The notes beneath the pieces were generated by a model. The model saw only the letters and a list, made by a program, of their open reading frames with translations, was not told the DNA's origin and made no database searches. 64,000 nt of DNA, from positions 11,871,001-11,935,000 of the forward strand of contig NC_060114.1 in NCBI RefSeq assembly GCF_021155765.1, in the 5' to 3' direction. Shown one piece after another: positions 1 to 64,000 of the stretch. The DNA is from Diprion similis. Its lineage: Eukaryota > Arthropoda > Insecta > Hymenoptera > Diprionidae. The translations under genes and the position numbers were made by a program. Numbering within the stretch: the first letter of the stretch is position 1; the number at the start of each line of letters is the position of its first letter.

Positions 1-3000
1 TATACCTGCAAGAATAACTGATATAATCGTTTGAGAACGCGTGCACACCGCTAAGTCACGTGGTATACTTGTTTTGAGATCTGATAAAACTGAGAAGATC
101 GTGTCCGTTGGAATAATTACCATACTCAAATCATTTATTCGTCAATAGTATGTATGTACACATTGCGGCATAAAATTTATCCGCTCGTGCATGACATATA
201 ATGGATATAATTTATACCTAATCTGCAAGTCAAATATAATACAGCTGTGTGAATTTCTATTACACACATTCATTCATTCTCCGCCGCCAAAGTATATCGT
301 CCGAGATTTTACCAGCTCGCGTTAATTTCTGTATACCTTTGATATTACATACACCAACAAATGTTGCAGGCGCATTGCACGCGGAATAGGTGATCCATTT
401 AACGATCAGTGTAAGCAGAAGCTTTTACCGTTGACGTAACATCGTTACTGTTACGAGGGTAATTGACAGATTACCAGCCCATATAACAAGCCCCGACAAT
501 AGGGCCTATTGTGATCACGCCTTATTCTATGGTGCAGATATATATTCGGCCTTGCCACCATCAACATTGACTGACCTAATTTTTTTCAACCAGACCCGGA
601 GATACGTATAAGCAGACTACGAAATTATTTGGACCGTTGAGTGCATAAACGATATTAGTTCAAGCAACTGATGATGAACGACTTGTATATCCCAAAATCT
701 ATGCAAATTATAAGTACACAACTGCTATATAGGAACACGTGTGTTTGTATTTTGAAATATGTCGTTAAAAGTATATTTAGTATACGCCTCCGAAATGTGT
801 TGAATATTTACTGGTGCATTCCGTCATTTACAAGAATAAAGGCTTTTTTAAAGATATTTTTCTTTTTACAATCGAGGCGTGTAAAACACGGTGTACACGT
901 GTGGACATTAATTCAGCGACGGCTAGTTTCTCGGCCGAATCGATTACGTTGGTAACGCAGTGAAGTATGCGGTGCTACTGTTGGCCGGCCGGTAAGGTCT
1001 GAATCTGCGTTACCAAGGTAATCGATTCGGCCGAAAAACTGTATCCGTCTCTGGATTAATGTCCGTAAGTGTACGTAACGATATAAGTAGGAAAATTACT
1101 TTTGGAACTTGTCATCGACGGTAATACGAAGCGTCGAGGCGGAAATGTTTCAGAAACGATACGAGAAACGATACGAGAATTAGAACCAATCTAATCGCCG
1201 TATTTGAACTAAGTCGTTTAAAGGCGGCGCGCTGTAACAACATTGCAAATTGACGATACGTGGCTACTTGGTACGATTGCTATGCCGTCGAAACGATCCG
1301 CGACGAAACATTATTCGCATGCTTAATGAGGTGAGTAAGCAGGATCCCGGCGGACGGCAAACGTCGTAACGCGAAATCGACGACGCCACAAAATAACAAA
1401 TAATACGAATAATACATATATTTGGCACTTCCGGTATGCTGTGTAAAGAATTATTTTGGAAAGTTGATAAAATCTGATTTCTCTTGTTCTTCAACAGGGA
1501 CGACGAATCGTCGCTGCAGTGAGGGGAAAAACGTGAATTCCATCGACATGGATAGCTGGTTAAATATGCCGTATATACTATACGGTATACAAGATGATGG
1601 GATGTGATAATAAGAAAAAATAAATTACGCAACGATCGTATAATAATATGATAAAGTATGTGAGAATTTAAGGATCACAGCGAAACGTGATTGAGCAAAC
1701 TAAAACTACGCGATGGCATCGCGCACATGTAACTATGTGAATAAATTAGAATTTCAACGTGATTAAGATTTCAATGACGGTGATAAACTAAACAAATCAC
1801 GTGTGCTCGAGGCATGTTCGTGCGAGACTCGCGAGATGTTTGATATCTCCATGTTATACCAACCTTGGAGAAGATTCACGAATATAACTGGTTTTTTGTA
1901 GTCTAGACGACGTTTCGAACGGCCTTCTCAAGGAAGTCAGCGTTGAAGTACGAAAATTAGCGTCAAAATATTCACGACTTGTCACTCTCGGTATTACCTA
2001 TATACGCATGAGTGTAATATTCAGCATAAGTTGGCACGATTGCTTTTCTCTCTTCATTTGCCAAGCTGCAGCAAATTCTCGCTGTGCAAAATAATAACAA
2101 TTGACGATATTTACTCCAATCAAAGTCGCATCTTTAGAATCCGCTCTGTTTTCAATCCGAACAGCTACCGCCGTCCGCGTCGCACAAATGGATTAAGGCT
2201 TCTATGCACGTATGGATTAAAATAATATGCGCACCGATCGTGTCTTGGTAAAAGAATATAAATTTAGATTATGTCCTCTTGATAGATTGTAAAGATATTA
2301 CAATTCAGAGACGCGAGTCATATCACTTTGTCTATTGTCAGGCGGTGGATTGAAAAATCCTTTTTACACTACCCGAGTATCCTATAGATAGATGATGATT
2401 ACGTATCATTTATTTCCCTCAAGGTCACGCGTCAGTATTATATTACCTGTACGCTTATTGAGCCGATAACAATGCTTTCGGACAAACGTGTATTTATTCC
2501 ATTTCACTGCAGCGTTGCGGTTATCGTCGATTATTATTAAGACGTTGTCCTACATATACGAATGTAATTGCAGTATATACCTATAGTACAATCGACAGGT
2601 GTACTCTGACCTAATTTTTTCCTGCTATAAATCATGAAGATTCGTTGAAATTTTTCTGTTTTATTGCCCTCAACATTTATATACGACGTTCGCAGTGGAG
2701 GAAGCGTGATTCACGTGCCGTAAAAATGTTTGCCCTTCATCGTAGATGTAATTGGCACAATATGCGACAAATTTGTGGAGAAATAAAAAATTATAAACGA
2801 ACGAGTACTACGATAAAGGAATATAGCGTATAATCAGACGGAGCAGGGGTACGGGTAAAATAATTGATGTTATCTGCCGTATCGAATTGATGTACCATTT
2901 ATAAGCTGCGTTTTAATTTACAATAACGATATTTACCGTAAACAAAGTGTATAAAAGTATAAAAAATAAATAGCGACGAAAGTCGCTCCGCATCTTAGGT

Positions 3001-5351
3001 TTAACACTTGTTACATCGGAGTATCGTTTGAGAAAATACGTTACGATTCACACATAAATTATTAGCTACCTAATACGATTAGACTTATCATCATTATTAT
3101 TATGATTATTATCATCGCCCTTGTGGTAATTATTATTAGTACTATTACATGAAGAATCGAAAAATGGTTACGAACGATTAATTGAGAACGAATATTTACG
3201 CACGCGTTTTAATCGCTATTCAAGCAAACTAATATATATATATATACACAGATATATACGGACATTATATCCATTCATTGGAGTAACTGTATCACAAATT
3301 AGTTTAGCATAATTATGATGCGAACAGAAACATGATTGTGTTGTTTTACATTACACTCTCTATGCACGAAACAACGTTCTCTTAATAATTTGGATAAGTT
3401 GCAGAATTGGAATTTTTTTTTTCAAGTTCCTTTAAACTATCTTTGTTATATCGGCGCAAATATTACCACAATTATTATATATACTTTCAATGACTAGTTG
3501 AGATCAAATCGCGACATGCTTTACAAGGCTGCTCAACGATTATAATATATTACATCACAAACGATAAATGTGTTTACCTAAAATTACAAATTAAATTGTT
3601 ATGGCAACAGTTCGTTGTTATTACCGTACAATCAAAGTTCAACATTATTTTTTGGCATCTCTCACATCATTCATGAGGGAGCGAAAAAATAAAATTAAAG
3701 TCAAAATCTAAATAAATAACACGAAATTCTGAGTCTCAATTCTCGCACAATGAGTCCAATATTTTTTAGAACCCTTCGAGACTTCTAAAATGATATCCGT
3801 AACATAATCTATGTATAACGTATAAATGCGCCGAAACCGTCCGTGAGTAAAATTTTTTGCAAAAGATCACTGTTTTTGTCATCCGCTTATCGATATCTGA
3901 CAGATCGTGAAATGAGATATCAATCCATGACTTCGTAACGATTTTTAACTTGCGGAGGCAAAAAAGATTTAGCTCGAAGGGAAAGCAACAAAAATTTTTT
4001 TGAAAATATTTTCCCATCGTAAAGACTTTCTAATAATGTTTTTCTTTTTTTTTTTGTTCAAAGTATGTCACAGATAAATAGTTTAAATCTTATAACAAAC
4101 ATCAACGATGCGATGGAATGATAAAACTGTGCCCTCGATATTTAAAGAACGGATTAATCAATTCATCAGATATTTGTGAAAATATGTAGGTACGCAATGC
4201 GAATGGAGAATAAGTTTCTTCCCTCTTATAACCCAAAGATAGAAATCAATCACTTCGCATCACATTATACAGCTCTGTTCAATCTCGTTCGAGCCCGTTT
4301 TATATGCATAGATATGCCAATCTATATGCATACGTACGTTACGGTATTCAACGACGCCCTTGCCAACGTTTTCCGACGTGCGCGACGACGTCGAAGGTTG
4401 GTTGTTTTGGAAAAAGAGAAATAGAAAAGAAAAAATCATTATGCTCTGATAAAGGTCTGTTCGATTTTCCCGTGATCACACAATTGTTTATTGCAGCAAT
4501 ACGTATAACAGTTATTCACCCCTACGAAAATCATCTCCGTTCACACGTTGGCTTTTATGGCAGTATATAAGTTTCACGGCAGACATTAGGAAGGTTATAA
4601 AAAGGGTGCGTTCAGCGTGTTTCATATATGTGCGTGTGCGTGTGTGTATATACGTATGTATACGACGGTTATAGTACACGAACAACGTCCGATGTCCTCG
4701 ATTAATTAAACTGAATTGATATATAGGAATTGATTTAACGACACTTTGCTCGCAAAGTATTATACCTATACCTGACAATAAAATCCAGAATTGTATTATA
4801 CCTTCGTCAACTTTAGGATATCAATATACTGTACAATCAAGTATTATATTACTTTTCGTAAATCACTATATATGTTTATAAACCTATCTATCTATAATAT
4901 ATGTATATATACACATCGACCTATCCTACGATTGGATCCAGAAATTTCATCACTGCATATGTACAGGTACAATTAGTTTCTTCGATAACACAACCACTGC
5001 AGGCGTTATACCCAGCTTGGTCCGAATTTGCTCAACATACACTTCTTCATTGATTGAATATCTCAATGATCACGATCTTCGTCATCCGTTTTCCTCTCGC
5101 TACGAACTGCATCTAATTAACTCGACCGCTGCAACATCTCGACACGAGTGCAGGTACCTCCGCGTCTTCATCATCTCGCGTTCCGTCAAGAACGAGTAGA
5201 AGACCTGAATATTTCCGAAGGATCCTCGCGGGCAAACACGACAAAGTTCCCGATCGCCCATCCGCAGGGTGCAGGATATGTTCAAACACCGGTCAAGGTC
5301 AGTCTCAGTAATCGCCTCGTCATAGGCGACGAGATTATCCTCGACGAGTCA
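1..5351. other. Region without a recognisable gene
   Basis: Apart from the MITE at 896-1071 I see only short open frames with no family resemblance or plausible splice partners, plus AT-rich sequence. Part of the right side is probably the 3' UTR of the minus-strand gene that stops at 5352, but no polyadenylation site could be fixed from sequence alone. Confidence 0.5.
896..1071. mobile_element. Mariner/Tc1-type MITE with TA target duplication
   Basis: A 176-bp non-coding element whose two ends are inverted copies of about 65 bp. Both termini read CAC(G/T)T..GGACATTAAT inward, and the inner part of each arm carries a shared GGCCGAATCGATTACGTTGG-like stretch. The element is flanked on both sides by TA (894-895 and 1072-1073), the target duplication typical of Tc1/mariner transposons. 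It has no transposase coding capacity, so it is a non-autonomous (MITE) copy. Its outermost bases resemble those of the element at 24888-25156. Confidence 0.7.
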
Positions 5352-8300
5352 CTAGGTGTCCGTCTGCCTCGGCGGAGCTCCGTGAACCTGCGGCACCGCG
5401 ATCACGAATATGTCCAATTTCTCGCCCGAGGTCTTGTCCGTGATATCGCCGTAATATATCGAGTCGTACGGCGGCGGTGCGAAGAGGTGATAAGGCGGGG
5501 GCGGCGCGTCTTGGACCCCGAAGGACGTGCTGTCCGGTTCACCGGGTTGAGTGTACGTGATGCCCATCGGGCGGGCCCCGCGGCGACAACACCATTCCGA
5601 ACAGCTAACGACGAGGAAGAACGCCACGAGACCTCCGAAGGATCCGATGTACCAGACGATCGACCAGGGATCCAGAGGACTGTTGGTTGTTGCCTGGACG
5701 CTCTCTGAAATTATCGAAATAACGATCGTTTAAATACTTTACTTTACTAGAGTTCGCTGTCCTCAGCCACGTCCGATTTTTTTTTCCCCAAAATCAACAA
5801 GCCCCCATCTCAAAATGTGCTCTCTGAATATGAATCAGTTCTACGTATACCCACTGGAGAAAATCAGTGTACGTCGAGTTATTTTCTTGATGCGCCCCAT
5901 AGAGACCCCTAAGTATAGGCAAATCAAGGTATCAGTCCACTCTGGCAACTCCGTTGCTCTTTTGTTTTCAATCTCGGTGAAATACTCGGAGCTACTCGGA
6001 GTTGCCTTGTACCCTGGTTTGCCTAAAATTAGGGGTCCCCATTGGGAACATGACGGAACTGGGAATCAGTGAATTTTTACTGATTCAAGTTTAGAGAATG
6101 GTTCAACAAGATCGTGTGATGTTGTCGAACTGAATTCAGAGATGGGGTTTTGTTGATCTCAGCCGTCGATTCGTTTGCGTATAGACTTGCTGCCTGCGCA
6201 ATGAGGATTTCCGCAAGGACTAAACCTGCGAAAGTGTGATATCTAGACTGATAAGTGCCGCGCGTGTGCGGCACAGTCACCTCGGCATTGTATATTTTCT
6301 TTTATATCGCGCGACGTTGACACAAATGAAACCGCAAGTTTATTATTTGCACTTTTGCAGCATGGCGAACAAAAGTAGGTGTCGGTGTGCGTTACAATGT
6401 TCCTGGCAAATACGTGTGTCACGATGTTTACTCGAGTGTAAATCCCTCCCTCCGAAAAGCTCATAGGCCGGTTAACAACACTACTGTGGAACTTGGAATA
6501 AGATATATAGGTATGTACAGTGTTTTCTCAGAATTTAAGATTGCGGATTCTCGCGCGCTCGCGCAGGGTTTTTCCCAGTCCTTCTACTTTTATTTTCTTG
6601 TTTTGTTTTTTGTTTTTTTTGTTTCGTGATTCAGCGCTATAAATTTTATCCTGCACTACATAATGAAAATTATATCTGCACTAAATTTAACAAAAATTAG
6701 GATTGTAAGGAAATGTACTATACTTTTCATCGATTTTCAAAGGCCTCTGCAATTACGTATCATATGCTTTTTCTTCCATTACTTTCATTGATCTAATCTG
6801 TAGCTCAATATAATTGTCTATGTGAAAAGCGTGTCGAATGACGTCACAATAATTTACATAAATGAAAAATTTTCTATGATAAAATATAAATAAGCTACGA
6901 GAACGACTGACCCTGAATAACGCGTAGGTATTATACGCTACTCGTTTCAAGTACACGCGAGTACATGAGAGCATATTTGCGTCAGCATAGATCTTGATTC
7001 GACGAGTAAAAAACTTCCTTGAAGTATACTACGTCTAGAAGAAAAGAAATTTTTATAACCGAACTCAACTACTGATTGTGAGAATCGATTGAATACAGCG
7101 TCCTTCTGCAGTTATAAATGTTGAAAGTTTCTGCAGAAATTGCGCAACTCTGCGAGAGACAATGTCTTAAGAACCGCTGAACCGATCAATGAACGAGACT
7201 GCAGACAATAAAATTTGTAGACCAGTAGATTATCACTGCACAGTTACCCATCGTGAGTGGATGCCGGATGCGGGGATCTAATAACCCGTTTCCGGTGAGC
7301 AATGGATATCTAGTGAGTCGAAATGTCTATTTCCTCTGAACCACGATGGCCGCAGCAGCAAATGGTCATACCAACTGACGCACGTCGGTCCAAAGGGAGT
7401 GGAAACTTCTACGTAGTAGCTGAATGAAAAGTTGTTATGCAGTTTCTCGGCATAACAGAGGATGACGAAACAGTGGAAATTGATTCGAGAAAGTTAATTC
7501 TCAATGATGAAAAATGGCTAACTTGGCTGTAATTGTGATCGATTCATTGTGCAAGCTGACAGCCTGCACCGATCAGAGAACGATCCTTGAGAATATTGAG
7601 AGCCCTCGTTTTTGTTATTCAGAGTTAGCGTTCGTGCCGAATCGTGCAGTCTGGAGGTGCGGAGATAGGACCAATTCAGAGCAGGCTTTCAATGCTTAGC
7701 AGGCACGTGATTCAGAGTATTTCGATCGAAACATCTCTATCCTGCAGAATAACGCCATATTCGAATTAAAAATGACAAAACGTACCAGTTGTGTTATTCG
7801 TCGACGCATCTTTGACATCGTCGGTTTCAGATTCGAACTCTATAACGTAAACGGAGCCTCCACGTTGCTCGACGGTTCGCCCGTTGATTGCGTTTTTCAG
7901 AATTGAGTCTTCGTCGTCGCCGTCGTCGTTGTCATCGTCGTCGTCACCTTCGTCGTCGTCGAGACGCTGGAGAATCTCCGCTCGCCGGTTGGTCTCAGTG
8001 ACGTCATAAGCCGCCAATCCCCGTGCGTAAGCTGGACATACAGAAACGGGTTTTTATCAATAACATATTTATGTCGTACATGCATGCCTCACACACACTC
8101 ACACATACGTCGAAAGAACCAAGAACCGCGGGAATAACCTATCAAGGACGTTGCTGTGACCTGTTCAACGATTGGACAGTCGGCCCCACCTCGTTAATGG
8201 AAATTATATACATTCATCCTACTCCATGATGGACATTCCAAAGTCTTGACTGCCGAAGCAATTTAACTATTACGTATTATCGACTCGATTCCCAGGCGCA

Positions 8301-11300
8301 CCTTCATTCTCCCCCTTTTTCTTTACTTTTCGTAAAAGGGAAAACATCAGGTGATTGCAAAAAACCTGTCAACTCCGCAGCATAGTTGTTTCGTACCGTA
8401 TTTTCAACTCTACACATCAACTCGACGTAATCTAACGAAAGCCTAAGAACTAAGAAATTGCGAGATTTTTGCCATGCTTCGGTATTTCTTTCAACCAATC
8501 AGCTGATCGTTCCGTTCGCCGCCATATTGCGAAGCATCTGTTGACATAGGCTGGACCCGCCGGATCTGAATAAAGATTACAATGAATTTGATTGCAACTG
8601 CGAGTGACGCACACTGCGGTTCAAGGTGAAGACTTACAGAGGATAACTGCAACGCATGGATGACGTTTTTTCAACGCTCCATGTGTGAAAACACGATTGT
8701 CCCGAGGAAATAATGGAGAAGCGTACGAGCCCCTTGTTCGACGGAACCCGAAGGTCGCTGCGTAACAGAGAAAGGCAGAAACTCGGCGGAGGGCGCGGGA
8801 CCATTTGCTTTCTCTGTTCCAACGTGACCCATTCGACTGACTGCGCAGAGCGTGCATAATTATGTTCCTATAAACGCGGTTCGTTCAATGCCAGACGCCT
8901 TTAAGGGACCCTGATAGCCCCGAGGCTCTCGGGTTATACGATTTGTACGCTACCAGCTCACGTGTTTCTATGCACGTAGCCTTCGTGCGGAGTCAACGTG
9001 ATTACAGCTCCATGTGCCGATTCGAATAACCAGTTCTGGACGTGGGCTGGACCACATGACATGACGATATTACGAATGCCGTGCAGTCACTCACGCAGAG
9101 TAAATTAGTACAACTCTGTTTCGCCTATCTCGATCGGACACGGGAGATGTCTGATTTTTGATCATTGGTTTGCAATCTTCAACGAGAGTTCCGCCTTCTG
9201 TAGTTTTTTGTTTTTTGTAGTTGGCGCGGCGGTCGTCAGGTGGCGCGGCCGCTGTTGCACTCTCGCGATAGAAGTAACTTTTAAATTTAGCATATCGTAT
9301 TCATAGATCGATCGGCACACCTACGTATGTATGCCCTATGCCTGTTGAAAATAGGAAGAGAGTCTCCCTGAAGGAAAAGATAAAATGGACCGTTAATATC
9401 GGCTGACAATTTGTCCGAGGAATGTCATAATTTAATATTCTCCGTTTTAAGTCAGCATCGAGTTTACGACTATGAAGAACTTATCTCGTTAGTTTTATCA
9501 TTCGCACTGCATCATAACACCTTGTATAAAGATTCGTTGAATAATTCAATTTCCATGATAATTGCAATTTCATCAGCTAAGGCACGTTTCGGTCTGTTGA
9601 CTCAACACCGTTCCATTGACAAGAAATTTTTCCCTCAAAATGCATTGTGTGTTATACACGTAATGATGACGCAAATTCGATAAACTGTAAAAATATTTCA
9701 CAGAAATTGCAAGTAACTTATCAGGCTCGTAACTCATAATTCGCCGTTGTCGTGATTATGATGCGTGGATACGTTTAGATGCGCTAATACAATGTGCATA
9801 CAAAACACTTATAACATACATTATTTCTGCACACAATATAAACGGGGGTGTTGTATGCAGTACATATTATGCCTCTCGTCGACTTGACGGCAGACCGGTC
9901 CGCTATACACCTGCGGAATCTATTTCTGGAGGCATTGCGAATTCAACGTTATACTTGCGGAATACTAATTAAAATGCTTTACTTCTTTCTCCATCTTATC
10001 GTTTCTTGCAGCCTTTTTTTCACTTGGCTAACCAGTTTCAACCACGCACCCTTTACCCGTGCATAGAGAGACTTCGAGCCATTGCGATCAACGGTATTAC
10101 ACAGTCGGCGTTACCTTAATTATACATAATAACAATAATATCGAAGTGGAATATAGTATACAGTATCTTTTCGACGACAGCGCTTTACTCAATGATTTAT
10201 CATTAGATTCTGATTAATTCAATCTGCGTGTCTGTTTCTTCGAATCCTACATCATGCTTTAAATCCTTTTTTTTTACTATCGACAAAAGACACGAATCCC
10301 CACGTTTTACATTATACACCTATACCTACCGGCGGAAGTCTGGATGAACCGATATTTTGGCACTAAAGATGTATCTATTCACATATACATGTGTCTGGAA
10401 ACTGTGTACATGCATATGTATAATTGTATGTATTTACATACGTTATACGTAGGCACAAGGTGTAATATGCCAGAAAACGTCGTGCTACTCAACCGTGAAA
10501 AAGCTAAGAGAGAGACGACAAGTGTACGAGATCTTTCTTTTTAATAGCTACTAATTAAATCACCCGAAGACTATAGGATAAACAAGTGACGTAACAACTA
10601 GCGTTCAATTACCTGGAAGCCATACGACTATTATAGCAATCTATACTTGGTTATTTTTCTCATTATAATTTTTATCTTTTTACCATCTTCTTTTTTCTAT
10701 CGTTATTAATTTTCTATACGGTTTTTGCCTGATTCCACCTCTTCATCTTATGCTTTTTCTATTAGTTTCTTCTACTATTCTTCCTTACCAAGTTGTGCCA
10801 CTTTGGAGCATAACACGCGTGACGCAATCACTTATACGTATGTTATGCATGTACTCATAATACGTTGCCTGTAATACGGTATATGTGCATAAATTATTAT
10901 ATTATACACGCGTGAGTGAATACAGCAAGGTGAGCACCATGTATACCTGATATATAGAAAACTCAGGGAAAACTAACACTTAATTCTTTCCATAAAGTTT
11001 TCACACAATATATGGGCGACTTGTTTTCGTCGCGAAAAATAAAGGGAAAATAGAGTTTCAATGGAAAATCGTATATACATGCGCATACTAATCTACATAT
11101 AAATAATACGCATAAAGTATGTGCATTTACATCACGTATATTATAGCTCCATGTACAAAAAATTTCAACTTTGATTCCGTACCTTCGTATAATAATTATA
11201 CTTTACAGGTACAAATTAGCATAACGCAAAAAAAAAAAAAAAAAAAAAAATTCACAGTTAACAGCGACTGAAAATCAATAGATATAATCCCACACACGCA

Positions 11301-12331
11301 ATCTGTGTAGTATAATTAAAATCTTTACAATAAAACCATTCAATTATTCGCTAGCGATGTACTTGTGCAGAGATGACTTTTGTCGCCATTAAAATAGGTG
11401 TAATTAAGTTGAAAAAAATTAACAGTATTAGACAAGGAAAAACGTATGTATTTCTACCCAATTTGGCAGCAGTTACACGTGAGAAATTAAACGTCCCATA
11501 TACTGTTATAATACATAACAATATCGTCGGATTAACAAGCTTCGATGAAAGTTTACAACGCAGCAAAGGTCATGGCAGGAGAGCTGTGTTTGCCGCGTGA
11601 GATCGCATGCTCACGTAGTATTACACATCGTATATATGTGCCGAAATGTTAATCTTTTAATTTTCTCGACAGATATTATATAAATTATAATGAATATTTC
11701 ATTTTGTACGTTGTACATACATTCCGGATGTATGTGTCTTATCACAGATTGGACAAATTAAATAAATCTTATAAATCCTTGTAAACAAATTACATTTTTT
11801 TTTTTTTTTTCATTCATAGTCTCATGCCTTTCTCTTCCATAATCTACGTGTATGTTATACATTGTACTGTAATATTTCTTAACGCCTTAACCTTCCGTCT
11901 AACTATTCTATCCGAAAAAAAATGCGAGTTCGATTCTATACGAATTATTTGACAATGATGACTGGCGATGTAGACGACGTGAGAGATCGGAAGTCAGTGT
12001 CACACAATTCGTATAGAATTGAACTCGCATTTTGTTTCGGACCGAAAACAAGTTAGCCGAAAAGTTAATGCATTTATGCATTTTACTGACAGATGGAGTG
12101 GATAACTACATAGATAGATATAGATGCGTACAACACCTGATTGCGAGTAGCGTAATGGAATACTGTTAGAAAAAGAAGAAGAGAATCGTGTAGCTCCCGA
12201 GTAAACGCTCAGATATCAACTTCCAGTGCCACAAGTATTATCGAACAAAGGCAAACACGCTCAACGCTAGTAGGGGTATCGCGTACATTTGAAATTCAAC
12301 CCGTACTTCTGTACTTACTTATATTTACAGA

Positions 12332-12380
<49 letters not shown>

Positions 12381-12506
12381 AAATAGCAAGAGTGTAATTT
12401 AATTACCTGGTAACGGTGCTGTGAGAAAAGCTTCGCTCCGTCCATTCGCGGGTAAAATAACAAACGCCAGGAAACATAAGAAGAAACACTTGACAGAGAA
12501 AACCAT
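5352..12506 (-). CDS. Type I membrane protein with acidic ectodomain and PPxY tail (function unknown)
   Basis: Three exons join in phase on the minus strand: 12506-12407, 8031-7786 and 5704-5352. They give 699 nt, 232 residues. Residues 1-24 form a signal peptide with a hydrophobic CFFLCFLAFVILPA core after the start Met. The ectodomain has a strongly acidic Asp/Glu run (about residues 55-75) and possible N-glycosylation at NNTT. A single membrane helix follows (WSIVWYIGSFGGLVAFFLVV, about 130-150), then a basic Cys-rich stop-transfer stretch. The cytoplasmic tail carries PPPPY and APPPYDS, which are PPxY motifs of the kind bound by WW domains of NEDD4-family ligases. Introns are 4.4 kb and 2.1 kb. 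I do not recognise the family; resemblance to Commissureless, NDFIP, VOPP1 or Shisa proteins is only architectural. The model rests on consensus splice borders and matching phases. Confidence 0.75.
5831..6087. repeat. Long imperfect inverted repeat, MITE-like, in an intron
   Basis: Two arms of roughly 110 bp face each other. Both outer ends read TGAATCAGT inward. The best-matched inner part is GACCCCTAA...TAGGCAAA and, further in, GGCAACTCCG on one side against its complement on the other. It lies in intron 2 of the PPxY membrane-protein gene, starting 127 bp upstream (in the gene's sense) of the last exon. No clear target duplication is visible, so the transposon class is undecided. Confidence 0.5.
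11891..12065. mobile_element. piggyBac-type MITE flanked by TTAA
   Basis: A 175-bp element flanked on both sides by TTAA (11887-11890 and 12066-12069), the target site of piggyBac transposons. The arms are long imperfect inverted repeats of about 65 bp. Their best-conserved part is ATGCGAGTTC(A/G)ATTCTATA followed by CGAATT. There is no coding capacity. It sits in intron 1 of the PPxY membrane-protein gene, about 340 bp downstream of that gene's first exon in the sense of transcription. Confidence 0.65.
12339..12376. repeat. (CA)n dinucleotide microsatellite
   Basis: About 18 uninterrupted AC units with a shorter imperfect run before them. On the transcribed (minus) strand this is a (TG)n tract starting about 30 nt after the exon 1 donor of the PPxY membrane-protein gene. 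Length variation between individuals is likely. Confidence 0.95.
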
Positions 12507-15500
12507 GATTTCCTTTCACTGTCTCTAAAACTGTTCCGAAACGAACAAACGGTCACGATTTAATAACAAAAAAAAACAATAACAATCCGTTCCGAATCAG
12601 ACGAGCGTCTTGTCCTATAAACGGTACAATATAATAAGAGGTCTACAGAAAAGCACCATGCACCACGTTCAGGGTGTCCTTATACACTGTACGATGCGAT
12701 CAGTTGCACAAATATTTGCGTGAAAATTTATCGTTTCCTTAATAATCGACGCGACACTGCGTGCAACGACGAAATCGACTTGTTTAATGCTATGCTGTTT
12801 TGAAAGCTCGGCGGGAACGGAGCCCGTTCAGCTTGAAGGCCGACAACTGCCTACTGCCGACTATGCGGTACGCGAGTTCGTAAGTAACTGATGCTGACGG
12901 CGTGGTCTTCCGCGTTGTAATATAGAGAGAACGGGTGGAGAGATAAGAACCGCTCCCTCGTTCCCTTTTCTCCTCCTCCCCCCCCCCTCCCTCCCATCGG
13001 TCGCTTACCACTCGACAATTGTTCCTCACGTTCTTCTCCTCCGCGCTGTGTGTGTGCGTGAGAGAGAGAGATAGAGTCATTTATTCGATCCTGGAGTAAA
13101 GCTCCCTAAGGACCGTACAGACAAAAATACGAAACAGAGAATTAATTTTTAGCAAATTCATGAATACAAAAGATGAAATGATATAAATAATAACGAGAAA
13201 TCAAATAAAATAACAATGAGACAAATGAGAGAGAGAGAGAGAGAGTATATAATTACGTATCCTTAACAATAATTACGTTACTTGGATTATCCGCCCTTTT
13301 TCTGAACCTCATTTCTCAAAACTCTCGACAGCTGATACGCATCTCTTGAGATTTTTTTCTTCTCTTTCATTTTTATTTTACCGAGAAATTATTTTTTTTA
13401 AATAATAAGATTCGCATTTCCAATAAACTGGTTGAGAAATGTTTTTTTTTTTTTTCTTCTTTCTTTCTTTTTCTATGTTTACTTGCGGACATATCTAATT
13501 TACGAAAGTAGGCAACACGTCTTACGTAGACGTTTAAAATATAACGTTAAGTGATTGAGTGTATTGTTGGCAACGAATGTCTTGACTTTAGGACGCGCTT
13601 AGTTTTTTGTTTTTGGTGAGTTCATATTCAATAATGAAAAGAAAGTATGAACTCTGGCAAAAAGAAAAAAAAAAAAAGAAAGAAATTTTTATACAAAAGT
13701 AGGTGAGAAGTATACGCGAAATGAGGCGAGAAAATTCTGTAAATCGACTGTATAATATAAGAGCATATTCGGTACAATCATTCTTACTACGTATGGCTGA
13801 TTAGAGAATTTGACAAAATCACGAACTACACAGGTAGGTACCTGGTTTTTCTTGGAATGATGAATTTTCATTATTACATATCATTAATCAATTCGACACG
13901 GTCAATGTCGAATTGAATAAATGCGATTGAAACGAAAATTGGAAATGATTGGTAAGGTTGCATCATTATCTAAGCTATTATTATTACGTACCTATAATAG
14001 ATAAATGCGAGAGGAATATTACACGAATCAAATGACGTCGATGCAAATCTTTACCTGCCAGGCTTAAATATCGGTGGTTATGAATACCATCGTATAACTT
14101 CAACGAGAGATTGAAGAGGCGTAGTTTAATCGCCTTGATCAGGGAATATGCCATGATAATTAGAAATCGGGTATTAGGCGTAGTAACTGCGGGTGCACAC
14201 AATTCGGGCCATGAATTTCATCAAAGGACTAATCGCAACTGGCCATTCGACATGTGCGTAATATCGGCGAGATTATATTTTAAGTATACTATGCGTAGGA
14301 TTACGTGGGACGACAGTGTCCGGCTAGAGAAAATCTGCAGACATTTCGAACAATTGGGTACAAAAAATTATTTTCGCCAAAAATTTCTCATAAAAACTTG
14401 TAGATTTTTATGAAAATTTGTATTTTTTCAATAAGTAATCTACAAGCTGATACAATTTTCAAAGTAAATTAACAATTCTTTATAGGAAAAACTATGCATA
14501 TAAGAAAGAATACGAAATGTTACGATTTCCGTAAAAATTCGTAGAAATTTTCACCAAGGGAGAAGAATCTTGACGTTTTCACTCATCTTTATACATATAT
14601 ATATATATATTTCTGACGATTTAAAAAATGTGGAGCGACCTCTTGAAAATTTTTTTTTTGAGCTGTCCTTTGAACTGGGCTCTTAAAACATCAAAAACTA
14701 ACATTTTGTCACACGAGACTCTAAAAAAAAAAAATAGTCGTTTTTTTTTGCGCCACCCTAATATATTGTATATATATATATTATTATTGTCAAATCTCTG
14801 CCCGAGTTTTGATATCCTTGGACGGATTTGAGGGTAATCTCAATCATCATCACTATCAGATATTATGCTCGTGATATTCTTCGAGATTTGATACAGCAGC
14901 GGAAATTTAGACGCTATACACTCCCGATCAACAATCTTGCGATGGAGATAAACATATATTTATTTTATGACAGCTTATTGTTCTTGCCGATCAAACTTTT
15001 CGCGATCGATCAATCGGCTGGCGGTTTATTCACGATTACCGATCAGCACAAAACAAAAAAATTAGTTCTCGACCTTGCGTTGTTTTGTAGTAGTTTTATA
15101 CATCTATGAATACGCCAAATATAACTTGAGAAGATATATGTAGGTATGCATAATAACTCTGGTAAAAAATGTCTATTCTAAAACCAGAATTTAATGGGAA
15201 ACTTGAAATTTGGATAAATTTTTTTGAAACTTTTTTTTTTTTTTTTTTCAATTTTTCTTAAATTCATTTCAAGTTTTTAGAATTAGGTTTATACATTGAT
15301 TTCCATCGGAAAATCGATGAAATTATTTTTATTTTTTTTACTCTGGTTACAAATTAAACCAGAAACACGTCTCTTCTGTATATATAATGTAAAAAAAAAA
15401 AAAAAAAAAATCTCTGAATGGATGATGAATGAGAAAATTTCAGATGCACCTTCCTAATTTCGAGCGAATCAAACGTTTGCCTGGCCGATCCGAGATCCTG

Positions 15501-18500
15501 GCGTGATACAAAGATCATAATATCCTTGTTTAGAGGTGAAAGGCGTGCAGTAATAATCTTGATCGACAAAACTGATCGATACACATACGTGATACATATG
15601 CCAGAGTGACTTCCGCTTCCGGCGATGAGGGTTAAAGCAGCTACATAATACACATCGGTAAGGCAATAAGCGCATGTATTATGGAAAACAACCAGCAGCC
15701 TTCAAGCCGAGCTACGCTAATTCGTTTACCTACAAAGGGAGGCGTTGTGTGTACAGTGATAATTCAGACACATCCTGCATGCTTTCGTTGAGTAATAATC
15801 GTCGTTTTCATAAATTGTGAAAAGGAGATAAAGGCAACCAACGTCTGATCATTACCAGTTTTTACTTGGTTGAAGAATTTTTAAGCGATTGTTCAAACTC
15901 TGAAACAGTACCCTCGATTTTTTCAGATTTTTTGTTTAACTGGTTAAATATTTTTAAATTTCTAGAGTGATTTTAAAAAGAACCTTTTTTCCTAATTATC
16001 CAGAAATTTTCAAGAACTGTATTTATCTCTCAAACATTTCAAGACGAGACCCATGATGGGCCGAATGTTTTTCAATTTTTTTTTTTTTCAAGCACTTCTA
16101 ATTTTTTTAATCGACTAAAGCATTGTTTAAATGATCTTAAAATTCCCAAAAAATTTCGGGACCGGTTTCACTATGAAGTGGATAAAAAAAAGTTGAATGT
16201 GCCAAAAATAGACAAAAAACGCTGTACAATGGAACTAGTCTAGAAATATTCTAAGTGAAAAATAGAAGTTTCAAGAAATTTTAGAAAATTTTTTTCAAAA
16301 GCTCTTGAAATATTTGTAATTAATTGAGCAGTTGAATAAAAAATCTGAATAATTTCGGATTACCTTTTTAGAGTTAGAACAATTGCAGAATTTTTTTTAA
16401 ACAGAATTAAAAATGGCGAGGGCAGATACCCATCGCGTTCGCATGGAATTTCCCGTATGTATGTTTTCATATAAGAATTTTGTTCCTCGTCACGTTGATT
16501 GGAGTGCCCCGCAGCCGTCGTCGTTTTCCGATAATGACGATGCCCTAGACTTGGGTATTATAAGGCAGACCTGTCGACTCTAATAACCTCTGAGCGTCGG
16601 ATGGTCAGTCGATAAAATGTGTTGTTTATTAATAAATAAATACATGATCCATACATGTTAAAGCTTGTATCTATACCTAGCAATATACAATTACAACTGA
16701 CAACGAAATGTTTTTCCGTACGACAATGTTAAAGGGGGGATATGATACGTGTTATGAATCGTTTAAATTGACCGGATAACGATCGCTATAATTCAGATGG
16801 CGAGAAATTTTTTGCAACTAATTTATCAGCGGTATAATTATATTCACAGTGTTTTATATGTATATAATATACGACGTACAAGTTTTACACAAGGTTTCAA
16901 TCATACTTTACGCTGACCTTAAAGACAATTCATCGATATGTTAAAACGTTCTTATTTCAAACGATAAATCAGACTGCTAAGATATGCAAGTATTTTTAAT
17001 TATCAAATATTCGCAGGATCGATGACAAGGAGGTTTAAACTAAGATTGGGCAGCGCTTCGTCACCGCGTTACGTTAGACGAGCAATGACGTCACATCAAA
17101 AATGAAACCGTTCGCCGAAGTGAATGAAGTATATTTCATACATCAGAATATTTCATCATTACTGCAGGGTATGCGCTAAGTATACTCTTAGATACGGGTT
17201 AAGTGATTTATTGCGAATCGATAAATCCAGCTTCTACCTTTCGAATCCAAGTTAGGCCTCAAGTGGCACTTGATAGATAAAATACTTGTAACAATAGCTA
17301 TATATAGGTATATTGAGGATGCATGGGGCGCTTGAATCGAAGACGTCAAGAACGATCGAGTTTCAAGAAATTTTTATTTCTACTTTTATAATGTCTTATA
17401 CTTTTAGAATTATTTTTAGAATGCCACCACGTTTCTTTTGAAAATACGCTCGTATATAAATAAACAGAAATTTCACATTCCATTCCAATGCAACCGACGA
17501 TTTTCAGTTTTTACAGCTGATTAAATTTTTTTTTAAATACACAAGAGAACAGAGGTTTTCAGTTTATCTTTGAGGAATAGATAATAAATTTTGTGCTTCA
17601 AGGATATTCGATTTTTTGTATTTCATACGACTGGCTCCTTTTACCGACGCAACGAATCTTATGATTTATTACAACGATTTTCCTCGTACGCTGTACAGTT
17701 TATTCGGTTATGCATCGCAGTCTCTTTGTCGACTAATTTTCGATTGTTTCTAATTTTAACCTGACAATGAGTCAGTCTGCAATAAAGAAATTCCGAACAA
17801 AACTCGCGTACGAAAGACTGAACGACCATATAATTTCGCCTTCAAGAATTACCATTGTAAGACAAAACGTGGCATTATTTTTCACCGAGTACAGAATATG
17901 CGAAGGTAGATCGATTAGTATAAACGTCAATTTGTTCAAGTAATAGATAATGTTCATTATCGAGGAATGAATGAAAAATATTATAGAGACTTCAATACTC
18001 CTTGTACAATAATTGTTATGGAAGAGGATCTCCTTTGAGTGCGTCACATCGCCTGTTTTCAATATAAATTACTTACAAACGAGTTTCCTAAGTGGTTTGT
18101 AATAACATCGTTATTTTATCTTATTTCATTTTTATTTTCACTTATTTTTTTCTTTCTTTCTTTTTTCTATCACTACAAAATCAGCCGCCGATATAAAATC
18201 TTTAAGAATTTCAACACCGTTCATGAATAACGCTGATAACGATTTTACAGTTCAAATACATAGTCGAAAAGGTATTGCAACGTATATTCATAGCCGCAGG
18301 CTTTCGATCGCGAGAACCGGAGCTTACGCACGAAATTTATTTCAAAAACTTAACTTTCTCAGCTAAAAAATATGACCGATTAGCACGGCTTCGGATTACG
18401 AGGCGGCGTGCCCGATTCGTGATAGCGTGACGTCAGCGATGTACGATTCGATCTCCACCGCCTGATGACCTGCCGTATCTTAAGTGCAGTGAACGAATTA

Positions 18501-21500
18501 CTCCCGAGGCAATTACGTGCGGTTACTAATCGTCAGAAAATGACCATGCATCGTGTGTCTCAGCCGAGATTGAGCGACGCTTTTGGACGTCAAACTTTGG
18601 AATCATTGAACCATTTCATCCGAAATCAGACAAGGAATCGCTAGAAGTAGCTAGAAATTGCTCGTATCGCATGATTTCTCAAAATTTATAAGAAATCATG
18701 GAAAATCAGCAAAAAAATCACGTGATTTCGGTAATCACTGAGAATCACTCATCCACTTTCCAAGGAAATCAGCATTTGTATGCATTTATCCAAAGTCTGT
18801 GCACGTATAGATTAGGGTAATTTTTTTTTCGACTATGTTGTTTTTCGAAAAAACAAGACAAAATTTTCCATATAAAATACGCGTAAAGCAAAAATTTTTT
18901 TTTTTTTTAAATTCTATAATTTAGTGTCATTTTATGCTATAACATTGTTCTTGGTCGCAATTTACGCAGAGTTGAACGATCTTCAAAAGTGTTTAAAACT
19001 GTGTAACTCCAACTTACACTGGTGAGATGGTACGAGTCACTAAAGCTGATTGGTACCCAAAATTTTCGGTTTTTCGCTGTTATTTCCGAAACAATCAACT
19101 TGACCGAAAAAGTGTATAAAAAAATGTTGTTGGAAATTTAATTTCCTACTAAAAAGGTCCGTTAGACCTAAATGCTAGATGCAAAATTTTTTTTGATTTA
19201 TTGAATGAAACAGTAGATTTGACATCAGTAAAAATCATACGAAATCGCAGGTAATCTCATTGATTCGAAAATCACGAAAATCGCAGTCGAAATCACAAGA
19301 AATCGATTGCTTGTGGAAACGATGGCTTGTGTCACTGATTAGACTGACTACTTTCATACTCTTCCAAGTTTCAACCCCCACCTGTATAACCTAGATTTGA
19401 ATACTACGAATCTCGACGTTTGATATCAAACGATATTCACTTTCGACATCCTAATCCGTTATCTCCAGTAATCTTGATTCCGAGAATCTTTCGCAGACGA
19501 AGATTGCAAAATATCGGTTACGATAGAGTCGAAGATTGCAAGGTGCCTCAGTGATCCGACCTATCGCGACGAATGTGTGATATCGACGGTAAAACGATAA
19601 ACGTCTGCCAATTTTCAAAGTGATAAAAATAGAATCCGCTTATCTTCACCGCGTAATCCGAACCGTAGTAGCTGGCCCGTCATTCATGAATTACGCCCAA
19701 TACGGAACTGAAATGTGCCCACCACGTGTACCTACCGGTGTACAATGCCCACTTTCAATGGTCAGAGAAAGCTGCCAACAACCTGCCTGAACAAAGAGAC
19801 TAATGTCTGATGTACAGAAATGCTATTGAGAATTTCACTTTGCAATGCGTCATCTGGTGGAAAAATATCAAACTAATACAATCGGATCAACAGTTGACAG
19901 TCGACCGCGGTTTTTCGCGCGTGGATGATGGAAAAGGTACATCATTGATTACATTTCGATAATTTATATTACAGGAGTAATTTGAAACCCAAAGAATTAC
20001 AATTTGTCCATATTAAAATCAAAAACTTAGGTTATGTGGCGATAAAATGGCGCCGATAACCAGACTCTGACGTCATGAGGAGATTTTCCAATAGTAAATT
20101 TCCGTTGGTCTTTCAGCAGGGAAATTCACCTCCGAAACACGAAGTTGTACCGCTTCAGCTCGTCCTATACCGAAATACTAATTATCTACGGAATCCCGAA
20201 TCGGCAGAGGGCGTCAAGCTGTGCCAAGGCTGAGGGCAATCTCCGTAGTCATCTTACCCTTCCACGTATGTAGTATAGCTTTTTTTATCGGCAGCTGTGA
20301 CCGTCTGGAGATTGTCTGCGTCACATCTGATCTTTGGAACAGGGTCACGTACGCTTGAATCTCTTACCAGGAAACGCGTCACTGGGTTACCTAGGCCAAC
20401 GTACAAGGTACCTTGACTCTGACCAATCGTTTCTCGCAGTATAAAGTAACATTGCGCAATAAGCAGATCTCCTCGCAGGATCCGTAGAGGTGAGATGAAC
20501 GCGAATATAACGTCTTGAGCATCCCCTGGTGGAAATAATTTCGACACCTAACTACGAATTTGAGGTTATCGTACTGTTTCGTGGATTATCATCGTTTTTT
20601 ATAGATAATTGTTGAATGACTCGCATTTACGCGATCGTTTTTCTTGTATCAAATGTTGAAATGGATATAATTTGTTGTACAATATCGTTAAAATCCTGGT
20701 TTGGAAAAATAACTTTTTTCACCAGATTCGCCTGTTGAGACAAGGTGAGTTCAAATATATACGACGGATTCTCTAATTCCGTTTAGATCATAGTCAAAAA
20801 TGAGAAGATCAGTCTTCGAATGTAGCCACAAATTCTGCTAGATACTTAAGTTGTTAAGAGAGATGCGATATATAACGGTGGTTCGAAATTCGTGGAGCTT
20901 ATAAGAAATTGTATTTTTCAACGAAATTCTAAGAATACTATTCGAACAAAAATTCACGTTTCCTGTTTGCGAAATAGTAATTATCTTTCATAAAAAATTT
21001 GAGTTTTTATAATTTTTTGTAGAAAGTGGTAGTTTTTTTTTTTTACAAAAATCCCCAAGTTTCTACGAAAAAAAAAAATCTACTTTGTCTCTGTCGGAAA
21101 TGTTAATAATTTTTTTTACAGAAAATTATACATTTGCACAACTTTTCGCAGAAGATTGTAATTTTCTATGCAAAAAATACTACGATTTTCGACAATCTTC
21201 CAAGTTTCTGGACAATTTCCTACGATTTTTAGCGTCTACTGTACTTTATTGTAAGTTGGCGTAGAAATTATTTTCACTAAGAGATCGAGTCATAACTGTT
21301 CATCCTTTACGTTGATTCATTCCTCATTGTCGATACGGATGTATAAGGTGTACGTGGTATGGTAATGACACCTGCACGATATAGTCAGACCCAACACCAA
21401 TACGCTCGATGATGCGATCTCACAAGGATCTGAGAATCAAGTCGATCATTCGGTAATTCTGCAAAAGTTGATCATTAGGCGATTCGAGGAGCTGCGAAGA

Positions 21501-23841
21501 CTGCTGAAATGACCATATCTGCAAAATTAGTGACCCAATCGATTTCCTCGTTTGGAATAACAATAATAATGATGATGATGATGATAATAATGATTAAAAA
21601 AAGGAACGATTATTATACTCTATCGAGAGTTTTGCGGTACTGACTTTTTGCCTCACGTCGCTCAACATCAACGTCGTTACAGTAATCGCGAACGATCAGT
21701 AATGGACCACGGCTCTTTGATGTCTCTTTGTGTTTTTCTTTTTCCTTTTTTTTAACGCCACACGGCTGACCGTGGCAATGGTCACGATTCGCAAACGTAG
21801 CCGCACCTGACTCACCACCACCTCGTGAAACGGTTACCATGCGAATTTCGCGGAGAGGAGAGGAGAAGAGAGAACGTGTTATATCTCACTATAACACGTA
21901 TGTATACCGATCGGTAGCTCAGAATTGGCAGATTTATTTCTTTAATTAATACCCAGAACTATAAAGATTTCTTGGCATATCTGCAGAGCCGTTATCTTGT
22001 AAAACCTCGAGAAGCCTACTCTTGATGAGTTGAAGGAGAAAGAAAAAAAAAACATATACATATATATATCAGCGAAGGTAACAATACTGATTGTTATATA
22101 ATAAGACTCGGTGCGATATCAGTTCATTGACGTAAGAGACCGAGGTTTTTTCCTTCTTATGTATACGGTGTACGTACGTGAATGTATGTATGTGTCATAT
22201 GTGATAAACGATATTTGCACAGATTTTCACGTGGGTTAGAGAGATCGGTGCAGATGCGAGGATTTCAGAATAAGGATTACGAATTAATAACTAAGGTTTT
22301 ATTCGTCAATCGAGACTCGAGGCGTGTTGGAAGTCTTTTTCTACCAACCGACGTAAGCAACTGGAATTAAATTTTTTCAAAAAAGAGAGAGAGAGAGAAA
22401 ACCAGAAATTTTTTCACACAAGTGATAAGTCATATCGACTAATATTACACGTATAAAAAGTATAACGTCTTCGAAGGAATAAAGAGAGAGAGAGAATAAT
22501 GTGATTTGCGTGTGTATAAAAAGATACGCGGAAGAATATTTTTTATTCATAAGTCTTATTGTTTAAAAGTTGAGTACTGTTTGACGTTTTCTACGCATGT
22601 AGGTATAATTACTGTTTATGCGCCGTTTGCAAATTGTCACAGCGTTTATTTCCTGGTTACTGGCATCTAAGGCTTTGCTAATTCTCAGATCAGGTGTAGG
22701 TATTTGCAAGGTTGGCGTAATTCCAGTAGTGCGTGCTTACAATTATCCAGAAACGCGGAGAGATCTCCTGGGAAATATTTGTATATTCTGCAAGCTCCAG
22801 AGAATGCAGATCGATCTGTTCAGTGCAAACCGAAGAAAAAAAATGGTCATTAATGATTGGAAGAACTCCTTCAAGGCGCATTACGTGAAAAAAGAAATAG
22901 AAAAAGTTTCGAGCTTTTCTTCCTTCGTCATATGTGACGTTCGAATTTTGATGTTAACTTTATCTTAGTCTTTTTTTTTCGCTTACCGAGGCAACCTGGC
23001 TTCCAGTTAATTATTATATTACCAGAATCATCAGTTTTCTTTTTTTTTTTTTTTTTGTTTGAAAATTTATTGTCAATGTCATTCCCATACTTAAGTTTGA
23101 ATCTATCCGACTTGCATGAAACGATCATCTGCATCAACGAGGGAAGTATTTTGTTTTGTTATTCGTTTACTCTCGTTGTTGTTCCACGCAAGTTGAACGA
23201 GAACAGACATAACATATCTATATTCGAACAGTACAACCAGCAGGTAGATACTATTTGTTTAATATAGCGATCGCGTAAAATCAATATTTACAACAAAAAA
23301 AAAAAAAGGCAGTAACATAAACAATAATACAGCTTGTATATGCATATTGCAAGTTGTGCGTCATAACGACTAAAATTATTATCGATGTATAATTATTCAT
23401 CGTATATATTTTATCTGAATTTCATCATACGGATAATTAATTGCAGAAGTTCGAAAATCACTCGCATCGTCCGCCATCAAAAGCCAAAGGTAATAATCAA
23501 CTTGTTCGCGCTTCCAACAAGTTACGCGAACTTTACTTTTTTTTCATTGTAAAAGTCATTCGATATTCTTCACGTGCGTTGCAGGTATAAACGTTCCTGT
23601 ATCAGGCTGAATTTGTATAAATACAACTGATCAACCGCGGCTAATACGTGTCTTCAGATTGAAACAAGACTATTTTTCGATTAAGTCAGCGAAATTTTAC
23701 AAGATTGACTGATCGCAGATTTCATACCATTATCAGAGCTGTAGTAAAAACTCGAGGCTTCGTAAAAATAGTATTAATAATAATTACCAATGCGGATTGT
23801 CATTGAGAGACGCAAACTGTCAATATCAAAACACAAAGTAG

Positions 23842-23868
23842 AATAATAATAATAATAATAATAATAAT
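23842..23868. repeat. (AAT)n trinucleotide microsatellite
   Basis: About nine uninterrupted AAT units in otherwise AT-rich intergenic sequence. A shorter similar run lies at 44418-44442. Confidence 0.9.
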
Positions 23869-24887
23869 GTGAAATTTTCCCAGAAGTAGAAAATAATTAA
23901 AGGCGTAATATTTAATTAAATTTATTTATTATATTAAAATTAATAATTAAAAAATTATAGATACCAGATGAAATCATCGAAAATTATATTTAAAATCATC
24001 GAAATTCACGAAAGCAAAAATTCGTGAAATTTAGGTAAGAAAAAATCCAGCTTTAGGATACTTTTTACTTCACAAATGTGTGCAAGTTGAGATTTACATT
24101 GAAAAATAAGACGCGCAGTAGTTATTCGAGTCCTGCGTACATCGCGCGAACTTCGTCCCTGAACCTGTTTCCAAGTTTCTTGACACGGCTGCTATGATTA
24201 TATTATAGGTATACCGTGTACTTCGCAGGGAAATACGCACATGGCATATCGAGCGTGGCGCATTTTACGCGCCAACAGCGAGTGAAAGGATTGATTCTAA
24301 AACAGCGATGATTCTTGCAAATTATTCGATCCGTTATACAGTCATAAAAATCCCGGTTATCTTTACTCACAGTTACTTATAGAACCGTGGGAATAGTTCC
24401 CGGACAACTATGGTCGATCAACAACACGATTTTATGTTAATTCTGATGTTTTCGAGAAGTCTGTATTATACCGTCTTCTGCCATCTTAAAAAAAAAAAAA
24501 CATTCTATTACTACTTCCACGAATCTGAATATTATATTTATAAAATTCTGCAAACTAAGTTATAATGTCACACAGAAGCGAGAAATTGGCCTCCAACGCT
24601 TCAACGTCTTGCATCAGCGATCATAGAATCCTGAGAACATAGTATAGGTATGTATGTAATACACCGGAGTAGGTCCCAACAGAAGTTAGCACTTAGTGAC
24701 ACTATCACGTCTCGCATTAGCGTTGCGCTCATTTAATTATAACAGCGTAAAAATTCTTCACGTGGTTCAGAGCTGATATTCTACAGGTATACGAATATAC
24801 ATACATCTATAGCTGTATAAACCGTTTAAACTTGCTTGAAAAATTTACAACTTTCAGATGACGATCGCTACTTTGCGTCTATGTGTA

Positions 24888-25156
24888 CACTTGGGGACAG
24901 TGATTCTGAGGCGGCTAATTTTTTGGTAAGTCGGTTACGTTGGCAATGGAGAATCAGCCCGCAGCGCCACCGCCTGCCCCCCACAAATCAGACTCAATTT
25001 TCTTTTTGAATTTTGAATTTTTAGGTTATGTTATGTTTACGAAGATTAAGCCTGTTTCACGACTGTTCAGCGGTGGCGCTGCGGACTGATTCTTCATTGC
25101 CAACATAACCGAGTTGACAAAGAAATTATCCGCCTCAGAATCACTGTCCCAAAGTG
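24888..25156. mobile_element. Long-TIR MITE related to the element at 896-1071
   Basis: A 269-bp element with near-perfect inverted arms of about 80 bp. The ends read CACTT(G/T)GGGACAGTGATTC inward, followed by TGAGGCGG, and the inner ends of the arms share a motif around GCGGTGGCGCTGCG. The left flank is TA (24886-24887); the right flank is CA, compatible with a mutated TA duplication. It encodes no protein. The outer CACTT..GGACA similarity to the 896-1071 element suggests the same mariner/Tc1-like transposase mobilised both. Confidence 0.65.
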
Positions 25157-28100
25157 CATGCATACAATAAAGAGGGCGGCTAGTCGCGACGCTTCGATCA
25201 GTCGGGTTGAAAAAGGAAATATAAAGTTCTAAATACTTGTATCGCTCGAGAGATTAGTCAAGAGTCTACTTCAACGAGCTATATTAGTCTTGGTGTACAT
25301 AAAAGCTTGTCTGGCGTGACAGCTGAGGACGATAAGGGAATCAGCAAATTCAGCAATTATTATTATCAATTTTTCGCGTACTGCAAATATAAAATTATCA
25401 CGCTTAATCGTTGTGTGGAAGGACTTTGCGCTGAAAATATATTATTATATCCGACAGAATGACAATCTGTGATCAATCAATCTAACAATGCTATTGAAAT
25501 TGAATATAATCCAATTGATAAACGATAACGTGATTTTTTTTTTTGCTGGCGATTGAAATTCTCTGATTCGAAAAAAAAATATATATATATCGCTACCGTA
25601 ATTTTTTTTCACTCTCTCATACTCTACCTCAACTTCCTTCATTTTCTATGCTCTTCTTACTCCTCTTTATTTTCTTATTTTACTCTCTTGATTTTTCGGT
25701 CGCTGACTGCAGTCGTAAATCACCTCTTACTCACGCTTTATAGCTGCTGGCGCTGAGGAAACGTATAAAAGAGTCTAGGGTAACTTAGGAAATTGGGACT
25801 GCGTCAAGACTCCACCGCAATACTTCCTTCTCTACGTTTACTACTGAATTATACAAGTTATACATCCATGAAGTTGGCCCCTAATAACCAGAGCACCAGA
25901 TTGTCGTACATAAAAAAAAAAAAGAAACTACAACCCGAGCTACGTTAACGTTGAAAAATACATATCACACCTTATAGCCTGATGGGGTCAAAGTTGATGA
26001 GAAAGAAGACGACTTTAGGAGTTTCTTAGTTCTGTTTTTGACGAAAATTATACTAGATAATGGTACTGCGTAGAATTTTGGTCTTATATGGTGTTTCGAA
26101 TAAAACCCTGCATCTCGAAGTCATCAATGTTATATAATTTGTGATTTCCGAAGATTTTAAGGTCTAGCCGACGATGCGCTCGATGAACTCAAATCGACGT
26201 TCAAATATATCATCTATGTCTATAAACGAACTGCTCACAAAGCATTGACGAACCGATAACGATCGCTTGTATAAGAAGAATAAATTGATTTAAGATAATG
26301 TACGTACAGTCTAGACTATTATGTCACTTCTAATCTTTTCGAATGTATGATTTATAACCTCACTCTCAAGTCATTTACATATTTTCATTATTCTAACATG
26401 TTTTAGAATTCACTTGAGATTTCGGTGCATGCGGAAAATACCTTACGCATGATATTGGAGTGAAGAATAAATCAATGAAAAAAAACTAGCATTAGGTTTT
26501 ATTTGCAAAATACGATTTTTTTTTCAAGCGTTAAATGTACTATGTATAGACCATATGCTATAATTCCATAGTTTCAGGAATCTATAAGATTCTTTTTATC
26601 AATCCCCCGAATCTCTGGTCTCATACTGTCAATTCTCACTGCCTTGTAATTACAAGTAAAAGACAGTAAAAGGAAGTTTCACCCTATATCGATGCATAAT
26701 TGTATGGATAAATATTTAATTAGACAAGATTGTAGATTTTGTGTCCCCAACCATAATCTGGTATTTAAAATTTTTCTCAACACTAAAACTGCGCAAACGT
26801 CAGCGAGCCGTCTGTTTGTCTCTTTCGTTGATTAGTTACGGTCAATTAAATATAGACAACAAAATTCGAACATTAAACCGGCAACTGCGGAGATATTTTT
26901 TAACCTGGGCAATGAGCGTCGATTTTTCCAATTTTTAAACTGTGTAAATAGGTTAATTCGAAGGAGTTTTTGAACATCGAGAAATGGGTATTTTTATTAT
27001 AACTTTTCTACCTTGTCTTATATCGGCAAGGATTATCTTATTAATTTTGCATCATGTATTGAAATTGTCTCCAATTTATTAAATCGACATCTTGACTAAT
27101 CACTGCGCATTGACATCAGTGCCATTTATAATAATTTGAATCGTTGCATAATTTTTTTTTTTACCGTTTTGCGCCGAACATGTTTATATTTAACCCAATG
27201 TAAACAGGATTAAACTCTGCGATAACGTCAGCCGTTACGATCTTAAACCGTTTGGGTATACATTGCAATACTTGCAGGAACTTATAGACGAAAATACAAA
27301 GAAGTGTAGACTTCGCAATTCACAGTCTAGTGTGGATTGTCTGCCTACACTTTACCAACGCCTACGTCATGACGTGTTACAACTTCGTCGCAGTTTTATT
27401 ATTATCGTATGAGAACCGGCAAAGATTCTTAAGGCAAAGTGTATTTCTGATGTACAATAATGGTGCAAATACGTATCGACGTTGAGTGTATGCCGTATTC
27501 GATTGGGACACTGAATTGTACGAACGTCGATGAAGAATGAGACGAGTCACGATCAGATTGTCACCGTTGACAATGAGCTAGGCTCAATTTTCATATTCCG
27601 ATTCGGTTCGAAATCTATTATTGAATATTTCGTAATTTAAACAACATACATCTACGTTATAAAAAGAGACAAACCTTTTTCTATCCCGTACATTTGACAC
27701 TCGAACTATTGCCTTGGCACGTGAAAATTTTTAAATCGGTTTAAGACGGTATATTTTTTTCTGTCTTTCGTTACTTGAAATAGGGTGAAAACATTGGTAC
27801 ATATCGTTTGCATCACGAAAAAACGTTACAGAATTTGAGCTGGTGATATTAAGTCGTAAGTAAGTTGTTTGTGAATTCCGAGGTTTGGTTTAAATAAGAT
27901 CGATTATCACGCAAAAATTGTCCATCGACTTTATTTCAACCGTAACGACTAGCTTGATTTTAAATGTCAATGGCAGTGAGATTAATTAGATTAATTGCTT
28001 GTCACAAAGGTTCCAAATCATTCCGTCGGAAACAAGTGTCCCGTAATTTCACGGGTACTTTCGAACGATGATAAATGGATACGAATAATTTAGGATAAAC

Positions 28101-29944
28101 GATTTTTCTAAGAAGTTGGAACTTGAAAAAAATATACCGTATCCAATTATTCTCGCCACAGTAGGTTAGAAAGAATTCAGAACGAGGTTAACGAGCCTAA
28201 CGTAATACCTGACGGTAGATTTGACGAAACAGATTGAAATAAGCCTTAAAATCATACTAAAACCAACAACGGACGACTAATGTTAATTCAAAATTCAACA
28301 TCTTGTTCACAAGTAACTCCACTTTTTCAACTAATTCATGACCATTTTACGACACTTTTTTCAAGCAAAGAGCCTGATGTGATGAGCCCTACGAATAGTC
28401 CATTGTCAACATTTTAATTAGCCGTAATAATCGGCAATAGATGAGCCTATACATAGTTTTTATAAGATCATTATCTCGACCTCGAAGCTGCAGATAAATA
28501 AACTCACGGAACTTAAAAGTCAGCGTTTGAAAACTGGTTTTATATATATCTATAGGTATTGTGTTATGCATAGTTAGACGCTGTGTACACATACTGACGT
28601 GCCCATTTTTATACACAGTTTCGAAGTAAGAAAACAAAATATTTTGCATAATTTACGTGTCGAGCGAGGACTTTGTTATTGCGACGCAAAAGTGTGTAAA
28701 AGTATAATTGTACAATAGTATTTATAGCTCGAGAAAACTAGAAAATACTGTATTTAATACAGCGCGGTAATCATCTGAAAGCCGTTTAAACGATTCCACA
28801 CACCGTCGTGTAGATATATATGATTTCAAACATAGATATATCTAGTTATGCAGTTGAAATTGCTAATATTACCTCATAATCAGAAAATTGAAGATTATAC
28901 CGATGCTATTAATCGTTCAAAGACGTACCACCAGAGCCTGCATGGCTTTTCTTTGTCACGCCGTTATTCGGAAGAATGAAAGGGTCAAGAAACTACGTTG
29001 AACCGTTCAGTAAAAAGTTCATTCTTTTAACGAGTGCGAAACCGCGACAATAACGTAAGACGAATTTCAATCTGGCACGCAACGCATATTGCCACGTTTT
29101 ATGAATAAAATTAATTATTCATTACAACGCGTACGATCGTGATTTCGAGTGTATTAATAACCGCTGTATGAGTCACGTCGAAATAATACAAACACAATAA
29201 CTGTTTCCACGCGACTCGAAAAATATATTGACACCGTTGTACCTTGAGTACAAAAATTAAAATGCGTCACACTAGTAGAGTCGTATCATCATAAGATTAT
29301 ATTACTCTTCCAACTATATCTATTCATACATGAAATATTATCTGCCTATTGCAACTACATACGTCCTTCGAATAAATTTTTATTGAAACTGTAAACTTTG
29401 GGCACGAGCCTGATACCTCCGGCTATATACAGTCGATGCTCTCTGTAAGAGCGCTCTCGGGGCTGTAGGGGAAGGTAATCCAGCTCGGTTTGTTATCCCC
29501 TCCACGCACCGCCTACAAAGTCATTTCGACAGCTCATTGTCAGTATGATCACCGTTGTTTTCATTTTTTGAACGGTTTGTGCTTTATACGTATACGTACT
29601 TTTCGAGCCTTTCAAGTGAAATGCATAAGCACAAAAAACAATATATTTTTTAAAGAGTTGAAACAATTTCAAAACAATTTCTTTTTTGAGGGTTTCGTAA
29701 TAATCGGCAATGTCTTATCGAATTTATCGAACATTCGAATATATATCGAAAGATTTTTTACACTCGCATTCGACGATTATAAAAAAATACAACGCTATTT
29801 GTGATACGAATATGTATCAGAATCACAAAAAAAAAAAAAAAAAAAAAACCCAATTATTTCGTCTATTCGAAAAGGACATAATTCATAATTTTTTGGATAA
29901 CAAATTTATGGTTCCGTAATTCAACGCATCGCAAACAATCTACT

Positions 29945-30107
29945 AAAAAAAGGTAGATAGATTTTTCGTTCTCATTCGGGGATTGGAACGGTACTTCAGT
30001 CGGTCAAGAAGACATTATGGCACAAAATGCAAACCGTTGGTTAGGATTCGAACCACTGATTTAGTACGCATATCAGTGATTCGACGTTCACACTAGCCAT
30101 TTACCAT
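29945..30107 (-). mobile_element. tRNA-derived SINE-like element or tRNA pseudogene
   Basis: Read on the minus strand, 30099-30089 is TGGCTAGTGTG, a good RNA polymerase III box A, and 30054-30044 is GGTTCGAATCC, a perfect box B. They are separated by 34 nt, the normal tRNA spacing. Some 90 nt further is a run of seven T (29951-29945), a pol III terminator. The acceptor stem cannot be formed, so this is not a functional tRNA. A body downstream of box B suggests a tRNA-derived SINE. The 5' limit is approximate. Confidence 0.5.
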
Positions 30108-30431
30108 CAGGGCGTTTGAATACCTATAATGGATAAGAAAACCTCGCGGAGAGTTCAATCTCAGTCCAAAGCACAAGTCTGTGGTTAAAGGCCATAGATA
30201 CATAATCGAGCAGAAAAACCCAGGTGCATGGGAGAAAAAAAAGGGGCCAACATTTTTGGGTTATAGGTCTGAACTTGATTTCTGGTCTCGCAGGCTAGAC
30301 TCAGAATCTAGCGTAACCTGCGTGCACATACATATCTGTAAAAAAAAAATTACCGAAATTAACTAGAATGACAGACGTAAAATTTGCAATATGAGCAACA
30401 GAAATTTCATAAATGAAAACATAACCTAATC

Positions 30432-32056
30432 ATGGAGTATTTAGGGGAAATAATTGCGCTCGGAGTAGATGGAATAATTTTTGGTATATGTTTGAAGCAG
30501 TATTATCACTGTAAGAACGCTCTCACCGCCGTCAAGGTAACCTACAAATAATTTACTGCAATTAGAAAGAAAAAAAAGCGATATTTTCATCAGAATTTCT
30601 CTACACACGCTTTAGTTTGTAAAAAATATTTCTGCACGAGGTTTAACCATCTTCCCAGTTCTCGCTAACACTCGACCTTTGCCGCTACCTCAAACCAACT
30701 CTTTTTTTCCCTACCAGGGCGCAGAGTTTTACGATGTCGGCACAGACCTTGGCAAGGTGCTCGATGACACGCAGGGTCAAAAATTGGATTACGTAGCGAT
30801 AAGAGGAATCGTCAAACCGCTTGGCGAGCCTCTCTGCAGTGTCAAAAACAAAAACCTAACAGGTGTCGTTCAGAAATTAAGCATCAAGGAACATGTCGTC
30901 GCTCGAACCACAACGGGTTTCTGGTTTGTTTTCTAGCTCTTAACCAACTTCACCGATAAAGTTATAAAATTGCTTCTTCTAATCCCAGATTGAGATAGAT
31001 TACTATAAAAGAACAAATCTTTCAAAGATATTCACGCAACATCATTCAGGGATATATACAGAAGCTTTTTGAAGCTAAAAATTTTCTTCAGCCAAAAAGT
31101 TATCTTAAGACGAACATTGAATCTGATGATATTGATGATTTGCATAGGTCAGATCAAGAACGAACGATACAAGAAGTCTACAACAACGTGCCATTTGTAT
31201 TGCGACATGGCAGTTATAATATCGAAGTAGTCGATGCACTGGCTGCGGAAATACTAGATATGGACACAATATCGGATCACTTTGAACCGAGCGTACCGAC
31301 ATTCACAGATCACCTTTGGGGTTTTTTCACAGGTGTGTTTGCGTGTTTCTGATGACCGAAAAATGTGCAAAACAATGGCTATCGTCTTCTGCTATTTTAT
31401 TTCAAAACCGAACTTCGACAATTCGCTAAAATAGTTGAAAACCATTTAGGGGTTCGTCAAAGAGGTCTCCAGTCGACTGAGGAGATGCTGAGAGATGGAG
31501 CGATTATCACAGGCATAGGAGAATTGTCAAAAACGGTTGCTCGATCCGGAAATATTAGATTACAACCACCGCTCAATGGGACACCCTATTACCTAACCAG
31601 CATGTCCGTCACCTCGCTTCTGAGAAAATTGGATGAACGAAGAAAAACATATTGGTATAATGACTAGCAATCTCGTACTTGGACATAAATTTTCGAAAAA
31701 CTTTTTCACGATAATATATTGGTTTCAGGTGGTTGTGTGTGATGTTTGGTGGTATTGGCCTTCTGATAGGCGGAATAGTGGTGAGGAGATACTGGAGAGA
31801 TAGAGAAGAAGAAAGATTGGCCAAAGAATTGCGAGAATCGTTAGCTGCGTCGCGTAAAGAAAGAAGACAAAGAGTAAGAGACAGAGATTTGCGAGAAGAT
31901 CAGATCTGCGTTGTGTGTCGTTCGAATCCGAAGGAAATCATTTTACTTCCATGTGGGCACGTCTGTCTGTGTGAAGATTGCGCCGAGGGTATTATCACTC
32001 AATGCCCTGTCTGCAGAACTACCATTTCGCAAAAAAATCCCGCATATTTTATATAG
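30432..32056 (+). CDS. MUL1: Mitochondrial E3 ubiquitin ligase MUL1 (MAPL/MULAN)
   Basis: Five exons (30432-30536, 30718-30923, 31148-31332, 31450-31654, 31729-32056) give 342 residues, close to the 352 of human MUL1. A first membrane helix lies at about residues 5-23. Next comes the BAM/GIDE domain that faces the intermembrane space, with family landmarks such as GVRQRGLQSTEEML and a GELSKTV..NIRLQPP stretch. A second helix (WWLCVMFGGIGLLIGGIVV, about 234-252) precedes a cytosolic C3HC4 RING finger (CVVC, CGHVCLCEDC, CPVC; about 294-329) near the C-terminus. Family members sit in the outer mitochondrial membrane and ubiquitinate or SUMOylate mitofusin, DRP1 and other targets, acting in parallel with PINK1/Parkin. 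The exon 2 donor (GTTTGT) is weak but is required by phase and homology. All RING ligands are present, so activity is expected. Confidence 0.95.
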
Positions 32057-32126
32057 TCATTGATATTTTTGTGAAAAGCTGACATATACCAATTTCGCCT
32101 GTATAAATATCTTCTTTTTTTTTACA

Positions 32127-32132
32127 ATTAAA
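32127..32132 (+). terminator. Candidate polyadenylation signal of MUL1
   Basis: An ATTAAA hexamer 71 nt after the MUL1 stop codon, preceded by a T-rich tract. It is the first acceptable signal downstream of the gene. Confidence 0.4.
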
Positions 32133-32489
32133 GACATTTAGTTGGAGAAAACGAAACTATTGAGTTTTTTTAATTACCGTAACTATCCAGAAGTCAGACG
32201 ATTTCAGAATTCGCATTATAACTGTTGACGAACGTTGTTGTTCATTTGGTTTGTCTTTGAACCCCTAGATTCCACTCTATTTTTACTCTGAAGATTCATT
32301 TTCTCAATTATTGTACGCACGAAACATCTAATAAACGATTTGTTTATTCCAACTTCAGACTGATGCTTCGAAAAAATTGAAGTTCGAATTTTCGATTATC
32401 GAGATCAGACGCGCACGCGCAGCGCGCGAATATTCGAATTATTGGTCGATAACGAAATTTCCAGTTGATAATGCAAATCTCCTAAAAAG

Positions 32490-32575
32490 CCACGAATATA
32501 AGTCGAGTACGGTTTTCGACGGTAAAGTCACTTGCCAAAAACCTCGACTTATATTCGAGCCAACACGGTACTAAA
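32490..32575. repeat. Short hairpin between convergent MUL1 and CTU1
   Basis: The arms CGAATATAAGTCGAG and CTCGACTTATATTCG are exact complements, with partial pairing outside them (GCC...GGC) and a loop of about 40 nt. A small palindrome, ACTAAAATTTTAGT, follows immediately. It lies in the 713-bp gap between the two convergent stop codons. It may be a decayed transposon end or a structure in the overlapping 3' UTRs. Confidence 0.5.
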
Positions 32576-32769
32576 ATTTTAGTATTTATACCAAATGGGT
32601 GGCAGCGCTTCATAATATCGCCATATAACTCATGGGTTTTCACTTCATCAATTGGTGATGAGCTCACTCAAGTTCGCAGCATATAAAATATCGACTCAAT
32701 GAAACTCGATCGTATTAAAGATATAAATTTCAGTATTATTGTCATTAGTTAGTCTAGTTTATATTACAG

Positions 32770-34621
32770 TTAAAAATCTACAGTTTTTTTTTTGCCGCTA
32801 CCTTCTGTAGTTGCAGCTAAAAGTAACTTAGCTTTATTTGATTTTCCAATCCCAAGTCTAGGCAGACCTCGGTTTAACCCTTCTAACAAAACACAAGCCT
32901 TGCAGATTTCCTGGCTTGATACAAATCCACAACGAGTACAGTTCCTCCTCTCTGGCATCTTTACTCCATCTCTAACGGATAATCTCTCTCCTAAAGCATG
33001 ATAAGAGTAGTTCAAAAGAAATGAACTGCAATTTCATATTTCATCATCACGAATCTTACCCGAGTGAATAATATCCATTATTGAAGAGGGTCTGATTTTT
33101 TCAAGATCTTTGAGAAACATCCTAGCATGACCTCGGTATGCATTAGGAGCGAATACACATTCGGTTGAAAAATATACCAAACGCTTGAAATAGGCATACA
33201 TGACTATTTCTTTTTCATACGTATACTTCAATGGCTTACACCTCATTATCGAATCTGCACCAGCCTAAAAAAACTTTTCAATTATCCGCACATTACAAAA
33301 TTATTTCTTATCATTATCCGAAATATAAGAGTTATTGGTTTAGTTAAAACGAATTTACTAGCTAGAAATATTTGCATCAATTAACAACTTAGAAATTATC
33401 CCTCAAATGAATTAAGAAACTTTCTTCTTACTGTGATGATAGATGTACATCGCTGTAATCTAGCGATATCGCCTCTTAAAACATTCATTAGAACCGTTTC
33501 AGCAATATCATCAGCATTATGTCCTGTAACGACGCAATCTACGCCCAACAAAGCAGCTCCTCTGTCTAAAGCCTGCCGCCTGAACACCCCACAAAATGTA
33601 CAATTGTTTTTGCGACCCACCTAATTTTCATCGAATTTTTAGATAATACAGCTTAATTAGATGTATAGCTTTTAAGTTAAAGGATATGCAGGAAGAATGA
33701 TATTTTTAAATTCTCTGCTTATCCTTCCATAAACACCAATCTACCTGTGCTACAATTGCATCCATTGTCCATCCATACAACTCCTCGTACGACAAGATTT
33801 TTAATGGCATTTCGTAATCAGTTTTATTTTGCTCAACAGTCTGCAAACTATCGTCACGGTAACCTATATAAAAATATCATGGTATAGCGTGCATATGGGA
33901 AGAATACGGTGTTATTCTCATATTGTCTTATTGAAAGTATAGTAAATAAGCAGCATTACTACAGGTAGCAATGTTGAATTGACTTAGTTACGTGGTAATT
34001 TAAAGATCTTTTGATACATCCTGCACAACTGATGATTTTGTTGAACTAATCAAAGCTATTGAATTAAAGCAAAACCATGCAATTTTCTATCATTCAAAGA
34101 CCGTATTCAAGGAAAGTATTCCGACTTACCTGTGATACCTTCGTCAACAGAGAGGAGAAATAGATCAAGACCATAGTCGTATCGTTCATTCAATAACTTC
34201 AATACATAAGCAAGTACAGTAGAATCTTTACCACCGGAAGCGGCAATCGCGACTTTGTTACCTCTTTGAAATAGCTTGGCATTTACAACGGTGTTATGAA
34301 CTTCCATTTCAAAAGCCCAGAAAAAGCATTCCTTGCACAGAGCGTCTCCAGTCTTTGGTCTCTACAAAAGAAATCTGCGTATGAAAATCAATTCACTCAG
34401 ATAGCGATTTATGAATAAAACCAGTCAAACGTTTGTGATAAAATTATTGATTTGTATTAAAAAATGTCCAAGTAAAACGCAGTCTTGATAACGTGATTGA
34501 ACCTAACCTAACTTAACCTAAAATAACTTGAGCTAATATATTTGCAACGTCGAGACAAGGTGTTCTCACTTACTTTGAGGGTAGCATTTTTTCCGCACTT
34601 AGCGGAACACGGTACAGGCAT
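32770..34621 (-). CDS. CTU1: Cytoplasmic tRNA 2-thiolation protein 1 (CTU1/NCS6)
   Basis: Six minus-strand exons (34621-34574, 34361-34130, 33863-33745, 33620-33432, 33264-33060, 32990-32770) give 337 residues, against 348 in human CTU1. The family thiolates wobble uridine 34 (mcm5s2U) of Lys, Glu and Gln tRNAs using sulfur carried by URM1, in a cytosolic complex with CTU2/NCS2. Visible landmarks are an N-terminal zinc module (CSAKC, CKEC), the PP-loop ATP site SGGKDS at residues 58-63, GYRDDS, the CTFCGVFRR motif whose cysteines take part in thiolation chemistry, [21 protein letters not shown], and a C-terminal zinc knuckle (CTRCGF..EICKAC). No key residue is missing. The gene is convergent with MUL1 and divergent from the checkpoint-kinase gene at 37467. 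All exon phases agree. Confidence 0.96.
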
Positions 34622-37466
34622 TATAGACTGCTTGATGAGTTTTGACAGAAAATATATCGCTTTGAAGTACGTTAGACGCAGCTGCGTTGTTTTCCAATTT
34701 TTAATATCTTGTCATGTTACTGTAAATCAGTGAGCCTGGAATGAAGAGTGCGGTGACTACTGTTGACTACATTGAACACAACGGAGAAGAGACCGAGAGC
34801 GCCCTCTGACACGAACAAATTTTTACTGGTCTTATTGTGCAGACATTTTTCTCTAATTAATATTCGTTACATATCTAACAGTCAACGTATCTAATGATTC
34901 AGACGGGATATTAATAAAAATGTCCGAATGAATTAAGATGTATGGTAAAAATCGATGAACGAATGTAAAGGATTACTGTTGGGTAAATTTTCGCGATCAA
35001 TACTCGGAGGGTAAGTGAACCGGGGGCCATAAGAAGCCATGTTAGTGTTCCGGTACCTTCTTTATCGACGGGAGCTGCATACGTTCTACTAAGGTCTCCA
35101 TAGGGTTAGCTGTCTTCGGTCTACTTATATCGTTATTCAATGCCATACCTAATTTCCCCTTTCTCATGGGAGATCCGTGCTTTTTATGTATGCACCCCCA
35201 ACACATATACGTAATAGTAGCGGATACATGAAGAGTGTAATATTAAAAGGAAGAAAAGTTTGATAAACAAGCAGATATTAAGGGCCTATGAAGTACCGAG
35301 GGTTATTCGTAAATTGAAATATTCAGCGGAACCTCAGTTGCTTATCAATTAACCAAACGTGCGATGATCTGCATTTTTGAAAGTAACCCACAGCAGAAGA
35401 CGGTTGAGATGATAAAACCGTTGGTAGAATGTTGATGCATTAAGAGCAGCAGCTTCCGTTGGACGGACGGCTCGCTGGCCGTTGAGCGCAACTAATCCTA
35501 ACCTAACCGATCGGATATAAGGAAGAGCGTCCTTATTGAACACATATTCGACGAAAGGCCGTTGGTACTCATTTCAAATATTTCACTCCGCATTCACCTT
35601 ACGACGAGAGAAATACATCACCGAGGATACGATGCTGTAAGTATTCTATTGCAGCTGCCCCTTCTTTGTTCAAAAATAACGTTTATTTGAGGTACCCTTG
35701 GCGTTCCCTTCCCCTGCAGGGCAACAGTCACTTTGTAATTGTCAGGAAACACCTCTTGTTACTCTTACAGTTAAACGGGATGCTGAAAGAGTTTCCTTTT
35801 TTTCTCGAACAATTAGCACATCGTGTTTTGCCTCGATCTATTTCTGGAATGTCAATAGTGTTCTTAATTTTTTGAATTCGAACCATACATTCGATTAGAT
35901 AGATTATATTTTTCAACAATTTACTTACAAATCGCGAGCAAATTGAGATTATTTATTTTATAGAAACTTTCGAATTCAAAGGCATAGTTTATTTCAATTC
36001 TTATTTCAAAATCAGATATTTTAGTAACCCCTCAAAAATTCAGAGTCTTCATTGGGACAACTATACTTTTTCACGAATATTTACGTCTTTACAATTGCAT
36101 GGTGCTTGATTGTTAAATGATGAAAATCAGCGCTTTGATTCATCCTATATTTACCATTCTGGGTTTGTGATTTGTAAGTCGCAATAGATGTATGTATAAT
36201 CAGTTTTGAGGCTGACGTTAGTAACGTTGACATAATCAAATATCAGGGATAAAAATCATTATTGTGCAATGCTGGAATGACTTTTAATGAGTTGGCCTTG
36301 CAAAATATGAGTTTATTTTATTTATCATGGTTTGTTAAATTTCAGACGTTCCCAAAGGTGCGAAATAACCATTTTTACTAAACAGGCATTGTTACAATAA
36401 CGTTACTAATTTTAGCCTTATATACAATTGGGCTCTTCATAAGTGGATATTGTGTACTTACAAATTTTATAGCAATATCTTTTAACCTTTTCACAAATGT
36501 TGAAACAGAAATCATTCTTTTTTCACAATAAAAGAAATATGTACTTGAAAAATCAACCTTTTTCACTTATTCTTGAAAGTATAAAATTTTCTTGCAATAA
36601 TTACGTTGTCAAATAATATGAGAATACAAAATCTGGTTAAAATTTTGTCTTCCGTTGTACAGATTCCATCTTGATTCCGAAATACTACTGAAATTTTGTC
36701 ATATTAAATTACTGTGTACTAAATGCATGTTAAAAATAAAGTAGGGTAAATTGTTTAAATGTTGACCTCAGGTTAATGGTAAACCACTTATGTCATTTTC
36801 TGTTGTTTTACCTACTGTTAGAATTAGACGTATACTTCCGTAACGATACAACTTGACGATTAACTAGAAATTTTTTTTACAAAATTATGCATGTTGTTTC
36901 GTTAGTTTATATGTATACTTTTAAAACGTGAGTACTTCCTTAATGACTTGGTAGGTGATAAATTTGTTGTAATAAAATACCTGTAGCCGACCAATTGTTA
37001 GTTCAATAACGGACAATCACTGGATGGTCGTCAAGTGGGCCTAGTTTTCAAAGTGGCTGACCACTAACGTATTCACCTTCATAAATCCATAGCACAACTT
37101 TTTTCGACTATTCAAACGAGAATTATCTTTACTTTAACGTTAAATGGAACATGGTAAAATTCTTAGCAAAACATCTTAAGATAACAACTATGAAAAATTA
37201 AGTCTTGTATTTAATATGCCTGTCTTCTGTCGAATATGAATTTTATAAAAATTGTATGTAAACTTCCACTGTCATTCATTTTCAATTATTTAAAAAAAAT
37301 TTAACACTCGTTTCGAGCTCTATTGTAAATCCTTTTTCTTGGAGGAATAAAAAAAAAAAAAAAAAAAAAAAAGTGTTAGGTTTTCAAACAGATAATTGAA
37401 AAGCATTCTTCTTCGATTATGATTGTAATAGGTAGGGAGACCGAATAGCAAAACCTAGAGAAAACG
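34622..37466. other. Intergenic region between divergent CTU1 and BUB1/BubR1-like genes
   Basis: It contains the start regions of both neighbours, AT-rich sequence, and a 24-nt A run at 37349-37372 about 95 nt upstream of the BUB1/BubR1 start codon. One minus-strand open frame at 35349-35570 has protein-like composition but no ATG context or recognisable family. Nothing else can be supported. Confidence 0.5.
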
Positions 37467-40400
37467 ATGGATCCTGCCACCGTGATAGCTCTCTGCAAAG
37501 AGAACATTCAACCGTTACGTCACGGAAGAAATGCTACACAATTAGGAACAGCTCTACGTGCTCAGGAAGATTCTGATGCGCAACAGATGCTGCAACAAGA
37601 GAAACAGTGAGTGATTATTAATTTTAAATCGTTATTGACAATTAATGATTATTACTGCCTGTTGTACACTGGCTACTTTGATTTTTGAACAAATGTGATA
37701 TTATTGTGTTGTGTAATAAAAAATTCAAATCTGCTCAATTTTTTAAGTTAATTTCATATACTGCTTAAATTTCCTGTGTCACTAATATGTAGTAAATCTC
37801 TACAGCATGTATGAAGAGGCCATCAAAAATTACCAAGGTGAAGACCCACTGGAAAATTGGTACGAATATATTTTATGGGTAGAACAAAGCTTCCCAAGAA
37901 GCGGCCATGATTCCCATATTGGGAGGCTATTACAGCAATGTCTAGCAACTTTTGAGAAGGAAACCAAATATCATCAGGATCGTAGATTTATAAGATTGTG
38001 GATTAATTATGTGAGTTGATTACAAAAATTTCAAATTGTTTGCTATCTGTTTTAGTGTTAAGTACTCGCCAATTTTATAGTCTGCCATGTTCGAGTGCAT
38101 TTGACTCCATAAATTTTTGATTTTCAAAAAGGTCTAACAATTGAGCCTGTGGCGTTGTATTTTTCAGATAAGTATGCAAAAAAATCCCCTTGAACTTTAC
38201 CAACTTTTACACCACAACGGAATCGGCACTATGGTCGCAGACATGTACAGAGCGTGGGCTTTTGAGTTTGAGCAAAATGAGGACTATAAAAGAGCAGACG
38301 AAATTTATTCCATGGGAGTGGCTGCGCATGCTCAGCCGTATGAAGAACTCACTTGTGCCCAAACGTATGGATAAACAATTGATTGTTTGCCTTTCTTGAT
38401 TTACTTACAGGATTCTTTTATTGTTTACTTATTTTCATCTGACGCGCAGAAATTTCCAACTTGCTGTGGCTCGCAAGATGCTTGGACATCGTGATGAACG
38501 GGGAGCTGCTGCATTAGCTGAGCAACGTCAAGCGTTCAGTTCGTTGCGAGCCATTAGGGGAGGCAAGAAAGTTGGCAGCATTAGAACTGGACAGAGAGTG
38601 CGTGATTATTTACCAGGTTCTGTGCCGCAGGTTTACAATCCCAGCGAAATATCCAGAGAAAATGCCAGGATCCACATATACCAGGTGAGTTTGTAACTTC
38701 GTTTGGCTACATTGTGTCTTTGCTTAAAGGAAAAGAATTTTTCTTTCTTCGTATTGCTATTCAAATAATTTAATTACTGCAGTTTAATATAGTTTTGTTT
38801 TATACCTTTTCATTCCCAGGATGATCTGCCCGGGACTGAGCATAAAGGTTCTAGCATTCTGGATCATGTGCCAATAGAGGAAAGCGTGCATAAAGAGAAT
38901 TCTATAAAACCTGGACCCTGGAGCAGTGCATCTAAGAGAGGTCCATTGATACCTTCGACAATTAAAACATCTTTTAAGGGTAACAAAATTCACAGTGCTC
39001 TTTTGATTTATTTTTCTCCTTTATGATTGCCATGAAAAACTTGGCGATGTATTTCGCTTTTTAGTTGGTTTTTCGGTTTTGCAACACAGTTCTCAATTTT
39101 GCATTATATTTTTTCTGATTTCAGTTCACGAGGATCATCCAAGTGAAAACGATATGGATAAATTGCGACTATTTCCGAATCATACGCCGTTCTTTGATGG
39201 AAGCAAGTACCATGAACATTTACAAGTACCTGTTTTTGTACCAGACCCGCCAAGTTCGGACATTATGCGCAAGGTGCATTACCCCAAAGACCTAGTGTAC
39301 GCAGACAACGTGGATTTAAGTATGGAAGAAATTAGGGCGCAGAAATACATGAAGAGGTAAGTTTTACAGGCTTCACCCTGTACTGGGCAGTTAAGTTTAA
39401 TTGGATTTTGTTCGTAGAGCGAAGCAGAGCTTAGAAAAGAGTAATCCAAAAGGAGAGTGTGAAATAGGCAATCAGAGATATGAAATGGAGCAAAATAATC
39501 ATCGGGACAGCGATGAAAATAGGCAACGATTGTCGGAAGAATTGTCAAGGTTAGAGAGACAGAGGCAAGAAGCGGAGCAGCGTGAACTGGAGCAGCAACG
39601 ACATATCCAGCGGCAAAGGAGGGAGGCTGAACAAAGAGCACTGGAGAGACAGAGAGAACTGGAGAGACAAAGGTTTGAGGCAGAGCAGCGGGAACTAGAG
39701 AGACGGCGGCTGGAGGCGGAGAGAATAGAAGCTGAAAGAATAGAAGCTGAGAGAATCGAAGCGGAGAGAATGGAAGCCGAATTAAATAGGCAACAGAAAA
39801 TTCACAGCTCACGCTATATGACTCAGCATCATAGGTCTGCAGGGCAAAATAACCCCGTCGAACATTTGCTGGGGCAAAGTATAACTGTAAATACAAAAGA
39901 GGCGATGTCCGTTGTGCAGGACCTCTGGAATTCACCTGATCAAAATGCCAGTCCTGTTTCTATGCCTGGAAACGGAATAAATCATGGTTTAGTAGAACCG
40001 AGAAGTAAACTTGTGTTCGACATACATATGGACAGCTCCATGACTCAACATGCGATTACTGGGAACAAACACCATCAACAGTACAATTTGCAACCGTACA
40101 GTGACCAAGAAAATCATCAACACTACCCACCTACTTACACGAGTCCTGAACACCAATCACCTTACGGGAATCACGCTTATCATAATGCCTACCATTACCA
40201 AATGCAGGTAAAGTAATACAACTAAATATGTCGTTGCTACATCTGTAAACCATTACGTTGAGTTTTTTTGCTGCTAGGTAATTGCGGAATTTTAGCTTAT
40301 ACACTCTTTTTAAAAATTGTTTTCAGCCGCATCATCAACCACACGTTCAGCATCAGCCACATATTCAACCACCACCACACATGCAGCAACATGTTCAACC

Positions 40401-43313
40401 CCAGCAACATCATCAACAGCAACAACCTCAGCACCATCATCATCAACAGCACCATCAACAACACAGTATTTCTACGCAACAGCAACAGCAACAACAGCAA
40501 CATCATCCCTCAACTCACATGCAACATCAGCAACACCAGCAACACCAGCAACATCATCACATTTATGGAAATATATCTGCGAACAGTAGCATTGGTTATC
40601 AATCGTATCATAGCGCAATAGGGTCACCACCGACACATGCCAATGGAGTTCAGCCTCAGAAACAGGTTCAATTTACACCTTACATAGATCCCGACTTGGA
40701 ATCTAGTAAGCCATATAAAATGCCGTCTGAATTGCCTTATATTAAATCACCGGGAATGAATCGAAGAGATCTCAAGTACTTAGAAGGGGCTGAGGACAAA
40801 GAGAATGCAATTTCCGTCGACTACAACGGTCCCTTGGAGGATGAGGCTGGCCCCAAACAATCTGAGCAGGACAATTTATACATCGACGAAAGCCTTGGTA
40901 TCACTCCTTTGGCCAGTGAAAATGAAACTTGCTTTACACAGGCGTTCAACAACCATTTGACAGCTTCGACGCCAATCACCAACCATTTTAGGCAATCGTA
41001 CAGAGGCAAGGAAACGCAACAGTTCCAGGAACATGATATACCTTCTCAAGGGTACGTTGTTCAGTATGATCAATGTCATTATTGTAACGATGAGTTATTT
41101 TTACTCGATTAACGAAGAAGGTTAATCACTCTTCTAGATATACAAAATTTCATTTTCTATTTTCACCAGTCTGTCATTTTGGTTACTAACGATCAGTCAT
41201 TCTTCTTTTTACACACAGACCAACTGAAACACGAAGCTGCGAAGGCGAAGAAAATAAATTGAGCGTCATAATGGAATCTACTCGAGAGTATGTCTCAAGT
41301 TCCTCTGGAAGCAGTGGCGCTCAGACGAGAACTCCTGGGCTAGGGTTTACTTTAACAAGGGAAGATTTATTACCTATAAAAGAGCAGTCAACAAATCAAG
41401 GTGCGTACTGGAATTCGAGAAACAACTTATTTCTCTATAATTTGAAATTCTTTAATTTTAGTACATGAGATGATTGAAATTCTTTTTGTTGAATGATAGA
41501 CATGGAATCGACAGAATACTTGCTTGCGGCGAATCAAACGTATGAGCAAAAAATGAGAGCTCAAATTCAAGCCGTTCATGCCCAGAGTCCGCGAACTGTA
41601 CAGCGTAACGTGGATCAGATAACATCCGAGATAAAAAACAGTTGCGATCTTCGTAAGGCGATTACTTTTAAGCCTGAAAATGATGATTCTATGGAGTTTG
41701 AAGAACATGAACCTATGGAGGAGGTTGAGGAGGAAACATTCGAACTTCCTACTGGGGATATTAACCCATTCGACAAAGGCTTGATAACCGGCTTGTTGAG
41801 GAAAATCAAATTCCCACAGCCACATCATGCAGTTGGATATACCAAATTGGATTCGAATATAAATAAATTTGTGCCTTCTACTATGGTGACGTTTGGTGAG
41901 TCTGTTCATTCATAATTCGAATACTAAATTCCTAGTGGACTGATATTTAATACATCATTTTAGATAATTTTGTGAGAAATCCGATCTTTAGTTGACTTAG
42001 TTTGTAAGTTCTAAATGTTAATGAATGATAAATCTGGAAGCTCTTGTTCAAACATGTGACAGTTAATAACCACTTTCATATGCGTAAAAAGTATGACGTG
42101 CATATTTATTTATTTATTCATTTCATACATTCTATAGGTACGGAAGCGTACGATTTAGAAAAGTGCCTTGGAAAAGGAACCTATGGAACAGTGTATAAAG
42201 GTATAAACCTTCAAACTGGTCAGGCAGTTGCTTTGAAAACGCAAAAACCTGCCTGGGTGTGGGAGTATTATATTGCAAGAGAAATAAAGGCTCGCTTAAC
42301 GAATCCTCACATGGTAAGTAAAGTACGAAGGATAAATAATACCGAAATATTTTGAAACAAGTTTCATGTGCATTTATTGTGCTTCAGCTTCGCGGATTTA
42401 TGGACATAACGACAGCTTACGTTGCAAATAACGCAAGCACTCTCGTTTCCGAATTTTCAAAATATGGGACTCTCCTCGCTGTGGCGAATCAGGTGAAATT
42501 AGCTACTGGCAAACAACTGGGAGAGCCGTTGGCAATATTCTTTACAATTGAAATGCTGCAAATCGTCGAGTATTTGCACAAATGTCAAATCATACATGGA
42601 GATATAAAACCGGACAATTTTCTACTTATGCATCTGTGAGTATATCCTCTCATTCCTGTCGCCTTTTTACATCAAAGTAAAACATGTTTCTTTCAACTTT
42701 CCACGTTTTGTTTCTGCAGACCTTCGGATGACGTTAGACCGACTATACAGCTAATAGATTTTGGCTGTAGTATTGATATGAGTCTGTTTCCCGAATCGAC
42801 AAAATTTACTCACGTTATTAAAACTGAAGATTTCACATGCATCGAAATGCAAACTGGAAAACCGTGGACTTATCAAACCGATCTATATTGTTTAGCCGCC
42901 TCAAGTCACTGCCTACTTTTCGGCAACTATATGCGCGTATCAAATAATAATGGCCGATGGTTCATCAACTCGAAAATACCAAGGTAAATAACTGATAATT
43001 ATGGAAGTATCGTTCTTGAAAGGTCGACATTTTTTTTCTTCTCACTCTTAATGAATAGCTGATGGTTTTGAATGGGTATTTCTTACCTTGACTTTGAACT
43101 GAATTTATGATCAACGTCACATTGTCCATTATTTTCAGGTACGTCAAAAAGGCTGCATGGGAAAGATACTTCACTGAATTATTGAACATCGAATCTTGCG
43201 ACAAGATGCCTGACCTCACTGCGCTACGCAATGTACTTGAAGAAATTTTGTCACAAGTATCTGACCTGCGAACACATTTAAGATCCTTCTCGAACACCCT
43301 GAACAAACGATAA
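37467..43313 (+). CDS. BUB1/BubR1-type spindle-checkpoint kinase
   Basis: Fourteen exons (37467-37606, 37806-38010, 38168-38364, 38450-38684, 38820-38979, 39125-39356, 39418-40207, 40327-41051, 41219-41400, 41500-41895, 42138-42313, 42388-42635, 42720-42983, 43139-43313) give 1374 residues. The first KEN box (residues 11-13, in KENIQPLRHGR) precedes the Mad3/BUB1 TPR-like region (about 45-190). A GLEBS-like Bub3-binding motif ends in EEIRAQKY (380-387), and a second KEN box is at 811-813. The C-terminal kinase domain (about 1090-1374) keeps the glycine loop (GKGTYGTVYKG), HGDIKPDN (Asp 1218) and DFG (1242-1244), so it looks catalytically competent. This mix fits BubR1 or an undivided MadBub protein; I give no symbol because BUB1 and BUB1B cannot be separated without a genome-wide search. 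Exon 7 encodes a charged Glu/Arg coiled coil and exon 8 begins with a Gln/His-rich tract. Confidence 0.93.
39540..39795 (+). repeat. Glu/Arg coiled-coil repeats in the checkpoint kinase
   Basis: Within exon 7, imperfect units based on ELERQR.EAEQR are followed by four consecutive 15-nt units coding RIEAE (the last is RMEAE). The encoded stretch should form a single long charged helix. It lies between the GLEBS-like motif and the Gln/His-rich tract, in a part of the protein that is normally poorly conserved. Confidence 0.8.
40327..40563 (+). repeat. Gln/His-rich trinucleotide tract in coding sequence
   Basis: The first 79 codons of exon 8 are almost entirely CAG, CAA, CAT and CAC, with a few Pro, Val, Met, Ser and Thr codons. 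They give a Gln/His low-complexity segment (about residues 654-732) that includes an uninterrupted run of eight Gln. Interruptions by synonymous codons suggest it is older than a fresh slippage expansion. Confidence 0.9.
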
Positions 43314-45697
43314 CGCTTATTAAATCGAATCCATTGATCATTATGTCCCCAACTTCCCACCCCCTAGTAAAAGAATTCATTACTATTATTATAATTATAA
43401 AATTTGAAATTAATATTGTGATATTTATTATTCCATTATTATAATATTGTATATCTATACATAGTAGGGAAGGAATGGAGTTACTTGTTTGTCTTCTCTC
43501 TCTTTCTCTCTCTCTCTCTTTCCATCTCTTTTATCTCTTAGTTTTTCTTTGATTTTTCGTAACGTAATTTTATCCGTTTCATTCAAAAACCAATTTGTAT
43601 CTATCAAATTGTCAACAATCGATTTAGATGAAACACAAACCAGGGTACTTGTTTGGTTTCTTTTTCCTCTTTAAACTTGGAATACCATTTAACAACGTGG
43701 AGCTATAGTAGTAGTATCTAATTTATTACAATTCGAATCAACAAGTATATGAAAGTTTTTATTAGGCCAGATTTGCACTAGTTTCTTGTTCTATTTTTAG
43801 CAGCAATTGTTATCGTTTCGTTTTCTCCACCGTTTTCCTTCTTCTAGTGTTTTACTTTGATCCCTGCAATAGCGACTCAGAAAGTCTTAATAATATAGAT
43901 ATTAATTGTAAAAGAATGATTGATCTGTTTTAAATCAACGATTTTGAACAAATGCCACAATAACAGTATGTAATAATAGCTATTATAATATTCAGATAAT
44001 AGGTAAGATTTTTTGTTCAAACAATAATTTTTACCTTGAAATTATAATGTGCTATTTGTTAGGTAATGTCCGAAATGAGAAAGAAATAATAATTTAACTG
44101 TGCCTCCTGGTATTGAAGAACAGGACTGAATGAGTGATTCGTAGATAGAATTTTGAAAGACAGAAAGAAAAACATGGTCAATTTATTCTACACGCCATTG
44201 AATTCTGCAAGATACCTTTTTTTTCATCTATCCACTTTTCACAGGCCTGTAACACACATGCAGCTGTACCATCTACACAATAACTTAATCTGACCGGACA
44301 AAGTTACCAAGGCTTCTGTTCGCTCGGTGAATGCACTATTAGATAATTTTATGATTGAATACGTACCTACAGTATAGAAATATACATTACATTAGGCTCA
44401 GAGACCTTTAAATCATAGTAATAATAATAATAATAATAATAACAATAACGATACTATACACAATTTAAACATCATAGTATTTTAGTATAATAGCTAATCA
44501 CTATCGACGGAGCACCAAGTGCCCAGGGACTTTGAAAAGCTAAGAAAACATGCCTTACCTTACATTGACGGTGCAGCATCGCAGTATGATATTTAACTTT
44601 GTAATTACAGTACGCTCTTCGACATAGTGTTATTAAAGATTAGAATAAGAAGACGGTAAAGAACGGTTAAGTTATTTATTTCATGTACGATTGTGTCAAG
44701 AATTACCTTTTATTTATGTGTCATAGGAATTGGACAGACAGTCTTTCAATTTATATGGTAATTGTGAATACAAAATATACGTATATGTACAGTCGATCGG
44801 TAGAGTTAATTTTTCAGTAAGTCTGCCTGTCCACTTCAAAAGATATTTTTATTCGATTATTTTTTTAACTTACTTGAATAATACTTGTTTTTCACAAATT
44901 GCGGTAGAGCTGTAAAGAGCATTCTTCATAAACACATTTACTAATCAACAAGCTAAGTTGCAGCACCGTCTCCTGATAGTAAGGATACCAACTTGACATA
45001 CTATGTCTAATACTGTCCAAAAAATATTGCGCTATCGATTATATTATTGTACGTATGTAATATCAAATTGTGAACTCTTATAAAATAAATAGATATTTAA
45101 AAACTGACGCGATTTACAATGAAATGATTACATCTTATGGACAGAATTTTACGGCATGTAGTGATCAAGTCATCTGAATTAAATGCATTAAAACTTCATG
45201 TGTGAACTCGGCATCTCTTTATATCTTCCGCTTGCCTGTACCTTAAAATCCATTTTCTGAAGTAAAGTGGAAGAGTTTGAGCCTTCGATTGTAACGGTAA
45301 AAGTCAACATATCATATAATCAGATTAAAATATATTTCCGCATGTAGAAGTAACATTTAAAATTAAATACGATTATTTTGATGATATTGTACATGTAGAT
45401 GTGTATATACATTTTTTAGCTGGCTCAACAACGTAAATATTAAAGTATAAAATTTCACTGTGCATAGGTACGGTTAGATCTATAATTAGTTCGTAATTTA
45501 AAAAAACATCATACCTGGTCTTTAATCATATATTGATTGAAGCAAAGCTGGCACGTTTTTGAGAATACTAATTCACACGATTTATGTTCGGAGAGATTCA
45601 GTCTTATTCACAGTGTGACCTCAAAAATAGGTCAAATTTGATTTGTTAATTGAATATTCATATTGAGGAATTTCATTCGTCATTCATTCTTCAGTAT
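43314..45697. other. 3' regions of convergent BUB1/BubR1-like and IQGAP genes
   Basis: The 2.4-kb gap between two convergent stop codons holds AT-rich sequence, a pyrimidine (TC)n tract at about 43495-43521 and an (AAT)n run at 44418-44442. An AATAAA at 45084-45089 on the plus strand could end a long checkpoint-kinase transcript. No coding sequence is seen. Confidence 0.5.
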
Positions 45698-48600
45698 TTA
45701 GGTTTTCCCATAAAATTTTCGATTTAAGAGAAATAGAAGCAAATTGACATTGATCTTTGCCTTTCCAAACATATCCATTATAGGAGCACCTTCGAATTGT
45801 AACTGAAGTAATTTCTGGATATCTACATCAACCTTTTCCATTTCAACTCCCATGAATTTACCTCGAACAGTGAAAATTCCACTGTGTTCCGTTGGACTTA
45901 TCTCGAATATTACATTCTTGAACTGCGAATGCGGAAGTCCGTCCACTTCTAGCAGTACTCCTTTCTCCTGAAGCTTAGCTGCCGAGTATTTCAACGTCAT
46001 TTTGGACTTCAACTTACCGTGATTATTCTTCTGAATCGTCTTGTAGGCATGCAAAGACCTGTCAAATATTACATTTAGCATCAGCATAACAGTTGCAAAA
46101 ATTTGATACACATCTTCTCAAGTTTTCATTATTTGAAACAATACTGTAGTTAACTACATTACCCTTTACCAGTGTTGAGGTTCTCCAAACATCGATGTAT
46201 GTACTCGTTGTAAAATTGTACCTGTTCTTCGTAATACTTAGTTTTCTGGTCAAGACTTTGTTTTGTCGCTCTGAGTGTTTGTAGTTCTGTTCTTCTGAGA
46301 ATCCTGTACTTGCTTTTATGGCAAAGATCTTTTGCCACTGCGCTTATTATGTTCTGATAACCATCTGCCCTCGATACCCACCCTCCAAGTTCTAATTTAC
46401 TGAGATAAGCACGCAGCTGAGCTTTACAATCGTTTAAAGATGAACTGCAAACGAAACATTAATGAAACCGTTTGACTTAATCTCGGCAATTCTTTTGCAG
46501 CCAAATTTTTTTTTCTAATGATTCATGCTGATTTTTTTTAAATTTCACACCTTGTACGGACAGTTTTTACCGAGGTCGGGAAGCACGACTTCTTGTCATA
46601 ACGCTTCTCTTCAATCGGTGTTGTATTGTTCGCCAAAGCATCCACTAATGAGTCTCCTTTCAAGAACGGCAACACTGACACCAGCAGCTCTTTTGTTATA
46701 ATAAAAAGTTTGTTCAGACTCGAATCGTCGCTATCAGGTACCTCAAACTTATTTGTCAACACTAAGCAGACCTCTGTCTTCCCAAGACGAACCATGTTAG
46801 ACTCGCAAATAGGATCGGCTGGAAAATATGGTGCCAATAACATCAAGTCGCTAGGATCAAGAGTACTTTTCTTGGAAAATGAGACTAGATGCATGCTACT
46901 CACTTAATCCCATTAATGAAGCTACCGTCGGTGTTTGTCCCAGGTCATCTAACAGCTCGTGGAGAGGATCTAGAGGGTCGGGAGCGATTTGATCCTGATA
47001 TTCAACAACGAGGCTGTGAGTGTCGCAAATTTCCTTGAAAAAAAAGGAATGAAATCAAATTTATTCCAATAGCAAGTTTGACTATGGATATTTTATCAAT
47101 TTTTATTACTTGGAGAGATATGTAAATGTCAGGTTTATGTATTAGAGTTGCTTCCGTGAACTCGTGTATACGGAAATGCTCTTCCAGCTCATCAATTTGG
47201 CAGCAATAACGGAAAAATTTTTTAAACTTCTCATGACACTCAATTATGAATGGATTCAGGCACACCAGATGCATGGCTTCTTCGCCAAACTAGAGTTGAA
47301 AAGAAGAAGAAGCCAAAAAGCAACAGATTAAGTATTAATAAAAGGCAAAGTTTAAAGACTTAACAAACATAGTATTAATGTTCAGTTACCCCTTTTTTAG
47401 ATGCGGCAAATTGGAGGATCTTGGCTATGCTAGCCAAATTTCGTCTTTGGTCGTTAGAAAGTGATCTATCTACAGGGAGAGTTATGATGTCAAATGCATC
47501 GGGTGCGACAATAGCTGCATTGATAAAATGATAGTAAACCAAGTTTCCGACAACTTTCAGGACATCTTTTTCAGCAGCATTTGGAAACTTCTCAGTCAAA
47601 GTGTCATTGAGCACTTTGGCCATGTAAAGCATACCAAATGGAATTAATTTGCGAGACTCTGTAATTCTCGTCAGAAACTCCATAACTGTACTCTTCAAAA
47701 GCGTTATGCCGTTGTTGAGTCTGTGTCGCACTTGTTCATAGCTCAATGCCTGTTGTTGAGTCACCGTGTATGGAAGATTTCTGCAGAAGGATATAAAAAC
47801 ATGAGTCAATGAACTTCTCATAAGTATTCATCAGCTAGACAGCTCTTGAAATTTTAAGAAATGATAATTTCATCGAAGACAATTTATCCTTCCTTACAAT
47901 GTTTGCCCTGTTTCCATTTCTAACTGATTCCTCCAGCACTTATATATATCGACTGGGTTCGTTTCAATATTTATGTTTTTATCGGCAAGTATTTTCTCTA
48001 TGATTGGGCCCACTATTTGGCGCAAAGGATTTTTCCCACTCAATTGGCGAGCGTAAGTGACTACCATTTTTAATACCAATGGATCTCCAGTCACTACTTC
48101 TGAAGGTTTTTGAAATTTAGATCTGAAAGTATCACATTTTTATAAACACTGTTCATATAGAGCACGTTTTTTTCGATAAAACTCGAAAAATTTAATTCCA
48201 TATGAGACTGATATCGAAATTTGCTGACCGAATTTCCTCTTGAAGAGCGCTGCGGAATAGTTTTAGCAGTAAGTACTCTTCCCTCATATTTGAGCCGAAA
48301 TTGAATAGTGTCAGGATAACATTTTGCAAAAACTTGTTGGTCTTGCTCTGCGGCAAGAGGAATAAAAGTTTTGATAAGTACGTAGGATTAGTTTGCAGGG
48401 CATAAAAGAGGTGCTGGTATCCTTCCAGCATCTTACGGCCTTCTTTCGTCAGAGACTTTAGTCCTTTGTGCGAAGACCCTTCGTTAAATGAATTCTTTCT
48501 AGTTCGATTTGTTATCTTATCTTTTGCAAGCGTTTCCAGGTGTTTTCCGTGTACCACTACATCCTACAATTTTAACATTTCCTTCATTCAAGTATTCATG

Positions 48601-51600
48601 GAAATAGTTGCAGATTCGTTCGATTTAAAAGCAAAATTCGATCATGAACTTACCTGCAGAGTTATTCTGTTCTGTATGAGGAGTCCGATTTTTATGTCCA
48701 TGTCATTCAACTGTTGTAAGAGGTTCTGATTATGTCTTATTGTTTGAACTACTTCTGTTCTGAGTTGCTGAAAATAAATTGATCATTCCTAATTTCATCA
48801 TTTCTGATATTTTGTTTCAACTATCTACCTCATTCATGAAGTCATTCTGGTATTTTAAAATCGTTTTGCCGTAATTGTAATTGCAATTTCAATTCATGAA
48901 TGAAAATTTTTTCTTTTGGCAATACCTGTAATTGGAGATCCTCATCGTAGTCTTCAGCGTTAAAGTCTAAAATTGGCAGGAAATTTCTTACACTTGAAAA
49001 TGGCGGTTTGTCAAGATGGAGAAGAGAGTGCAAAGCTCTCCTTGCCGCTCTTCCACGCCATAAGGCCTGAATTTTAATCACCTTGTCTTCCTACAAAACA
49101 AATTACAATAGGTAAATTACAAGCAAGATCTAGTATGAAACTAAAGTACACAGAAACTTGCCTCTTTTTTGTATTGATCGTAAACATTTTGATGGTTTTG
49201 CTGGGAATTATTTTCTTCGTTGGCATTCTTTGTCGAGATAGTAGCGGAGTACTTTCGCTGTAAAATTCGCCGCCACCATCTCTGAATACTGATGATTTTG
49301 TTAATGTTATTATGAAATTCGGCGAAGCGATCGGATATTTTTTTACGTAATAAATATCCTCTAATCGTTGATTGCAACTTAACAATTGCTTTCTCGTTAA
49401 TTCTGCTTAAGTTTGTTTTCAGCTCCTCGATCTCCACTTTGTTTATAACATGCTGAAATCACACAAAAGTTGTCAACTACGATTTTTGTGGTCAACATCA
49501 ATCTCATTCTAAAGCTGATTTTCACCTCAATATCGGTGTTGCTGATGTAATACGTTTCCGAAGCATTACTTGGTTTGTCCCAGGTATAGCTGCACTTATT
49601 CATATCGAGGTACGCTTCATTTCCTGTATTTGTCACGTAACGAATGTACGGGCCAGAGAAATTTTGTAACTGTAATGAATAATCATTTAATATTTCTTGC
49701 TATAAAACTGACAATATTAAAATTATTCCATAGTCTTAAATGATAACTTACCTTATGCTGTTTCAGTTTGTGCAAGAATTTGTGATAGTCTTCCTTATAT
49801 TTTGGAATTATTTTTAGATCGGTTGATCGCAGAGAGTCATAGGTCAGTTCAGCGTCATTTTGATGGACGGCGATGTTGACTTGAGTTAAAAATGTGCAAG
49901 CTGAAAACCGAGATTAATTAATACATTTTTTATCCGCCACTTTTGTGCATTCACTTGAACCCCTCAATCATTACTTGATTAATAAAAGATATGTTTACCA
50001 GCTTGCACTTCCTCCACTTCGTCAACAACAATTTGAGCAACATTATTAACATCCTCGAGCCACAATTCGGACCCATCAGGATGATTTTCCTCCAAAGATT
50101 TTTTGAACAAATTCAAATACAAAGAGGCATCAGCTGGAGATATCTGCTCTTTCAATTTGAGGAGTGGGTTTCGAAGTGCATTGATAACACCAGCTCTACT
50201 ATTGTCTATAACTGCACCGTTCAACTCATTCAGTACCAGGATAACTGTCAATAAAGAACAGTAATTAGCAAAAATTACGTGAATTACAGAGCTCGAGAAC
50301 TTGGAAGACACTCAATATCGATTGCATAGCTATATTATACCTTCATTGTCTTCCTGGCATTGCTGATTTACAATATCTACACATTCCTGGATATCCAAAT
50401 ACGTCAAAAGAGGATTTTCGCTCACAAATACCGCTTGCTTCTGAAGACGAGCTGCTGCTAATGCTCTGTGATACTTCACCTTATTCTCTATATCGAGTTG
50501 CTACATAAATCATCACCATTAAATATGACATTGTTTACCTATACATCTCAAAAGCTTTACACCTTTGAAAATCGACAATTTTGAGATATTAGATCTAAGA
50601 AAATTTGGAAGCTCTACATTAGAATCGATTCTGAAAATCATTCTGATTTCTACAAATTATAACCCACTTGAGCTTTCAATATTAAATATGCAAATTTGAT
50701 TTAAAACTCATCATACAGATACTTGCCATAATGTGCGTTTCAGGGTGGGTCAGTGCTTGGTATGTTAATTCAGGGCTCCCAGTGTCGACTGCTTTGCTGA
50801 TGGCCGCAATTGAAGATAAAACTTTGATGCTAACGATAATATCACTGTACGTGAGATCTTTCTGTAATACAAGTTATACTCATTTATTGATAAATTTATT
50901 TCTAATCAAATACAGACGATTTTTCCTTCGGTATTTAATATCCAAGTATGAGTTACCTCAGACTCAATTCGGTCGATCTTCATCTCCTCGTAATATAAAG
51001 GGGCGGCGAATTCATCGACATAGTATGCTAAACCCAAATTTGGATTCATCAGTGAGTTTAGCAGATCTCTTTGATCACCATTTTGCAACGTGTGATTGAG
51101 TAACTGAACTGCTTCTGTACCTACGATATTTTGAATAGTTGAAAATGTCAGTAAATGTTCATAGATATCTACAGAAATGGAGGAAATTGAAAAAATTTCA
51201 ATCAGTCTAACCAAAAAAGACTGTAGATTCTGTTGGAATCATAATTTTGAAACATTCTGGTGGTAAAAAAACAAAGCAACTAATTGAACTTTTTCTCCCT
51301 TCACAAGTTCGATGTAAAACTAATTATTATTTTTGAAAATTATGGAGAAGCCTACAAAATTTATAAGGCAGCAACGCACTTTATACCGTTGGCAATAATC
51401 TGTTGTCTCTAAATTTGACAAATACTTGTTACCAATACATAACGAGTGGAGTAGAATTGGTTCTGTGAGATACTAACGTCGTTGAGAAATATCTGCTATT
51501 CCGTTAGCAATGTCGACAGACCGTTGAACTAAATCTTTGCAGCGTTGATGCTCAGCAGCTTCGTTCTTCCATTCTGGAGTTTCTATTAACTGCAGCAATT

Positions 51601-54456
51601 CCTTTGCATACATTTCAGCATTTTCGTTTACAATGTTCTGTAACAAAAATGACAAGTTTCCTGATTAAAAATGCAGTGCATTGTCAAAGCAGATTCCAGA
51701 CCAGCTATTGATATACGAAAAAAAGAAACTGACCTTCAATTGAAGTGCTCTCACACTCAAAGCACTAATCAAAGTTTCACTGATTCCTTGGTGAACAGAA
51801 TCCACGACATCTTCTAGAGCGCACTGAACTGTGTATAATATACAACGTTCATATTAATTTTCTTTTCAAAATCTTTGTGCCTGTAGACTAATAATCTTAA
51901 TGAAAAAATTACTGGAATTGTGTGAATGTACTTTTTACGCATCGGAAGAGATACAGACGTCGAAGAGTAAAGTATCAACATATGTATAATAAAATCACGA
52001 TCGTTCTAGGAAAAAAGTGGTCAAATAAGTTACCTAAAATCTTTTCTCTATCTCTTACCATTTACCGCATTGATGTGTCCTTGGATTTCAGCCTGGGTTA
52101 ACAGTTCGTCGTAAGCATCAGGAACATAGCTATCATTCAGAGACTGTAAATACAAAAAGTGAAAATGAACAATTGAGATTTTGACTATTTTACAAAAAAT
52201 ATCAGAAGGGCACGAGATGGGAAAGTAGAAAAAATCCCTTATTTCCCTTATTTGACTAAACATTTATATTTCTGACCCTATTCAGTGCAGCTTGTGTCTT
52301 CAATTCCTTAGCTTTAGATAAACCATCGCAGTATTGACGAATATTACGAGAATCAATATTTTTCAATCTCGCAGCAGGGTTTTGGAGGGTTCCTAACATC
52401 ACGTTTTCCATCTAACAAACAGATACGTCACAATGAATAACATGATAAACTATTAAAGGTAACAGGTACGAATGATGCCTATTTTAACATAATGATATAT
52501 TTTTATTACTTGCCTCCCCATCAAGGGCTTGGTTTATGGCAATGACAGCCGCGTGCAAAGCAGCTGTATCCCCTGCCATTTCGTTAGTTAATAGTCCACC
52601 GATTTTTTGGAACGCTGGCATTGGGAGTCCATATTTTTTTAATTCTTTGCTCGTAGCGTTTATCTCTTCATCTAAACAATCAAGTTGTAATTAGCAAGTT
52701 AAAAACATCATTAGGTGGAAAATAAATAATTGTGAGTGACATTATTGAACATCAAATAATCTTTTCTGTTTATGATATTGTTCAGACTTTGAATGAATAG
52801 TTATTCTTGGATTATCTGGATCTTGATTTGGCAGTGATCATTCTTGGAATAATTCAGTTAACTTGAAGGAGTTGTGGCATTTTTAATCATACCAGTGAAA
52901 TTCACTTTTCCATACAAGTCTTGAATCTGTGGAGCCATCCCCATTTTGAATAAATGTGTACTGAGCGCATGGATGCAGTAGATAACTCTGGGCATATTCT
53001 TTTTGTCGTATATATCTGTAGTTTCTGGTTGAAAAGTCTGCGGTGAAAAAGTATATTGGGTAATTGAAAAAATTTGAATAATGAATATTAATATACGAAT
53101 TACATTGAAAATTGTCAATACAACTGTTTAAATTTACGTTGATAAATTTATGTCGAAATTTTTTCTCAATTTAATTCTTTGTTAAATATGATATTTGATG
53201 ATCTCATGAAATTGTGTGTAGAAATGATAAGCTGGTTGTAACATATTTAAATTCTGTGCAAACATTTTTTACTTTGCATAATCCTTTGCTAATATATTCC
53301 AGCATACGCCGTCTTTCAAATATCCACTCAAAATTAGTCAATTGAGTAAGTATTCAAATAGTTATTTGAAAAATCATGAAAAATCTTCATTTTAGTTTAA
53401 TTCAATATCTCTGAATGATTTCCATACCAAAGGTAGTTGCATGCTCTTTAAGCATTTTATAAAATGATTGATATTGTCTGTGTGGCGAAACTGGAGGCCA
53501 GCAACAGCGTATCGTTTCTGTTCTGGATCATATATTTTGTTATAAGGCAAAACATCCGGTGCGATAAAATGGGACAGCTTTGCCAAGTAAACTCCATTCC
53601 GCAAATTTTCCTCAAGGTCAATAGTTGCTGGTAGTTTCTCCCTCAGACATGCCTCCAGCCACCTGTGCAGGATTGGATAAGACAAATGAGTAAGCGCATA
53701 AATAATCGAGTAAGCGTAAAGTCATAGCCTTTATACTTTTTCGCCTCTTCTAAATGACAAAGGTATTCATATGCGACAGTTTTGTGCCGTTGTTCGTCCA
53801 TTTCCTCAGCCGATTTCCTGGCCTCATCAGTTGCTGTGATAAAACAAAGGAAGAAAATCAGACAGCCTGCTACAGTTCAGGAAAACAATCTGGAGAAGAG
53901 GCATGGATGCAATAACGTTAAAGGAGTGCTGTAGTCGATTTCGACAGTGTCGTATATATTTTCAAATATCGAAACTTATGCACTACGAACGCAAAAAGGG
54001 GTTAAACAGCCCCATTTTATACACAATTCTGAAAGAAAATATTCCGATACATTTTCATTTGCCGCAGAAATAAATACATGGTACAGTGTAAATTTGTAGA
54101 ATTCATGCCATTTCTTCATTTCTGCGTCAAATAAAAATGTGTTGAAGTGTTTCTGTTCAGAATTGCGCATAAAATGGGACTGTCAAGCTCTTTTTCGCGT
54201 TTGAGATACGTGAAAAAGATGACATGAAAGAAAATACTTCAAGTATAAATAAGTATGAGTAATCCGTGTGATGGATATTGCCATAAATTAACTTTTGCAA
54301 GAAACGATGGAGTGCAAAATGACCACGAGCCATTTAAACGATCGTTGAATCTGACAGAGTTTGGTTAATTCAACGACGTGTGGTTATTCAAGTACACTGA
54401 AAGAATAAAAACTTGCCATTTTGAGGGATAATTGTCATCGGAGCAACGTCCCTCAT
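45698..54456 (-). CDS. IQGAP1: IQGAP, Ras GTPase-activating-like scaffold protein
   Basis: Twenty-six exons on the minus strand give 1639 residues (human IQGAP1 has 1657): 54456-54417, 53833-53737, 53662-53428, 53037-52893, 52671-52514, 52393-52277, 52143-52059, 51828-51734, 51637-51478, 51168-50957, 50861-50727, 50500-50341, 50244-49999, 49900-49752, 49669-49526, 49452-49162, 49090-48926, 48767-48654, 48563-48229, 48122-47898, 47780-47390, 47289-47110, 47033-46904, 46818-46551, 46444-46163, 46058-45698. Domain order is an actin-binding CH domain (about 35-155), IQGAP-specific helical repeats, a degenerate WW-like segment, at least three IQ motifs (e.g. VIKIQALWRGRAARRAL), a RasGAP-related domain (about 920-1300) and the RasGAP_C domain (IFEISPTEHSGIF, KINVNLLLFLLNRKFYGK). 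The family scaffolds active Cdc42/Rac1, actin, calmodulin and MAPK proteins without GAP activity. Introns 1, 5, 11 and 16 use GC donors. The first exon rests on phase and promoter position only. Confidence 0.95.
53983..54208. repeat. Palindromic MITE-like element in IQGAP intron 1
   Basis: Two arms of about 90-100 bp are inverted copies of each other. The best-matched blocks are CCCATTTTAT(A/G)C(A/G)CAATTCTGAA and GC(C/A)GCAGAAAT(A/G)AA, with weaker similarity outward through AACGC.AAAAAG. The element occupies about 40% of the first intron of the IQGAP gene and would fold into one long hairpin in RNA. No coding capacity and no certain target duplication are visible; the outer limits are approximate. 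Confidence 0.6.
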
Positions 54457-54638
54457 GTTGTAAATTTGCTTTCGATGATCCAGGCGTTTCGTTTTAATTA
54501 AGTATTGATAACAGTGATGCTCGTGTTATTACGGCCAGACAGTACGTTACATTATTTCACATTCAAACTCCACAATGGCTAGAAGGGGGGGGATGTACGC
54601 GAGACAACAGGTGTTTTTTCGTTGCCGGCTCTCCTGCG

Positions 54639-54709
54639 ATTGGCTGAAACATCACCGACTGCCTGCACCAGAGCCAATCACCTTTCAGTTCGCAGTTACA
54701 TCGGCCAAT
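54639..54709. promoter_or_regulatory. Three CCAAT boxes in a bidirectional promoter
   Basis: ATTGG at 54639-54643 and CCAAT at 54674-54678 and 54705-54709 are spaced 35 and 31 nt apart, each with flanks (GATTGGCT, AGCCAATCA, GGCCAATCG) matching the NF-Y consensus. They lie about 180-250 bp upstream of the IQGAP start codon and upstream of the divergent PEX6 leader exon that ends at 55780. The placement suits a shared NF-Y-type promoter. Confidence 0.5.
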
Positions 54710-55446
54710 CGAAAGGTTGAGGTGCTGCCATTTTCCAACGAATCGAGAGGTCGCTCTTTTGTTTCGGTGTTTAATTCTGTACATTCGGTACTTCGGATCG
54801 GATAGAGTTGAATTCAGATTAGATCATTTCGAAGGGATAACGATCGTGAATGAATTACATTCTTTCGTCAATAATATCTTGTAAGTGTGAATTCTGTTTG
54901 CCAACAGACATACGAAGGATAATTAGTGTGACGAGTGAGTGCGGTGAGTGTCAAACTGATTCTGCTCACCTCAAGGTGCACGCAAGACAGGTCGGTTCAA
55001 ATTTTCTGTACTTCGTAAAGTTAGTGTCGGTATCTCAACTCGACTCTAAATCGTGAGTGATAATTGTATTGTCGTGTTATGATATTGAGGACATCCGTGT
55101 GACGATTCTTCGCTGCGATCGAAATAATTGTGAGTAATGTTTCGTTCATTTATCGACGTACTCTAAATTAAGCAGTAAGAGGGATTGTGCAGTGCTTGGC
55201 TCGCAGTGAAATGGTTATAACAGACGTTCATTGAAGCTTTATTTAACGCCACAGAGTCATTAATTTCTTTCAGTTTATTCTTGTCGCATGTCGATTATAG
55301 ATATCAATACCGAAGTAGACTCTGAAATCGTTGTCAAACGATAGTATTTAAAATGTCTAAAGTATTTTAGTTCGTCTCTACAGTCCAATATAAAAATAAG
55401 AAAAAAAACCTGTGAGTTCGTGATTCAATTTCATAACGTCAAAGAT

Positions 55447-55612
55447 TTTTGGCGGCGGGACCAGCTTACGACGTAACGATCATAAACAATTGACAAATTA
55501 ACGCGCCACCATCTTTTCGATCGTGTCGGATAGTTTTGGCGGGATGAACTGCGACATGGACGTAACGATAAACAATTGACAAATGATCGCGCCTCCATTT
55601 TGTAAACAATCG
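55447..55612. repeat. Tandem duplication with E2F-like sites upstream of PEX6
   Basis: Two head-to-tail copies of about 85 bp begin near 55447 and 55534. Each has, in order, TTTTGGCGG(G), GACGTAACGAT, AAACAATTGACAAAT and CGCGCC(A/T)CCAT. The first block resembles the E2F consensus and the last a YY1/Pho-type site. Copies have diverged by several substitutions and small gaps. The region is the probable promoter or first leader exon of PEX6. Confidence 0.6.
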
Positions 55613-55780
55613 ACCGATGGCAATAGAATTTTCTCGTAACTGCGAGTGATTGTATGTGAAATTTGAATCATTGATACATCGTTTTTGGAGTGAAACATGT
55701 GCAAATATATGGTAGAAGATACGCGCGGCAAGTGAATCTGATCAAAGCCGATCATCATCGGTTTCAAGTCGTACATCCAG

Positions 55781-56748
55781 GTAAGAATTATTAATTTTTT
55801 TACCTACGATACATAAAATGTTACATGTTTGACCGAGCAACACTGATCTCTTAGTATAGAGAAAATAATGCGTACAGTATGAAAAATTGACCGTTTGTAT
55901 AAACCACAATTGTTTCACGAATGTATCTCGATTTGCCTATGCATAGGCGGATGAATCCTCCCTATTTGCGCATCATCAAAATGATGCCCGTTATATGAAT
56001 TGATCAAATTCGACTCATAGATAAAATGTTTGCCATCCTATTAAAAATAAACTAAATGCGTTCGTAGGTTAATTGAAGGCAAAAAAGGAATATGAGAGAA
56101 TTCGTGAGAATAAGTCACCCGTTGTAAGGCAAAGGCGAAAGGAAATATCTGTTAGAAAGCAGCCATCTTGCATTTGATGGAAGTCATAATTTTCAGTTCC
56201 CATGAATATTTACTTACGATTTCAGCACGATTTCAGTATCAGATTGACTGTGCTTTGTTATTAATGGATCCGCTTGTCAAGTGCGTGATGCTGTTTGGAT
56301 AAACTTGGATACTGTAAACATAAAACGATGCTGCACATCCGTATTTCGCATCCCATATTTTTGTCGATTCAGTCTCTACACCGGTTCTGTTTACGCGATT
56401 AAGTTGGAACTATGCATACCCAGGTTAGGGTAAAATATCTGTTGAGGTTATGTTTGGTTTGTGTTTTTGTTTCGCGTTATCGAGGGTCAAGGGTCATATT
56501 GCGTGATTGAAACGTTTGGAATATGTTACACCGGAGGCGATCATCGAGTCCTAAACTCGCTTTTACAAAACTTCTATGTGCTATACTTTCATAGCTATGT
56601 CAGGCCTGAGCCTAACCTAACAATATCAATTACGTTCTGAAAATATTGTAGTTCAAGTGGTAGAAAATTCATTTAATTCCATCACACTGATCAAATCAAA
56701 CGATTTTTTCAATTTTTTCAACTTTTTCTTCTGCTCTGTATTACGAAG
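55781..56748 (+). other. Probable 5' UTR intron of PEX6
   Basis: CATCCAG/GTAAGAAT at 55781 is a strong donor with no open frame before it. The nearest strong acceptor is the T-rich tract at about 56703-56740 followed by ACGAAG, ending at 56748, eight bases before the PEX6 ATG at 56757. A non-coding leader exon upstream of 55781 would therefore splice to the first coding exon. This is inferred from splice signals only. Confidence 0.4.
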
Positions 56749-56756
56749 TAAAAAAA

Positions 56757-59700
56757 ATGTTCTTTTCCGATTACAATCTTAAACGGTTAACATTTGTCAC
56801 TCGTTTATTGATGAATCGCGATATTCGCTTTATTTTACCATTGATTATGGCTAACTACACACGTTTGCAACTTTTACGTCTTATAAAAATGAGACTAAGA
56901 ATAAAGTCCATTCCTGACAAGGCTCTACACCTTGCTATCGACAGAGAATCGTCATTCACGACCAATTACGTCGATACTTATTCGTGCATTCTAGCTAATG
57001 CCAAGTTAATTAACGTTTCGACTATTTCGTGGTACTACGTGTGCTGTACATCTTCTCTGAAGAAGTACAAGGTGACGATTCTTCCAAGTAATCATGTTGA
57101 CACCGATGAGCTTGTGATGTCGGAAACGATGAAGTTCAACGTACAGAGTTATCTAAGCGTCACAGAATTTGAATCGGATCGATATTTTATAAGTAAGATA
57201 TTGCATATTTCTACTTGATTATATCCAATCAGTTGGATCGCAATGAAGTTAAGGCTTGAACGTGTTATTTTCCAAACTTCTCCAACGCATTATATCGCCT
57301 TCTACTTAATAGTCTTGTTACACTTGCAGTCGCAGCCTCAGATCCTGATCAAGGGATTGCAAAAGAAGCTGAGATATCTTTGATCTCAAATCCATACGAA
57401 TGTCCAGAAGACTTGGTCGATACTTTACTGCATAATTACTTTTCCGAGGCTCGATATCTGAGGGAAAACGACGTCTTCTCCGTTGATATAAAAAATTTTG
57501 CACCCAGCTTTCAGTTCCTAGTGGCTCGTGACAACTTCAATGAAGTTCTCTTCAAAGTCAGACATTTGGATGTCGATAAACTCACTCAAAATCCACGGAA
57601 AGGCTGTTTTATCGTACGAGGCATAACTAGTCTGGTTCAAAAATCAAATATCCATAGCTACTTTCCGTGCCGTCATTTAATCTCTGGTTATAAATTCAAA
57701 GATGGGTTATTAGATGACAACAAAGTGATGAACTCTTTCTTGAGTAATTGTCCACCGGCATTGGAAAAGCCTTTGAAAATGCTTACAGCTTGTATTTTAC
57801 CCTTCATTCAGCACGGTGAGTTTGAAATAATTGTTCGACTCGTCCCAGGCGGAAAGCAAACATGATTAGCTGTGACCTTTATCTTGATATCGAAAATTTT
57901 CAGATAGTTTTGTTGATATACGACCTGTATTTCTTGTGGAGGGGTCCGAAGGCAGTGGGAAATCTAATTTAGTACGAATTGCTGCAGAGAGAATGGGCCT
58001 GAATTTATTGAAAGTCGATTTTTCTGACGTACAATCTCTGACTAGCGCCCAAACAGAGGCAAAACTTAGAATAGTTTTCCACAATGCACAAAACTGCGTA
58101 CCGTGCATTTTAATGCTGAGTAACATTCAGGTAATAATTACGTCGTCCCAATAGCTGATGCTTCTGATCATTCCAAATTGAACGACGCTTTTATACGACC
58201 CAATTTCGATCCATTATCGATACTCACCAATAATTTCGTCTTGTAGATCTTTGGTAAGGATGGAGAGGGTAAAGAAGATGAGCGAATAATATCCTCATTT
58301 GATTCCGAGTTGAGAAATTTGTACAAAGTGGGTACTAAATACCCTTTGATTGTAATCGCTACTGCCGATACTTCAGGGGTACCTGCTAGCTTGCAGCAAG
58401 TCTTCATAGAAACTATTTCTATGGAACCTTTGGATCCAAATCAGAGAGTTGAAACCCTGAAATGGCTTTTGGCCACCAAGGGGTTCAGAAACGAAGTAGA
58501 TCTATCCCAAGTTGCAGCTTTATGCACAGACTTTGTACTCGCCGATCTAAATGCCTTTGTTCTCCATGCAGCCAAAATTAGAAGCAGATTTTCATCTACC
58601 GAGACTGGAATCTCTGAACTAACATTGACGCAGGAGGATTTTTCAAAGGCCCATGGTAATATCTCCCTCCGTAAGAACTTATCTAGTGATCAAAGGAACT
58701 ATTCATTTGAACAACCCTCAATTCTCAACTGCGACCCTTCTGTTCATTCCCTTGTCATCTTCGTTTGGACTTTCCCAAATCAGCTAATTTCGTGAGTTTT
58801 GTTGTTCAGAATACATGCAGTCGAGGTATTCGGATTGGATAGGTGCGCCGCGAGTACCAAAAGTCTATTGGAAGGATATAGGAGGCCTGGCAGACTTAAA
58901 GAGTGAAATATTACGGAGAATAGAGCTACCATTGCTGACGTCAGATAATGTCGGACTCAATAGAACTGGTCTGCTTTTATACGGCCCACCAGGAACTGGG
59001 AAAACTCTTTTAGCTAAGGCTGTCGCGACCGAGTGTCAAGTTCACTTTCTATCTGTGAAGGGACCTGAATTATTAAACATGTACGTCGGACAGAGCGAGA
59101 AAAATGTCAGACAAGGTAAAAGGAACAAATCACTTTGTCGTAAACTGACTGTCGACAATTTGGAGAATTTCTATATCGACTCATCTGCATTGTTAGTCAT
59201 GTTCTGACCTACAGATGTTCCATTACTCTACACATTATAGCTGTATTATCGCAGAACGGTTTGTCGTAGCGAGACAAGTTTTTCATAGAGGACGTTACTT
59301 GTGTCTTTAGAAACCCTCGTGGGGAGAAAAAATTAAATCATTCAAGATCCGAAAAATTCCACACAAGATACTCCATTGGAGCTTTGAAATTCGTTTTTCT
59401 TTCCTCGAAAATATTTTTCAGATCTTTAAATTTTTACTTTCTGTTCTTTGGAAGATTTCAAATCTCGCATAGAACAGCATTTTTTTCCGTCAAACAGTCG
59501 AACATCATTTACTGTATTTAAAGAAACACATCGATAAATAGTATTCATTTTTTTAGAGCGTTATAATGAATTGTTGCAGTATTCGAAAGAGCAAGAGCAT
59601 CGGCGCCATGTGTGATATTCTTTGATGAGCTAGATTCACTGGCACCAAATCGTGGAAAAAACGGAGATAGCGGAGGAGTGATGGATCGTGTTGTTTCGCA

Positions 59701-60205
59701 ACTCTTAGCTGAAATAGATGGGATGGGAAGTAAAGGAAGCGTATTTATCATAGGGGCAACAAATAGGCCAGATTTAATCGATCCAGCATTGCTAAGACCC
59801 GGAAGATTTGACAAATTGTTATACGTGGGAATATCGTCAGATAAAAAATCACAGCTGAGTATATTGAGGGCGCTGACTAGATCGTTCAAATTCTTTGATA
59901 ACGGTGCAGAACTAGATCAACTTGTTGAAATATTACCAGACAATTTAACCGGCGCTGATTTATATGCAGTTTGTTCAAATGCCTGGCTTTTCGCAGTGCG
60001 TAGAAATTTAGAGAAACTCGATAATAAGAATGACGCCGACGAAGAGACAAAAGATGATAATGATAGTCTCGTGGATCACGATAAAGTTGTTGTGACCAAA
60101 GATGACTTTTTTAAAGCAGCTAAAAATATCACACCTTCCGTCAGCAAAGATGAATTAAAACGTTACGAAAGATTAAGATATGAATTGAGTCCGACGGTTC
60201 GGTAG
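56757..60205 (+). CDS. PEX6: Peroxisomal AAA+ ATPase PEX6 (peroxin-6)
   Basis: Six exons (56757-57192, 57330-57815, 57904-58130, 58247-58655, 58810-59115, 59580-60205) give 829 residues, shorter than human PEX6 (980) because of a reduced N-terminal region. PEX6 forms a hexameric motor with PEX1 that extracts ubiquitinated PEX5 from the peroxisome membrane. The D1 ATPase domain has a P-loop (GSEGSGKS, 321-328) but its Walker B region ([10 protein letters not shown]) lacks acidic residues, as is usual for this subunit. D2 is canonical: GPPGTGKT (578-585), FFDELDS (635-641, catalytic Glu 638), [20 protein letters not shown] and the signature [13 protein letters not shown]. The upstream frame stays open without another Met, so the chosen ATG is the first available. 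The gene is divergent from IQGAP. Confidence 0.95.
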
Positions 60206-62382
60206 ATTTTAAATTGAAATTATATTTCTACGCAGTACGAAGCATGCACATTAGGTCCGCCATTCTCCAGGGTGACATATTTTTTTAAATCAGAATCGTG
60301 ATGACACAAGAATTTAATGTTGCAATTTCATTCATATCTATGTTATGTATTTTAGTCTGTCTTCCGTACTGATTATTACATCCCATATCACTGCTCTAAT
60401 TGAAAAAGAAGCGTTACGATGAAGCTTATCGAAATCAGTGTTTGCCCAGGCCACTCAGTCATCTCGTGACAGATGCGATGGAATTTCCTGAGATATTAGG
60501 TCAAAGCATGAAATCATGTACGGAGGCACATGTTAATCATGGGTAAATAGGAATAGAGTACCATAATTAAACGCCTTGCAACACACCAATGTGTATCTTG
60601 GATGCCAATTTATCTACATTGTAAGGAATATGTAATGATAATCTTAATTTATTGGTAAGTTTTTTTGCCAACAACAAGATCTGCACTACTTATTCCGACA
60701 AGTTATCGTCCAAATGTGTAGAAAAAGTAGGATTGGCAGAGAACTAAAATGTAAATCAATCTGAAGGAAAAGGAAAAAGAAAACCAAAACGTGCAAATTT
60801 TTTAATTTTACAATCTTATTATTTATGCAATATGTGGAGTATTTTCATTTTCATTTCGTTTTTTGGTCTCTGATACAATTGTTTACAGTATTGAAAAATT
60901 TGAACACGAATAATTACAGAGTAAATGCATCGCGGTTTCGTTAATACTGTGCCAAAAATAAATATACACATATTATAGGTATATGGGTATAGATATGTAA
61001 ACGTATTGCAAGAATATAATGTGATTAAAGAAAATAAAATTTATATACACGCGCACATAAGATAGGAATTATAATAATGACAATAAATAAAAATGTTGGA
61101 ACAATACCAACAATGAACAAACAAACAAACAAACAAATGATAATGATGGCGAAATTGCAGAAAATAACAAAATTGATAAACAAATATTAATGGATTAATG
61201 TGGTCAATAGGACATTACATTATTACGTACACCCTTGGACAACGTGATACAATTAAAATTATCTGTTTCTCTAAGAGGAGTCTAATTAACGTAGTAAGCT
61301 TAATTGGACATGGATGTTGTAGACTCTAATTAGGTATATTTAAACCGACGATATTAAAAAGGTTCAAGGAGCAAACTGTATAATTCGAGTCTTGCACGCC
61401 CACTCATCTTTTTGTAACGTTCTCATAAATGTTTATCTGATCGAATACAAATTCAAAGTATTGGTTGACTCGGGAGATTTGTAATAACGACGTAGAGATT
61501 TCGGTAATTTAAAATTTTGCAACTGATAATCTAAAGTATTTCATCAGAAATTACCGAATGCATATCCGATTTAAAACACTTCAATTCAATGTTGGAAAAA
61601 GAAAAATAAGGTTTGGGTGCAACTGATTTAAAAATTGCAGCCTGTTACTTTATAGAGTAAAATTGTTTTGAAAAGTTCAGCATTTTTTTAGCCTCTTGAT
61701 CAATTAGATTTTTGAATTATCTGATATTTCAGAATGTCAAGATTTTCCTTTCTCATCTCTTTCACAATTTTTACAATAAAGTTTAGAATATAAAGTGTAT
61801 TAAACTTCTCGTAAACAGAGATTCGCGAATCCAATTTCAATAAATAAATAAATAAATAATCAACCAAGCCAAACATTGCATCAACATTATATGCGCAACA
61901 GCAGTAGAACATTGACGGTTTTCTTTGCATTCATTGGAACTCATTGTAATTGTGTGTAACTGCTAATTGTACAGTTTGATTTTTGTGAAAGATGAGAAAC
62001 ACAGATTTTGAACTGAATCCACAGACGAGCAAAGTCCGCAAATTAATTAGCGCCCCGACATGTGACCCCTTTGCGTTGAATTGCAGTAATTAGTTGGTTA
62101 CAGTTACTCGCTTCTCACGAGGAAACAATCTTCTTCGTATATTGGTTATAATTTCAGTACCGAGCTCTTTGAGTAGACTTGAAAGTGCACCGCTTACTGC
62201 TTCATTTTAATTAGTACTTGATCTTATGCTATTAATAGCAAACTTAAAACCACTTCGAGACTTGTCGAATTCAAGTTTTTAAAAAGCTGCATAGCTCGGT
62301 AGGGAGTCAAGTTAACCCAATGCGAGAATATCACAGGAAAATTGAACGTAGTTATCAATTTGTACCAAGAATTTAAAAATCC
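60206..62382. other. Intergenic region between PEX6 and the six-cysteine peptide gene
   Basis: The left part is PEX6 3' UTR, with candidate AATAAA signals at 60957-60962 and near 61033. Short tandem repeats occur at about 61118-61136 (CAAA units) and 61840-61857 (AATA units). No coding sequence is recognised. Confidence 0.5.
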
Positions 62383-63557
62383 TTAGGGTAAGCCGTAGAA
62401 CAAGTAATTCTCACACCATTCCCGAGCTCCCTCGTGATTCGTGCAGCACCATGGATAAACTACCGGACTTTTTGTCTGCTTTGCGCATCTTTGGCATATG
62501 CTGTCGGTCTGTAATTCAAATACATATTTGCATCGGAAATTAGTTTATTATCCAATAGGTCTATTTTCTCAAACTCTAAATTATGCACACTCTTCACATA
62601 CCTCTGGAGTGCAGGGTTTTCGACTCGAATCCAAAAATGCGGGTTGTCCAAGCGGGTTTATGTTGTGACCTATGGGCTTCCCGTTTGAATCTCCAAGGAG
62701 CAGTAGCGTCAGCAGAAAAACGGTTGTGCAAGTAAACTGTGTGTTTGAATCAAATGAATCAAATTACAAGGCTGATCAATAACCTTTAGAAGCTAGGCTT
62801 ACATCAACGTATTCCATCATCTTACATCTTCTGTCACGATAATTTAGGAGAATAGGAATAGCGTCGTTTACTGTGAGCTATTAAAATTCTTTCCTGTGTG
62901 TGTTCAGAGCGAAGAATAGACCAGAGCTAATATTGTTTGTTCGCTAGTAGTTTCCACGCTAGGCAAATCTTGTTAATAGACATTTATGACAAATTCTCTT
63001 CATTTCTAGAATCAGTTCTATTACTTATATTGGCTCTTTTGTTCTTGACCCAAGAACCGTTTCATGGACATAGTCCGCAGTCCCTGAGCAGTGGCCTAAA
63101 TTCGCTCGTTACTGAGCTGATACGAGACGATAACATAAACATAATTTTGAACTCTGGATCTAGACTATTCAACTATGCGATTATATCAGTTATCGTTTGA
63201 TAAACCTCCAAAGTTTCTCGTTCGCTGTTCACATGCTCAGAGTTAATACAGATTTCTTGAGTGAAGATGTTTTGTTGTAATTGGTTTGCACTTTCTCAAT
63301 AGCATGTTGCAATGCAATTATGACGATCAATTAATTAAACGTGTCTAAGTATAAAGTAAGAATGAGATTTCGACTTTTTGAATCAGACAATTAAAACGAA
63401 AACTCCGAAATCCAGAATTTCCCATCGAGTGGAAACCTTGGGTCCAATTTGCTTTCGGTTGGTCCTATTCGTACTATTTCGCCTGCGTTCAGTATATAGA
63501 TTATGAAAAAAAATTTTAAAAGTAAAATGCACTTACTCTCAGGGTATTGGAAATCAT
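62383..63557 (-). CDS. Secreted six-cysteine peptide precursor (function unknown)
   Basis: Three small exons on the minus strand (63557-63537, 62736-62602, 62508-62383) join in phase 0 at all borders and give 93 residues. The donors are AGA/GTAAGT and GAG/GTATGT; the acceptors are CACACAG/TTT and AATTACAG/ACC. Residues 1-26 (MISNTLRFTCTTVFLLTLLL onward) are a textbook signal peptide ending near DSNG. The predicted secreted chain of about 67 residues has six Cys in the pattern C-x7-C-x2-C-x12-CC-x10-C, around the segments ICQRCAK, VYPWCCTN and EWCENYLFYGLP. There is no dibasic processing site other than an RK near position 51, and no C-terminal Gly for amidation. It could be a hormone, a defence peptide or another extracellular ligand; I do not recognise the family. 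No open frame of normal size reveals it. Confidence 0.7.
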
Positions 63558-64000
63558 GACGATATTACACTCTGGCAAGGAGACGATCCAAAGCTTGAAA
63601 GCGCTCGCGTATAACGATATTCTATTACTTATCAGTACTCGGAGACGGATACATATAATAGCAACCCCCTCTACCGCGTCTTAAATAATTAATAAAAACC
63701 AATCACCTATAGAGAAGATCTTCAAAGTGTTAGTAACAAGACTTTGATAATGTAAGCCCATGTCTACAGAGTGTCTACCCTTGGTTAATGTTTTTCTTCT
63801 TTTTTTTTTTTCAAACGTTCTTAGTTAGACGCACGTGCTTATCTTTACATAGAGTTTTGGTCAATGCCAATTACAAATAAAATTCCCAAATTTCATTTGC
63901 AAATGTCATTTACAAGCATGTGTCATAGCACAGATTGCTTCCAAGAAATCGGTTGCAGTCAACGTACTTTTAAAAAAATTCAAAGATTACAGTTATCGAA
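63558..64000. other. Upstream flank of the six-cysteine peptide gene
   Basis: This should hold the promoter of the minus-strand peptide gene starting at 63557. On that strand a TATATG-like sequence (TATTATATGTATCC, about 63663-63650) lies roughly 100 nt before the ATG. A pyrimidine-rich run is present near 63795-63812. No coding sequence is seen. Confidence 0.4.

Follow-up and report, generated by a model that had tools for sequence, protein, structure and literature searches.

A candidate three-exon gene for a secreted six-cysteine peptide with a HAND-like cysteine register in Diprion similis

Folds of the ITP/CHH type are hormonal in insects, and a 2015 paper by Undheim et al. is said to be the original HAND paper. 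According to the papers cited here, HAND toxins are regarded as derived from CHH/ITP peptides (PMC8541221; PMC7560641). The six cysteines of Sco-CHH-L lie at positions 7, 23, 26, 39, 43 and 52, which gives a spacing of x15-x2-x12-x3-x8 (PMC8541221). The HAND toxins Ta1a and Ssm6a are described as lacking the C-terminal helix alpha5, and this helix is also missing from one CHH precursor structure (PMC8541221). In CHH genes a phase 2 intron interrupts the codon that follows Cys4, the exceptions named in the source being the Caenorhabditis ITP2 genes and the Trichinella spiralis ITP (PMC2841656). Among the SLPTX3 peptides, the cysteine pairs are 5-32, 15-31 and 18-41 in both Ssm6a and SSD609, and 9-36, 19-35 and 22-45 in kappa-SLPTX3-Ssm1a; from these positions we derive one and the same spacing, x9-x2-x12-x0-x8, for all three (PMC7232367). 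The family is mixed, since one member has only four cysteines, and the helices number four in Ssm6a and three in SSD609 (PMC7232367). A further secreted hormone of insects, eclosion hormone, has six cysteines in most of them (PMC5831470).

Here we examine a predicted peptide gene of Diprion similis (Hymenoptera, Diprionidae; assembly GCF_021155765.1) against these systems. The window, i.e., the whole stretch of DNA that was analysed, covers 64,000 nucleotides of contig NC_060114.1 (positions 11,871,001 to 11,935,000, forward strand), and all coordinates below count from its first letter. We judge it probable, if by a modest measure, that a functional gene of three exons lies here and encodes a secreted, HAND-like helical ligand braced by disulfides, which would most likely be an endogenous hormone or paracrine signal and less likely a component of venom or of a gland.

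Gene model and precursor

The original prediction joined three exons of 21, 135 and 126 nt, with matching splice phases, into a precursor of 93 residues. Rebuilding the model on the minus strand reproduced the exons letter for letter from the sequence, with both splice phases 0, and recovered the 93-residue precursor followed by a TAA stop. The features are listed in the direction of transcription.

63537..63557, minus strand: exon 1, coding part, 21 nt, from ATG; encodes MISNTLR, the start of the signal peptide; donor AGA/GTAAGT
62737..63536, minus strand: intron 1, 800 nt, GT..AG, phase 0, GC 0.357, weak acceptor
62803..62820, minus strand: rival first coding exon (MMEYVD or MEYVD), which a 66-nt intron would link in phase to exon 2
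62602..62736, minus strand: exon 2, 135 nt, GC 0.489, donor GAG/GTATGT
62509..62601, minus strand: intron 2, 93 nt, GT..AG, phase 0, GC 0.29, between Cys1 and Cys2
62383..62508, minus strand: exon 3, 126 nt, Cys2 to Cys6 (C57, C60, C73, C74, C84), stop TAA
62206..62211, minus strand: ATTAAA, 172 nt beyond the end of the stop codon; perhaps a poly(A) signal, though a six-base match is weak alone

Are these consensus splice sites, as had been claimed? We scored them with matrices of our own, built from general splice-site frequencies, and ranked them among the 3626 GT and 3199 AG sites of the strand. The description suits three of the four sites: donor 2 (score 9.35, top 0.4%) and acceptor 2 (6.94, top 4%) are strong, and donor 1 (6.86, top 2.5%) is good. 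Acceptor 1 is weak, its score of 4.45 placing it only in the top 21.5% of AG sites, which counts against the model.

Exon 1 has only 21 nt, and its placement rests on the splice call. A real gene with another start, either the MMEYVD or MEYVD exon that ends at 62803 or an upstream exon beyond the window, is therefore an alternative to be weighed. The donor at 62803 scores 7.02 as against 6.86 for donor 1, and the 66-nt intron that it would open is close in size to intron 2. However, with MMEYVD the hydrophobic core is preceded by two acidic residues and by none that is basic, and a simple signal-peptide rule rejects such an n-region, while MISNTLR supplies a basic residue. We regard a different start as unlikely.

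Exon 2 continues with the hydrophobic core of the signal peptide (TVFLLTLLLL) and with the first part of the mature chain, including Cys1 (C49). The claimed signal peptide, with a hydrophobic core and a (-3,-1) site, was found again by a simple rule; cleavage is predicted after residue 22 by our script and after SNG, residue 26, by eye. The cysteines stand at residues 10, 49, 57, 60, 73, 74 and 84, the seventh (C10) inside the signal peptide, so that the mature chain reads C-x7-C-x2-C-x12-CC-x9-C. This is the framework originally given except for its last gap, which had been miscounted as x10. If the gene is transcribed as modelled, the precursor would enter the secretory pathway and lose residues 1 to about 26, leaving a chain of about 67 residues.

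Neighbourhood and the part of chance

To place the gene among its neighbours, we list the other features of the window, named by reading of the six-frame translations; the strand is given where it was recorded.

5355-5729 and 5103-5348, minus strand: frames of an apparent small membrane protein with one transmembrane pass, a Cys-rich N-terminal region and motifs of the PPxY type
about 12300-12420: alternating dinucleotide microsatellite
31.7-32.05 kb: RING domain (Pfam); MUL1-like
39401-41109, plus strand: very long, charged, Q/H-rich low-complexity frames adjoining the BUB1-like gene
42.0-42.35 kb: weak kinase match, below cut-off (Pfam); BUB1-like
45701-53721, minus strand: IQGAP-like gene, its limits taken from the six-frame translations
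47.4-47.8 and 53.4-53.7 kb, minus strand: RasGAP and CH domains (Pfam, two frames); IQGAP-like
58.8-60.2 kb: AAA plus Vps4_C domains (Pfam); PEX6-like

Ten frames of the window were scanned against Pfam; six matched and four were without a match, among them 5355-5729 (minus strand) and 39401-40213 (plus strand), each with no Pfam match at E<=0.001. The 5355-5729 and 5103-5348 frames look VOPP1/WBP1-like. One frame of the microsatellite consists of VC repeats and yields false "Cys-rich" models. Drosophila is not known to have an IQGAP. Searches of the window for tRNAs and for Rfam families (gathering thresholds) found nothing. The peptide gene stands alone between the PEX6-like gene and the end of the window, and a tblastn search of the window (word size 2) gave no paralogue beyond the gene itself, the next-best match, at 501-533, having E-values of 0.47 with exon 3 and 0.70 with the whole product.

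The two larger exons differ in composition from their surroundings. GC content falls from 0.489 in exon 2 to 0.29 in intron 2 and rises again to 0.484 in exon 3; the mean in 382 non-coding windows is 0.355, and approximately 6% of these are as GC-rich as either exon. Codon usage is less telling. With log-odds trained on 2973 codons from frames judged to be coding, exon 2 outscores 95% of 208 non-coding stretches but only 20% of 177 coding stretches; for exon 3 the shares are 86% of 279 non-coding and only 10% of 185 coding stretches. Higher scores are obtained from one opposite-strand frame of exon 2 and from two further frames of exon 3, and the log-odds are therefore a weak test. GC at the three codon positions is 0.447, 0.479 and 0.511, unlike that of the neighbouring genes (0.505, 0.339, 0.400); in overall GC, too, the exons of the peptide gene exceed these genes (mean 0.411). 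The chain is short and rich in Cys, Trp and Leu codons, which may explain the odd codon statistics.

Could the model be a chance assembly, in which intergenic splice-like sites and open frames join by accident and there is no gene? We enumerated gene models under a filter that asks for a signal peptide recognised by rule and for six or more cysteines, even in number, in the mature chain. With donors of at least 6.8 and acceptors of at least 4.4, and with two or three exons allowed, the peptide gene is the sole passing model on both strands of the window; the same fixed filter let through a model of any kind in 3 of 30 simulated strands. When the site minima are relaxed and models of three exons alone are counted, 15 pass in the window and the peptide gene has the highest summed splice score. 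The thresholds of all these tests were set after the case had been seen, and the counts bound chance but do not measure it: a three-exon model with an equal summed splice score appeared in 19 of 400 Markov null strands at loose site minima, in 16 of 600 at minima of 6.0 and 4.0, and, at these same tighter minima, in 11 of 800 strands shuffled within 50-nt blocks.

Splice and signal-peptide filters alone thus leave room for chance. Requiring in addition a GC content of at least 0.48 over exons 2 and 3 leaves 0 of the 600 Markov strands and 2 of the 800 block-shuffled ones, and 0 of these 800 remain when intron 2 may not exceed 150 nt. The cysteine framework argues in the same direction. CxxC-x12-CC-x8/9-C occurs once in the six frames of the window, in exon 3, and in 0 of 1500 simulated strands, although this pattern was picked after the fold match described below and many other known frameworks could have matched; a looser CHH/HAND cysteine pattern gave 14 matches in the 1500. 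We consider a chance assembly quite improbable. It is favoured by the unconvincing codon scores and codon-position GC, by the in-frame rival of exon 1 and by the lack of a homologue in the viral and prokaryotic collections, curated families and solved structures that were searched; the exon composition and the cysteine framework count against it, and so does a confident fold from a single sequence, which one chance control did not give.

Searches by sequence and by predicted fold

The original prediction recognised no known family for the product. By sequence this holds across Pfam, PDB, viral and prokaryotic collections and the literature. A Pfam scan of the product to E 10, in which the HMMER filters drop most matches above about 0.1, listed only a B-box model, at E 1.7 and below cut-off, and neither a CHH model (which Pfam presumably includes) nor an eclosion hormone model. 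The 93-residue product has no match among PDB sequences. With exon 3 alone, phmmer returned five rows from PDB at E<=10, all of them LAMTOR5 (E 1.5-1.7) and none an SLPTX3 chain. Pattern searches gave 4 matches in IMG/VR (viral) and 55 in GTDB (prokaryote), of which 0 were confirmed in either; this silence is expected, because the gene is eukaryotic.

Six short motifs of the product had no match in the text of papers. Among the matches listed from open-licence literature, we saw no insect peptide reported to have this framework and no counterpart among the six-cysteine insect neuropeptides. The passages retrieved on PaOGS36577/fliktin give no cysteine pattern, and we take fliktin to be a linear peptide. 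Trissin and peptides of the insulin-like, agatoxin-like and neuroparsin kinds are provisionally discounted as identities.

By scaffold, however, it does not: in cysteine register and in predicted fold the product resembles the SLPTX3/HAND helical peptides of centipedes. We submitted exon 3 alone to AlphaFold, without an alignment, as 41 contiguous residues with five of the six cysteines; Cys1, encoded in exon 2, lies outside the model. The best model (pLDDT 87.0, pTM 0.57) has three helices, at residues 2-12, 17-21 and 28-38, and the chain stops three residues after the third. Four of the five models reached pLDDT values of 82.7-87.0 and one only 57.6. A single chance control from the same window (44181-44303, minus strand; 41 amino acids, five cysteines) gave a pLDDT of 48.7 and a pTM of 0.27, and had no PDB fold match at E<=10.

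When the exon 3 model was compared with PDB by Foldseek (E<=10), two chains were returned. The better one is 2mun, mu-SLPTX3-Ssm6a (TM 0.69/0.63, rmsd 1.4 A over 35 columns, E 6.0, probability 0.25), and the second has a TM of only 0.31. The E-value of the 2mun match is by itself not significant, and the likeness draws its support from the central cysteine register. Register and fold are not fully independent, because this arrangement of cysteines may itself influence AlphaFold, which may also have learnt SLPTX3 structures beforehand. A fold search of BFVD gave six matches, the first with a TM of only 0.42 (E 5.6).

Relation to known families and candidate function

How close is the predicted peptide to each of the described systems? 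The centre of its framework, x2-x12-CC, is identical to that of the three SLPTX3 peptides for which positions are given, and the flanks differ by 2 and 1: Cys1-Cys2 is x9 in SLPTX3 and x7 here, and Cys5-Cys6 is x8 in SLPTX3 and x9 here (PMC7232367). The exon 3 model covers part of the core, is all-helical and, as in the HAND toxins, contains no counterpart of the CHH helix alpha5. The likeness does not extend to sequence, with 23% identity to 2mun over the 35 aligned columns and no SLPTX3 match by phmmer in PDB. Ahead of Cys1 the mature chain would have 22 residues, if cleaved after residue 26, compared with 4 in Ssm6a. Moreover, SLPTX3 peptides come from centipede venom, whereas the peptide here is predicted from an insect gene.

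With CHH/ITP peptides the product shares predicted secretion, six cysteines, a CxxC-x12-C centre and, in its predicted fold, a helical core. It differs from Sco-CHH-L in having Cys4 and Cys5 adjacent instead of separated by x3, and Cys1 and Cys2 separated by x7 instead of x15 (PMC8541221). In the model a single exon, exon 3, carries everything from Cys2 onwards, so that the CHH-type phase 2 intron after Cys4 is absent, and the intron found here is of phase 0 and lies between Cys1 and Cys2 (PMC2841656). ITP/CHH identity is not supported, since spacing, intron and Pfam match all disagree with it. An alternative is a divergent but true CHH/ITP member, in which helix alpha5 was lost and Cys5 shifted. 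In its favour, the CxxC-x12-C centre is common to both, alpha5 is dispensed with in the CHH precursor structure noted above (PMC8541221), and the best fold match is a HAND toxin, a group held to derive from CHH/ITP (PMC7560641). Given the intron, the two altered spacings and the silence of the CHH model in a Pfam scan whose filters drop most weak matches, we find such a divergent member distinctly doubtful. The likeness to eclosion hormone consists of secretion and six cysteines, and we treat it, spacing included, as a lead.

Of what was originally proposed, "a peptide hormone, defence peptide or other secreted ligand", the gene for a secreted six-cysteine peptide stands as the best reading, to which the resemblance in scaffold now has to be added. 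Our preference for a hormone or paracrine signal within this range is due to the gene being single in the window and to the hormonal nature of ITP/CHH-type folds in insects. Venom genes are often tandem, and we count this single copy, in a window that ends 443 nt past exon 1 and beyond which further copies may lie, against a venom or accessory-gland peptide, in which a HAND-type scaffold would have been recruited for injection or mating. That role is fairly unlikely in our view; it has on its side that the nearest structure in PDB comes from a venom and that precedents are reported in Hymenoptera (PMC7560641).

For the hormone or paracrine signal that we favour, the following picture can be drawn from the precursor and from the analogy with SLPTX3 and CHH peptides. 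Residues from about 49 to about 91 would form a compact helical core braced by three disulfides, the likeliest pairs being C49-C74, C57-C73 and C60-C84 (1-5, 2-4, 3-6), with Cys1 presumably placed as in those peptides. The mature peptide would act extracellularly as a HAND-like ligand on a cell-surface target, perhaps a receptor, and its physiological role would be that of a signal. The gene may thus encode an insect signalling peptide that has not been described before.

One may go a step further and speculate on an undescribed family of endogenous hormones in insects and their relatives, marked by C-x7/9-C-x2-C-x12-CC-x8/9-C and by an intron between Cys1 and Cys2, from which, and not from CHH/ITP, the SLPTX3 toxins were recruited. 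We hold this to be unlikely. Were it true, the view of where the SLPTX3 HAND toxins come from would need revision.

Tiny genes for secreted peptides, with exons of 20-130 nt, are easily missed by annotation. Venom peptides have earlier led to signalling peptides that were unknown until then (PMC10501145), and the peptide gene would apply this venom-to-signal logic starting from a gene. If expressed and conserved, it would provide an insect peptide on the vicinal-cysteine HAND scaffold, which in the sources cited here is described so far from centipede venom, and it would allow a direct test of whether the toxins originated from CHH/ITP or from a separate, undescribed hormone.
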